Origin: a virus
Strand: one strand, 5' to 3'
DNA: 45,959 nucleotides
IMG/VR virus record: IMGVR_UViG_3300034198_004611
Coordinates: 1-45,959 of that record
Shown: positions 1-45,959 of the stretch, piece after piece
Position numbering within the stretch: position 1 is the first letter of the stretch
Layout of the letters: each line of letters opens with the position of its first letter
The notes under the pieces: generated by a model
Databases searched by the model: none
The model's input: only the letters and a program-made list of their open reading frames with translations
What the model was told of the DNA's origin: nothing
Position numbers and translations under genes: made by a program

Positions 1-1
1 A

Positions 2-1738
2 GCATCAGATAATCAAGCGGTTAGAGCTAAAGTTTTTAATGCTACTAAAAATGTAACAGATGAAACAGTTCAACAATTCTTAAATAAAGAAACATCTGAC
101 ACAGGTACTCAAATGCAACAGCAAGAACTTAAAAGACTTACTGAACAAGGCATACCTTTAAAAGATGCTTGGAAAACTATAATGACTGACCAAGCTAAAA
201 AGAATTTTGAAGATGCCGAAGACAGATATGCATTAGGTAATGTGTACTCTAAAACTTCTAATACAAAAGTTACACAAGAAGGACCTGAGGCGCAAGCTCA
301 AAGACAAAGAGACCTGGTTGATTATACTCAAGAGGCACAGTATAAATATGCTATAAAGCAAGCAGAAGAACTTGCTAAGTTAGCTCCTAAAACAACAGAA
401 GAGAAAGACAAAGATGTTAATGAGTTTAGAGTTGTAGGGCCTATGGCTACTTTAAGTGTTCCAGACTGGGCACCAACTATTAAAGCTTTACAAGAAAATG
501 GAATTTCTAAAGAAGCAAAAAATTTAGAAGAGTTAAATATTAGCCTTAAAAATAAACAAGCACAATTAGATGCTGCTAGAAATAATGGAGACCAAAGAGC
601 TCAAACTACTTTAAGTGCTGAGATTTCAGCTATTTCTAGCAAAATTAAAGGTTCTACTAATAGTATACAAATGTACAGAACTATTGAAAAACAAGCGTTA
701 GATGAAGCTACTAGAGAAGCTAATATTACAAATAACAAAGAAATTATAACTACTTATGCACAACTTCAAAAAATTGTAGTACCAAGAGTTTATAAAGCTT
801 TAGAAGCTTCTGGATACCCTAAAACAGTTAATGCAACTAATACAAAAGGTCAGAGTGTTACATTAACAAGAGAGCAAATAGGAAAAGCGTTAGCTTCTGG
901 TAATGTAAAAGGAACTTTATCTAGTACTCCACTTGAACCTGACGCTAACGGTAACATAAATTTACCAGAGAATAAACTAGTGGAAACTTCTGGATTTAAT
1001 AGACCTAGACTTACTTCTTACGTCGTAAATATTGATGGAAAACAATATTTATTACCAGCAAATGTGGATCAAGGAACTATGTTTGATTCTAAAGTACAAA
1101 ATGTATTTAAGGAAACTACAGAACTTGTACACACTAAAGCAAAAGAAAAAAGTACTAAAAACTTTTCTATTCAAGATAAAGGGGTCACGCTTACTCCAAA
1201 AGAAAAAGAAGTAATGAACTCTGGTGAAGATATGATGGGGTTTGTAGGTAATGATGGTATTACTCCTATGGGAAAACCAGTTGGTTATGATCCTACTAAA
1301 ACTATTAGAGGTGGTACTATGGGAGAAATGACTGGTCTTGTAACAGTACAATATAGAGACAAAGATGGTAATATTTTAGCTTCTGGGTATAACACTACAG
1401 TTGGAACAGAAATTCAAAATTTTATAGGTGAACGAATGTCTAGAAGTCCTCAAGAAGTAGTTAGAAACATAGGACTTCAATGGATGTACAAAGACAACGA
1501 AGATACTAAAAAATTATTCCCAGGAAACAAAATAGATGTAGGCAATGACGGAAAACCTATCCTTTACTGGAATGGAACTAAGACTATACCTGTAATAATT
1601 GATGTAACTTCTGCAGGAGTTGGTTCAGTTGTAGATAAAGCTACAGGTCAAGTAATAGTTATCAAAGGTAAAAAACAAGAAAACTTACCTACAAGTACTT
1701 TACAACAAATTTTAACAGTTTCTAAATTTCAACAATAG
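2..1738 (+). CDS. Large structural/cargo-type protein, 5' end outside the window
   Basis: The frame is open from the left edge of the window to the TAG at 1736-1738, giving at least 578 residues, so the first methionine at 113 is probably internal and the true start lies upstream. The protein is rich in Gln, Asn, Lys and Thr, has helical stretches with coiled-coil character in its first 200 residues and a more beta-rich C-terminal half. I do not recognise a domain. It lies 3 nt upstream of the 1760-residue cargo-like gene and 5.3 kb upstream of the giant RNA polymerase gene, on the same strand. In crAss-like phages this neighbourhood encodes proteins packaged in the capsid or tail and ejected with the DNA, so a virion role is inferred from position only. 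Confidence 0.8.
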   Translation, partial: ASDNQAVRAKVFNATKNVTDETVQQFLNKETSDTGTQMQQQELKRLTEQGIPLKDAWKTIMTDQAKKNFEDAEDRYALGNVYSKTSNTKVTQEGPEAQAQRQRDLVDYTQEAQYKYAIKQAEELAKLAPKTTEEKDKDVNEFRVVGPMATLSVPDWAPTIKALQENGISKEAKNLEELNISLKNKQAQLDAARNNGDQRAQTTLSAEISAISSKIKGSTNSIQMYRTIEKQALDEATREANITNNKEIITTYAQLQKIVVPRVYKALEASGYPKTVNATNTKGQSVTLTREQIGKALASGNVKGTLSSTPLEPDANGNINLPENKLVETSGFNRPRLTSYVVNIDGKQYLLPANVDQGTMFDSKVQNVFKETTELVHTKAKEKSTKNFSIQDKGVTLTPKEKEVMNSGEDMMGFVGNDGITPMGKPVGYDPTKTIRGGTMGEMTGLVTVQYRDKDGNILASGYNTTVGTEIQNFIGERMSRSPQEVVRNIGLQWMYKDNEDTKKLFPGNKIDVGNDGKPILYWNGTKTIPVIIDVTSAGVGSVVDKATGQVIVIKGKKQENLPTSTLQQILTVSKFQQ

Positions 1739-1741
1739 ATT

Positions 1742-4700
1742 ATGGCATTAGAAGATCTTAACGACGTATACGATGGTAGAGAGATTCCTCCGGTAAAAGA
1801 AAATCCATTTCCAAATACACCAGGGGTTGCTTTTAATCCTATGGCTACTGGTAAAGTTACAGCTAGTGCAAGAGATTACAATCCTGCAGATTACACTAGT
1901 TATTTTCAAGCGCCTGTGTATGAAAATCAAGGAGATATAAATCTTCGTAGAGGAGAGTTGCAAAGTGGTTGGGATAAGACTGGTAATGCTATTGTACAAA
2001 CAGTTGGTAAGATTGGTACTCAATTGCTAGATATGGCAGGAGGAATTGGTTCTTTACTTACAGAATGGGGAGATAACAGAGATTACAAAAATGATTTTAC
2101 TAAAGCAGCAGATGACTCTAATGCTTGGTTAGCTAAAAACTTCCCACTTTACAGAAGTACTAATGATACGTTTGGATTAACTGATATGTCTTGGTGGTTA
2201 GAAAATGCTTCAGGACTTACAGCTTCTGTAGCTGGTTTTGCTATTGGAGGTGCTGGTATAGCAGGAGCACTTGGTGCTGTTGGTAAAGCTGCTAGAATAG
2301 GTTCTACTTTAGAAGCAGCTTTAGGTAGTGTAGCAGAACTTAGTACAGCTAGAAGCATAGTACAAGGAGCAGAAAAAACTTTAACTGCTGGAATGCTAGC
2401 ATACTCAGAAGGAGCTATGTCTGGGCGTAGAGTTTTTGATGAAGTGTATCAAACTCAAATAAGAGCAGGTAAGTCTGACATTGAGGCTAAACATATTGCT
2501 GCTCAGTCAGCAGCTACTACAGTACAATTAAACACTATCATCAACACAGGAATGAATCTTGCTGGTGGTATGGACATGTTCTTCAATCATGAAAAGAACA
2601 AAGTAATTGAAGTGGCTAAGAAAACGTTTGGACGTAGAGCAGAAGAAACAGGTGAGGCTTGGTTAAAAAGATTAGGAGAAGAAACTCCTAACAAGTACGC
2701 TAGAGAACTTGGTACTGACATGGGTTTATTAGGCATGGGAAAGAAAGCGTTTACTATTGCTAGAGAGGCTACTGCCGAAGGTGTTGAAGAATTGACTAAC
2801 CAGTTTGCTGAGCGTACTGGTATAGAAGAAGGAAAGAAAGGAAAAATCTACGGTCTTGTTGACCAGTTAGGACAACTGTCAAACTACTTTAATCGTACTA
2901 TGGATAAAGAAGGGGCTCTTAATTTTGTAATGGGAGCAATTGCTGGTCCTATTCAAAACACTGCAGCATCTTTAGCTCCTATTCATAAAGTAGAAACTGG
3001 TACTGCACAAAATGCTGAGGGCGAATTAGTTGATGCCAAGGGTAACGTTGTGTCAAGTACTGACGAAGCAGGAAAAACCTATCAAGAAAACAAAGTGTTT
3101 AAAGGTTGGAACAGAGTATCTCAGCTACAGAAGAACAAGTCTATGACTAACAAGTTCTTTTTAGATATTAAAGACAAAGTAGTAGAAGATGCAAAGTACT
3201 TACAAGACACAGAACTTGCAATTAAAAAAGCAATCATTGATGGAAAACCACTTGAAGCAGAAAGATTAAAATCTGAATTCTTTAATGTGATGAACTTTCA
3301 AAGTGTTGCCTTAGGTATGGGAGACAACCTTAAAGAAACCTATCGATCTATTGCTGCTCTTGACAATACCAAAGACAATACAACAGAGTTACAAGGTAAA
3401 GTAGATACGTTACAACAAAGTATAGACGACACAAAAGCTAAAGGAGGTGATACTACTGAACTTGATATTCAATTGCAACAAGCCAACATAGACTTAACTG
3501 CTTCTAAAGGGCAAACAGCTGCAATGAAGTTAGGGTTTACAGACTCTATGGACAATAATGAGTACAAAGAAAAAGCAGAAAAAGCTATTAGAAATCTAGA
3601 AGCTATACAAAAGATTCACGACAATACTCAAAAGAAATATGGCTTTGACAAAGAACTTTCTAATGTAGAACAAGGTCACATTGCTGATTTTATCTTTCAA
3701 CAAAAAGCAAACCTTTATTTATTAGAGGAAGACTTGGTTGAGAAACAGAACGAACTTACACAACTAGACACACCAGAAGTTAGTTCAAGTACTGTAGAAA
3801 GTGAATTCCGTAGACAACTACTTAGAAAACAAGAAGTTGGAAGACAATATAATAGAGCAGCTACAAGAGAAGAAAACTTAAATGCTGACATTGATATATT
3901 CAATAACTATGTGGATGACAAAGTTACGTACGATAAAGTGGAACCAATCCTTAGAAAGTATGGTACTGTTAGTCCTACACCCGACGGTATCAAGGAAGCA
4001 GTAAAGAAAACGTCTGACAAACTTAAGAAAATTAGGGCTGAGGTTAAATCTAAAATGGAAGACCTTGGAAGCTCTTTGTTAGAGAATGAAGAATATGTAG
4101 CATGGGCTAAGAAAAACTCTGGTAAAGCATTCACAGATTACGTAAATGATTTAGCAACTCAGTACCAAGATACTGTAGCTCACAGACAACTTGCTGAACA
4201 TGTGGAAGACTTGAAAAGTAGAATCTCTACACAAAGTGATGCAGTGGCAGAAATGACTACAGGTAAAACTTTAGACAAAGTACTTAAGAACGCTAAGAGT
4301 TACTTTGATAAATTACAAAAGGAATATAAAGATAGACAAGAGGCCTTTTCTAAAAAAGAGAAAGCAGCCATAGCATCAGATGCAAAACGTAAAGAAGCTA
4401 TCGTTTTACAACAAAAGTTATTACAGAAAAAGTATCACAAAGAGTTAGAACAAATAAAAGATAGACTTGAAGAACTAATTCAAGCAGAGTTACAAATAGC
4501 AGAAGACATTAAAATAGTTGAAATGCTACCCAGTGATGACTTTGCTGAATGGAATGCACTTATTGAAAAGCAAAAACAAATCAAAGCAGAGATTGAAGCT
4601 AGCCTTAATAGAATTGCTGCACTTGAAACATTATATAACGAGGCTGAGGCAATTATAACACCTCCTCCTCCGCCTAGTGCACCTCCTCCCCCACCAGCGG

Positions 4701-7024
4701 CTGCAAGTCCTACTCCAGGTACAACACCACCAGCACTTCCCCCACCGGGATCACCGACTGCACCAGTAGCGCCAATGCCAACATCATCTACTCCTAGTAC
4801 TCCTGTACCATCTTTAGATGATGACACAGATTTACCTGATGTACCTGAAGTAGATCCAACATTAGGTGGCTCTACTGTAAGTACTACTCCAATGGCTGAT
4901 GCTTACATGATGGTTCTAAGCAGCCTAGAAGCTCCTGCACAAGTTGCTTTAGAAGAGTACCGTAAAAAACTTATAAATGGAGTGTTTGAACCATTTTCTA
5001 TAAACACAGTTGCTTTTGCACTAGATAACAAAGTACCTAAAGAAAGAATTGGTGAAGTTGCTGTAGCTTTAAAAAACTTTGTAGAAGAGTTAGGTGTTAT
5101 GCTTAATGACATTTCAAATACTGTAGACGCTGCAACAACTGCAATGGATACAGACCTTGCAGATGTCCCAGTTGTAGATGTATCTCTTGCTTCTTTAGAG
5201 ACAGAAGGTTTAGTAGTAGCTGATAACAGTGAAGAAGAAATGACTTTACCTGACAGTGGTAAACCAGCTTGGGCAGGTCTTAAGCAAATTAATCCTGAAA
5301 CTGCAGGAGCTTCTAGAAGTACTATCTACTTTACAAAAATGTCTAATGGTACTTTACAAAAGTTAAGTACTCCTTTACTTGACCCTAAGCTTAACCCTAA
5401 AGTTATTGACCCACAAGAGTTACTACCTGCGACTAAAGTAAGAGTACGTATAAACACTAGTTATGATGGTTTAGTAAATGATACTTCTATTGATCCTACT
5501 CAAAATGTAGGAGGTGTTAGACAAATGGAAAGTAAGTTTGAAGACTTTTTAGATGCTGATGGAAAAATAGACTTAGAAAAAATAGGTAATGTTCCAATAG
5601 TATTTGAAGATGAAAACGGAAACGTACTTCAATATTTACATAGAGTAGACTGGGTTAAAGAACAAATCAACGGAGAAAGTGAGGACAACCCAAACAGATT
5701 TAGAAACGTCGTGGATACCTATACTGTTGGGGACCAAGTAGTAACTGACAATGTAGCTAGAGCTGCAGCAGAACTTACTAACATTAGAAGGGCTTTGGTT
5801 CAACAGTTTAACAACGGTAACACACAAGGTATTGAAACAGTTGTTAAAGAAAAGTCTTCAGGCCAACTAATACTTTCAGACAAACCTCAAAGTGCTTTAA
5901 CAAACTTAGGCGCAGACTCTAACATTCAATTGGCTTTTGTAAAAGGTGAGAAAAGTTTAGCCGGCGGAATAGATGAATCTTTGTTAACAAATAATAACTT
6001 TAGTGAAGTACAAGGTAGAACAGTTGCCTTAATACCAGCTGCTAATGGACAACTTATCCCAACGGTTTTAACCTCTAAACCTTTAGGCGATTCTTCAAGA
6101 GATAAGCAAACCTTTATAAGAGCTATTGAACTTTTGTTAAATCCTGTACAAACAGAAGTAGACTTTATAAAAGATAGTACAGGATTTGATGTAAGTACTA
6201 ATCAAGGGTTTAGGGACTTTGTGCTTCAGTACTTTACGTACTTTACAACGGAAGCATCTTTCATGGGTAAGGATAGTCTCGGAATGGCTATAGATTCTCA
6301 AGGATTTATTCAAGGTAAACCTAGAGTTGTAATCATGACTAAAGGCGAAGGCATTGTAAGTTCAATTGCTATGGAAGTAGATGACAATGGTACTTTAACG
6401 CAAGAGTCTTACATAGCTTTGTCAAACCTATTAAACAGTAGACATCGATCCCCAGCTTTAACTTCTTCTAAGTTTAAAGGATTGAATAGTACAGAAAAGT
6501 TTACTATACCATTGTACGTTCAAGGAGGTTGGAAAAATTCGGAACATAGAGATTACAACAAGTTTTTACTTTGGAACATGGAAACTAAAGTAACATTTGC
6601 AAAACAAGCACCTGGAGATAACAATAGTGGGTTTGTAACAGATGATTTAGGTCGTAAGATTCCTGTATTCCGATTTGCTGTTAACCCAATTATACAGTAC
6701 GAACTAGATGATGTGCTGACTAAGCCAGGAGATTTAACTATTCCTGATAGTTTTGAACCAATTGTTGGTGACACAACCGTAACACCGGACGATGCTACAC
6801 TAGTTTTTGACGACACTACGTTTGATTTTGCCTTAGATTCTAAAGTACAATCAGTAGGAACAAATGATAAACCTTCAATAGATATTAAAAGTCTCGAAAA
6901 GTTATTTACCTTTACACCTCAAAACGAACGTAATGGGAAAACACCAGTTGAGATTCAGAGTTACTACCAAGACATTGGAGTCACACATCTACCAGATGGG
7001 TTTAATCCTTTCCGCAAGTGTTAA
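1742..7024 (+). CDS. 1760-residue virion cargo-like protein with hydrophobic segment, coiled coils and proline-rich hinge
   Basis: The ATG at 1742 follows the previous stop by 3 nt. A Gly/Ala-rich hydrophobic segment lies at about residues 159-180 (ASVAGFAIGGAGIAGALGA), compatible with membrane insertion. Residues about 450-970 are strongly helical and coiled-coil-like, with many Lys, Glu and Gln. A 50-residue hinge rich in Pro, Ala and Thr lies at 974-1023. An acidic segment follows with two copies of a short motif, TDLPDVPEVD (1029-1038) and TDLADVPVVD (1137-1146). The C-terminal 600 residues look globular and beta-rich and are unassigned. No enzyme motif was seen. Size, hydrophobic segment and position directly before the giant RNA polymerase gene fit the cargo/ejection proteins of crAss-like phages. 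That role is inference; the ORF itself is certain. Confidence 0.85.
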   Translation: MALEDLNDVYDGREIPPVKENPFPNTPGVAFNPMATGKVTASARDYNPADYTSYFQAPVYENQGDINLRRGELQSGWDKTGNAIVQTVGKIGTQLLDMAGGIGSLLTEWGDNRDYKNDFTKAADDSNAWLAKNFPLYRSTNDTFGLTDMSWWLENASGLTASVAGFAIGGAGIAGALGAVGKAARIGSTLEAALGSVAELSTARSIVQGAEKTLTAGMLAYSEGAMSGRRVFDEVYQTQIRAGKSDIEAKHIAAQSAATTVQLNTIINTGMNLAGGMDMFFNHEKNKVIEVAKKTFGRRAEETGEAWLKRLGEETPNKYARELGTDMGLLGMGKKAFTIAREATAEGVEELTNQFAERTGIEEGKKGKIYGLVDQLGQLSNYFNRTMDKEGALNFVMGAIAGPIQNTAASLAPIHKVETGTAQNAEGELVDAKGNVVSSTDEAGKTYQENKVFKGWNRVSQLQKNKSMTNKFFLDIKDKVVEDAKYLQDTELAIKKAIIDGKPLEAERLKSEFFNVMNFQSVALGMGDNLKETYRSIAALDNTKDNTTELQGKVDTLQQSIDDTKAKGGDTTELDIQLQQANIDLTASKGQTAAMKLGFTDSMDNNEYKEKAEKAIRNLEAIQKIHDNTQKKYGFDKELSNVEQGHIADFIFQQKANLYLLEEDLVEKQNELTQLDTPEVSSSTVESEFRRQLLRKQEVGRQYNRAATREENLNADIDIFNNYVDDKVTYDKVEPILRKYGTVSPTPDGIKEAVKKTSDKLKKIRAEVKSKMEDLGSSLLENEEYVAWAKKNSGKAFTDYVNDLATQYQDTVAHRQLAEHVEDLKSRISTQSDAVAEMTTGKTLDKVLKNAKSYFDKLQKEYKDRQEAFSKKEKAAIASDAKRKEAIVLQQKLLQKKYHKELEQIKDRLEELIQAELQIAEDIKIVEMLPSDDFAEWNALIEKQKQIKAEIEASLNRIAALETLYNEAEAIITPPPPPSAPPPPPAAASPTPGTTPPALPPPGSPTAPVAPMPTSSTPSTPVPSLDDDTDLPDVPEVDPTLGGSTVSTTPMADAYMMVLSSLEAPAQVALEEYRKKLINGVFEPFSINTVAFALDNKVPKERIGEVAVALKNFVEELGVMLNDISNTVDAATTAMDTDLADVPVVDVSLASLETEGLVVADNSEEEMTLPDSGKPAWAGLKQINPETAGASRSTIYFTKMSNGTLQKLSTPLLDPKLNPKVIDPQELLPATKVRVRINTSYDGLVNDTSIDPTQNVGGVRQMESKFEDFLDADGKIDLEKIGNVPIVFEDENGNVLQYLHRVDWVKEQINGESEDNPNRFRNVVDTYTVGDQVVTDNVARAAAELTNIRRALVQQFNNGNTQGIETVVKEKSSGQLILSDKPQSALTNLGADSNIQLAFVKGEKSLAGGIDESLLTNNNFSEVQGRTVALIPAANGQLIPTVLTSKPLGDSSRDKQTFIRAIELLLNPVQTEVDFIKDSTGFDVSTNQGFRDFVLQYFTYFTTEASFMGKDSLGMAIDSQGFIQGKPRVVIMTKGEGIVSSIAMEVDDNGTLTQESYIALSNLLNSRHRSPALTSSKFKGLNSTEKFTIPLYVQGGWKNSEHRDYNKFLLWNMETKVTFAKQAPGDNNSGFVTDDLGRKIPVFRFAVNPIIQYELDDVLTKPGDLTIPDSFEPIVGDTTVTPDDATLVFDDTTFDFALDSKVQSVGTNDKPSIDIKSLEKLFTFTPQNERNGKTPVEIQSYYQDIGVTHLPDGFNPFRKC

Positions 7025-7035
7025 AATTTTAAATT

Positions 7036-10000
7036 ATGAGTTGTTATATTTCTTGGAACGGGCGTGAGTCCGTTCTAGCTTCTTTATTAGGGCAAAACGA
7101 AGGTGAGTTAGTACGTGACAGAGTAATGTCTTACGTGTACTCAAATGAATTCAAGGACAAGTTTGGAGACTTTCGAGATCCATATACTGTACCTGAATAC
7201 TCTACAGATGACATTGGAAAAGAACCTTCTTATGCTTGGGTTAAAGAGCAACTTTTAAAAGATTCTTCTGCTAATGAAGCTCAGTTGCACATAAACAATG
7301 TAAAAGAAGCAATCCAAACTCAATTACCTAAAGAGGTAGCAGACACAGTTTCTGTTATTGATGTAGTACCTGATTCAGTTTTAGGACGTAGAGACTTGTT
7401 CTTTGCAATGAAAGACGTGTTTGAATCAAATGGTATTACTGACACAGCTTTAATAAACTGGGCAGGTATTAATAAATCTATAGTAGGGCATCCAAAAGGA
7501 ATTAAAAACACAGCTGAGCTAGAAGCAATTCTAGAAAAGTCTTATGAAAAACTTTCTAATCCTGAAACTTACATAGAGTTAAAAACTAATCCACTTGCTG
7601 CAGAATCTTTTGATGCTTGGAAAGGAAGTCTACAAGATTACCCGCTTACATTTAGACACTTGATGTTAACGCACGCTGTGAAGTGGTTACGCAACCCAGA
7701 CAGAAGATCTAAGTACGTACTACAATTAAGTTCTGTTGCTTTAAGAAACACTTATGGGTTACTACAAGACAAACCTCATGAAGCAAACCGTATAGGAAAG
7801 TTGTATGACCAAGAAGTACTTAAAACTGTTTCTGATGCTATTGGACATGAACCATCTGCAAGTGGTAAAGGTTATTGGGTACATGTACCTAGGACTGAAA
7901 ATAAAAATGCTTTAAAAAATACAAAAACTTTATTAAGAGATAACACTAATGATCCTAATGCGCCTGCAAAATTTACTGTAGAGTATATGACTGAAGATGG
8001 CTCTTTAGACTTAGAAATGTTTGAAACAAGGGAAGAAGCTGAAAGATTTGAAATTAGTATAAAAGGAAATAATATTGTAGAAGATAACACTGCATACAAA
8101 ACTAATGTAGAATTACTTCGTAAGCTTTCTCCGTCTACTTGGTGTACATCTGGATCAGCAGCAAATACTTACGTAGAAGATTATGATAACTATGTACTTA
8201 TTGTAAACGGCAGAAGTGTTGCAGGTATAGAAGTTTACCCTGGAGAGGGTATTAGAAAAGTAAAAGAAGTAACTTCTGTAAACAACAACGGTGTAGCTTC
8301 TATAGATTTCTTAGATGACACTATAGCTTTCTTTGAAAAGAAAGGGTTTGATACAAACAATACAACACTTCAAAGAGCTATATCAGCTAGAGATGAAAAC
8401 AAAACTGATGAAAGTTATGCAAACGAATTAGAGTATGATTTTGATAACCCGTTTGATAACATATTTCAAGAAGAGTACCAAGGGGATTATGAACAAGATT
8501 ATTATAACCCATTTGAAGAAATGGGCCGAGAAGTAGACGATAGATATGACGAAATTCAAGGGTTAGCTACAAGTTTAACTACTGTTGAAGAAACTATAGA
8601 GTTTTTAAATAATCCTGACCTTGGGTATAGTTCAGGTTACTTTTTTGAAAACTTTACACAAGAACTTAGAAATAATTATGACATAGCTAAAGCAGCAGTT
8701 GAATCTTACGCATTAGCAATTAACTATGTAGACAGTACTTTACCTTTTTATGAAGAATTAGGCCTATTAGCTTTTTCTAAAAACAAAAATGTTTATACTT
8801 ATTTGTCTCCTGAGTTACAAGCTATGCCTGGATTACTAACAGAGTATGCTATTTTTACTCAAGAAGAAGAAGATGAGTTACCTTTTTCTAAAACAGAAGA
8901 TGCTATTCAAGGATACTACGATGCTAAGAATGACAAAGTAGTTGTAGTTGCTTCTAACATTACAACAGAAGAAGCAGCTAAGGTTGCTATACATGAAGTA
9001 GCCCACAGAGGTATGCTTCGTATGGCTAAAGAATTAGGAGGTACTAAAGAACTGTATGCTTCTTTAACTGCAGCTGAGTCTCAGTTGATGGAGAAACTTC
9101 CTGAGTTGTTAGAAAGAACAGGCCACAAAAACTTGGAAGCTTTAATGTTAGACTATGGTTTTACTACTAATAGCGAAGACGGTAAAGCTAAGTTGTTAAT
9201 GGAGTTAGCTGCTAGATGGGCAGAGACTTTAGTAGACAAACCTAAGCCTTCTTGGTGGATAGAATTATTACAAAGTATAGGACAATGGATTCAAAACTTT
9301 ACAGGTAAGACTTTAACAGAAAAAGAAGTAAATGAATTAGTTGGAGGTTTTGTAAGATACGGTTCTACTAACAACATAGAAACAACAGCATTAAGTCCTG
9401 CTGACACAGTAAACATTTATGCAGGTACTGGTGAAAATGCTGAGTTAAGTAATTTTGCACCAAGACCTTTTGAAATTGGTGGAATTAAATATAACAGTGT
9501 TGAACAAGCATTTCAACATGCTAAGTTAGCATTTGCAGAAACAAACGAACAAAATCTTAAAGTTGCAGATGCTATAATGAGATCTGATGGTGCAATGGCA
9601 AAATCATTAGGAAAAAAGTTTGTTTCATTTAATACAAAAGAATGGGATAGCCAAGCTTCTTCTGTAATGAAAACATTATTAAAAGAATCTTTTAAACAAA
9701 ATCCAGAAGCTCTTGCTAAATTACAAGCTACAGGAAATGCTACATTAACCCATACACAAGATAAAGGTAAGTGGGGTAAAGAGTTTCCAAAACTTCTTAT
9801 GGAAGTACGTAGTGAATTGACTATACCTGCGCCGCCAGTACAAACAGTTGAAGGTTACAGAGCTCAGGAACAAGCAGAACTAATTCAAAGAATACCTAAC
9901 ATAGAAGACTACAAAGTAGATGGTAAAGTAGACAAAAGTTTAATCACTGATGAGGCTGTCTTAGCTACTTACAATGAGATTTACGACAAGTACGATAAGT

Positions 10001-13000
10001 TAATCACTCCTTTGTTAAACGCTCCGGCACCACCGCCTCCTCCAAGTAGTAAACCTTCTTTTGTAAAGAAAGGTATATTTACAGTTACTCCTGCTCAAGC
10101 AGCTGATAAAAAAGCTACTATAAAAGCAAGTATAGCTACACAGTATATAGGATTTGGAGAAGGCATTCCAAATAGTTCTACAGAATTATACAGACAACAA
10201 GCCGGCCAATATGCTAACACAGGAAATTATTCAAGCAGTGATGTAATATTTGTATCTATAGGTGGTAAAAGAGGTACTGAACAACAACAAAAAACACAAC
10301 AAGATAGAACTATTCAAGAGGCATTAAAAGCAATTGAAGCCGGCTCTACTTTAATTACAGATAATAGAGACTACATAAACTCTAGTACGTATAACACTGG
10401 AGAAAAACGATTGTATAAAAACTTAGAAGCTAAAGGTTACAACTACTCAGAAGTAACTATTGACGGACAAACATTAGGTGTATGGACTAAAAATAATACT
10501 GTTGTGCCAGCGCCTCCTAGTGCTGCGCCAGTGGGACCAACTTTACTTGCTATCAAAGTACCAGAAGGAACTAAAAGAGTAAAAGCTTCTGAGCGTACTT
10601 CTGAAGATATTGAAGCAATAAAAAGCGTAATCCAAAGAAGATGGGTTGATGAAGCGTTAGCTAATCCTGACAAGCAGTACAAAGTAGGGTACGAAAACCC
10701 TAACAAGAACAAGTATCAAGATGACTACGGGTTCTATGTTAAAGAGTACGCTGAGTACTTAGATGACATTAGACTTGAGATGGGTGAAGACTTTCCTACA
10801 AACCTTACTTTCTTTCCGGCGTTTGAGTTTGCAATGAATTCTAATCCTGCTCGTTTAATGAAAGTGTTCAGTTCTAGAATTGAAGAGTTACAAAAAAGAA
10901 AAGAAGATTTAAACGTAGACCCATTAATAAATGCTGAGATTGCTGCAAGAATGGAAGTAGTTGTTGTAGATTCAAACGGAACTACTTTAAGTTACTTTAC
11001 AAAAGATCACGGAGGGAATGCGCAAAAAGAAGTAACAGATACTATACTTTCTGCAATGTACACAAAGTACTTAAGTACTACTGTACCTCCTTCGGTCGAT
11101 ACATTGTTTGAAGAAGGGTTGAAGACTATTGTAAGGGCTCAGATTGAGGCAAAGAAAAAAGGAGATACTAAACGTGAGACTTTGTGGGGTGACGTAAGAC
11201 GTTCATTTGCTTTTAAAGATGACCGAGTTTCTTTTATGTCTTTAATGCTTAATCATTTTGAAGCCTTAGGATTTAGTATTGATAGAAAAGCTAAAAACGG
11301 TTTACTGTCTAAGTACGATAAACTTAAAAACGACACAAGCATTTTAGAGAAAGTAACTGAAACAGTTTTACAAGTTGACTTAGTAGAGGGAGACTATAAC
11401 CTAGTACTAGAAGAAAGTGGAGACGATATTAACTTTGATCAATCAAGAGGTACTTCTTTAAAAGATTGGTCAGACTCTGCGTTTGAACAAGACCCTAGAA
11501 CTACTGCCGGCGCAAGACTTAAGATGTGGTTAAGTACTCAATACCGTAAGCAGAAGGCTACTTACAGAATACTAGATGACAGTACTGGAATACCAATGCC
11601 TCCTGGTTCTGTAGACATTACAGAAAAGATTCCTTCTATGGAATGGTTAACTGGTTTAAAACTTGGACAACAACTTCAAATAGCTTTTGCTTTGAATGGA
11701 AAACAGTGTAGTCACAAAACACTTGGGCCACAGATTCAAGAGTACTTTGATACAATGCATCCAACTGTACCTGTATTAAACAGTTTAGGAATGCAAAGCT
11801 TAGTTCAGTTTGACACTTTGTTAGCGTCTATACTTGATGAACTTTCTTCTACTCCTGACATGACTCTTGAGTTAGCTATAAGCAAATTAAAAGGAAGTGG
11901 AAACTCTGACTTGTTTGAGACTGGAACCAGATTAGAAAAAGCTTCAGAAAGAGATCAGAATGAATTTTTAAAAGTAACTAACCTTCAGTACGTGAAAGGT
12001 GTTGTTATTAAAGCTAACCCTAAGAAAGATGACAAAGGCCAAGAATACCATCAAGTACGTGTAATCGAAGCGCAACAGTTTGGACAACGTCAGACTGTTA
12101 TTAAAAAGTGGAAAGAAAGAAATGCCCTTAGTGCTGTAGTTAAAAAGAGAGCTGACGGTAGCAGAACTATTGATTTAGATAGAACAACAAAACAAGTAGA
12201 AGCTATTAAAGTACTTGCAATGCTAAGTAGTATCCCTACAAAAGAATACGTAAAAGGCCAAACAGTTGAAGAGAAGAAAGCAGCTGAAGAGTTGTACTTA
12301 GCAAACATGCAGGTATTCTTAAATGCTTTAGATAGTGCTCTTAACCTAAACAGAGAATACTTCAGTGGTATAACTGCTCAAATGTTAGTAGAAGATGAGT
12401 TAGGTAAAGTACTAGAAGGCGCTAAGAAAAGAGATTTCTCATCTAAAAGAAGTCTACAAGGTAAGACGTTACAATTACTTTTTAGAGAACATGGTGTGGA
12501 TTTAAACGATGCTGCTATACAAGACTTAGTTGGTGTGTACATTAAACCTGGTAAAGGTAATGAGAAAGCTACTGTTACTGATAAAGTAGCTGAGTGGACT
12601 AAAGGTACTAAACTACAAGGTGATTGGTTAAGTCAGTATTCTTTTAGTCTAGAAGGAAAACCTAAAGGAATGTTCTCAGCTTTTTTTGGTAAAGCTGCAG
12701 GTTTATTTACTGACAAAGACTTAGATTTAAACGAAGAAGAACTTGAAGACCAAGTAATGGACAACAATCCATTGTACACAGAGACTACTACTATCAATGC
12801 ATTAGCTAACGTAGCTAGAAAGCACACAGAAAACTTACATACAAACTCTCACAAGAATGCAGAAAACAAAACAGTTTGGGACTACAGTCTAAACACTGCT
12901 TTAAGTAATGAGGTACAAAGATTTGTAAACAACTCAGAAGAGATGAGAAAAGTTTACTTTAAAACTCAATTGCTTTCGTACCAAGATGCTTCTGGAAATA

Positions 13001-16000
13001 TTGTTTCTGGTAACTGGCATTTAAACAGATTGTTAGAAAACAAAGACAAGTTTGGTATTACATTCTTAGAAGGATTAAACTACAACAACAGAAGTAAAGG
13101 AACTACACGTACTAACATGTCAGACCGTGAACAACTTCTTTCAGTTGCTGGTGCGTACTTTAATGAAGGAAGACCGTTTGCTAACATGGTTAGTTTAACT
13201 CACTCTGATAAAACAGTAACTCCTATTTTTACTGGTGTGCCTAAAATTAAAATAAGTGAAGTTGCTAACAATGGAGTAATTGGATTAAACGTACAAGAAG
13301 CTTTCTTTGAAGTCTTTATGGCTGAATACAGAAGAGCTTTACAAGTTCAAAGCATTCTAAAGAATGGTGACAGTACTGGCGATGCACAGTTAGATGCCGG
13401 CGGAACTAATTTCTTTTTCTTGCCTTTGTTTAACAAAGAAAGCATGAGAGTTTTTGGGACTGAACAAATGTTGTATGCTGAAGACGGTTCTTTATTAGAA
13501 ACTATTGGCAACAACAAACCATTATTCCTTGAGTTAATTTCAAACTTCTTAAGAGATGAGATTAAAAAAGAAAGTGAAAAATGGGCTGAGTTAGGTATTG
13601 AGTACAAACATCTTGATAGGTCATATCAAAAATCTATGCAAAACGATTTGGATAACACTCCTAATTTTGGTAAATTGAACGACCTTGTTTACAGAAAACA
13701 AAACACTAAGGTTGAAGAACGTAACCAAATAATCTATAACAATGCTATTAAAGAGTTTACTTTAAACACTTTGTTGTGGAATATGAACAGTACTATGTTG
13801 TTTACTGGTGACCCTGCTCAAAACTGGAAGCCTTCTAAAATAGCTAGTGCAACTGAAGCCGACAACATTAATAGTACTTTTTCAGAGTTTGCAAAACGTT
13901 TGGCTAAAGACATTGCTCCTGGTCAGACATTAAACTTTACTAAACCTACGTTTAGAACATTAACTATTGCTGACGTAAAAGAAAAGTACGAATACATTAC
14001 TAAGTTTGGAGGAAACATAGAAGACTCTAATGCTGGAGATGCCCAAGAGTTTACTACAGTACAAGAACACCTTGACGTAATGTTAGCAGGTGGTCTAATA
14101 GAAAAAGATTTGTACAATGAGCTTTCTGGTATTGCTAAAGGAGAAGACTATGAGTTTACTGATGCTCAGTTAGATCAAATGATGCAACCAATGCAAGCTA
14201 TGAAGCCTGTATACACTGGGTTTAGAGACCCATCAAATGGTTTTAGAATGTATGACTACATCAAAACATCTTCTTACCCATTACTTCCTCAGTTTACAAA
14301 AGGCTTAGAGATAGACAAAGTACGTCAGATGATGGAGAAAGGTAACATCCAACGTATTGTATTTGAGTCAGGTAGAAAGATGGGAGGCCCTACTAATAAA
14401 ACTAAATTGTTTAAAGCAAACAAAGACGGTGTAATAGAATTTACTAATCCAGATGCTTCTGAGTTAGAGAGTTCTGTACAAACTTTAGATAGAAAGAATT
14501 TCCGTATTCAACAAGACGTACCTTATGATAGAGACAAAGAGGCTATTAAAGTAGTTTCTCAAATGAACAAACTAATTGTAGAAAGCATTGGAGACTTTAA
14601 TGACTTTGACATAGAAGGTTTTGGTAAAGGTAAGAGCGGTAAACAAGTTAGAGAGTACAAAGAAAGTATCAAAAGAAAAATGATTCAGTACAATCTAAAA
14701 ACCTTAAAGCAAAAACTTGGGATACAAACTGGTGCTGATGGAACTACTTCTCCTTTAGACAGGAAAAAGATACTAAACTTAATGATTGAAGAAGCTAAAA
14801 GTAGAGGGTACTCTACTAATGACCTTGTTTTAATCGAACGTCTTATAGAGTACAAGGATGACAGTGGAAGAATTGTAGACACTGATTTTGACTTTCCTTT
14901 ATTCTTACACCCTGCAGTAGAGAAGTTTGAAAGCCTTTTAATGTCAATTGTTAGAAAGGTTACTGAGTTCAAAATGCCAGGTAAATCTTACGTACAAGCT
15001 GCTTCTGTAGGTTACAATAGAGTAATTAAAGAAGGTGAAGTTGACTCTAGAGGTATGATTTACGTAGCGGGTTATGATAGTTCACAACCTCTTAGACACA
15101 TGCAAGTTGTTGACGGCGTAGTAAAACCAGCTCAAGTATTAGCGCCATTCAACTTTTATGGTAAAGATGCAGAAGGAAATGACATCAAGTACAAAATAAC
15201 TGACTTCTTAAAAGAAGGTACAAACGAGTTAGACACTGATAGAGTACCAAAAGAATTCTTACAATTAATAGGAGCTCGTATTCCAAACCAAGGTCATAAC
15301 TCTATGATTGCAATGGAGATTGTAGGATTTGTACCTGATTGGATGGGTGATACTCTTATAGTACCATCTGCAATCACTGGTCAAATGGGATCTGACTTTG
15401 ACGTAGATAAGTTATTCACATACAAAAGACCTTATACATTTGACGGTTCTACAGTAAAAAGAATTAACAAACAAACTAAAGAAGCATTTGCAGACGAGTA
15501 TGTTAATAATATAATAGAAGCTACACCTGAAGGAGAAACTCCTAGAGATGTTAGCCAAGACGAGATTGATGCAGAGTATGCTAAAGTTCCAGACACTAAA
15601 GAAAGTCTACAAGAAGATTACTTTAATGTACACTGGGGAGTTTTAACAAATAGAGACTTATATTCTAAAGTACTAAGCTCATTAGATAAACCCGACTTAG
15701 GTCAAGCCAATAAAAAGTTTGCTACCAATGATACAACTAGAGGTTCTTTCTGGAGCTCTAGAACACAACAAGAAATGTTCCAAGCTGGTAAAGATGCTAA
15801 AACTCTAGTAGGTCTTACATCTTTAGCTGTAACTTTTAACTCTGTACTTCAAGGTAAAGCCCTTCAATATGGAAGCTACACTAAAATAAAAGGAGGGTAC
15901 AAGAAAGATGTCAAGTACTTGAAACTAAATGGTATGGACTTCTCTTCTTTATCTGGTACTGGAACTATTGAAAGGGATGGAGTAACTTATTCTAAGCATG

Positions 16001-19000
16001 ACAATCAAACTATTTTTCAATCAGGTGCTGTAGATAATGCCAAAGACAGAACGTTAGACAACTTAAACATAACTATTGCAACGTATCCTGCTATACAAGT
16101 ACTTCACCAACTAGAAACTAATGATGGTGAAATCCTTACTACAGACTTTAGTACAGCTATGATGGTTCAAGAAATACTTTGGGAGTACTCTAAAGAAATG
16201 AGACAAGGTAATGACTCTATGAGTGACAGTTACACAAACGAATTGTCTCTTAAAGTACAAGACGAGTTGTATAAAAAGTATGCTACAGAATACTATGAGC
16301 TTACACAGAAAACTCCAGAGCCTAGTACTATACAATTGACTACAGAGCATTTAACAAAAGCTTGGGATACAAAAAACAAAGCTGTAAAAATAGACAAGTC
16401 TCGTAGTGCAGAAATGAAAAGAGAGACTTACTTGTTGACTCAACTAGCTACATTGAATGCGTTTGGAGAACTTTTAAAAATTGGTGAGAGACTTGGTCAA
16501 CTTCAAAAGACTTTAAATCAAGACACTAATGGAGCCGGTCCAAATGTATTGTATGCTTCTCAACAAATGGAAAACTTTACAAACATTAGCATACCTAATG
16601 AGTTTAAATCTATTATAAACGAAGAAAGTATTTTAAGTACTGGAAATGAGTTGTCGGAGCAGGCAGATACTTTCTTAAGTGTAATACCGTTAGCAATGAA
16701 CTTAGGAGAGAAAGTGTTTCCTCTAGAGTTAATGCAAAAACTAATTTCTACAGTTGCTTTAAACAGTAACATACAGTTGTCTGAGATGTCATTAGACACA
16801 CAAAGAAAAATAATTAGAGACTTACGCTCGGCTGTGTTGTCATCTTCTACAGTACTTGCTGAAGACCCAACTGCGGAAAGAGTTAACTTGTTGTATGGTA
16901 CTGAAACTACAGACTCTTTAGCGCTTAGATTAGACTCATACAAAGAAAGAAACCCAGGTAATTACTTCTTAGAAAGACTTCACACAAAAGTTAACTTAAA
17001 CGGAAAGGGCCCAGACTATGTAGAGTACGTAAATGCTACAGCAGTTCGTATGGATGAGGAACTAAATGTTTCAGACTTTATGAAACTAATAAACTCTGAA
17101 GATCCTGAAGCAAAAGAATTAGGTGATGACTTGGTAAAGTACGCTTTACTTTTAACTCCGCAAGCAGGACCAAAGTCTTTTATTAGCAAAGTACCTGCAG
17201 CTGTTTTATTAGGTACTAGATTCTCTGCTGAGATGAGAAATAGTACTCAGCAAATGGTAGATAGTGTAGAAGTATCAAGCGGCTTTATTGCTCAGTTGTA
17301 CCAACACAATCCTGATTTAGCTATGGAAGTTTCTGAAGAAGTAGTAAAAGCTAACAATCCTTTGTACAACATCCCAGACAGAACTTATCCTGAAGTACTT
17401 GAAGTAGATAGAACTAATACTAACTTAGAATTAGCTGACGGGTTTACTCCTTACATAAGATACTATGATAAAACAGAAGGTAAGGTAATTTTATACAAGT
17501 TGTTTTCTCAAAGCGACAAAGTAACCTACCAACGTATTGATATTTTAGGAGACAAGAATAGTGTAGAGTACGATTTAACAGTGTCAGGGAATAACTCTTC
17601 TATCTTTGTAAAGAACAAAGCCGGTTATAAATTTGGAGCAGAAGAAGCAAACATTAAACTTGCTACAGATGTAGAGAGAAACATTTCATTGGCAGCTGAT
17701 GAAGACAATGCATACACTCGTTGGGGTATACAACCAGACGGTGGTCTAGAGAACGTAAACTTTATGTTGACTCAGTTAAACAATGACCCTGCTGTTCCTA
17801 CATTCTTAAGAACTCTAGCTAATGTTTTAAGCAAGCAAGAAGGAAATGACCAAGAGGAAAATATGTTCAAAGCATTAGGTATTGATAGAGAGTTAAAAAT
17901 TAAAACTACTTTAGAAAACCAAGGATCAGCTGGGCAGTATGCTATTAATAACACTAAAACTACTTTAACTTTACAACGTCAATCAGATGTAGGAAAAGCA
18001 GCAACTGTATTAGTTCATGAAGTTATACACCAAAAGACTTCAATATTTACTGCATTACTTGGATGGGGAAAAAGTTTAAAAGCAGAGCAAATAGCTGAGT
18101 ATAGAAAACAATATCCAGAACTTTACAAAAAGTTTACAAGACTAGATGCTTTAAGATATGAAGCTTTAAAAGCTTTTGAAAAAGACTTAGAGTTAAATGG
18201 ATTGACACTGGAATCACTTGCAGCAATGAGGAAAGACGGTACTATGCCAAGTGGTACTATTCATAAAATAGGATACGCTTTAAGTAGTTTAGATGAGTTT
18301 ATTGCGCACATACAAACTGATCCAGATGTTATGAAGTTTTTAAACTCTGTAGAATCTACATCAGCTAGAACTTTCTTAGAAAGAGTATTAGATAGTTTCT
18401 TAGAATTGATTCAAGATGTAATGAATGCAATAGGTGGCATTAATGAGAAGTCTATTTTAAGAGAGGCCTTAAGCTTAGCGTATAATGTAACTAATCAAAC
18501 AGAATCAGAATTTTTACTGATTGAAAATAATTCAGTCAGTCCACAGACAGTAAACTTTAATACTGAGTCGAATGCTCTAAGCGTCCAACAAGTTGTCGAA
18601 GGTATATACGGAAAACAAACATCTTTAAGTACTGATGGAATTGGCCATCAATTAAATATCTTAAACCAAAGTAAAGCTGCTAAACCTAGTGCCGAACTTC
18701 AGAAAGTCTTGGATAAAATTCAAGTACAAATGAGAACGTTAGACGGCGTCTTATCTTCTCCAGTACGTTCTGCAGATGATAAAATCAGACGTAACCAAGC
18801 TTTAAGATTGTTTGAAGAAATTCAAGATGATTACAACCATTTGTCTACAACAAAAGACTTCATGGAATTGTCAGAGGTTGCAGACAAACAATTAGAATGG
18901 GTTAAGGCTACGTTAGCTAAACCAACAAATCATGTACAAGAAGTTATCATGGCTACAAGTATTTTAGATACCTGGGGTAACATCATGGACTTGTACGAAG

Positions 19001-22000
19001 AGAACTTTACTTTAGTTAATCCTGCTTTTCAAGAAGTTGTAAAGAACATTCAAAACAGTTCTGCACTTTTAATGGGGTCATTGAAGAATAGTACTTTAAA
19101 TACTTTAATTGCGGTTGGAGCAAGTAAAGGGTTGACTATTACTAAAGCTGATTTAGGCTCTAATATAAAAGACCTAAATGTTGCAGAACAACAAGCTCTT
19201 GCACTTTCTAGAGATACTAATAAAGTATCACAACTTGTAGCACTAGTTGGTCAGAATGCAGCTAACAATGCTCAGGAAGAACAGACAATGTTAAGAAACA
19301 AAATGAATAAAGTATTAACTCTTTTAGGTAATGACAAAGCAACTTACGCTAAGTTTATTCAAGAAAATGATACAGAGTCTGCTTTTGGTTTAGTACAAGA
19401 ACTACATCCTGACTGGTATTCAGCAGTTGCTTCAGCTAGTAAAGAGTTAAACAATACTTTGTGGTCATTAGACTCAAGAGCTTCTCTAACTTCTAAAGAT
19501 GCGAATGTAAGAAAGAAAGCTATTGCAGCTAGAAAAAAAGCATTAAAAGCTTTCTGGAGTTCAATGAGCAAAGTAGGTAAAGTAGTAGACTACACTAAGT
19601 TGTTTTCAATGGAAGGTATTTTGTTAACTACTCCTGAGGCTACAGCTGAATACAATGCTTTATTAGCTTTCACTGGAAGTAAGTCTGTAGTTGATGACAT
19701 AATTGAAGATGCTCAAAACAATGTTAAAAAGTATTATGAAGAGTACTTAGACAACATGTCTTCTATAGAAGTAAATACAAAACTTAGTCCGGAAGATAAC
19801 TTAAAAGTTATTTCTTCTTTGACTGCTGAAGAGAAATTACTTGACCCATTAGAACAGTTAAAAGTAATTAAACAAAGAACTGATTTAATGTTGGCTGAGC
19901 GAATCGATTACAGAAAAAGAACTTGGATTTCTAGAAACTCTCCGTTTGAGTTTATGGCAACAGTTAATCCTAAAGCAAGTGATGCAAAGTTTAGTCACTC
20001 AGGAAGATTTAAACCTTTATTTGTACCTAAAGCAGGTGACCAAATGTTTGACAAGAAGTACAAAGAATTAATGGCAGACCCTAAGTTAAAAGAAGCTTAT
20101 GATACTTTTGTAGAACTTTCTAAACTTTACAGATCTTACTTACCTCCTAAGGTTAGTTCTAAACTTCATGACAACTTCTTGCCGGTAATCAACATTCAGG
20201 ATGTCGCATCAATGTACAAGATGATTGGTGAATTAGGTTGGTCTAAAGTAGGTCAAGTATTCTTGAACAGTTTTACTGTAAGTAAGTTTGACGCAGACAG
20301 AAAAGAGTCTAGTGAAATTCCAATTAAGTTTACAGGCAGTGCACCTAGAGATCCAATAACTGGTAAAGTAGATTTTGAAAAAGTAAGTATTGACTTACCT
20401 AGAATTTTTGAGATGTTTGGAAATATTGCAATACATTACCGCCACATGTACCCTGCAAAAGAGTTTATTGACTTAGCTCAAAGAGTAATACAAAACGAAA
20501 GTAAGAAACGTCAAAACAGTGGAGAAGGAAGTTTGTCAAACCTAGAAGAGTTACTTAAGTTCTATAAAGACACTTTAGTTTACAAAAAACCTTTAGCAGT
20601 TGGAGGTGTAGCAAGTGAAGCTATCTATTCTCTTAATCCTTCTGAAAACAAAAGACTTAAAGAAAGAGTGTTTAACCTTAATCAAGAACTAAAAGAACTT
20701 GAAGCAGAAGAACAGATTAATCCAAACGTACTCTTAGACGATACACACAGTAATAAAAAGAAAGCTATTGTAGATGAGTTAGCGTTCATAGAATCTACAG
20801 CTAGGTATGCATCTCTTACTAAAGTAGGAGACACTCTAATTGGAATTAATCAGTTAAAAGCTATGTCTTACAATCCATTCTCAGCTGTGAGTAACTTCTC
20901 TTTTGGGTACATGTCTGGGTTTATACATGCAAGAGGCTTTAGAGCAGAAGACAAAGAAACAGGTGAGACGTCTGGAGACTATACTGCAGCTCAATTAAGA
21001 ATGGCTTACAGTTTAATGAAAGGTAACATTGCACGTTCTTGGGGTAGTATTTTTAACTTATCAGGTAGTGATACTGCTTTAAAATGTAAAGCAATCATAG
21101 AAAGAATAGGAATGGTTGATGCTTTGAGTGACACTACTTACGGTAAAACAAACTTAGAAAACTTCCAAAAGAAAGGATGGCAAAAAACTGTAGACCCGTT
21201 TGCTTGGCAAAAGTCTGGTGACTTTTTAACAAAAGGAGCAGTAATGATTGCTATGACTTTAAACAAACATGTAGAAGTAACTGAGAATGGTGTAACAAAA
21301 CGTATTCCTTTGTTTGATGCTTTAAGTATTGAAGCTAAATGGGATGTTGAAAAGTACGGGGAAAACGAAACATGGCAGTCAGATAAGGACATTGATAACC
21401 AAGTAGATTGGAATAAGTTCCGTAACAAAGTACGTAAAGTAGGTATCCTAGTTTTTGGTAACCAGGATAGAAACTCTCCTTTGATGGCTCGTAAAAATCT
21501 TATAGGCAGATTGATTAGTCAGTTCCGTTTAAGCTGGATACCAGAAGGGTTTAACACTAGATGGGGTAACGAATATGAAGATGCTGAGTTAGGTAGAACT
21601 GTTAGTGGACGTTACAGAACTATGTTTAACATGAAAGGGTTTGGAGTTCCAACTTTAATTCGCCAAGTTTTAAGTACTTTTAACGGGTCAGACGCTTTTG
21701 AAGGTGTAGAAACTAAGCAATGGGAAATAATTAATGGTGAAAAACGTCAAGTTTGGAAAACAATTCAAGCACATGAGAAAGAAAACATGAGACGTAACCT
21801 TGCTGGTATGACTTACACTGCAGCAGTACTTGCTACGTTGGCTATTCTTAGAGCTGGATTACCTGATGAAGAAGAGATGAGACGTAGAAAAAGAATGGGA
21901 ATAGCTCCAAACACTGGGCAAAGAATGTTAATAAATATGTTGTATCGTATGCAACAAGATTTACAATTCTATTCTAATCCTTTTGTAATGGATCAAATAG

Positions 22001-22197
22001 TAGCCAGTCCGATACCGGCTTGGAATGTACTAAAAGACTTTATGAACATCTATCAAGTAGTAGGAATTTTACAAGGAGAAGACAAGGATAAGTATGAAAG
22101 AGCTTTAAAGAAAATTACAAAAGCTTTCCCTTATTTAAACTTGTATAACAAAATAGAATTCATGACAAGTAGAGATATTAGTGCAGCAGTAAGATAG
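7036..22197 (+). CDS. Giant (5053 residues) multidomain virion RNA polymerase polyprotein
   Basis: This is one uninterrupted frame of 15.2 kb. Domains in order: a domain with SPSTWCTSG (365-373); zincin-like HEVAH (653-657); NADAR domain (about 792-928); SLOG-like domain (about 1009-1150), framed by proline-rich linkers; RNA polymerase core including SSYPLLPQF (from 2412), ESGRKMG (2444-2450), FRIQQD (2489-2494) and the metal-binding DFDVD (2787-2791); a second zincin-like HEVIH (3661-3665); a long helical C-terminal region with a hydrophobic segment near 4926-4942. The DxDxD motif is the active site of the double-psi beta-barrel RNA polymerases related to YonO and the crAss-like virion polymerase of phi14:2, which are packaged and transcribe early genes. 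The size far exceeds the roughly 2200-residue phi14:2 enzyme. Start: ATG 11 nt after the previous stop, behind TTAAAATTTTAAATT. Processing into smaller proteins is possible. Confidence 0.9.
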   Translation: MSCYISWNGRESVLASLLGQNEGELVRDRVMSYVYSNEFKDKFGDFRDPYTVPEYSTDDIGKEPSYAWVKEQLLKDSSANEAQLHINNVKEAIQTQLPKEVADTVSVIDVVPDSVLGRRDLFFAMKDVFESNGITDTALINWAGINKSIVGHPKGIKNTAELEAILEKSYEKLSNPETYIELKTNPLAAESFDAWKGSLQDYPLTFRHLMLTHAVKWLRNPDRRSKYVLQLSSVALRNTYGLLQDKPHEANRIGKLYDQEVLKTVSDAIGHEPSASGKGYWVHVPRTENKNALKNTKTLLRDNTNDPNAPAKFTVEYMTEDGSLDLEMFETREEAERFEISIKGNNIVEDNTAYKTNVELLRKLSPSTWCTSGSAANTYVEDYDNYVLIVNGRSVAGIEVYPGEGIRKVKEVTSVNNNGVASIDFLDDTIAFFEKKGFDTNNTTLQRAISARDENKTDESYANELEYDFDNPFDNIFQEEYQGDYEQDYYNPFEEMGREVDDRYDEIQGLATSLTTVEETIEFLNNPDLGYSSGYFFENFTQELRNNYDIAKAAVESYALAINYVDSTLPFYEELGLLAFSKNKNVYTYLSPELQAMPGLLTEYAIFTQEEEDELPFSKTEDAIQGYYDAKNDKVVVVASNITTEEAAKVAIHEVAHRGMLRMAKELGGTKELYASLTAAESQLMEKLPELLERTGHKNLEALMLDYGFTTNSEDGKAKLLMELAARWAETLVDKPKPSWWIELLQSIGQWIQNFTGKTLTEKEVNELVGGFVRYGSTNNIETTALSPADTVNIYAGTGENAELSNFAPRPFEIGGIKYNSVEQAFQHAKLAFAETNEQNLKVADAIMRSDGAMAKSLGKKFVSFNTKEWDSQASSVMKTLLKESFKQNPEALAKLQATGNATLTHTQDKGKWGKEFPKLLMEVRSELTIPAPPVQTVEGYRAQEQAELIQRIPNIEDYKVDGKVDKSLITDEAVLATYNEIYDKYDKLITPLLNAPAPPPPPSSKPSFVKKGIFTVTPAQAADKKATIKASIATQYIGFGEGIPNSSTELYRQQAGQYANTGNYSSSDVIFVSIGGKRGTEQQQKTQQDRTIQEALKAIEAGSTLITDNRDYINSSTYNTGEKRLYKNLEAKGYNYSEVTIDGQTLGVWTKNNTVVPAPPSAAPVGPTLLAIKVPEGTKRVKASERTSEDIEAIKSVIQRRWVDEALANPDKQYKVGYENPNKNKYQDDYGFYVKEYAEYLDDIRLEMGEDFPTNLTFFPAFEFAMNSNPARLMKVFSSRIEELQKRKEDLNVDPLINAEIAARMEVVVVDSNGTTLSYFTKDHGGNAQKEVTDTILSAMYTKYLSTTVPPSVDTLFEEGLKTIVRAQIEAKKKGDTKRETLWGDVRRSFAFKDDRVSFMSLMLNHFEALGFSIDRKAKNGLLSKYDKLKNDTSILEKVTETVLQVDLVEGDYNLVLEESGDDINFDQSRGTSLKDWSDSAFEQDPRTTAGARLKMWLSTQYRKQKATYRILDDSTGIPMPPGSVDITEKIPSMEWLTGLKLGQQLQIAFALNGKQCSHKTLGPQIQEYFDTMHPTVPVLNSLGMQSLVQFDTLLASILDELSSTPDMTLELAISKLKGSGNSDLFETGTRLEKASERDQNEFLKVTNLQYVKGVVIKANPKKDDKGQEYHQVRVIEAQQFGQRQTVIKKWKERNALSAVVKKRADGSRTIDLDRTTKQVEAIKVLAMLSSIPTKEYVKGQTVEEKKAAEELYLANMQVFLNALDSALNLNREYFSGITAQMLVEDELGKVLEGAKKRDFSSKRSLQGKTLQLLFREHGVDLNDAAIQDLVGVYIKPGKGNEKATVTDKVAEWTKGTKLQGDWLSQYSFSLEGKPKGMFSAFFGKAAGLFTDKDLDLNEEELEDQVMDNNPLYTETTTINALANVARKHTENLHTNSHKNAENKTVWDYSLNTALSNEVQRFVNNSEEMRKVYFKTQLLSYQDASGNIVSGNWHLNRLLENKDKFGITFLEGLNYNNRSKGTTRTNMSDREQLLSVAGAYFNEGRPFANMVSLTHSDKTVTPIFTGVPKIKISEVANNGVIGLNVQEAFFEVFMAEYRRALQVQSILKNGDSTGDAQLDAGGTNFFFLPLFNKESMRVFGTEQMLYAEDGSLLETIGNNKPLFLELISNFLRDEIKKESEKWAELGIEYKHLDRSYQKSMQNDLDNTPNFGKLNDLVYRKQNTKVEERNQIIYNNAIKEFTLNTLLWNMNSTMLFTGDPAQNWKPSKIASATEADNINSTFSEFAKRLAKDIAPGQTLNFTKPTFRTLTIADVKEKYEYITKFGGNIEDSNAGDAQEFTTVQEHLDVMLAGGLIEKDLYNELSGIAKGEDYEFTDAQLDQMMQPMQAMKPVYTGFRDPSNGFRMYDYIKTSSYPLLPQFTKGLEIDKVRQMMEKGNIQRIVFESGRKMGGPTNKTKLFKANKDGVIEFTNPDASELESSVQTLDRKNFRIQQDVPYDRDKEAIKVVSQMNKLIVESIGDFNDFDIEGFGKGKSGKQVREYKESIKRKMIQYNLKTLKQKLGIQTGADGTTSPLDRKKILNLMIEEAKSRGYSTNDLVLIERLIEYKDDSGRIVDTDFDFPLFLHPAVEKFESLLMSIVRKVTEFKMPGKSYVQAASVGYNRVIKEGEVDSRGMIYVAGYDSSQPLRHMQVVDGVVKPAQVLAPFNFYGKDAEGNDIKYKITDFLKEGTNELDTDRVPKEFLQLIGARIPNQGHNSMIAMEIVGFVPDWMGDTLIVPSAITGQMGSDFDVDKLFTYKRPYTFDGSTVKRINKQTKEAFADEYVNNIIEATPEGETPRDVSQDEIDAEYAKVPDTKESLQEDYFNVHWGVLTNRDLYSKVLSSLDKPDLGQANKKFATNDTTRGSFWSSRTQQEMFQAGKDAKTLVGLTSLAVTFNSVLQGKALQYGSYTKIKGGYKKDVKYLKLNGMDFSSLSGTGTIERDGVTYSKHDNQTIFQSGAVDNAKDRTLDNLNITIATYPAIQVLHQLETNDGEILTTDFSTAMMVQEILWEYSKEMRQGNDSMSDSYTNELSLKVQDELYKKYATEYYELTQKTPEPSTIQLTTEHLTKAWDTKNKAVKIDKSRSAEMKRETYLLTQLATLNAFGELLKIGERLGQLQKTLNQDTNGAGPNVLYASQQMENFTNISIPNEFKSIINEESILSTGNELSEQADTFLSVIPLAMNLGEKVFPLELMQKLISTVALNSNIQLSEMSLDTQRKIIRDLRSAVLSSSTVLAEDPTAERVNLLYGTETTDSLALRLDSYKERNPGNYFLERLHTKVNLNGKGPDYVEYVNATAVRMDEELNVSDFMKLINSEDPEAKELGDDLVKYALLLTPQAGPKSFISKVPAAVLLGTRFSAEMRNSTQQMVDSVEVSSGFIAQLYQHNPDLAMEVSEEVVKANNPLYNIPDRTYPEVLEVDRTNTNLELADGFTPYIRYYDKTEGKVILYKLFSQSDKVTYQRIDILGDKNSVEYDLTVSGNNSSIFVKNKAGYKFGAEEANIKLATDVERNISLAADEDNAYTRWGIQPDGGLENVNFMLTQLNNDPAVPTFLRTLANVLSKQEGNDQEENMFKALGIDRELKIKTTLENQGSAGQYAINNTKTTLTLQRQSDVGKAATVLVHEVIHQKTSIFTALLGWGKSLKAEQIAEYRKQYPELYKKFTRLDALRYEALKAFEKDLELNGLTLESLAAMRKDGTMPSGTIHKIGYALSSLDEFIAHIQTDPDVMKFLNSVESTSARTFLERVLDSFLELIQDVMNAIGGINEKSILREALSLAYNVTNQTESEFLLIENNSVSPQTVNFNTESNALSVQQVVEGIYGKQTSLSTDGIGHQLNILNQSKAAKPSAELQKVLDKIQVQMRTLDGVLSSPVRSADDKIRRNQALRLFEEIQDDYNHLSTTKDFMELSEVADKQLEWVKATLAKPTNHVQEVIMATSILDTWGNIMDLYEENFTLVNPAFQEVVKNIQNSSALLMGSLKNSTLNTLIAVGASKGLTITKADLGSNIKDLNVAEQQALALSRDTNKVSQLVALVGQNAANNAQEEQTMLRNKMNKVLTLLGNDKATYAKFIQENDTESAFGLVQELHPDWYSAVASASKELNNTLWSLDSRASLTSKDANVRKKAIAARKKALKAFWSSMSKVGKVVDYTKLFSMEGILLTTPEATAEYNALLAFTGSKSVVDDIIEDAQNNVKKYYEEYLDNMSSIEVNTKLSPEDNLKVISSLTAEEKLLDPLEQLKVIKQRTDLMLAERIDYRKRTWISRNSPFEFMATVNPKASDAKFSHSGRFKPLFVPKAGDQMFDKKYKELMADPKLKEAYDTFVELSKLYRSYLPPKVSSKLHDNFLPVINIQDVASMYKMIGELGWSKVGQVFLNSFTVSKFDADRKESSEIPIKFTGSAPRDPITGKVDFEKVSIDLPRIFEMFGNIAIHYRHMYPAKEFIDLAQRVIQNESKKRQNSGEGSLSNLEELLKFYKDTLVYKKPLAVGGVASEAIYSLNPSENKRLKERVFNLNQELKELEAEEQINPNVLLDDTHSNKKKAIVDELAFIESTARYASLTKVGDTLIGINQLKAMSYNPFSAVSNFSFGYMSGFIHARGFRAEDKETGETSGDYTAAQLRMAYSLMKGNIARSWGSIFNLSGSDTALKCKAIIERIGMVDALSDTTYGKTNLENFQKKGWQKTVDPFAWQKSGDFLTKGAVMIAMTLNKHVEVTENGVTKRIPLFDALSIEAKWDVEKYGENETWQSDKDIDNQVDWNKFRNKVRKVGILVFGNQDRNSPLMARKNLIGRLISQFRLSWIPEGFNTRWGNEYEDAELGRTVSGRYRTMFNMKGFGVPTLIRQVLSTFNGSDAFEGVETKQWEIINGEKRQVWKTIQAHEKENMRRNLAGMTYTAAVLATLAILRAGLPDEEEMRRRKRMGIAPNTGQRMLINMLYRMQQDLQFYSNPFVMDQIVASPIPAWNVLKDFMNIYQVVGILQGEDKDKYERALKKITKAFPYLNLYNKIEFMTSRDISAAVR
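8992..9006 (+). other. Zincin-like HExxH site 1 in the giant protein
   Basis: Codons for H653-E654-V655-A656-H657, preceded by the helix AAKVAI as in gluzincin/metzincin active-site helices. A downstream acidic third ligand is plausible but not fixed. It could act on the giant chain itself or on another protein. The motif is short, so function is inferred. Confidence 0.5.
9409..9819 (+). other. NADAR domain inside the giant RNA polymerase protein
   Basis: Residues about 792-928 show the full family pattern: LSNFAPRPFEIGGIKYNSVE, then QAFQHAKLAF, the MRSDGAMAKSLGKK helix, W, VMKTLLKESFKQNP, and the closing DKGKWGKEFPKLLMEVR. NADAR (YbiA-like) proteins are N-glycosidases acting on ADP-ribose-linked or related nucleotide substrates; some remove ADP-ribose from DNA guanine. 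The domain sits before the first long proline-rich linker. Assignment is from motif recognition and is fairly sure; the substrate in this phage is unknown. Confidence 0.8.
10060..10485 (+). other. SLOG-like nucleotide-binding domain inside the giant protein
   Basis: Residues about 1009-1150 contain TQYIGFGEGIPNSSTELYRQ, then NTGNYSSSDVIFVSIGGKRG and GSTLITDN, an alternating hydrophobic strand/loop pattern like the YpsA/LOG-type Rossmann folds seen in phage proteins. Proline-rich linkers (PAPPPPPSSKP before and VPAPPSAAP after) set it off as a separate module. The nucleotide or NAD-derived ligand is unknown, and the family assignment is tentative. Confidence 0.5.
15394..15408 (+). other. RNA polymerase catalytic motif DFDVD
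   Basis: Codons for D2787-F-D2789-V-D2791 within GQMGSDFDVDKLF. The three aspartates match the DxDxD magnesium-binding loop of the second double-psi beta-barrel of RNA polymerases. The surrounding GSDFDxDK context matches crAss-like virion polymerases better than bacterial NADFDGD. Confidence 0.85.
18016..18030 (+). other. Zincin-like HExxH site 2 in the giant protein
   Basis: Codons for H3661-E3662-V3663-I3664-H3665 in ATVLVHEVIHQKTS, on the far side of the polymerase core from site 1. A possible third ligand is E3754 in SSLDEFIAH about 90 residues later, as in gluzincins. This is a metallopeptidase-like domain by motif; activity is inferred. Confidence 0.5.
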
Positions 22198-22227
22198 CAG
22201 TACAGTAAAGGATTTCAAATTTCACGA

Positions 22228-22274
22228 CATAGTACTTTTTGCTTACCTTTGGGTTTAAAGTAAAAAGTACTATG
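22228..22274 (+). promoter_or_regulatory. 13-bp hairpin that buries a start codon and carries a TACCTTTG box in its loop
   Basis: The left arm CATAGTACTTTTT (22228-22240) pairs perfectly with the right arm AAAAAGTACTATG (22262-22274), leaving a 21-nt loop. The last three bases of the right arm are the ATG of the next gene. The loop contains TACCTTTG (22244-22251), matching the Bacteroidota -7 element TAnnTTTG, followed by GGGTTTAAAG. There is no T-run after the hairpin, so it is not a normal terminator. Read-through RNA from the giant gene would hide the start codon; RNA started inside the loop would lack the left arm and leave it free. This switch is an inference from the layout. Confidence 0.6.
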
Positions 22275-23054
22275 TCATTTATTCCTAAAATAAGTATTAC
22301 AGAAGTTTCTAAAACCGCAACCAGTTTAAAAATTACTGATGTAACAGGTGTTTATCCTACAGATCAAACAGGGTATGAGCAAATTTCAGGTATTTTACCT
22401 GATGGCCCAACTGAATGGACTAAAATTACAACAGGTCAATACCTAGGAAGTACTCCTACGCAGTTGCTTTTTACTCCCGATTCTGATAAATTATTACCTG
22501 CTGCAACATTGTCGTATACAATGGCTGATGGAGTACATGTAATTACTCAGTACTTTATGAAAAAGATGCCATTGTCTTATTCTTTAAATGCAGGTAAAAC
22601 TATTCTTACTAAAACAAATTCAGACCCTTGGATAGACCCTCTTGGATTACTTGAAGGTATTTATGCTTTTCAATGGACTGCTTCTGCTGCTCCAATAAAC
22701 ATTGATGGATTTAGTAGAATTACTCAGCTTACTGATACTACAGTTACACTTAACACAGCACTTACAGGAGCTACTAATAGTAGTGACTTATGGGTTATTT
22801 ACAAAGTTTCTAAAAACGTTTTAATTTTAAATCAAGGAGAAAGTCAATTACTTTCAGACATCGGTGATATTTCTTTGTCTGCTTTGAAAGCTAACGGTTG
22901 TAATTCTGAAACTACTTCAGACTTTTTTCAAAGAATCTTATTAAAAACATCAGCTCAAATAGCTTTTAGTTGTGGAAACTATTCAAAAGCTCACGACGCT
23001 GCAATCTTATTTTCTCAATCTTCTCAAACTTCAAATTGCTCAACCTGTGATTAA
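22272..23054 (+). CDS. Predicted structural (tail/neck) protein, 260 residues
   Basis: The chosen start is the ATG at 22272 (MSFIPKISITEV); the frame can be extended upstream only to a TTG inside a hairpin arm. The first 200 residues are beta-rich and Thr/Ser-rich with short repeated turns (TDVTGVYPTD, TQLTDTTVTLNTAL), typical of phage tail or neck accessory proteins. The last 60 residues are helical and end in NCSTCD, a CxxC pair at the C-terminus. The stop overlaps the probable start of the next gene by 8 nt. It is the first gene after the giant RNA polymerase gene and before the fibre-like gene. No family was recognised; the structural role is inferred from composition and position. Confidence 0.75.
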   Translation: MSFIPKISITEVSKTATSLKITDVTGVYPTDQTGYEQISGILPDGPTEWTKITTGQYLGSTPTQLLFTPDSDKLLPAATLSYTMADGVHVITQYFMKKMPLSYSLNAGKTILTKTNSDPWIDPLGLLEGIYAFQWTASAAPINIDGFSRITQLTDTTVTLNTALTGATNSSDLWVIYKVSKNVLILNQGESQLLSDIGDISLSALKANGCNSETTSDFFQRILLKTSAQIAFSCGNYSKAHDAAILFSQSSQTSNCSTCD

Positions 23055-23352
23055 AGTATATGAAACATCTAGTATTACAGGTAGTATTCTAACGCCTGAA
23101 ATCTGTAAAGCAATTACAGGTGCTAAGTCTTTGTTAGTTGATCTAGTACTTGACGACGCCTTGAAAGAGTTGTACGCTTTAAGAAATAGTACTTGTTCAA
23201 AGCAGTCTTCTACAAAACTTGAATGTTTATACATGTACTTGTATGCATTAGACAGTTGGGAGAATGAAGGAACAAATTACTTGACCGAAAAACAATTAAT
23301 ATCTTTACTGTCAAACGTAGAGCAAATTTCTAAATCTTGTTGTAATGGCTGA
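23047..23352 (+). CDS. Small helical structural protein with C-terminal Cys pair
   Basis: The frame is open from 22972, but that GTG overlaps the upstream gene by 83 nt. I prefer the GTG at 23047 (MIKVYETSSITGSILTPEIC), which gives the 8-nt overlap seen at other junctions here and a 101-residue product. The protein is mostly helical, has six cysteines, and ends in SKSCCNG. It overlaps the start of the fibre-like gene by 8 nt, so the three genes are probably translated in a coupled way. Position suggests a neck, tail-tube or fibre-attachment accessory, but no family was recognised. The start codon is the least certain part. Confidence 0.65.
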   Translation: MIKVYETSSITGSILTPEICKAITGAKSLLVDLVLDDALKELYALRNSTCSKQSSTKLECLYMYLYALDSWENEGTNYLTEKQLISLLSNVEQISKSCCNG

Positions 23353-24682
23353 TACATGTAACTCTTGTGGTGGGAACCTTAATAATATCTTTGATTTATC
23401 TGGCGCTGGTTCAGACAGTTGCTCTTGTAACGTAGGTTCTTTAGTACCTATGACTTCTGGAGGTTCATCTGGAGGATGTTGCGTAGAGTCAGTAAATGGG
23501 CAAACAGGTGTTGTAATCTTAGACATTAATGATATTGACTTACTTGGTAATCAATTCTTTACTGCTGCTTTAGTTTACGCAGCTTTGTCAGCAACTAGTC
23601 CAATAGTATTTAATCCTTCTACAGGAAATATATCTCATGCCAATTCAGCTGTAACGGCCGGAACTTATGGTAATAGTGGTACGTATCCAATTATAACTGT
23701 TGATGCTAAAGGCCATTTAACAAACGTACAAACGCAAGCTTTACCAAGTCTTACTTTACCTACAAGTCTTACAAATTTAAGCGCACTTTCTGGTACAGGT
23801 TATCCAGTACTTACAGGCGTTAACACTTGGGCGCTTAGAAATATTATTGGTACTTCAGGAAGAATTGGAGTAACAAATCAAAATGGCGTATCAGGAAATA
23901 CTCAAATAGATTTAGCTGTTTCTGGAGTTACCGCAGGCACGTATGGTGGTGGTTCAAGTTACCCTGTAATTCAAGTAGATTCTTATGGTAGAATTACATC
24001 AGCTACTTCGCAATCATTGTCACCTGTTGTTATACCTGCACATACACACTCTTTAGGTTCTTTAAGTAATGTAGACATTCTTGTTGACACTACAGCTATT
24101 TTAGATGATGTATTAACTTGGAATGGTACTAAATGGATAAGTACAGCATTGCCAACACCTCCAGCAAGTTTGCTTTATGAAGGCACTCAACCTGTAATTA
24201 CAAATAGTTGGGGAATTTGTAAAAGTATAGGAGATGTAGACATACCTAATCTATATGGAGACTTATCAGTTATAACTAAACTTGAAGACAGTATAGGAAA
24301 TTCTGTGACTCACTTAAACTTTATGTTGTATAAAACTTTTTCTTCTTTTACAGCTTTTGCTACTTTTACAAATACAACTTATTATACATTAAATGAAGTA
24401 GGTACTCTTCCTTATCCTTATTGGCCTGTACATAAAACAATTATACCTTTAGGAAGTAATTGGATTACTGGAGAAATGTTTGGAAAAGCAGGCAGTCCTA
24501 TTGAAATTTTTAGAGGTACACAATTAGGAATTAAAATGAACTTAATTATTCATCAAAATGGATTAATGCAGATGGGTATGGAAATTCCAAACGATTCTAG
24601 ACTTGCCACAGACGGAGATACTAACATTATTCTATGCCCAGTAGTAGGCTCTTTCCTAACACAAACAATTCAAACTGCATAA
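23345..24682 (+). CDS. Tail-fibre-like protein with repeated VTAGTY module and HTH metal-type motif
   Basis: 445 residues from the ATG at 23345. The N-terminus has six cysteines in the first 46 residues (C5, C8, C25, C27, C45, C46). SVNGQTGVVILDINDID (49-65) resembles the VNGxTGxVxLxxxDI segment common in phage tail fibres. Two copies of a beta module follow: VTAGTYGNSGTYPIITVDAK (from 103) and VTAGTYGGGSSYPVIQVDSY (from 195). AHTHSLGSLSNVDI (232-245) resembles fibre segments with HxH metal sites. The C-terminal 190 residues have no recognised family and would be the receptor-binding tip if this is a fibre. The fibre role is inferred from repeats and composition; the exact attachment partner is unknown. 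Confidence 0.75.
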   Translation: MADTCNSCGGNLNNIFDLSGAGSDSCSCNVGSLVPMTSGGSSGGCCVESVNGQTGVVILDINDIDLLGNQFFTAALVYAALSATSPIVFNPSTGNISHANSAVTAGTYGNSGTYPIITVDAKGHLTNVQTQALPSLTLPTSLTNLSALSGTGYPVLTGVNTWALRNIIGTSGRIGVTNQNGVSGNTQIDLAVSGVTAGTYGGGSSYPVIQVDSYGRITSATSQSLSPVVIPAHTHSLGSLSNVDILVDTTAILDDVLTWNGTKWISTALPTPPASLLYEGTQPVITNSWGICKSIGDVDIPNLYGDLSVITKLEDSIGNSVTHLNFMLYKTFSSFTAFATFTNTTYYTLNEVGTLPYPYWPVHKTIIPLGSNWITGEMFGKAGSPIEIFRGTQLGIKMNLIIHQNGLMQMGMEIPNDSRLATDGDTNIILCPVVGSFLTQTIQTA

Positions 24683-24933
24683 TGATACACAAATTTTTAA
24701 CTTTTTTTACAACTTTAGATTATAAAACTGACGATGTATCAGCTTTCTCTGGTGGTTTTATCCTTTCTTTACTTACTTGGGTACATATAAACCCTACAGA
24801 AATCATAGGTAAATTAGTAATGACGTTTGCTGTTGGTTTAATTGGAGGTATAGGAGGTATTACTGCTAGAGTTCTTTGTAAAAACATAACAACTTTATAC
24901 ATAAAATGGAAGCAAAAAAACTCGCAACAATAG
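24682..24933 (+). CDS. Holin-like small membrane protein
   Basis: 83 residues. I chose the ATG at 24682, which shares one base with the previous stop (TAATG), over the in-frame ATG at 24634 inside the fibre-like gene. Two hydrophobic segments are visible: FSGGFILSLLTWVHI (about 20-34) and IIGKLVMTFAVGLIGGIGGI (about 41-60), followed by a Lys-rich tail (KWKQKNSQQ). Two segments, short length and a basic tail fit a class II type holin or a related phage inner-membrane protein that would release the lysozyme encoded 0.8 kb downstream. The stop region overlaps the next gene by 28 nt. There is no family-specific motif, so the holin call rests on topology and position. Confidence 0.6.
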   Translation: MIHKFLTFFTTLDYKTDDVSAFSGGFILSLLTWVHINPTEIIGKLVMTFAVGLIGGIGGITARVLCKNITTLYIKWKQKNSQQ

Positions 24934-25193
24934 CAGAAGGCTGGTACAACTATCTACAAGGTAGTGGGTACACTAAAGAACTTATGGCTAATAGATTAGA
25001 ACATTGTGATCTTTGCCCGTACAAAAAACAAATGACTGGTATTGGTAAAGTTTTAACTACCGCTTTAAACATGGAAGAAAACACTTTTTTTTGTTCTAAA
25101 TGTAACTGTCCATTAGGTTCTAAGACAGCTGCTACAAAGGAAACTTGCCCTATTGGAAAGTGGGGTATTGCTGGAACCGAAAGTATGTACTAA
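24906..25193 (+). CDS. Small Cys-rich zinc-ribbon-like protein
   Basis: 95 residues. Five cysteines form two knuckles and a further site: HCDLC (C34, C37), FCSKCNC (C63, C66, C68) and ETCPIGKW (C81). The N-terminal 30 residues are a helix. Similar short proteins with a CxxC...CxxCxC...CPxGKW pattern are common in phages of Bacteroidota, often close to lysis or tail genes, with unknown function. A zinc site from C34, C37, C63 and C66 is the likely arrangement. It starts within the end of the holin-like gene (28-nt overlap) and ends 9 nt before the spanin-like gene. No enzymatic role can be given. Confidence 0.7.
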   Translation: MEAKKLATIAEGWYNYLQGSGYTKELMANRLEHCDLCPYKKQMTGIGKVLTTALNMEENTFFCSKCNCPLGSKTAATKETCPIGKWGIAGTESMY

Positions 25194-25198
25194 CTTTG
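25168..25198 (+). promoter_or_regulatory. Bacteroidota-type promoter, TTG-N20-TAACTTTG, before the lysis genes
   Basis: TTG at 25168-25170 and TAACTTTG at 25191-25198 match the Bacteroidota -33 (TTTG/TTG) and -7 (TAnnTTTG) elements with 20 nt between them. The TAA of the Cys-rich gene is part of the -7 box. The expected start of transcription lies about 3-5 nt after the box, within a few bases of the ATG at 25203, so the message would be nearly leaderless. Chance matches are possible in AT-rich DNA. Confidence 0.45.
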
Positions 25199-25202
25199 TA
25201 GT

Positions 25203-25730
25203 ATGAAACAAATACTTTTTATCTTTAGTATACTACTTTTATTTAGCTGTAATACATTGCGTAAAGCTCAAACTCGTTTACTAAAAGTAGAAGTAAGACA
25301 TCCTGAATTACTTACAAAGTACTGTGCAGCCAAGTACCCAAATGTAGAAAATACTACAACAAACATTGAGTACATTACAAATACTGACACGTTTTACACA
25401 GATCCTATTTTAATAGACTGCGATTCTGTTAAGTATGATACAATTTTAAAAACTAAAGTAGTTTCAATAAAATGTCCTCCTTCTTATTTAAAGCGTGACA
25501 CTATACGTAAAGAAGTTGTTGTAACTAAATGGAACACAGCCTTAGTACAAGTACTTGGAGACAGTCTAAGCAAAGAAAAAGAAAGAACTGTTATAATATT
25601 ACAAACACTGAATAAGACACAAAATAGCCTACACAAGTACAAGATTGGAACAATGGTTCTACTCTTCCTAGTACTTCTATTTTTTATTCTTAAAACAGTT
25701 TTAAAATGGACAAATCCATTAAAGTTATAA
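25203..25730 (+). CDS. Unimolecular-spanin-like lipoprotein
   Basis: 175 residues. The N-terminus MKQILFIFSILLLFSC is a lipoprotein signal with the acylated cysteine at 16 (lipobox LFSC). The middle, about residues 60-145, is charged with coiled-coil potential near SLSKEKERTVIILQTLNKTQ. The C-terminus has one transmembrane segment (IGTMVLLFLVLLFFILKTVL, about 148-167) followed by a short basic end. An outer-membrane lipid anchor plus a C-terminal inner-membrane anchor is the layout of u-spanins such as T1 gp11, which span the periplasm and disrupt the outer membrane at lysis. It sits between a holin-like gene and the lysozyme and overlaps the latter by 25 nt. The function is inferred from topology and context, with no sequence match claimed. 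Confidence 0.65.
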   Translation: MKQILFIFSILLLFSCNTLRKAQTRLLKVEVRHPELLTKYCAAKYPNVENTTTNIEYITNTDTFYTDPILIDCDSVKYDTILKTKVVSIKCPPSYLKRDTIRKEVVVTKWNTALVQVLGDSLSKEKERTVIILQTLNKTQNSLHKYKIGTMVLLFLVLLFFILKTVLKWTNPLKL

Positions 25731-26203
25731 CCACTATTGGAACAGAAGGGTTAGAACTAATCAAACAAAAAGAAGGCTTTGAGGCTAGTCCTTATTTATG
25801 CTCAGCTAAAGTACCAACTATAGGTTATGGCGCAACGTACTATCCTAAAGACTACAGTGTTGTAGCTTTAAGAGGTAAAAGAGTAACAATGCAAGACCCT
25901 GCAATTTCAGAAGCAGCAGCATGTCTTTTGCTTAAGAGTATGCTAAAATCTTATGAACAAGGAGTAAACAGTTTTACTAGAGATGACATTAATCAAAATC
26001 AGTTTGACGCCTTAACTTCTTTTGCGTACAACATAGGTACTGGAGGGTTAAAAGGTTCTAACTTACTTAAAAAAGTAAATAAGAATCCTAACGACTCTAC
26101 TATTAGAGCAGAGTTTTTAAAGTGGGTTTACGCTAATGGTAAACTTTTAAAAGGCTTGATGATTAGACGAACTCAAGAAGCTGACTTGTACTTTAAAAAA
26201 TAA
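25706..26203 (+). CDS. Endolysin, GH24 (T4-type) lysozyme
   Basis: 165 residues. The catalytic pattern E-8aa-C-5aa-T of phage lysozymes is visible: E23 in KQKEGFE, C32 in YLCSAK and T38 in PTIGYGAT. Later family motifs are also present: NQFDALTSFAYNIGTGGLKG and the C-terminal LKWVYANGKLLKGLMIRRTQEADL. It hydrolyses the peptidoglycan glycan strand. The length is typical for the family. There is no signal peptide or SAR segment, so it needs a holin to reach the periplasm. Cys instead of Asp at the second catalytic position is a known variant. It is the last gene of the plus-strand block and is followed by a terminator. GTTTTAAAATG forms its start region. Confidence 0.9.
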   Translation: MDKSIKVITTIGTEGLELIKQKEGFEASPYLCSAKVPTIGYGATYYPKDYSVVALRGKRVTMQDPAISEAAACLLLKSMLKSYEQGVNSFTRDDINQNQFDALTSFAYNIGTGGLKGSNLLKKVNKNPNDSTIRAEFLKWVYANGKLLKGLMIRRTQEADLYFKK

Positions 26204-26219
26204 AAGGCCTTAAGAAAAT

Positions 26220-26253
26220 AAAGGGACTCAGCCATTTACAACTGAGTCCCTTT
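26220..26253. terminator. Bidirectional intrinsic terminator between convergent blocks
   Basis: AAAGGGACTCAG (26220-26231) pairs perfectly over 12 bp with CTGAGTCCCTTT (26242-26253) around a 10-nt loop. On the plus strand the hairpin runs into CCCTTTTGTTTTA; on the minus strand it runs into CCCTTTATTTTC. It lies between the lysozyme stop (26203) and the stop of the converging minus-strand gene (26258), so it ends transcription from both blocks. Confidence 0.9.
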
Positions 26254-26257
26254 TGTT

Positions 26258-26782
26258 TTATGTGTGTAATAAATCTACTTCTAAAAAAGTATCTATAGGT
26301 TTGGACAATAATTCTGTCTCTTCCCCTACGTCTAAGTCTAAAAACTCATCCCACAATTCTTTTAGTAAAGGAGATTTGTCTAAAGCTAAAAGTCTTATAT
26401 CAGTTCTTGAAGTTAAACCTACTACTGTTCTGTACATCAATCCACTGTTAGTTCTAATAATAGTTTTAGCTCTTGTAGAAAACTGACTGTACTTACCTTC
26501 TACAAACTTTTCTACATCGCTTTTAAAATTAGGATTAATACTAAATTCTAAGTAAACCTTACCGTTACTGTCTGTGAATTCTTTATGCTTTGGGATTGAA
26601 CCTTGTACTAAAATAGAGTCAAAGACTTCTACGTAAATACCGGTTAAATCTTTTTTTAAGTAAGTGTCTATAAAGTTAAGATCACCACCAAATTTTGATT
26701 TGGATACTCCTGCTAAAGGTAGTATAAAATAGGTACAAAGATTATGTTCGTTTAACTGTGACACCATTTGGGTAAAATCCAT
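26258..26782 (-). CDS. Hypothetical protein, last gene of the minus-strand block
   Basis: 174 residues, not recognised. It looks soluble, mixed alpha/beta, with a central KFGGDLNFIDTYLKKDL segment and an acidic C-terminal helix (LLKELWDEFLDLDVGEETE). No cysteine cluster, signal peptide or nucleotide-binding motif is visible. It begins 24 nt after the 5' nuclease gene, behind AAATTTAAAGT, and ends 5 nt from the terminator hairpin. As the promoter-distal gene of the replication block it may be an accessory to that block, but nothing in the sequence fixes a role. Confidence 0.75.
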   Translation of the reverse strand: MDFTQMVSQLNEHNLCTYFILPLAGVSKSKFGGDLNFIDTYLKKDLTGIYVEVFDSILVQGSIPKHKEFTDSNGKVYLEFSINPNFKSDVEKFVEGKYSQFSTRAKTIIRTNSGLMYRTVVGLTSRTDIRLLALDKSPLLKELWDEFLDLDVGEETELLSKPIDTFLEVDLLHT

Positions 26783-26806
26783 ACTTTAAATTTCTGCCTT
26801 ACGCTA

Positions 26807-27601
26807 TCATGGCATTATTTCGAGACTTTCGGGGTTAGAAAATACTCCAACTGAATGGAGAAATGTGATTTCTTCTTTATAAGTTTCCCAATAAGGATGA
26901 GAAGGCATAAGCATTTTAACAGTGTTAAAAGTCTGATCATAGATTATACTACCATAGTACTCCCCAAAGTACTTAGTGTATTGTTCTTTAACTAGGAAAT
27001 GAAGTTCCATGTCAAAGCAATCTGAATCGGGTAAAACTTTTGAAAATAGTTCTGTTACTTTTTTAGGCCCTAATCCTGGTACTCCTTTTATATTATCGAC
27101 GTCATCACCACATAACATTTGAGTCCAAAAGTTTACAGAAGCTTCATACAAAGAAACTACTTTAACACCTTCAGAAGGTTTTTTGTAGTCAAAATGTAAG
27201 CCTGCAATTTGTTTCATGTCTTTGTCTGGCGAACAGATAATAACTTCGTCTGTTGTATGCAATACAGAGGCTGCTGAAACAATATCATCGGCTTCTAAAT
27301 CTTTTGGAGTTACAAACCCATAAGTCTGTACAAAGTAGTTTTTGATAGTACTTTCCCACTGAGTTACCCAGTCCGGTTTTGAACCTCTGGTACCTTTGTA
27401 AGGAGCATACAAATACTCTTTGTCTCTAAAACTAATTTTAGGTGAGAAACTTCCAAAGTGATGTGTAGCTTGACTTCCTTCCATAATCATTTTGTACATA
27501 GAATCGCATGATTCAAGTACTAAAGATTCTAAGGATTCCTTGTGATTGTAAGCAACAATGTAGACAATACTGTCTGCATCAATTAAAGCTAGTCTTGACA
27601 T
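26807..27601 (-). CDS. FEN/PIN-type 5'-3' exonuclease
   Basis: 264 residues. Family motifs in order: LIDADSIVY (6-14) with metal ligands D8 and D10; the YKGTRG substrate segment (68-73); LEADDIVSA (102-110); SPDKDMKQI (124-132); and the helix-3-turn-helix DNA clamp GDDVDNIKGVPGLGPKKV (165-182). This is the domain seen in the 5' nuclease of DNA polymerase I and in T4 RNase H, which removes RNA primers and flaps at the lagging strand. The family A polymerase in this window has no such domain, so this separate protein likely supplies it. It overlaps the upstream nuclease gene by 13 nt, suggesting coupled translation. Confidence 0.88.
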   Translation of the reverse strand: MSRLALIDADSIVYIVAYNHKESLESLVLESCDSMYKMIMEGSQATHHFGSFSPKISFRDKEYLYAPYKGTRGSKPDWVTQWESTIKNYFVQTYGFVTPKDLEADDIVSAASVLHTTDEVIICSPDKDMKQIAGLHFDYKKPSEGVKVVSLYEASVNFWTQMLCGDDVDNIKGVPGLGPKKVTELFSKVLPDSDCFDMELHFLVKEQYTKYFGEYYGSIIYDQTFNTVKMLMPSHPYWETYKEEITFLHSVGVFSNPESLEIMP

Positions 27602-28023
27602 GCTGAAGTTTGTTGGGTTAATAAAATTTTGTTCTCTCTTTTTAATTCCTCCAATTGCTTAACCATTTGAAAAAAGTCATGTTGGTACATAAAAGCATAC
27701 CTTTCTTTTACTAAAAACTTACTTCCGGTTTTAGCTTTTTCTGTTTTCTTATGAAGAACTACATTAATTAACCCTGGAGTTACTGGAATTTCTCCTAGAA
27801 TCTTCTGATAAGGTATTGCACCTACCATACATTTAGCTTGTACATTGTAAGGAAGTCTACCTTGTATTGACTCATCAGTATTAGCTAAATCAATCTTTTG
27901 TGCATCTCTTGTTCTGTTACAAGCCCTTGATGTGGCCACATCTGTAAATCCAATTTCTCTAAAAATGGTTACTAATTCTCTTTCGTAAGAATGGCCAACT
28001 GCTGTATTTCTTGGTTTGCTCAT
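27589..28023 (-). CDS. PD-(D/E)XK nuclease, Holliday-junction-resolvase-like
   Basis: The ATG at 28023 (MSKPRNTAVGHSYERE) is preferred over an upstream TTG at 28041, giving 144 residues. The fold signature is visible: GHSYERELVTIFREIGF helix with E14/E16, KIDLA with D45, and NVQAKCM with Q62 and K64, the (E)...D...QxK arrangement of archaeal Hjc and phage resolvase-like nucleases. The C-terminal half is helical and ends in a charged coil (QLEELKRENKILL). It would cut branched DNA during recombination-dependent replication or before packaging, or act as a recombination exonuclease. It lies in the replication block next to a 5' nuclease. The nuclease fold is fairly sure; the exact substrate is not. 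Confidence 0.75.
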   Translation of the reverse strand: MSKPRNTAVGHSYERELVTIFREIGFTDVATSRACNRTRDAQKIDLANTDESIQGRLPYNVQAKCMVGAIPYQKILGEIPVTPGLINVVLHKKTEKAKTGSKFLVKERYAFMYQHDFFQMVKQLEELKRENKILLTQQTSACQD

Positions 28024-28033
28024 GTATAGTTTT

Positions 28034-28067
28034 AAAAACAAAGGTACAAAGTTTCCTCTGTACCTTT
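28034..28067 (-). terminator. Intrinsic terminator after the rIIB-like gene, overlapping a TACCTTTG box
   Basis: On the minus strand AAAGGTACA (28067-28059) pairs over 9 bp with TGTACCTTT (28048-28040) around a 10-nt loop, followed by G and TTTTT (28038-28034). It lies 18 nt downstream of the rIIB-like stop at 28085. The 3' arm also contains TACCTTTG (28046-28039), followed by TTTTTAAAACTATAC and the ATG of the nuclease gene at 28023, so the site may combine a terminator with a promoter. No clear -33 TTG is seen. Confidence 0.6.
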
Positions 28068-28084
28068 ATGTTTGAATTAAAAAA

Positions 28085-29233
28085 TTAAGCTAACGACTCA
28101 AGATCTTCAATAGAACTATTAGAAGCGTCGATAACTTCTGAAAGTAAAGAAGCATACTCAGCGTTGCCTAGTTTAGCGTACTCACTACTGTGATAGATAC
28201 CTTTGTTTGGTCCAGCAAAACTAGAATGTACAAAATATCTACGTACAGTCATTGCACCATCTTGATTGTCAGTAGCATTTACTGTATGAATGTCTGAAGG
28301 ATCTACAAAGATGTTGTGAGTTACAGTACCTTCTGTTTGGTAGTTTCTGATGTAGTTTAAACCACCACAATGTAACCCTGGTCCCATTGGAGGTCCAACT
28401 TTATCCCAAGAATCTAACTCATGACGACAACCTACACGAATAAAGTGACCTTCAGAATTATGACCATTACCAATACAAGCAAAAGCGTCTCCACTTGTAC
28501 CTTGTATAGCTGGTTCAAATAATCTGTCCTCTGCGTAGTCTGGAGTGTCATAAGTAATTAATCCAGTATCAGGATCAACATTCATGTTGTATCTAGCTAC
28601 TACTTTTACACCACTCTGGTCATCTTCTGCTATGTACTTAGTAGTAATCTCTCTAGAAACTTTGTAGCAAACTAAAAGACCTTCTTGAGTAATAGCTACC
28701 TGGGTTGTTGTAGCTTTTTTCTCAGCAATTTCTCTTGAAAAGCCTTGAGTTTCTATTAAGTTTTCCACAATGTTTTCATCAATGTACAAAGCTGAAATGT
28801 AGTTTGCAAAAGATTTTGCTCTTTCTTCGCTATAAGCAGGTCTGCCTTTTGCAGGGCGTAGGTAACGTCCCCAACATTTTACTAACGGCTCAATGTCAAT
28901 ACCTTTCTCAACTGATGTCAAAAGTTTGTCAACAAACACTTGTGGTAAAGGAGTGTTGGAAACTTTATGTCCTAGTTTAAGGTAGTACTTACCTGTCTTT
29001 GGATTTACATAGATGTGAGGTGAAGCTGTTTCTACCTGTTCTTTGTAAGTCTCTTTTGTGTACGGTGTAAACTTTTCTACAAGTGCTTTCATTTCATCTT
29101 GTGTAGCTACTGTTCCCGCTTCCTCAGCAATCTGTTTCATGAGATGGTAATTTTCTTCATGAAATGTTACGCTGTAAGGTACGCCATTCACTGTACCAGT
29201 GATTTGGTCTTCGATACGATTTACTGTAATCAT
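28085..29233 (-). CDS. rIIB-like protein
   Basis: 382 residues, longer than T4 RIIB (312). Residues about 95-192 show the RIIB pattern: PLPQVFVDKLLTSV, PLVKCWGRYLRPAKGRPAYS, a helical stretch, and the closing ITQEGLLVCYKVSREI (181-196), like the ITxDGxFLAYKKV segment of the family. The C-terminal half contains conserved-looking GCRHELDSWDK and GPGLHCGGLNYI with several His and Cys, possibly a metal site. It lies directly downstream of the rIIA-like gene (21 nt), as rIIA and rIIB do in T4 and in many crAss-like phages. RII proteins act at the membrane and in exclusion by other phages, but their biochemistry is unsettled. The assignment rests on motif plus gene pairing. Confidence 0.65.
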   Translation of the reverse strand: MITVNRIEDQITGTVNGVPYSVTFHEENYHLMKQIAEEAGTVATQDEMKALVEKFTPYTKETYKEQVETASPHIYVNPKTGKYYLKLGHKVSNTPLPQVFVDKLLTSVEKGIDIEPLVKCWGRYLRPAKGRPAYSEERAKSFANYISALYIDENIVENLIETQGFSREIAEKKATTTQVAITQEGLLVCYKVSREITTKYIAEDDQSGVKVVARYNMNVDPDTGLITYDTPDYAEDRLFEPAIQGTSGDAFACIGNGHNSEGHFIRVGCRHELDSWDKVGPPMGPGLHCGGLNYIRNYQTEGTVTHNIFVDPSDIHTVNATDNQDGAMTVRRYFVHSSFAGPNKGIYHSSEYAKLGNAEYASLLSEVIDASNSSIEDLESLA

Positions 29234-29254
29234 TCTTTATGGGTTTTAAAAATA

Positions 29255-32023
29255 CTAAGTTAAGTTTTTTGTCTCTAAGTACGAAATAATAGAGAAGTGT
29301 AAGTCAGAAGGTATTGAATAATTTTTACGATTCTTATACGGATTGTAGTCTGCAAGTACATCTTCTACTGCAGAATAGCCGGTTAAGAATGGAATAAAGT
29401 TAAGCATACTTTTAACAGACGCAGACCATTCAATTAGATTGTCCAAAGATTCTAACAAAGTTAAGTCAACTGCATAACCATCTGTAACTGTATCAGAACG
29501 CCACATTTCTAAAGCTAAAGTAGCAATGTCTTCTGGGTTAGTATTACTTTTTACAAAGGTTTGAAATTGTTGAACTTTGTCAAGATGGTTTACCATTGTT
29601 GTGTAAGCCGGACTGTTTTCTTCTGATATTTTACCTAGATTTTTTAAATCTGTAAAATGAGTTTTTGTGTACTCTACAAGTTTTCTATACTCGTCTTGTT
29701 TTTCAGGTACTAGACTAAAGTTGTAAAGGAAAGCTACTTGATTAAGCTTTGCAGCCAATTGTCTAGCAGTGTTCCACTGGATTAAAATGTTACTCATTGT
29801 AATGGTTCCGTTGTTAAGTTGTGCAAAGAATTTGTTGATGTGCTTGAAGTCTTTAAAGTACTTACTAGAAGACTGTGAAACTTTAAGAATACGAATGTCA
29901 TTATTCTTAAAATAATGAGCGCATCTAAAAGCTTCAGAACAGCTTACTCCATAAGACTGAAGCAAATCATAATCATTGTACATAAAACCTGAGTTGTACG
30001 TTTCAGCATTAGCTCTTGGAAACACAACAGACTCTTGTCTTGTATCTCTAGTAAGTAACGCAACAAATTCTAAAGTTTTAATGTCAACTTCATTACCGTA
30101 GTAAATTTCTGCTACATTCCAGTTGTTAATTTCTGCAATTGGTACTTCTAGTTTTTGCCATTCATAAAGTCTTGAATCATAAGCATTATTGTTGTCATTA
30201 ACTGTGTTAGAATAATAGCTTGAATTAATTCCACTAACTGTTACTTTAGATCTTGGAGTATTTACAATTAGCTTGCCTTCTAGTTTTCTACGCTCGTCTT
30301 TAGACAAATTAGCTGCTTTTAATTCTTCTTCAGACAAAGTTTCTGTTTCTTGATCTTCTTCTTCTTCTACATCTGTACCTTTAAAGTCTTCTGGAATTAT
30401 AATATCTTCGTAAACCAAAGGTATACTAGATTTTAAAAGCTCTGCCCAAATTAGTTCTGTACTACTTACTTTTGCGTCAAACTCTTGTTGAGTTAATACT
30501 AATTTACCTCCAGATACAAGTTCAAAGTCAGTTTGCTTTGCATCTTTTATCCCGTTTTCTAAGCTAAGCCAAAAAGGTTTGTCAATTACAAGTAATTGAT
30601 TGTACAAAGATAATAAGTACTTGTCCTTACGATTAGAAGTAGTAGAAGACTTTATTACAACAGTAGTTTGCGAAAAGTCCCACATAGATTTAGCATCTAT
30701 TCGTTTTATTTTTGTCTTTACTTTGTTACGCTCTCTAGTAGTTTCGTACTGTATCTTACGTATTCTAAAATAGTCAAATATAGTAGAGGTTAATCTAATT
30801 TCGGTTTGCCCAAAGTAAGGACTAACTTGGGTAATATCAATAATTTGAGACAGTCTTCCAAGTACTGAATTACGGTCTAGAGAAGAACTAATTGAAGCAC
30901 ATTTTCTAATCCAGTTAACAATATCTGTTTCAGTACTAAGTTCTTTTTGTACTAAAGCAGTAGCTGAAACTTGAGTGTCTTTAAATCTTCTAAGAATCAT
31001 TGCTTTAGTTTGCTCTGACCATACAAGAGATTCTCTAGAAGGAGTTACCTCTACATCTTCAGGTTGTACTTTAATACCAATGTTACCATTTTTGTTTTCT
31101 AATTCTAACTCAGAAAAGTTGATAAAGCCGTAGTTTACTCTGTTAATTAGAATGTGAGGCTTATCATAATACCTGTTATCTGACAACAAAATGAAGTCAT
31201 CTTCATAAAGTATTGTAGACTTAACAGGTATCTGAGTATTAGATTGTGGTGTTGCTACAGTAAATACAATGTTGTCAAAGTAAGTCAGTTGGCTTTTTAC
31301 AGCATCCTCATACTCTGACCTGTGATGTTTCTTAGCATCAATAGTAATTGTTACACCATTGTACTCTGTGGTAGTTTCAGCATACAAAGAAATGCCTCCC
31401 ATTTTAAACTCAGTGTTTTCTGTACCGGCTTCAAGGTTCATCTTTGGAATGATACTTTCTACTTTACCATTGTACACCATAAATCTAAACAAAAAGCCAT
31501 TGTATCTACTTTCTACAGTGTAGTGTGGATTAATAGACAAAGGAGCTTTATTACCTAAGCCAAATTTACCTAAAGGTAGTTTACTCAAACGTTTAGTAGA
31601 ATAGCCTAAGTTAAAGTACTTCTCTAGTCTGTATTGACCTAAGCCAACACCGTGGTCTTTAATGGTTACAAAATCTTTTTCTAAATCAGAATTAGAATGG
31701 TATGTAATGTACACATTTGGATCTGTAGAAAACCATTTTAAATCATAATAGCTAGGGTCAAACTTACTGTCTTTGTACATGTCACCTTCCATATCTACAA
31801 AGTAGTCTTCTACTTTTGCTTTTCCAGTGAGAATTTCACGAGCTACTTCTCTTTCTTTTATAGAGTCAATACCATTAGACGTTATTTCTCTAATAGAAGA
31901 CCTAATTGGAAATTGATATTGGTAACGTTGTAAGATTTCCATCATTAAAGACATTGCGCCTTCATCGATTTGTTTCTTAAAGCCACCTTCAATCTCAGTT
32001 TGAGACTGTTGTAATATAGCCAT
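29255..32023 (-). CDS. rIIA-like GHKL ATPase
   Basis: 922 residues, longer than T4 RIIA (725). The N-terminal ATPase has the three GHKL boxes: REITSNGIDS (45-54) with E46 and N50, IKDHGVGLG (121-129), and GKFGLGNKAPLS (152-163). This is the histidine-kinase/gyrase-B/Hsp90/MutL-type ATP site. The remaining 700 residues are mixed, with a strongly acidic linker (DVEEEEDQETETLSEEE) before a central domain. Paired with the rIIB-like gene just downstream. The gene shares its first base with the last base of the upstream stop (TAATG). In T4, RIIA and RIIB are early proteins tied to lambda Rex exclusion, so a role in surviving abortive infection is plausible here. Confidence 0.8.
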   Translation of the reverse strand: MAILQQSQTEIEGGFKKQIDEGAMSLMMEILQRYQYQFPIRSSIREITSNGIDSIKEREVAREILTGKAKVEDYFVDMEGDMYKDSKFDPSYYDLKWFSTDPNVYITYHSNSDLEKDFVTIKDHGVGLGQYRLEKYFNLGYSTKRLSKLPLGKFGLGNKAPLSINPHYTVESRYNGFLFRFMVYNGKVESIIPKMNLEAGTENTEFKMGGISLYAETTTEYNGVTITIDAKKHHRSEYEDAVKSQLTYFDNIVFTVATPQSNTQIPVKSTILYEDDFILLSDNRYYDKPHILINRVNYGFINFSELELENKNGNIGIKVQPEDVEVTPSRESLVWSEQTKAMILRRFKDTQVSATALVQKELSTETDIVNWIRKCASISSSLDRNSVLGRLSQIIDITQVSPYFGQTEIRLTSTIFDYFRIRKIQYETTRERNKVKTKIKRIDAKSMWDFSQTTVVIKSSTTSNRKDKYLLSLYNQLLVIDKPFWLSLENGIKDAKQTDFELVSGGKLVLTQQEFDAKVSSTELIWAELLKSSIPLVYEDIIIPEDFKGTDVEEEEDQETETLSEEELKAANLSKDERRKLEGKLIVNTPRSKVTVSGINSSYYSNTVNDNNNAYDSRLYEWQKLEVPIAEINNWNVAEIYYGNEVDIKTLEFVALLTRDTRQESVVFPRANAETYNSGFMYNDYDLLQSYGVSCSEAFRCAHYFKNNDIRILKVSQSSSKYFKDFKHINKFFAQLNNGTITMSNILIQWNTARQLAAKLNQVAFLYNFSLVPEKQDEYRKLVEYTKTHFTDLKNLGKISEENSPAYTTMVNHLDKVQQFQTFVKSNTNPEDIATLALEMWRSDTVTDGYAVDLTLLESLDNLIEWSASVKSMLNFIPFLTGYSAVEDVLADYNPYKNRKNYSIPSDLHFSIISYLETKNLT

Positions 32024-32268
32024 TAGTTTAAAAGTTTAGTTTTTATAAAAAAGTCATCTCTAGTGACTGCATGTCTTTTTCCATCTCTAAAGATGAGGAC
32101 TACTTGTGGTATAGCCTTAGAAGTATCTAAAGCTAATCTGTCAAGTATACCTGTTTTCTCTTGGTCTCCATATTTAGGAGTACTAAAAGAAAGGGAGATT
32201 ACTTTACCATTGTAAAGCTTCTCCAATATTTGCTCAGTTTCTGAGACTTTTTCCCAATCTAAAGTCAT
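32023..32268 (-). CDS. Small hypothetical protein
   Basis: 81 residues, acidic N-terminal helix followed by beta strands (KVISLSFSTPKYGD, AIPQVVLIFRDGKRHAVTRDD). No motif recognised. It is wedged between the primase gene (4-nt ATGA-type overlap upstream) and the rIIA-like gene (1-nt TAATG overlap downstream), so it is almost certainly translated with them. The beta-barrel-like pattern of the second half could suit a small nucleic-acid or protein-binding domain, but that is only an impression. Confidence 0.7.
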   Translation of the reverse strand: MTLDWEKVSETEQILEKLYNGKVISLSFSTPKYGDQEKTGILDRLALDTSKAIPQVVLIFRDGKRHAVTRDDFFIKTKLLN

Positions 32269-33206
32269 AATAAATCAAGTATTAATTCTTTTGTCTTTTC
32301 AGGGCCAAAGATTGCACAATAATCTGTGGGATCTTTCACACCTGTAAGTAACGGTATTTGAATATGGTCAAAAGGATACAGATGTTCGCTTGTTTTTCCA
32401 TCATTGTCAAACAATGTAACCACACGTTTGTATCTTTTCTGAACGTACTCTATTAATTGTGGATTTGGTACATGATTCTCACCTTTTGGTGCAATACTTT
32501 CAAACCCTAAACTTCTTAAATGGATTACATCTTTCATAGCTTTCGTAATAATTAGCAAGTCTGAACTCTCTAATTGTTGAAAACCAGGTATACAAGAATC
32601 CGTCCAGTTGTTTGTAAAGTATTTAGGTGATGGACAGTATAGTTGGTACTTGTCATAAATTCTGTAAGCATACATTTTTCTTGGAAAGTATGGGTCTTCT
32701 TGATCGTCATAAAGATAATAGTAGTCTACAGCAGTTGTATTGTACCTAGTTAATAAATCAGGTGTAATATTGTATTGCTGCCAATAAACTATGTCTTCTT
32801 TAGACCAAGCTTTGCTTTTAACTCTAATACTAGAAGGTGGTTTTATTTTTGGTACTTTTTGAATGTGTTTAGCTAGCTCAAAGTTTCCTTCTACTAACTG
32901 AAAATCACACGCAACTTTAACCATAGCTTCTAGTCTTGTTTCCAACCCATATAAATTTCTTATCAAGTCAAACACATCTCCATGATTTGGAGCAGGAAGT
33001 GCATTGTCTTTCCACAAATATTCGTGTGGAAGATTACCTCCATAGCTTCTTACAAACATTCCAAATGAAGGTCTTAAGTCGCCTTCTCTTAAAGGAGAAG
33101 AATACTTAGCTTTCACTACGGGTTCAAACCCTAAATAAAAAGAATAGAGCGAGTACTCATCGACTCGCTCTAAAATTTCTACTTCTGTTAAATCTGCTAA
33201 ATCCAT
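32265..33206 (-). CDS. DnaG-like DNA primase, no zinc finger
   Basis: 313 residues. SSPLREGDLRPSFGMFV (36-52) and HGDVFDLIRNLYG (75-87) match the degenerate zinc-finger-like entry domain of phage primases, but the metal cysteines are absent. The TOPRIM fold follows: LLIITKAMKDVIHLRSLGF (217-235) and APKGEN, then TLFDNDGKT (264-272) with the metal aspartates. In canonical TOPRIM primases the first motif carries a glutamate (EGxxD); here it reads TKAMKD, with D226 kept. The enzyme would make RNA primers for the DnaB-like helicase and the family A polymerase in the same operon. Overlap of 4 nt with the next gene. The assignment is good; the changed motif makes the mechanism less certain. Confidence 0.8.
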   Translation of the reverse strand: MDLADLTEVEILERVDEYSLYSFYLGFEPVVKAKYSSPLREGDLRPSFGMFVRSYGGNLPHEYLWKDNALPAPNHGDVFDLIRNLYGLETRLEAMVKVACDFQLVEGNFELAKHIQKVPKIKPPSSIRVKSKAWSKEDIVYWQQYNITPDLLTRYNTTAVDYYYLYDDQEDPYFPRKMYAYRIYDKYQLYCPSPKYFTNNWTDSCIPGFQQLESSDLLIITKAMKDVIHLRSLGFESIAPKGENHVPNPQLIEYVQKRYKRVVTLFDNDGKTSEHLYPFDHIQIPLLTGVKDPTDYCAIFGPEKTKELILDLL

Positions 33207-33227
33207 TTAGAAGTATTTCTTTTTGTG

Positions 33228-34076
33228 TTAAACAATTGGTGGTGGAGTTGTCGGCGTAGTGTCAACATCAATACCAACTGCAGGAGCATTGCCCATTGCT
33301 GTAGTATTTAAGTTTAACGCTGCAGACAAATCAACCTGTGGAGCATTACTATCTCCAAACAAAGAAGCAATTTCAGGAGTTGCTTGAGAAACAGAATCTG
33401 TTCCTCCAACTTCTGTATCACTGTCTAATCCGTTTGTGATTTCGTACTTAGTAAACGCTAACTTACTAGCTGCTTTAGGTACTACCATCATCTCTACAAA
33501 AGGATACTCATTGATGAACTTATCTCTAAACGAAGGAAAAGCTTTTGCTTTACTTTGTCTTTTCAATAGTACACGTAATGGGAATTCCGCTTTGTTAAAG
33601 AACGGTGTTACCATTTCTACAAATTGTCTGCCTAAGTTAAGTGTGATGTTAACTAACACTTGCTCGTCTAAAAGACAAGTCATGTTGTTTCTATCTAACG
33701 GAGGCATTCCTTTAAATCTGTCAAACTTAACTTCACCAACAGTCAAATACATCTTAGCCCACATAGCAAACATGTTTTGCATTTCTTGTGTAGCTTTGAA
33801 TGATTCTTCTACTCTTTGGCTTATTGTTTTAGGCGTACCGTTTGCACCTTTTTCGTCAGGTACTCTTAAAGGCCACACTTTAATTGTACGACCATTACTA
33901 GATGAAGTAACAATCATCCCGTTTGCGTCGAACTTCTCGTCAAGAAAAGCTAATTCGTCAGTACTACCTTCAGATACTCCCTCAGCTAGAGTGAAGTCTA
34001 CGGTGTACTTTCCTTCTTTTTCTACGACTTCAGCTTTACGAAGGATTACACCTTCATTAATTCCTATTTTAATCAT
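33228..34076 (-). CDS. Conserved-type early protein with disordered tail; candidate ssDNA-binding protein
   Basis: 282 residues. Residues 1-215 look globular with alternating strands and helices (FTLAEGV, RTIKVWPLRVPD, MFAMWAKMYLTVGEVKFDRFKG). The last 65 are low-complexity, rich in Asp, Thr, Pro and Ala, and include APQVDLSAAL (245-254), ending in TTPTTPPPIV. A folded domain with a flexible tail, placed between the primase and the Sak4-like recombination ATPase, is compatible with a single-stranded DNA-binding or annealing partner, but no OB-fold signature is clear. It starts behind a 21-nt motif that is also found upstream of a late gene at 22241. Function is unproven. Confidence 0.75.
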   Translation of the reverse strand: MIKIGINEGVILRKAEVVEKEGKYTVDFTLAEGVSEGSTDELAFLDEKFDANGMIVTSSSNGRTIKVWPLRVPDEKGANGTPKTISQRVEESFKATQEMQNMFAMWAKMYLTVGEVKFDRFKGMPPLDRNNMTCLLDEQVLVNITLNLGRQFVEMVTPFFNKAEFPLRVLLKRQSKAKAFPSFRDKFINEYPFVEMMVVPKAASKLAFTKYEITNGLDSDTEVGGTDSVSQATPEIASLFGDSNAPQVDLSAALNLNTTAMGNAPAVGIDVDTTPTTPPPIV

Positions 34077-34083
34077 ATTTTAA

Positions 34084-34104
34084 ATTTTAAACCCAAAGAT
34101 AAGC
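34084..34104 (-). promoter_or_regulatory. TATCTTTG promoter-like motif, near-copy of the loop at 22241-22261
   Basis: On the minus strand CTTATCTTTGGGTTTAAAAT lies 8 nt upstream of the ATG at 34076. Over 21 nt it differs at only two positions from the loop sequence at 22241-22261 on the plus strand. Both contain TAYCTTTG, fitting the Bacteroidota -7 element, followed by GGGTTTAAA. No good -33 TTG is seen. A small inverted repeat (TGTCCTGAGAGGATA) lies just upstream. Promoter function is inferred. Confidence 0.5.
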
Positions 34105-34141
34105 TATCCTCTCAGGACATAAAAATCAGACTGGCTAAAAT

Positions 34142-34960
34142 TTAATTAGCACTTGACATGTCTTCGTTTGCAGACATGATAGCAGCACCTTCTTCAGAAA
34201 CTGTAGTGTCTACCATTGGAACATCAGCCAATGTTGTATCTACTGGCTCTGTACTTTTTACAGCACTCGCTGCAACTGGTACAAAAGGAAACAATGATAC
34301 ATTCTCACGACGTACATACTCTAACTTACCTTTGCCTTCCCCACGTACAACACGCTTAGGGAACATAAAGATATTGTTAGGTACTACTTGGTGCAATGGA
34401 TATGCTTCTATAAGTTGTAAATCAATGAAACCTTCTTCGTTTGGTACTACATTGTACACAGACGATACTAAAGGAAGTAAAGATTCTTTACCAAAAGTTG
34501 CAGCACCTTGCTCAAGTACTGATAATTTTGGAGTGCCATCTTCCTCTGTAGTACAAGTAGCAAATAAGTCTACTTTACCAGCTCTTTTTGGAGAAATAGC
34601 AGCTAAGATTAAATCTGGATTTGCACCCCAGTTTTGCTTCTGAGTCCAATCAGCACTGTTCATAATGTCAATACCGTTTGAAGTATCTCCAGGGTATGTA
34701 AGTACTTTACGTTTCAATGGCTGACCAGCATCATCATTTTGAATTACTCCATTTTTAACTACGTCTTCTTGTGTAACTGTAGCTTTTACGAAGTCTAAGT
34801 TATACTTTGAAACTAAAGCTACAGAAGGGTATATACTACCATCTTTCCACACTCTAATACCCATGAACGTAGGTTCTGGATTTCTTTGCTTTTTCTCAAC
34901 CGATTTAGTTGCTCTTGCTGCGATCTCTGTCGCTCCGATGTTTGTTAAAAACTCTAACAT
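34142..34960 (-). CDS. Unknown early protein with C-terminal LADVPMVD motif
   Basis: 272 residues. Residues 1-230 are globular with a mixed pattern (PTFMGIRVWKDGSIYPSVAL, PDLILAAISPKRAGKVDLFA, SLLPLVSSVYNVVPNEEGFIDL). The last 40 are acidic and disordered, with DTTLADVPMVD at 241-251. The same short motif occurs twice in the 1760-residue virion protein of this window. The gene lies between the Sak4-like ATPase and another protein with a disordered tail, so it probably belongs to the recombination/replication set. No family was recognised. It begins behind AAATTTTAAAACACAG, with no Shine-Dalgarno sequence. Confidence 0.75.
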   Translation of the reverse strand: MLEFLTNIGATEIAARATKSVEKKQRNPEPTFMGIRVWKDGSIYPSVALVSKYNLDFVKATVTQEDVVKNGVIQNDDAGQPLKRKVLTYPGDTSNGIDIMNSADWTQKQNWGANPDLILAAISPKRAGKVDLFATCTTEEDGTPKLSVLEQGAATFGKESLLPLVSSVYNVVPNEEGFIDLQLIEAYPLHQVVPNNIFMFPKRVVRGEGKGKLEYVRRENVSLFPFVPVAASAVKSTEPVDTTLADVPMVDTTVSEEGAAIMSANEDMSSAN

Positions 34961-34985
34961 GTTTCTACTGTGTTTTAAAATTTAA

Positions 34986-35666
34986 TTAATTTCCGTAATA
35001 TTCCTTAGCTTTTTGAAATACTACCGCAAGGTCATTAGGGATATACAAATCCTCAAACATTTCTTGTGGGCTTTTTGCTGGAATAGTGATACCATTTATC
35101 AACGTTCGATTGGTTACGAAATTGTAAGTAGGTCTACTTTCCTTGTCAAAAGACACTGATGTGTAAAGAGCAATTGACACTACAGATTGAGGGCTGTATT
35201 GGTCATCTACCATTTTACCAACGGTCTTAATTTTCTTAGCAATAACAACACTGTTAGAGACTTCATTCTCTTCGTGCATCATAATTGCTATGTTTAGGTC
35301 GTTTCTCATTACTTTTGCTTTCGCCAAGATTGACTGAAATGCTTTAGCAATTTGAGTAAACTTACCATAACCTGTTTCTTGTACTTTATCAAAGTACATG
35401 TCCGTCATTACAAAGTTTGCGTCATCTATGATCACATTTTTGATATGCGGTGCTTTCTCGATTTGATCAAGTACACCAAGAATAGTTCCGGAGGTTGCAC
35501 TCTCGTACTTGTTCTTGTTTTCTAAAGAATAAGCAGCACTAGAACCTTTGAAAGGTAGTGGCTTACCCGCACAATTAATAATGTACGTTTCTTTTGGGTT
35601 TAAGTTTCTTAAAGAGGTACTTTTACCAGTACCGCTCTCACCTACGATCATAACTACGTTAGCCAT
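34986..35666 (-). CDS. Sak4-like RecA-fold ATPase
   Basis: 226 residues. Walker A GESGTGKS (9-16) lies at the N-terminus, Walker B NVIIDDAN (77-84) in the middle, and HEENEVSNSVVIAKKIKTVG follows. The single RecA-like core without extra domains is the form of the phage Sak4/AAA_24 group, which works with single-stranded DNA-binding proteins to promote annealing and recombination, and is common in crAss-like phages. It overlaps the DnaB-like helicase gene by 8 nt. The ATPase fold is sure; the Sak4 subgroup is judged from length, motif layout and context. Confidence 0.8.
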   Translation of the reverse strand: MANVVMIVGESGTGKSTSLRNLNPKETYIINCAGKPLPFKGSSAAYSLENKNKYESATSGTILGVLDQIEKAPHIKNVIIDDANFVMTDMYFDKVQETGYGKFTQIAKAFQSILAKAKVMRNDLNIAIMMHEENEVSNSVVIAKKIKTVGKMVDDQYSPQSVVSIALYTSVSFDKESRPTYNFVTNRTLINGITIPAKSPQEMFEDLYIPNDLAVVFQKAKEYYGN

Positions 35667-36876
35667 TTTGTTTTGTTTGTTTTAATTGTTCGTAAATTAC
35701 AGATAACCTAGCGGCTTCTGCGTACCAAGGGTACTCGCTTCCTATTTCTGTCGGAAAATCATAAAACACATTGCCAATTGGATTCATAAACAAAGGAAAG
35801 TCTAGACCAACTGCGCCGTCTCTGTTTTTAATTAAGTAATTAAGAAGAAAGAAATCTCCTAAACCACCGTTTAAAACAGAACTAGTGTTAATCATCCTGT
35901 ACTCTGATACGTCAAATTGAAAAGGTTTTACTAAGCCAAAAACTAAATCAGCATCTCTAAAAGTATACTTACTGTCACCGAAATCTAGTCTTGTAGGAGT
36001 AATTAAACCTTCTGCGTCTTTACTACCTCTACGAGCTACAGACTCACGTTTAGTACTTAACAAATCAGTACTGAACTGTTGTATGAATACTGGAGAAGTC
36101 TCAAACAGATTTCTAAGTACTACAGCTTCCTTACTCATTCTGTCTATTGTACCTTTTAGCGTAAGATTAGATTCCTCGTCAAGCAATGAAAGATGGTCTA
36201 CTACTAAAAGAGTGATAGGTACTTCCATTGTAGGCGTAAATCCAATTACTTTGCCTTTTCTGTTTTTCTTCTTGTCAGCTTCTGTAACAGGTGCTCTATC
36301 AACAGTACCGTAAGCACTGTAGTAATCTACCATTGTGTTAAAGATAGCAGTTGGATGAGTACTCTTGTCAATAATAGCGATGTCAGCTAACATTGTGTAT
36401 ACAAAGTTGTAACCTTCTTTTACCAATTCTAATTGTTCTGGAGTCATCTTAAGACTAGGTATTTTACCTAGCATTAAATCCATAGGAAGTTCTACATTGT
36501 GTTTAAGCTTAATGTAAAACGAAACCCATTTAGCAATTTTCTTAGTTCTTGAAACCTCTAGAGAATAATAGAAAACTTTAAAAGGTCTGTTTTCTTTCTT
36601 AGCACTAAGCCATCCGCATAGTACAAAGTAGAAGTCAGTAAAAGTTGTTTTACCAATGTTAGAATCTGCACCCACTAAATAATAAGTAGCTTTCTGAATA
36701 CCGTTAGTAACTGCGTCAACCTCAGGTAATCCTGTAAGAAGACCAGAGTTAACACCCAGGAGGCCTTGGTGGACTTGGGATATAAAGTGGTTTTTCGGGA
36801 GTGTTTCCCACGTCTCCCAGTTGAGGGAGGTCGGAGAGTCTAATTCTACCAAAGGAATTGCGTGATTTCTTGACAT
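35659..36876 (-). CDS. DnaB-like replicative helicase
   Basis: 405 residues, a RecA-like helicase without the DnaB N-terminal domain. TGLPEVDAVTNGIQKATYYL (48-67) matches the G(L/F)xxLDxxxxGxxxGxL entry of DnaB/RadA proteins. Walker A is the variant GADSNIGKTT (69-78). FYYSLEVSRTKKIAKWVSF matches the SLEMS-like H1a segment, and ITLLVVDHLSLLD is Walker B. QQFSTDLLSTKRES and LDFGDSKYTFRDADLVFGLV match the later arginine-finger/H4 region. It would unwind the fork ahead of the family A polymerase and recruit the primase. The start is uncertain: the first 128 nt overlap the end of the upstream gene in another frame, but no internal methionine fits before the core. Confidence 0.85.
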   Translation of the reverse strand: MSRNHAIPLVELDSPTSLNWETWETLPKNHFISQVHQGLLGVNSGLLTGLPEVDAVTNGIQKATYYLVGADSNIGKTTFTDFYFVLCGWLSAKKENRPFKVFYYSLEVSRTKKIAKWVSFYIKLKHNVELPMDLMLGKIPSLKMTPEQLELVKEGYNFVYTMLADIAIIDKSTHPTAIFNTMVDYYSAYGTVDRAPVTEADKKKNRKGKVIGFTPTMEVPITLLVVDHLSLLDEESNLTLKGTIDRMSKEAVVLRNLFETSPVFIQQFSTDLLSTKRESVARRGSKDAEGLITPTRLDFGDSKYTFRDADLVFGLVKPFQFDVSEYRMINTSSVLNGGLGDFFLLNYLIKNRDGAVGLDFPLFMNPIGNVFYDFPTEIGSEYPWYAEAARLSVIYEQLKQTKQNG

Positions 36877-37384
36877 TATTTGTTTCGTTGTTTAAGTGTT
36901 GCTTAATATTACCTTTTGAATGTTCTAAAAGTAGTCTGTCGTAGTCAGTCCGCCATTCTCCGCTACTCATGTAGTTGCCAATAGCTTTCTTCATTCTGAC
37001 TGTGTTCTTGTAATACAAAGTTACAGTTAATTTTAAAATGTCGTATTGATAACCTTCAGAAATTGCTTTTTTAAATGCTTTTAAACCTTCTTCAGAGTAC
37101 TTATTGATTGAGTAAGGATCTCCTGATGGGCCAAAGCATCTGTCAGGAATGTTACATTCAACAATAAAGTTTTGATACCCTCTAGTCCAATCACCTGCAG
37201 TACTTGTTTTTGCTAAAGCTATTGAAGTTGCCGGCGGAGGTGGAGGAGGAACATCTGTTTTAAAAGGAACTATTGTAGTCACTTGTAATTGTTTGTGAGC
37301 TTTAGGTGTAAAGATTGGTTTGCCTTTGTGAAAAGTTATAAACTGTTCTTTTACTAACCAGCTCATGATTTCATGAAACTCCAT
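36749..37384 (-). CDS. Winged-helix-like protein, candidate helicase loader/replication organiser
   Basis: 211 residues. Residues 1-40 (MEFHEIMSWLVKEQFITFHK followed by GKPIFTPKAHKQL) look like a small winged-helix unit. A proline-rich linker (PPPPPPATS) follows, then a helical domain with YNKYS/YKNTVRMKKAIGNYM-type helices and a basic tail ending RPPGC. This order, and placement between an SF2 helicase and the DnaB-like helicase, resembles phage replisome organisers or helicase loaders, but no family signature is certain. It overlaps the SF2 gene by 14 nt and, unusually, the DnaB-like gene by 128 nt. The overlap and the odd Pro-rich C-terminus leave some doubt about where the real stop-to-start junction functions. 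Confidence 0.65.
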   Translation of the reverse strand: MEFHEIMSWLVKEQFITFHKGKPIFTPKAHKQLQVTTIVPFKTDVPPPPPPATSIALAKTSTAGDWTRGYQNFIVECNIPDRCFGPSGDPYSINKYSEEGLKAFKKAISEGYQYDILKLTVTLYYKNTVRMKKAIGNYMSSGEWRTDYDRLLLEHSKGNIKQHLNNETNNVKKSRNSFGRIRLSDLPQLGDVGNTPEKPLYIPSPPRPPGC

Positions 37385-38606
37385 TCTCTTGTGCGTTTAA
37401 AGGTTGAATAGGAACTATATACTGTTTGATTCTACTGGTTTCAAAATCTGCAATAGCAGTATTAAACCATCTTTCTTCAGCAGTGTTAATAGTTACTACA
37501 ATAATAATCTGAGCTTTGTGGTCCATCTTGTCATACCTAACACGAACTAATCTGCCGATACGTTGAATTAAGTTTCTATCTACAGAATCAATCTGAGCTA
37601 TAATACCTAAGTCAGGTTCTGTAAGATTTTTACCCTCGTTTAAAGCTTTAACAGCTACTAGCAAATCACTTGACTTACTCTGGAAGTTGTCAAGCCCTTC
37701 TCTAGTACTTTCAGAATGATAGACAGCTTTTCCACCAATTCTATTTGCTTGTTCAATAGAGCCCGCAAATACAAGTGTTCTAGTACCAGGGACATGTAAT
37801 CTTCTTAATACTTCTAAAACCACTCTAAGTTTAGAAGGTAAAGAAGAAAGAAACTGTACTCTAGCACTAATTGCTGCAAACTTCATTGGCATTTTAGCAG
37901 CGTTTGCTTGCGCCATAAACGTAGCTCGTTGCAAGTTTTTGGTTAGGAAATCATACCTAGCTTTTTCTGTTTGTTTAAAAGGATTCTTTTTAGTCCCACC
38001 TGGAATGTTAACATTCACAGAATCTAAATAGTACTTAAGAACAGTGATTTGAAAGTCTGCAATAAGGCCTAAATCTACTGCTTGGTCTGTAGTAAGTTTA
38101 TATGAAGTAGGTAGCAAAGTTCGCATTAATTGAATACGTTCCATGCTATCTCCTTCATACACTTCCTTAGGTAGTGTAGCTGTCAAGCCTAAAGCATAAA
38201 CTCTAGGATTGGTTAGGTACACTTCTAGTTTGTTCAGATTTCCTACAGTAGTTTTATGGTACTCATCGTACAAAATAAAGTGATACTTGTTAAGTACTTC
38301 TTTAGCCAGTGCAGCGTAACAGATAATCTTTACACCTTCTAAAGAAATGCTCCACTTTTTAGCCTCTTCAGGCCAATCAGTGTCTCGCATTTCCTCAGTT
38401 GGTACTATAATTAAAGTTTGCATAACAGTTTGGTCAAGTTCTAAAAACATAGATCTTAACCTATCTACTACAGATAGTCCTATTTTAGTTTTACCTACAC
38501 CAGTAGCTAATTCTAAAGTACTTCTAACACCAGCAGCAAACACAGATTCTTCAGCTTCTTTTTGGACTCTTATTTTGTTTTCTAATGCTTCTTCTTTAGT
38601 CAACAT
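37371..38606 (-). CDS. SF2 DNA helicase (UvsW/SNF2-like)
   Basis: 411 residues. Motif I ATGVGKT (34-40), motif II DEYH (114-117), motif III GLTATLP (140-146), and motif VI QRIGRLVR near residue 345 are all visible, together with the LVFAGSIEQANRIGG motif IV region. These are the two RecA-like lobes of a superfamily 2 DNA-dependent ATPase. In phages such enzymes (T4 UvsW, crAss-like SNF2-type) remodel branched recombination and replication intermediates and help switch from origin-dependent to recombination-dependent replication. It overlaps the small gene upstream by 11 nt. The helicase call is firm; the subgroup is not. Confidence 0.85.
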   Translation of the reverse strand: MLTKEEALENKIRVQKEAEESVFAAGVRSTLELATGVGKTKIGLSVVDRLRSMFLELDQTVMQTLIIVPTEEMRDTDWPEEAKKWSISLEGVKIICYAALAKEVLNKYHFILYDEYHKTTVGNLNKLEVYLTNPRVYALGLTATLPKEVYEGDSMERIQLMRTLLPTSYKLTTDQAVDLGLIADFQITVLKYYLDSVNVNIPGGTKKNPFKQTEKARYDFLTKNLQRATFMAQANAAKMPMKFAAISARVQFLSSLPSKLRVVLEVLRRLHVPGTRTLVFAGSIEQANRIGGKAVYHSESTREGLDNFQSKSSDLLVAVKALNEGKNLTEPDLGIIAQIDSVDRNLIQRIGRLVRVRYDKMDHKAQIIIVVTINTAEERWFNTAIADFETSRIKQYIVPIQPLNAQENGVS

Positions 38607-38859
38607 ACCCGTTTTCTTTTAGGTAGGTACTAATAAGATTTAAAAGGATAGGCTCATTAAAGCGTTCATCTATTTGATACCAAGGAACTTTACCTTCTAG
38701 GCAAGTATGGTCAAACGCATTGAATTCTAAAACGCCAGCTTTGTAAGCTTTCTCAATTGCTTCCGCAATCAACTGTCTTACTTTTGTACCTTTTTGTGTT
38801 TCTGTAATTGAATCTAAAAGAGAGTTTAGTTCTTTGTCTTTTACTATTAGTGTTGTCAT
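38596..38859 (-). CDS. Small hypothetical protein between two helicase genes
   Basis: 87 residues, mostly helical at the N-terminus (LNSLLDSITETQKGTKVRQL) and ending with ILLNLISTYLKENGYVD. A central DHTCLEGKVPWYQIDERFNEP segment has one Cys and one His but no metal cluster. It overlaps the SF1 helicase gene by 4 nt (ATGA type) and the SF2 helicase by 11 nt, so it is probably co-translated. No family recognised. Confidence 0.7.
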   Translation of the reverse strand: MTTLIVKDKELNSLLDSITETQKGTKVRQLIAEAIEKAYKAGVLEFNAFDHTCLEGKVPWYQIDERFNEPILLNLISTYLKENGYVD

Positions 38860-40343
38860 ATTAAAAACAGTTTGTTTTTTGCTCTAGTCACACTGACATA
38901 CTTAATTTTGTTACGTTCTACAACATTTGAGTTTACTTCCATGTCTGTATAAACGGTAACGCAATTTGCATAAGTACTGCCTTGTGATTTGTGAGCGGTT
39001 ATTGCGTAATTGTGTTTTACATTAGCAAACCAGTCTTGAAACTGATAGTATGCTACCCATGCTTTGCTTTTCATGTAAGCTTTCTTTGCAGTAGTTGCTA
39101 AAGCAGAAACTACTTGATTGTAGTATTCTTCACTATCCTCGTGTATTATGTAAATAGTACGAGTTTGTGAATCTTCTTCTGATTTGCAAATACATTTGTA
39201 AGCTTTAAAAACGTGAGAACGTTGTGTCGAGTACTCTGCAAACGGGTCATCTATTTCACTTGCTAATTCAGTAGAAGACTTAAAGACTAACCAATTTACT
39301 TTGTACTCGATTACTTCTGATCTAAGTACTTTGAACTCTTCAGACGTTTTGTAAATTACAGGACGTAGCATGTCAGTCATTTCTACAATTGGCTTGTCCG
39401 CTACAAGGTAATCTCCAGGTACAATTTTAGGAGGCGCTACCATATTAAGACGGTATGCTCTAATAATGTTATTGTACTTTCTAGCAGTTTCATTTCTCCA
39501 TGTTACAACTTTTATAAAGTCTTGGTTGTCATCAAAAGGCTGACCAAACATAGGTAAGACTTCTTGTTTAAATTGGTCTAAGTTTATTAAGTCTATTCCA
39601 GTTTGACCATCTACAGAAGTTCCAAGGAAATCAGTAAAAGGCATAACAGAAGAAGAAATGTTACTTCTTAAGTAAGTAGCAAAACCTAAGATAGGATTCT
39701 CTTTTGCTTGTCTCATTGGGTCCCGTAGAGTGTGCACATCAAAGTCGTATTCTTTTTTAGAAGCTGGGTCAAATACAAATGACTTAGCTTTTCCAACAGG
39801 AGGAATTTGAAGTGGATCACCAATAAAGATAAGTCTAAGAGGTTCTACTTTTCTAAGAAAAGTTTGGCCATTCTTACCGTAGCAGCTAGTTGTATTACCT
39901 ACATTTTTGTCTCGTTTCTCTTTGTACGCTAAAATGTGTTTAAACAGTGCTGTGTCTAGCATAGATACTTCATCTACTAATAAAACATCTACAGCGTCTA
40001 CTTTACAAGAACTTTGATTCTTCTCAGGCTCGTAAGTAACTACACCACTGTGGTCGTTTACTTTTTGTCTAAGGCCTAAAAAAGAATGTATAGTTCCGTA
40101 ATAAAGTTTGTCTGCATTGATGCTATTTTGTCGAAGTACTTTTACTGCTTTGTGAGTTGGTGCTGTAATACCAAACTCAATTGATGAATGATTCTTTAAA
40201 CAGAAATCTACCAAAGAAGTTATTAAATAACTCTTCCCAGTGCCGGCGTACCCTTCTAGGATACTATAGTGTTTGGAAGTTGGCTGTAAGATAAAAGCTA
40301 AAAGGTCATCAAAAATCTGTTGCTGTGTTGTACTTAAGTTCAT
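38856..40343 (-). CDS. SF1B helicase, RecD2/Dda-like
   Basis: 495 residues. Motif I EGYAGTGKS (30-38), motif Ia ITAPTHKAVKVL (59-70), motif II LLVDEVSMLD (121-130), motif III FIGDPLQIPPVG, and the C-terminal YAITAHKSQGSTY and YVSVTRAKNKLFLI (motifs V and VI) are present in order. This is the layout of RecD-like and Dda-like 5'-3' helicases with a UvrD_C2 domain. T4 Dda works in origin initiation, lesion bypass and removal of bound proteins. The enzyme is encoded with a 4-nt overlap to the unknown gene upstream. The family call is firm; its exact role at this phage's fork is inferred. Confidence 0.9.
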   Translation of the reverse strand: MNLSTTQQQIFDDLLAFILQPTSKHYSILEGYAGTGKSYLITSLVDFCLKNHSSIEFGITAPTHKAVKVLRQNSINADKLYYGTIHSFLGLRQKVNDHSGVVTYEPEKNQSSCKVDAVDVLLVDEVSMLDTALFKHILAYKEKRDKNVGNTTSCYGKNGQTFLRKVEPLRLIFIGDPLQIPPVGKAKSFVFDPASKKEYDFDVHTLRDPMRQAKENPILGFATYLRSNISSSVMPFTDFLGTSVDGQTGIDLINLDQFKQEVLPMFGQPFDDNQDFIKVVTWRNETARKYNNIIRAYRLNMVAPPKIVPGDYLVADKPIVEMTDMLRPVIYKTSEEFKVLRSEVIEYKVNWLVFKSSTELASEIDDPFAEYSTQRSHVFKAYKCICKSEEDSQTRTIYIIHEDSEEYYNQVVSALATTAKKAYMKSKAWVAYYQFQDWFANVKHNYAITAHKSQGSTYANCVTVYTDMEVNSNVVERNKIKYVSVTRAKNKLFLI

Positions 40344-40915
40344 GATGCAACTTCTTTAATTTTAGAATTTGCATAACAGTCTACAATACCTTCAGTAACA
40401 GTTAAATTAAGTGTTAATCCATTTCTTTCGGAGTTTATACTTAAAGCTGGCTCACCTTTAGTAATGTCTGCGTCTAATTCTTTTTGAAGAAACTCGAACA
40501 CTAACTTGTACTTTAAAGGATTAATAAGGTTTCCTCTAGTAGAATGGCTTACTAATCTTTGAAGTAAGGACACTGACTCACCAAATATTCTTTCTGACCC
40601 TTCTCCTTTGATAGAAGCTAAGAGTTGAATAAGCGGTGCGAGTGTTTGAAACTTGTCATTATCTACTTGACGGACAAACCAGTCTTGAGTTTGCTTAGGC
40701 AATTGCAAAAGCAAGTTCTCTGAGAAAGTAGCTAAACTGTCGCTTAGTACTTTGCTGTCTTGTTTTACCTCTTGGCTGAACACATTTGATTTAGTACCTA
40801 GATTTCTCATAGACACTTCTAATGCAGCTAGAATAAAGAGGGTGTTAATAAGTTGGAATTTTCCTTCCTTAATAACTTCTGGAGTTAGAGACTTCTCGTC
40901 TGTAAATAAACTCAT
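40340..40915 (-). CDS. Hypothetical helical protein in the replication block
   Basis: 191 residues, not recognised. It is helical and leucine-rich over residues 15-150 (LINTLFILAALEVSMRNLG, LLLQLPKQTQDWFVRQVDND), with a beta-hairpin-like C-terminus (LTLNLTVTEGIVDCYANSK). The first hydrophobic helix contains charged residues, so it is probably not a membrane segment. It sits between the DnaA-domain protein and the SF1 helicase, with a 4-nt overlap to the helicase. It may be a partner of one of these proteins; nothing specific supports that beyond location. Confidence 0.7.
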   Translation of the reverse strand: MSLFTDEKSLTPEVIKEGKFQLINTLFILAALEVSMRNLGTKSNVFSQEVKQDSKVLSDSLATFSENLLLQLPKQTQDWFVRQVDNDKFQTLAPLIQLLASIKGEGSERIFGESVSLLQRLVSHSTRGNLINPLKYKLVFEFLQKELDADITKGEPALSINSERNGLTLNLTVTEGIVDCYANSKIKEVAS

Positions 40916-40916
40916 G

Positions 40917-41288
40917 TTATCTGTTTTTGTGGTTTAAAATAAAATTATAAATCTGAAGTGTCAGCTCATCCTTAGAGTCTATTAGATCTTTAATTTGTTG
41001 GATAGAGTGTATGACAGTGGTGTGGTCTCTGTTAATCTCGTTACCTATAGATGTAAGAGTAGGCAATATGCTCCACTCTTTACAAAAGTAACAGAATAAC
41101 TGTCGCATTAAAACAAGTTCTTTTTTCCTAAACTTTCCACCTAAAGTTTCCCAAGTCATTGGATAAATTGAAGTTCCGATGTCTAGGATAAGTTTCTTGA
41201 GTCTGTTAAGTTTATCAAGTTGCGTACAGTTTTGAGTAACTGAATTTAGATAAACTCCTACGTAAATGTTTGGTATTATTTCGTCCAT
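40917..41288 (-). CDS. Stand-alone DnaA domain IV-like DNA-binding protein
   Basis: 123 residues. The C-terminal two thirds match the DNA-binding domain of the bacterial initiator DnaA: FRKKELVLMRQLFCYFCKEW (53-72) corresponds to the basic helix RxxxLVxxRQxAMYLxxE, and LTSIGNEINRDHTTVIHSIQ (78-97) contains the RDHTTVxHS signature that reads the DnaA box. The AAA+ ATPase domain is missing; the first 45 residues are a short unrelated or degenerate segment. It could bind DnaA boxes in phage or host DNA, mark a phage origin, or compete with host DnaA. It lies between the polymerase gene (13-nt overlap) and an unknown gene. The domain call is firm; the role is open. Confidence 0.85.
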   Translation of the reverse strand: MDEIIPNIYVGVYLNSVTQNCTQLDKLNRLKKLILDIGTSIYPMTWETLGGKFRKKELVLMRQLFCYFCKEWSILPTLTSIGNEINRDHTTVIHSIQQIKDLIDSKDELTLQIYNFILNHKNR

Positions 41289-43510
41289 ACGTCTGAAATG
41301 TTTGTGTCTGCTTTTAGAATGCCTGAGGTTACAATAACTTTACCAGCTTGTACCATTAGTTTGTCAAATTCAACTTTCCACCAAGAAGCTAATTCGGCAA
41401 CACAAGCAGTTGTTAACTGGTCATGTACATTCAAAAGAATGTGAATCTTATCTTGGAGGTTGTTGTCTCTAATAAACTTATAGGTTAACCACATAGATAG
41501 TTTTATCATATCACCGCCGGAGCCTTGAAATGGCATATTCTTGCTTGCTCTCTCAATACTACCTAGCTCAGCGTTGTATTGCCCAGCTCTGTGATTGGCT
41601 AGAAACTTCTTTGAGTACTCCCAGTAAGGAAACCAACGTTTTCTACCAAACGGAGGAAGTGTTTGAATGTACCCGTTTACTAATCCGAAATAACCAAAAG
41701 CGTCAAGCTTTAGTTTAATTTTAGGAAAAGCTTTAAAGTAGTCTTCAATCAACTGGTCAGCTTCTTTGAGAGAAATCTTTAAAGTACCTGAAAGTTTAAA
41801 CTTAGACATACCGTACGCCAATCCGAAATTGATAGTTTTGACACCTGTCCTAAGTGTTTTGTGTTTTTTACATTTACACTTTTGTTTACCTTTACAGAAT
41901 TTAAATCCTTCTGGACTGCCTGCTTCATTGTAAGCTGCAATAGTTAAAACATCGTCACCTTTTACGTAAGAAGGATTGTAGTAAGTACAGTTTTCTTCTT
42001 GACCTTTCTTCCAAGTATCTTTAAATACCATTTCTGCTGTTACAGAGTGTAAGTCTTCGCCATTTTCAATAGCTGTAAACCACACTTCATCTTGCGCAGC
42101 GTGTGCAATTAAAGCTAATTCTTGGCCTGAAAAGTCACTGTCTACAAACTTCCAGCCTGGTGTGTACTCAAAAGCATTTCTGTATCGAGTACCTACTTTT
42201 TCTTTAGCCGGAATGTTTTGCATGTTCGGAGATGCCGAACTACTGCGTCCAGTACTTACAATAGGGTTGTACTGTGTTCTGACTTTACCATCTGACTCTA
42301 CATACTTGTCAATAAAAGGAAGGCCAAAAGAAGTTGTAAGCTTTAACGTATCAACGTATTCTGAATATGCTTCAAACACTTCATGAGTACATTTAGAAAC
42401 GCTTTCTGCTGACAAGTCTTTAAGTCTTGGTTCTACTGCTTGTAGTATTGGTAATGTTTGATCTCTACTGTTCCAGTTGACTTCAATTGTACCTTTTAGT
42501 ACAAAAAACTTTTCTTGTATTAAGTACTCTCTGTGATGTTGCAATAGAAAGTTTTCTAAAAAACTGTAGTCGCCTCCTTGAATACCAATAAAGATGTTCA
42601 GCAATTCATTGTCTTTCCAATCAGTGTTCCTCATGTAAGCTGTTAGAAAAGCTTTAGAACCTCCTTGTAAGTCAGGGAATACTAACTGTAACAAACTTAG
42701 TTTTTGTTTACCAGAATTCCAATTTATACGTAAGGTATCTTCTTCTACAATTCTGCGTAGCTGAATAGCTTTAGCATGAAGTTTTAAGTCTTGCAACAAA
42801 TAGTTGTTTAACTTTACTTTTGCTTCGTCTACAATAGGCTGAGCAAGAGCAACATTATTTTGCCATTTCTCTTTGTTTAAGAGTACTCCGTGAAAGGTGC
42901 ACTCGCTAAAAGCAAGTAGACTTCTCATCTCTAGCCAAACGACATTCTCTAAATTCCATTTCTTAATTTCTTCTTCCTGTTGTTCTTTGATAGAAGCTAA
43001 GTAAATAACGTCATTAGCAGCATACTGAACTTTTTCCGCAGTTAAGATGTAATCTCCAAAAGAAGTTTGTAAAGATTTGTCTAACTGTATACCACAGTAC
43101 TTTTGTACTAGGTCTAACAATGAGTAATCTTCGTTCTCTACCCCGCCTTTTAGAATCTTTTCTGCAACTAAACTACAATAAACATTGTGGATTTCTACAG
43201 CATGAAAAGACATTACAATGTACTCGAAAGAAGCTCTATGGATAACTTTAAGTGTATCCCAGCTTTCTAAAGATTGCTTAATTACCGCTAATTGCTCGGT
43301 AGTTAGTATCGAGTATTCAAGTACGAATGCTAAAGTACCAGACATATTGCCAAACTGAAGAGTAACTACTTTTTTCTCACACCAGTCATCATGGATTGTA
43401 GTTTCTATGTCAAACTGATACTCTTTCTGAGCTACAAACCATCGGGAAAACTCCTCCCAATTAGTGTAGTGTACGTTTTCTATTTGTTGATTGCTTAATA
43501 CTTTAATCAT
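41276..43510 (-). CDS. Family A DNA polymerase with 3'-5' exonuclease domain
   Basis: I chose the ATG at 43510 (MIKVLSNQQ), which gives the usual 8-nt overlap, over the ATG at 43546; 744 residues. The exonuclease domain has FDIETT (Exo I), HRASFEYIV (Exo II, Glu where Asp is usual) and YAANDVIYL (Exo III). The polymerase has motif A DSDFSGQELAL (457-467, D459), motif B RTGVKTINFGLAYG (554-567, K558) and motif C VHDQL (695-699), with Gln in place of the common Glu of HDE. Between motifs A and B there is a basic Cys/His-rich insertion, CKGKQKCKCKKH (539-550). No 5' nuclease domain; a separate gene supplies it. It is the phage replicative polymerase by context. Confidence 0.9.
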   Translation of the reverse strand: MIKVLSNQQIENVHYTNWEEFSRWFVAQKEYQFDIETTIHDDWCEKKVVTLQFGNMSGTLAFVLEYSILTTEQLAVIKQSLESWDTLKVIHRASFEYIVMSFHAVEIHNVYCSLVAEKILKGGVENEDYSLLDLVQKYCGIQLDKSLQTSFGDYILTAEKVQYAANDVIYLASIKEQQEEEIKKWNLENVVWLEMRSLLAFSECTFHGVLLNKEKWQNNVALAQPIVDEAKVKLNNYLLQDLKLHAKAIQLRRIVEEDTLRINWNSGKQKLSLLQLVFPDLQGGSKAFLTAYMRNTDWKDNELLNIFIGIQGGDYSFLENFLLQHHREYLIQEKFFVLKGTIEVNWNSRDQTLPILQAVEPRLKDLSAESVSKCTHEVFEAYSEYVDTLKLTTSFGLPFIDKYVESDGKVRTQYNPIVSTGRSSSASPNMQNIPAKEKVGTRYRNAFEYTPGWKFVDSDFSGQELALIAHAAQDEVWFTAIENGEDLHSVTAEMVFKDTWKKGQEENCTYYNPSYVKGDDVLTIAAYNEAGSPEGFKFCKGKQKCKCKKHKTLRTGVKTINFGLAYGMSKFKLSGTLKISLKEADQLIEDYFKAFPKIKLKLDAFGYFGLVNGYIQTLPPFGRKRWFPYWEYSKKFLANHRAGQYNAELGSIERASKNMPFQGSGGDMIKLSMWLTYKFIRDNNLQDKIHILLNVHDQLTTACVAELASWWKVEFDKLMVQAGKVIVTSGILKADTNISDVWTK

Positions 43511-43838
43511 TTGTAAAAGGTTTAGGAATTTCAAATCTAAGGTCAATTAACTCGTCTTCACCTTCTATAACTTCGCTATCAACAAAAACGTTTAAGCCAA
43601 AATCATCAATGTGTGGCATGTTGTTATCTAGTAGCATTTGAGATGTTTTAGTTTGTTCATGACTTACTGTTAATCTAATCCCAAGTTTCTGTGCTGCAGC
43701 CTTAGCTTCCCTTCTTGAAGTACCATATTCAAGTATTAAGTTTGTAGGACTAGGCTTTAACAAATCAATTAAAAGATTAGATTGCAATATTACTAAAGTC
43801 CCGTCATCTGTAAAGTAAATGTTTTCTATTTGTGCCAT
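43503..43838 (-). CDS. Small hypothetical protein upstream of the DNA polymerase
   Basis: 111 residues. The segment TSRREAKAAAQKLGIRLTVS (about 39-58) is a basic helix followed by a strand and could contact nucleic acid. The C-terminal third is acidic (DSEVIEGEDELIDLRFEI). No family recognised. It overlaps the uracil-DNA glycosylase homologue by 13 nt and the polymerase by 8 nt, so it is locked into this operon. A polymerase accessory role is possible but not supported by a motif. Confidence 0.7.
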   Translation of the reverse strand: MAQIENIYFTDDGTLVILQSNLLIDLLKPSPTNLILEYGTSRREAKAAAQKLGIRLTVSHEQTKTSQMLLDNNMPHIDDFGLNVFVDSEVIEGEDELIDLRFEIPKPFTND

Positions 43839-44473
43839 ACAATTGGAGTTTTGTTATTAAGTTTAAGAAAAAAGTTAGTCAGTCTTAGATGGTTGTTAGT
43901 AGAAAACTTACATTTCCCGTAGATTTCTTCTAAAGGATGGCAGTCTTCCAAAACTAGTTTTGTTCCTATTTTTATGTAAGGCATAACGTACTGAAACACT
44001 GCTTGTTTAGCAGCATTTCCCCAGGCAATGAAAACTATTGGTTGATTAGATTTAGCAAGTAAAGTTAAAACTTCGCCTGTAAACTCTTCCCAACCTTGGT
44101 TAGCATGCATTAAAGGTTTGTACTGTTCTGAAGAAAGTCTTAAGTTTAAAAGAAACACTCCTTGTTTTTCCCAATCCTCTAAATTACAGTCTGTTCTAAG
44201 TACTGGCGACAGTTTTGACTTTAGCATAGAAATAAAAACTGGCTTTAAAACTTCATTTTTATCAGTCGTACTAAAAGCCAACCCATTTGAATGTACTGAA
44301 ATAGGTTCTTCACCAATCATTACTACTTTAACTTTTTCTAAAGGCATATTAAAAACTCTAAACACATCTTTTTGTGCCGGAATACAAAACTTATTTGTCA
44401 GGTTCTGTGGTACCTGTGTAGTTTGTAATGTTTTCCAGGCTTGATTCAACTTGTTCTCCCACGATTTTAACAT
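43826..44473 (-). CDS. ung: Uracil-DNA glycosylase (UNG family) homologue with altered catalytic loop
   Basis: 215 residues, near the family's usual size. Clear UNG features: CIPAQKDVFRVFNMPLEKVK (30-49), VVMIGEEPISVHSNGLAFST (50-69), WEKQGVFLLNLRLS (101-114), HANQGWEEFT (123-132), FIAWGNAAK, and DCHPLEE (177-183). F67, N110 and H179 match the uracil-pocket Phe, Asn and catalytic His. The water-activating loop, GQDPYH in active enzymes, reads GEEPIS (54-59): Asp to Glu, Tyr to Ile, His to Ser. It may be weakened, changed in specificity, or a non-catalytic processivity-type partner as in poxvirus D4. It sits two genes before the DNA polymerase. Its start overlaps the upstream gene by 83 nt, but the N-terminal SWENKL region fits the family, supporting this start. 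Confidence 0.8.
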   Translation of the reverse strand: MLKSWENKLNQAWKTLQTTQVPQNLTNKFCIPAQKDVFRVFNMPLEKVKVVMIGEEPISVHSNGLAFSTTDKNEVLKPVFISMLKSKLSPVLRTDCNLEDWEKQGVFLLNLRLSSEQYKPLMHANQGWEEFTGEVLTLLAKSNQPIVFIAWGNAAKQAVFQYVMPYIKIGTKLVLEDCHPLEEIYGKCKFSTNNHLRLTNFFLKLNNKTPIVWHK

Positions 44474-44657
44474 CTTCTAATTTACTTTTGTTGATTAACA
44501 ATCCGCCAGAAATTACTTTGTCATGTACTCTAACATTTTCTGTAATTAATGTGCATGTAGCACCGTTTAGCTGTTTTAAGACGGCTTCGTCTATTTCATC
44601 AGTACCAACTAGAATAAGTTGGATACCGTTTTCTTTAATAATGATACCTTTAATCAT
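44391..44657 (-). CDS. Small hypothetical protein overlapping the UNG homologue
   Basis: 88 residues. It opens with a beta-rich pattern (KGIIIKENGIQLILVGTDE), then an acidic helix and VHDKVISGGLLINKSKLEDVKI. The last 28 codons overlap the UNG homologue by 83 nt in another frame, and the tail (NITNYTGTTEPDK) is low in structure, as expected for a constrained overlap. It is preceded by AACTTTTAAACCCC about 10-20 nt before the ATG. No family recognised. Confidence 0.65.
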   Translation of the reverse strand: MIKGIIIKENGIQLILVGTDEIDEAVLKQLNGATCTLITENVRVHDKVISGGLLINKSKLEDVKIVGEQVESSLENITNYTGTTEPDK

Positions 44658-44678
44658 TCTATTTAAGGGGTTTAAAAG

Positions 44679-44861
44679 TTACTCATAATGGGATGAGAGA
44701 TACTCAACCATGTACTTAGCATAAGTGACAAGTACTTCTTTGTCTTCAAAAGTAAACTGAATTTGACCAGCTTTCTCTGCTGTCTCAAACGCCTTTTTAA
44801 ATTTCTTGTACTTGTTTTCTGTAAACGCTATGCTAGGCGTTTCTATTTTTTCGTCGCTCAT
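44679..44861 (-). CDS. Small hypothetical protein
   Basis: 60 residues, highly charged and helical (NKYKKFKKAFETAEKAGQIQ, then TFEDKEVLVTYAKYMVEYLS). It overlaps the dNMP kinase gene by 4 nt (ATGA) and lies 21 nt before the next gene. The short length and lack of motifs prevent assignment, but strand, coding spacing and overlap support it as a real gene. Confidence 0.65.
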   Translation of the reverse strand: MSDEKIETPSIAFTENKYKKFKKAFETAEKAGQIQFTFEDKEVLVTYAKYMVEYLSSHYE

Positions 44862-45598
44862 AAAAGTTTAAAGTGTTTTAGCATTTCTAAAACTTGTTCT
44901 CTAAGTTCTTCGATACTGCCGTTGTTATTAATAGTGTAGTCAAATCTGTAAGAATCAAGTCCTATCTCTGAGGAATGGGCATTGTTAGTACTCATATCTC
45001 CTCCACGGATTACTTGTACACAAAGACCGTTACGTTTTTGTACTGCGTCATACTCATTAGGAAATCTCATGTCTGTAATGATCCAGTTAGGATACAGCAA
45101 TTCAGGTTTTTCACTAAGTTGTACATTTAACCAAGAGTTTTCTGCTTTATAGTCAGTAAACAAAGCATTTACCCATGTATCAGGATGTAACCCATCTCTG
45201 ATAGCTTCGGTGCCTAACTTTTGTAAAAACTCTCTGTAAGTAAGCGGAATATCCATAAAACCGTCTTGATTGTTCTCATCGCACTCATAAACCTGTTTAG
45301 TATAACACCAGTCGTCTGACATGTAAGTCTTTTTAAACTCTTGGTCTTCAAACTTTTCTACAGGAATACCCGTAAGCAATGTAGCAATCTGTTTTAACTT
45401 ACCAGCAAACTTTTTGATTTCCCAATAGTTTGTCCAATTAAAACCTATACCTTTTGGATGATGTTTTTGAATATCATCCCAGTATTCTTGGTCCCAGACT
45501 CCTCCTGTGTGTAATAAAAATTGAGCAATACTGCCTACAGTGTCTTTTCCAGAATTTTGTCTACCTGATATAGCAATTAAATTTGATTTAGTTGTCAT
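44858..45598 (-). CDS. Deoxynucleoside monophosphate kinase
   Basis: 246 residues. The P-loop GRQNSGKDT (12-20) is followed by the phage dNMP-kinase pattern: KKFAGKLKQIATLLTGIP, YREFLQKLGTEAIRDGLHPD with TWVNAL, WIITDMRFPNEYDAV and a closing basic/acidic helix. It converts dNMPs to dNDPs for phage DNA synthesis, as T4 gene 1 product does. The protein has a longer middle insertion (about 95-115, VYECDENNQDGF). It overlaps the small gene upstream by 11 nt. It is the only nucleotide-metabolism enzyme in the window; others may lie to the right. Confidence 0.85.
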   Translation of the reverse strand: MTTKSNLIAISGRQNSGKDTVGSIAQFLLHTGGVWDQEYWDDIQKHHPKGIGFNWTNYWEIKKFAGKLKQIATLLTGIPVEKFEDQEFKKTYMSDDWCYTKQVYECDENNQDGFMDIPLTYREFLQKLGTEAIRDGLHPDTWVNALFTDYKAENSWLNVQLSEKPELLYPNWIITDMRFPNEYDAVQKRNGLCVQVIRGGDMSTNNAHSSEIGLDSYRFDYTINNNGSIEELREQVLEMLKHFKLL

Positions 45599-45845
45599 AA
45601 ATTTCTACGTTTATTCGTTTAATAATGTTAAATCGACCTCTTTCTTTAAATTCAAACCCTCTAGCTTTAGAGCTTTCTAAAGATTTGAAGACTTTTTCTT
45701 CTTCTGGACTGAGCTCTGCTGAGGGATGCCATGGATCTTGTTCAAAGTCCCAACCTCCTGTTATTCCTACAGGGTACTTTCCGTTCCAAAGATACAAATG
45801 TCCTAGTACTTCGTGTTGGAAAATGATAAAAGTTTGTGTTGTCAT
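45588..45845 (-). CDS. Small hypothetical protein
   Basis: 85 residues, rich in Trp, Phe and Glu (WNGKYPVGITGGWDFEQDPW) with an acidic helix (LSPEEEKVFKSLE) and a basic C-terminal part. No motif recognised. It overlaps the kinase gene by 11 nt and starts 20 nt after the stop of the truncated gene at the right edge, behind AATTAAAACATAAAAATTTAAC with no Shine-Dalgarno sequence. Confidence 0.65.
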   Translation of the reverse strand: MTTQTFIIFQHEVLGHLYLWNGKYPVGITGGWDFEQDPWHPSAELSPEEEKVFKSLESSKARGFEFKERGRFNIIKRINVEIYDN

Positions 45846-45865
45846 GTTAAATTTTTATGTTTTAA

Positions 45866-45959
45866 TTACCAAATTTCAGTCATACAAAAGTTTTCACCAA
45901 CTACACCATCCATCCAAGTGTTAAGATATACATAAAACTTTTTAGTATTTCCTGAACAA
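45866..45959 (-). CDS. C-terminal end of a gene that continues beyond the right edge
   Basis: On the minus strand the frame beginning at base 45958 is open through 30 codons to the TAA at 45866-45868, ending in YLNTWMDGVVGENFCMTEIW. The spacing to the next gene (20 nt) and the same strand support a real gene end. Too little is present to identify it. Confidence 0.5.
   Translation of the reverse strand, partial: CSGNTKKFYVYLNTWMDGVVGENFCMTEIW

Follow-up and report, generated by a model that had tools for sequence, protein, structure and literature searches.

The window, by which we mean the whole stretch of DNA analysed, is a 45,959-base viral record. A single open reading frame (ORF) of 5053 amino acids runs along its forward strand and joins a NADAR domain to a phage RNA polymerase. 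This giant ORF is open under the standard code (code 11), and an alternative genetic code, which was considered for the window, is needless. The features of the ORF are as follows.

7036-22197, forward strand: giant ORF, 5053 amino acids, with an N-terminal payload region, an RNA polymerase core and a gp49-like C-terminal part
8632-8739, forward strand: DUF4116 match, residues 533-568 (PF13475, 27.9 bits against a cut-off of 24.9)
8992-9006, forward strand: HEVAH, a metallopeptidase-like motif of the HExxH type at residues 653-657, ahead of NADAR (sequence motif, without a match in Pfam)
9409-9819, forward strand: NADAR domain, residues 792-928 (Pfam, 55 bits; fold Z 18 to 8bau)
9502-9504, forward strand: codon of predicted catalytic Glu 823, aligned with E43 of 8bau and E88 of E. 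coli C7 NADAR (role from PMC11543638)
9523-9525, forward strand: codon of predicted catalytic Lys 830, aligned with K50 of 8bau and K95 of E. coli C7 NADAR (role from PMC11543638)
9751-9753, forward strand: codon of His 906, which aligns with the histidine of T4 gp30.3 that replaces the E125/D171 catalytic acid
9826-9837, forward strand: PAPP linker directly after NADAR, residues 931-934
10024-10050, forward strand: proline-rich linker PAPPPPPSS before the second module
10078-10515, forward strand: second plug-in module, alpha/beta, residues 1015-1160, no family assigned
10507-10518, forward strand: PAPP linker after the second module, residues 1158-1161
12394-16296, forward strand: crAss-type RNA polymerase core (profile against 6vr4)
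15394-15411, forward strand: DFDVDK catalytic metal-binding loop, residues 2787-2792 (sequence motif)
20164-22053, forward strand: C-terminal part related to PhiCrAss001 gp49 (homology)

Elsewhere the window encodes a phage lysozyme (PF00959) at 25706-26203 on the forward strand and, on the reverse strand, a 922-residue RIIA-like protein at 29255-32023 in a replication block (PHROG 612, E 9e-25) and a deoxynucleotide monophosphate kinase (PF21448) at 44858-45598.

By homology, the polymerase encoded in 7036-22197 is a relative of the crAss-type virion RNA polymerases. A phmmer search matched it to the phi14:2 polymerase 6vr4 (E 3e-14), a 16-member profile (alignment A8) matched residues 382-1674 of the same chain at E 3.4e-135, and a profile of the whole window protein matched PhiCrAss001 gp50 (E 3e-137) and gp49 (E 7e-35). 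The D, F, D, D and K columns of the catalytic loop are invariant in alignment A1, and the gp49-like part occurs as a separate ORF in one related locus (L150). The window polymerase thus has a core homologous to those of phi14:2 gp66 (6vr4) and PhiCrAss001 gp50, with the DFDxD loop in common; these proteins are 2194 (6vr4 chain) and 2412 residues long, whereas the window protein adds to the core some 1070 residues of N-terminal payload and the gp49-like part. Both gp49 and gp50 of PhiCrAss001 have been detected in virions by mass spectrometry (PMC10172136), and Yutin 2021 (PMC7886860) reports that virions contain the phi14:2 polymerase, which is translocated together with the DNA. Because these homologues are virion components, we infer that the window protein is probably packed in the virion and ejected, entering the cell ahead of the DNA or together with it.

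Judged by the core, the closest polymerases are those of L068 and L069, neither of which carries NADAR; they are 37-38% identical to the window protein over the stretch that starts at residue 1115 or 1150 and runs to its end. They match the window protein in its first 50-100 or so residues and again from about residue 1115 on, with nothing between, and the DUF4116 match, the HExxH motif at 653, NADAR and the second module all fall inside the region that has no counterpart. On these alignments NADAR belongs to a payload region that is specific to the lineage and separate from the polymerase core, and it is joined by linkers rich in Pro and Ala. The sequence-only reading of this DNA had described a NADAR domain embedded in a virion polymerase; domain and polymerase do share one polypeptide whose homologues are virion cargo, but the core itself does not contain the domain, which is found in the variable payload region. 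With an HExxH motif, a DUF4116 match, NADAR, the second module and a polymerase, the window ORF combines several unrelated domains in one large protein.

The second module also appears to be mobile among giant proteins, on either side of the polymerase core. It precedes the core in the window, and copies about 70% identical follow the core in L148-L151, in one of which (L150) the polymerase is 25% identical to that of the window; further copies are in L048, L058, L105 and L152. A SLOG identity suggested by eye was not supported, with no Pfam match and no Foldseek match below E 0.001, but may still hold. The best Foldseek matches were methyltransferases (E 0.012, poor superposition), and the top VIA rows had Z of about 5.

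Residues 792-928 are a NADAR domain, apparently intact, with similarity far beyond chance. The first codon of the domain (792) begins at 9409 and the last (928) finishes at 9819, exactly where the domain had been proposed from the sequence. The profile search suggested along with that proposal matched PF08719 to residues 800-915 with E 1.5e-14 and 55 bits, above the Pfam gathering score of 35.1, and the catalytic residues are kept. The proposal thereby survives both results named as able to refute it, a missing profile match and a loss of catalytic residues. PHROG 1017 matched the domain at E 5.5e-20, and among PDB sequences YbiA (2b3w) and the Phytophthora NADAR (8bau) matched it at E 7.7e-9 and 4e-8. 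An AlphaFold model of the domain, built from an alignment of 48 sequences, has a pLDDT of 90.9. Foldseek with this model returned just two structures below E 0.001, 8bau and 2b3w, and VIA-align superposed the model on ADP-ribose-bound 8bau with Z 18.0 (2.1 A over 144 residues), on 2b3w with Z 15.5 and on the Geobacter NADAR 8bat with Z 9.5.

NADAR catalysis uses a glutamate and a lysine (E88 and K95 in the E. coli C7 protein, E43 and K50 in 8bau), and the catalytic Glu/Asp of the last strand is replaced by His in phage NADARs (PMC11543638). The equivalent residues E823, K830 and H906 are each kept in 63/63 of the family members that cover the position (64 aligned), and H906 aligns with the histidine of T4 gp30.3. 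One ligand of the pyrophosphate in 8bau, R93, is read from the alignments as A or S in the window NADAR. T4 30.3 (gp30.3 class, PF08010/PF08719) is of the same fold family and has the catalytic E and K and the histidine in place of the YbiA glutamate; it is a separate small protein, whereas the window NADAR is part of a 5053-residue polypeptide with a polymerase. The NADARs of DarT1-NADAR toxin-antitoxin systems belong to the same enzyme family and are likely to share its chemistry. In those antitoxins (BC4488-type) an Asp marks the subfamily, whereas the last-strand residue of the window NADAR is His 906, and those window ORFs that were compared with Pfam or PHROGs gave no DarT match, in a record that may be a fragment. 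In the 15 closest NADAR pairs dN/dS is 0.25-0.70, below 1 in every one, showing purifying selection.

A scan with the window NADAR found relatives at 61 viral loci, almost all of them in giant polymerase ORFs; some of the 61 are near-duplicates, and all survey contigs are metagenomic. A polymerase was detected in the same ORF for 54 of 62 NADAR ORFs, and truncation, a weak profile match or recoding accounts for most of the eight exceptions. Three (L012, L030 and L038) run into the end of the contig or locus, two (L020 and L050) show the DFDIDK motif, one (L054) is fused to polymerase if TAG is read as Gln, and one (L057) has its frame broken within NADAR. This leaves L059 as the only giant NADAR ORF among the eight with neither a detected polymerase nor an explanation. 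The NADAR-bearing giant ORFs of L003, L004 and L054 are open only with TAG as a sense codon (TAG=Q).

A second survey was anchored on the polymerase, using as query an alignment of the DFDxDK region, which avoids selecting on NADAR. NADAR was present in 9 of the 80 loci found through the polymerase loop alone, always in the polymerase ORF, and no separate NADAR ORF was found in these 80 loci up to 10 kb on each side. An earlier form of the query, the raw polymerase segment P0003, returned no loci from the viral contigs because its patterns fell in variable parts. LAGLIDADG/Hint matches in two NADAR-negative giants (alignment A4) suggest inteins in the polymerase gene.

In annotated phage genomes, the NADARs most similar to that of the window are from the crAss-like phages cr126_1 (46% identical), cr131_1 and cr130_1. 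In cr126_1, a named crAss-like genome, gp003 (NC_055884) is an ORF of about 2400 residues that has NADAR near its N-terminus together with a DFDIDK motif, and it is annotated only as 'DUF1768 domain-containing protein'. The sequence-only reading had proposed surveying crAss-like polymerases for the same arrangement and knew of no described case of it. The survey shows the fusion to be recurrent (61 NADAR loci; 9/80 polymerase loci). Our literature search found no description of a fusion of NADAR to a crAss-like RNA polymerase, but the arrangement was already in GenBank in the cr126_1 gp003 record.

The NADARs of these proteins are more alike than the polymerases that carry them, with median identities of 52% and 27%. 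Most of 59 proteins have NADAR behind the DFDxD loop and 8 have it in front, the window and one near-duplicate pair included. Two pairs of loci share NADAR and nothing else at DNA level. The only DNA match between L027 (20.5 kb) and L028 (18.6 kb) is NADAR, 97.5% identical over 471 bp; L025 and L035 likewise match in DNA only at NADAR (92.6% over 447 bp), and there the domains lie on opposite sides of polymerases that are 25% identical. Conversely, L005 and L013 have the same polymerase with NADARs 62% identical, which differ in their N-terminal part and are identical at the C-terminal end and flank. In L076 and L078 the left 13,720 bp are identical and the right 6,025 bp are 99.98% identical (19.7 kb together), and the sole difference is 480 bp with NADAR in one against 15 bp without it in the other, in frame. 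On a polymerase tree of 114 proteins, a quick tree of a fast-evolving family, the presence of NADAR changes state at least 20 times, and the polymerase-anchored sample has 7 state changes for 7 carriers. These comparisons indicate that NADAR has spread among unrelated polymerases as a cassette that is gained, lost and swapped between related phages.

Since all survey contigs are metagenomic, and NADAR copies 92-97% identical could confuse assemblers, a pattern of this kind could in principle come from chimeric assembly around a repeated 450-bp sequence. An assembly artefact is unlikely, and this particular form of it seems to us extremely improbable: L076 and L078 match on both flanks, with a 15-bp sequence of its own at the empty site; every join examined keeps the reading frame; most NADARs, at only about 50% identity, differ too much to cause false joins; and the fusion is present in cr126_1, deposited as a complete genome. 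That NADAR is an inert remnant or structural spacer would agree with its absence without other change in the L076/L078 pair and with the apparently disrupted copy in L057, but we consider this very improbable as well, given catalytic residues invariant in 63/63 diverse copies, dN/dS below 1 in every close pair, and repeated gain or loss. The L057 locus is 99.7% identical to L050 over 20 kb; the two differ within NADAR near 10000-10200, where the frame break of L057 and an internal shortening in L050 are either polymorphism or assembly error.

In L028 a 12-bp direct repeat, CAACCATCTACT, which encodes QPST, flanks NADAR at 9977-9988 and 10478-10489. Unrelated phages show an excess of the QPST-coding 12-mer where NADAR joins its surroundings; in a minority of loci it lies at constant distances from the domain, and it may be a site of recombination. 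Direct repeats were considered as a general signature of insertion and rejected, since the 12-mer occurs in a minority of loci only and is a hint and not a mechanism. Neither the window nor L076 has convincing direct repeats around NADAR.

Other modules found in the NADAR-bearing giant proteins are AlkB-like 2OG-Fe(II) oxygenases, cpYpsA SLOG, ART-PolyVal, an SF1 helicase and DUF7831. The AlkB-like module, scored with local profiles, is in 10/61 NADAR-positive and 0/71 NADAR-negative giants (p 3e-4, from counts that ignore shared ancestry). An association of NADAR with SLOG or ART was suggested by Pfam counts and is absent in the wider module survey, where SLOG is in 6/61 giants with NADAR against 7/71 without and ART in 6/61 against 6/71; only the AlkB-like module and one DUF4326-like module stay enriched with NADAR in this survey, whose counts ignore kinship. 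Carriers of the AlkB-like module, by family another base-damage reversal enzyme, include L010, L016, L018, L023, L037, L042, L053, L063 and L087. ART-PolyVal-like ADP-ribosyltransferase modules are in the giant polymerases of L007, L036, L041, L042, L068, L084 and L104, sometimes together with NADAR.

DarT ADP-ribosylation of phage DNA is a defence that blocks replication and transcription (PMC11543638), and every NADAR tested, including a coliphage one, reverses guanine ADP-ribosylation of DNA in vitro (PMC11125620). From the conserved residues and the predicted route of delivery we lean, with modest confidence, towards a virion-delivered NADAR that would reverse guanine ADP-ribosylation on the entering phage nucleic acid and that would be exchanged as a module in an arms race. 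Packed in the virion as part of the polymerase protein, NADAR would reach the cell ahead of the DNA or together with it. DarT1-like ADP-ribosyltransferases of the host would attach ADP-ribose to guanines of the entering DNA or early transcripts, and NADAR, present from the moment of entry and able to act when host ADP-ribosylation first meets the phage DNA, would strip it off and leave the first round of transcription free to proceed. That the domain protects the incoming template, as the sequence-only reading proposed, is thus plausible. Module swapping would then follow from an arms race in which hosts vary in their ADP-ribosylation defences. In cells, rescue from DarT1 was seen with the E. 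coli C7 and EPEC NADARs only and not with the phage one (PMC11125620), so the in-cell reversal of guanine ADP-ribosylation by phage-type NADARs remains putative.

Across these proteins the domain is on either side of the core and in a variable region, so co-delivery fits better than a fixed active-site coupling; variable placement and frequent absence likewise point to the polymerase as a vehicle and not a mechanistic partner. The same observations bear on the idea that NADAR and the polymerase act jointly on RNA, with NADAR perhaps clearing early transcripts or 5' ends of moieties that derive from NAD or ADP-ribose. The fusion to a transcription enzyme speaks for such a role, as do the contexts that link NADARs to RNA repair (PMC9503650) and the existence of RNA ADP-ribosylation and its reversal (PMC11833690). 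We hold it to be improbable, since about 90% of the sampled polymerases have no NADAR and placement is on either side of the core, which argues that NADAR is not part of the transcription mechanism.

A virion-delivered NADAR could instead hydrolyse soluble NAD-derived immune signals or toxic nucleotides, such as cyclic ADP-ribose variants, and leave nucleic acid adducts alone. Phage NADARs in general have been argued to act mainly on soluble ADP-ribose derivatives (Iyer et al. 2022, PMC9503650), SLOG (cpYpsA) and ART-PolyVal modules are in the same giant proteins, and a freely diffusing substrate would suit a fusion anywhere with flexible linkers as well. Against this, the NADARs tested in PMC11543638 and PMC11125620 were shown to reverse guanine ADP-ribosylation on DNA, and the survey found SLOG and ART no commoner with NADAR than without it. 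We regard this account as possible but rather doubtful. We infer that guanine-ADP-ribose reversal is the likeliest job, with soluble NAD-derived immune signals as its main rival.

A more elaborate account is offered tentatively, and we think it unlikely to hold in every part. NADAR would be a mobile in-frame cassette of about 450 bp that moves via recombination in short shared linkers (QPST repeats in some phages) among the virion polymerase genes of unrelated crAss-like phages and between the slots of these proteins. Such movement would swap a pre-packaged counter-defence without changing the transcription machine, and the tethered enzyme would clear ADP-ribosylated guanines from the transcribed template.

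The window protein resembles the polyvalent proteins described by Iyer (2017, PMC5512222) in being giant, multi-domain and predicted to be injected, in its HExxH motif and in the ART-PolyVal modules of its relatives. N4-type virion polymerases fused to metallopeptidases are counted among polyvalent proteins (PMC5512222); unlike the proteins of that study, the window polymerase is of the crAss type and domain-level cassette exchange is visible. NADAR is absent from the text of PMC5512222. Viral NADARs have been described as 'typically standalone' outside RNA-virus polyproteins (Iyer 2022, PMC9503650), and their packaging in virions was proposed earlier (PMC9503650). We rate the finding as a known enzyme family carried as cargo of a known injected polymerase, in which domain-level cassette exchange is the new element. 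The domain is best read as a counter-defence module that the virion delivers and that can be exchanged, and as a new cargo for a polyvalent protein.

The near-identical phages with and without NADAR, L076 and L078, are a natural test of the domain's purpose. More widely, crAss-like virion polymerases are a place to look for pre-packaged counter-defence, be it NADAR, the AlkB-like and ART modules or the second module. If the favoured reading is true, these phages arm the first enzyme that enters the cell with the means to reverse ADP-ribosylation of DNA or nucleotides before any phage gene is expressed.

Follow-up and report, generated by a model that had tools for sequence, protein, structure and literature searches.

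How the expression of a phage polymerase gene may be kept apart from that of the structural and lysis genes that follow it is the question raised by a short junction in the window, i.e., the whole stretch of 45,959 nucleotides analyzed here, which, judging by its sequence, is part of a crAss-like phage. In this junction, 74 bases separate the stop of a giant polymerase gene (22197) from the next ATG (22272), and an inverted repeat sits within them. The first-pass annotation of this DNA had proposed that a hairpin with a promoter-like box in its loop hides the ATG in RNA arriving from upstream. The features on which the argument depends are the following:

7036-22197, plus strand: giant crAss-type RNA polymerase gene, 5053 aa, a possible source of read-through RNA (ORF, tblastn)
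22226-22244, plus strand: 5' arm of the hairpin, GACATAGTACTTTTTGCTT (sequence reading and fold)
22244-22251, plus strand: very likely -7 promoter box, TACCTTTG (fit to TAHHTTTG, intergenic enrichment, retention at the junction in relatives)
22256-22257, plus strand: predicted RNA start (4-5 nt past the box, by the rule of PMC6847099)
22258-22276, plus strand: 3' arm of the hairpin, AAGTAAAAAGTACTATGTC, which carries the leader and start codon (sequence reading and fold)
22272-23054, plus strand: first gene of the operon, 260 aa, probable virion structural protein (orthologues, Foldseek)
23345-24682, plus strand: structural-type protein, 445 aa (PHROG phrog_697 structural protein, E 6e-9)
24634-26203, plus strand: putative lysis cassette, with a small membrane protein, a 95-aa ORF, a lipoprotein-like protein and a phage lysozyme

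Genes on either side of the junction

The upstream gene had been taken for a giant polymerase gene, an identification borne out by tblastn, which matches it to g066 of phi14:2 ('Catalytic RNA polymerase subunit', E 9e-17) and to crAss-like records of a 'putative RNA polymerase'. It is a single ORF of 5053 aa, and phi14:2 has the consecutive separate genes g066 and g065; a NADAR domain (PF08719, E 2.4e-14) lies inside the giant protein, at about residues 800-915.

The start codon of the downstream gene is correctly placed at 22272, given that its orthologues in seven other loci, which open with P-K-I (or P-x-I), begin at the same position. The Foldseek matches of the 260-aa protein include a structural protein of phi17:2 (prob 1.00, target-normalised TM 0.58, E 2.6e-3), its matches to PDB folds are weak and FnIII-like only, and no orthologue was found among the named phages. 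The description of the downstream genes as tail genes was loose, since the operon encodes, besides this likely structural protein, another protein of structural type and the lysis cassette, in which the roles of the first three genes are putative and the last gene (25706-26203) encodes a phage lysozyme (PF00959). These genes overlap throughout 22972-26203, apart from a 9-base gap ahead of 25203. A second start-codon hairpin was considered at 25203 and set aside, as it is not kept in the close relative and has a z of -0.6.

Beyond the operon, a stem flanked by T-runs (26215-26258) lies between convergent gene sets and is likely a two-way terminator, which implies that the phage also has ordinary terminators.

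A hairpin around the start codon

The perfect 13-bp arms originally described (22228-22240 and 22262-22274) are present within a larger hairpin, in which pairing extends outward (22226-22227 with 22275-22276) and inward (22241-22244 with 22258-22261), for a total of 19 pairs (15 perfect, one G.U and three more) around a 13-nt loop. The ATG (22272-22274) is thus not at the very end of the 3' arm, where it had been placed, because two further paired bases follow it, and both the ATG and the A-rich leader are contained in this arm. Folded as RNA, the hairpin has an MFE of -28.2 kcal/mol (z -9.3), a stability reached by none of 200 shuffles, and no other perfect inverted repeat with a short loop is as long anywhere in the window. 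When the entire window was dinucleotide-shuffled 2,869 times, hairpins with at least 15 perfect pairs and a loop of up to 40 occurred at a mean of 0.011 per shuffled window, and those with at least 13 pairs at 0.10, values which are uncorrected for the fact that the hairpin itself prompted the search. No Rfam family scored above its gathering threshold in a scan of 22000-28500.

The hiding of the ATG, as it had been proposed, is what the fold predictions indicate for read-through RNA, in which the start region would cost 20.4 kcal/mol to open and the ATG would be unpaired with a probability of 0.001, whereas in RNA begun at 22256 the predicted cost is 2.7 kcal/mol, the leader and ATG being open because the 5' arm is missing. 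These energies were predicted for 37 C, and at lower temperature the stem is more stable; the fold is predicted to become dominant while the 3' arm is being synthesized. The opening cost of this start exceeds that of all others among 417 mechanically called gene starts, drawn from 61 nonredundant loci of the window phage and its relatives, and the difference between the two RNAs was matched by none of 398 control starts given a pretended RNA start. In Flavobacterium, translation is lowered by structure at the start and favoured by A at -3 and -6, and the leader has an A at both of these positions.

A very likely promoter box in the loop

The primary-sigma -7 element of the Bacteroidetes is TAHHTTTG, with RNA starting 4-5 nt past the box (PMC6847099), and TACCTTTG conforms to it. 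The box had been placed in the loop, which is accurate except that its first T lies in the top pair of the stem. RNA begun at the predicted position would start after the end of the 5' arm (22244) and just ahead of the 3' arm (from 22258). The -33 element TTTG was not found, TTTC standing at the expected place (22220-22223); this element is reported to be much less evident in F. johnsoniae too (PMC6847099).

Boxes of this kind are concentrated in the intergenic parts of the window, where five occur and 0.56 would be expected (p 2e-4), and an extended 19-mer, GCTTAYCTTTGGGTTTAAA, has exactly two copies in the window, one at the junction and one on the minus strand (34104-34086), both lying shortly upstream of an ATG. 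Furthermore, the relatives L019/L030, L025, L026 and L042 retain the box at the orthologous junction, and in the distant L019/L030 the sole GCTTANNTTTG of an 83-kb contig occurs there. Given the fit to the motif, the intergenic concentration, the repeated extended form and the conservation at the junction, the box is very likely a promoter. Which polymerase would use it can be inferred; the host RNA polymerase is believed to carry out middle and late transcription in crAss001 and phi14:2 (PMC8375218). The pattern GCTTANCTTTGGGKTTAAA was also found four times in viral contigs outside this phage group (L007, L008, L015 and L017), in other sequence contexts and without the junction hairpin.

Other boxes offer separate observations. 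The second copy of GCTTAYCTTTGGGTTTAAA precedes the gene at 33228-34076 and has no strong hairpin. On the minus strand at 28021-28076, the box TACCTTTG (28046-28039) is located within the 3' arm of a stem that resembles a terminator (AAAGGTACAGAG GAAA CTTTGTACCTTT, then GTTTTT, z -4.7) before the gene at 27589-28023, so that terminator and promoter appear fused. At three sites (25191-25203, L025:17813-17825 and L030:17543-17555), TAHHTTTG is followed by 4 nt and then ATG, which puts the predicted RNA start on the start codon and means that these messages may be leaderless.

The junction in related phages

No close DNA relative was found among the named phages or in the genome contigs searched. 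The orthologous next gene was found in eleven loci of about nine lineages. The sequestering hairpin was seen only in the window phage and L001/L005 (89% identical). In the latter, box, ATG and hairpin are kept, with one A of the 3' arm lost and one change in the loop, and the opening cost is 16.7 versus 1.6. The expectation that pairing would be conserved through compensatory changes was not supported, as pairing is kept in this one close relative, which has lost an arm base with no compensatory change seen in the arms, and the distant relatives lack the hairpin. Nor is the conservation specific to the arms, given that the entire intergenic stretch is conserved in L001/L005; the junction was likewise discarded as a special conservation peak, coding stretches holding longer identical runs.

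The remaining lineages present a variety of arrangements. In L025/L047 and L026/L048, a terminator stem and U-run are followed by TATCTTTG and then the ATG; in L029/L049, L027/L050 and L053, other strong or moderate stems stand ahead of the ATG; the box stands without a stem in L042 and in L019/L030 (identity to the window 46% in the polymerase region and 35% for the gene after it); and both a clear box and a strong stem at the ATG are missing from L028/L051 and L052. The distance from box to ATG is 4-7 nt in L025, L026, L030 and L042, against 20 nt in the window. Stems with z below -3 accompany five of 19 intergenic boxes, compared with 1% of control starts, in a small set to which the window and its close relative both belong. 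Read-through RNA has more structure at the starts of this junction than at other starts, also with the window excluded (p 0.009).

Three further hairpins were observed in these relatives. At the orthologous junction of L027 (17862-17907), perfect 9-bp arms (GTAGTGGAT/ATCCACTAC) surround the box-like TACCTTCG and the 3' arm stops 2 nt before the ATG, a layout similar to that of the window with unrelated arms; it is suggestive of a second promoter in a loop, yet it was not counted as one, because the z of the fold is only -1.3 and the box has a mismatch. A near-perfect 13-bp hairpin in L053 (15372-15407) ends 4 nt before the ATG at this junction, with no clear promoter box. In L019 (5177-5206), a hairpin (TTTGTAG / CTACAAA) precedes the giant gene, its 5' arm holding the TTTG of the box TACATTTG, with an opening cost of 14.3 versus 3.5.

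The view that the two programmes are separated without a terminator applies to the window in the sense that a plus-strand scan returned no intrinsic terminator at the polymerase/operon junction and no terminator stem forms ahead of the box; two relatives do carry a terminator there. The A-rich stretch after the polymerase stop (ACAGTAAAGG) and the T-run just before the box, within the 5' arm, resemble the edges of the terminators of L025 and L026. These junctions share with that of the window their place, the kind of -7 box, the orthologous next gene and an intervening hairpin, and they differ in having a stem with a U-run that stops at the box, whereas the stem of the window spans both box and ATG and lacks a proper U-run.

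Comparison with known systems

In T4, the start regions of gene e (lysozyme), soc, 49 and I-TevI are hidden in a helix of the long upstream RNA (PMC3014915, PMC2988022), and in gene e this layout cuts lysozyme production from early RNA about 100-fold (PMC3014915). The window resembles these genes in the predicted sequestration of the start region in upstream RNA, in a promoter of its own whose predicted RNA does not include the 5' helix strand, and in its late structural/lysis-type context, the operon ending in a lysozyme that recalls gene e. On the other hand, T4 uses sigma-gp55 late promoters and Shine-Dalgarno sites, whereas the window has a Bacteroidetes host-type box placed in the loop, a setting poor in Shine-Dalgarno sites, and the ATG itself in the stem. 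The leaders of T4 have no sequence relation to that of the window, whose function is a prediction. The likeness to T4 late genes put forward in the first-pass annotation is consequently one of logic, in the predicted sequestration and the placement of the promoter; the window would work like a T4 late gene and is not one, because the T4 late promoter TATAAATA is absent from 22198-22271 by reading of the sequence. Among the Bacteroidetes primary sigma promoters (TTTG / TAnnTTTG), the window stands apart by its TTTC at -33 and by the extended GCTTAYCTTTGGGTTTAAA common to two promoters.

A probable insulator at the junction and its alternatives

On balance, we consider it probable that hairpin and promoter together form an insulator, of the kind seen in T4 gene e and I-TevI, between the gene for the giant virion RNA polymerase and the operon of structural and lysis genes. 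The RNA hairpin would carry a host-type promoter in its loop; read-through RNA from the giant gene, holding both arms, would fold, hide the ATG and leave the operon untranslated, while RNA begun at the predicted start would lack the 5' arm, expose the A-rich leader and ATG, and be translated. Since the downstream genes overlap, such a block might spread beyond the first of them through translational coupling or polarity. We infer an active promoter, the existence of read-through RNA and, in the cell, a block to translation imposed by the hairpin. The start-codon lock would occupy the place of the intrinsic terminator in L025 and L026, which appear to stop giant-gene RNA by the terminator and restart by the promoter; as a guess, the terminator may be the ancestral state. 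Counting against the insulator are the box without a hairpin in L019 and L042, a pairing found in two related phages, one of which has lost an arm base uncompensated, a conservation that is not specific to the arms, the TTTC at the -33 place, and downstream genes that could be translated independently from read-through RNA.

The same insulating outcome would be obtained by acting on transcription, if the hairpin were an imperfect intrinsic terminator of the giant-gene RNA, with the loop promoter sparing the operon RNA and the hiding of the ATG incidental. We regard this as unlikely, even though real terminator stems occur at the L025 and L026 junctions, the T-run of the window falls at the matching place before the box, ATTTATTC after the stem has 5 T in 8, and the box at 28046 of the same phage lies in a terminator-like stem followed by GTTTTT. 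The run past the stem begins with A and is broken, which is not the immediate U-run of an intrinsic terminator; nothing was found by the scan on the plus strand of the junction; and the stem is A+T-rich and, unlike those of L025 and L026, reaches beyond the ATG.

Pairing alone is no proof of selection, given that near-perfect inverted repeats can arise in one event, and a copying accident (template switch) may have put the reverse complement of the pre-box sequence into the leader, in which case the promoter would matter and the effect of the hairpin would be small. The longer spacing of box and ATG in the window, its extra length being mostly 3' arm, fits such an event, which nevertheless seems to us rather improbable: the repeat persists in two phages about 11% apart with one change in 38 arm bases, the arms are conserved relative to fourfold-site rates (p 0.02 to 2e-5), and the predicted translation cost for read-through RNA is very large. 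Least of all do we expect the repeat to act as DNA, i.e., as an operator at which a regulator would bind across the promoter. The centre of the dyad is at the end of the -7 box, as an operator could have it, while perfect 15-bp arms are unusual for operators, L019 keeps the box with the arms absent, and the arm sequence is not found at other promoters, recurring in the window only as one copy with two mismatches.

Implications for crAss-like phages

The crAss-like phages are abundant, and to our knowledge little is known of how they time the expression of polymerase, structural and lysis genes. Transcription of the polymerase subunits of crAss001 falls in the middle or late stages, for a reason described as unclear (PMC8375218). 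At this boundary, a start-codon lock that carries its own promoter would offer a timing device open to direct testing. It is doubtful, if conceivable, that the boundary promoters of the group are generally built into RNA hairpins that form only in read-through RNA, as terminators or as start-codon locks; if so, interchangeable devices would separate the RNA polymerase and lysis programmes without Shine-Dalgarno control. The lock at this junction, if true, would be a case of T4-style control that arose separately where Shine-Dalgarno sites are few, and would mean that a terminator and a translational lock serve one junction in related phages.
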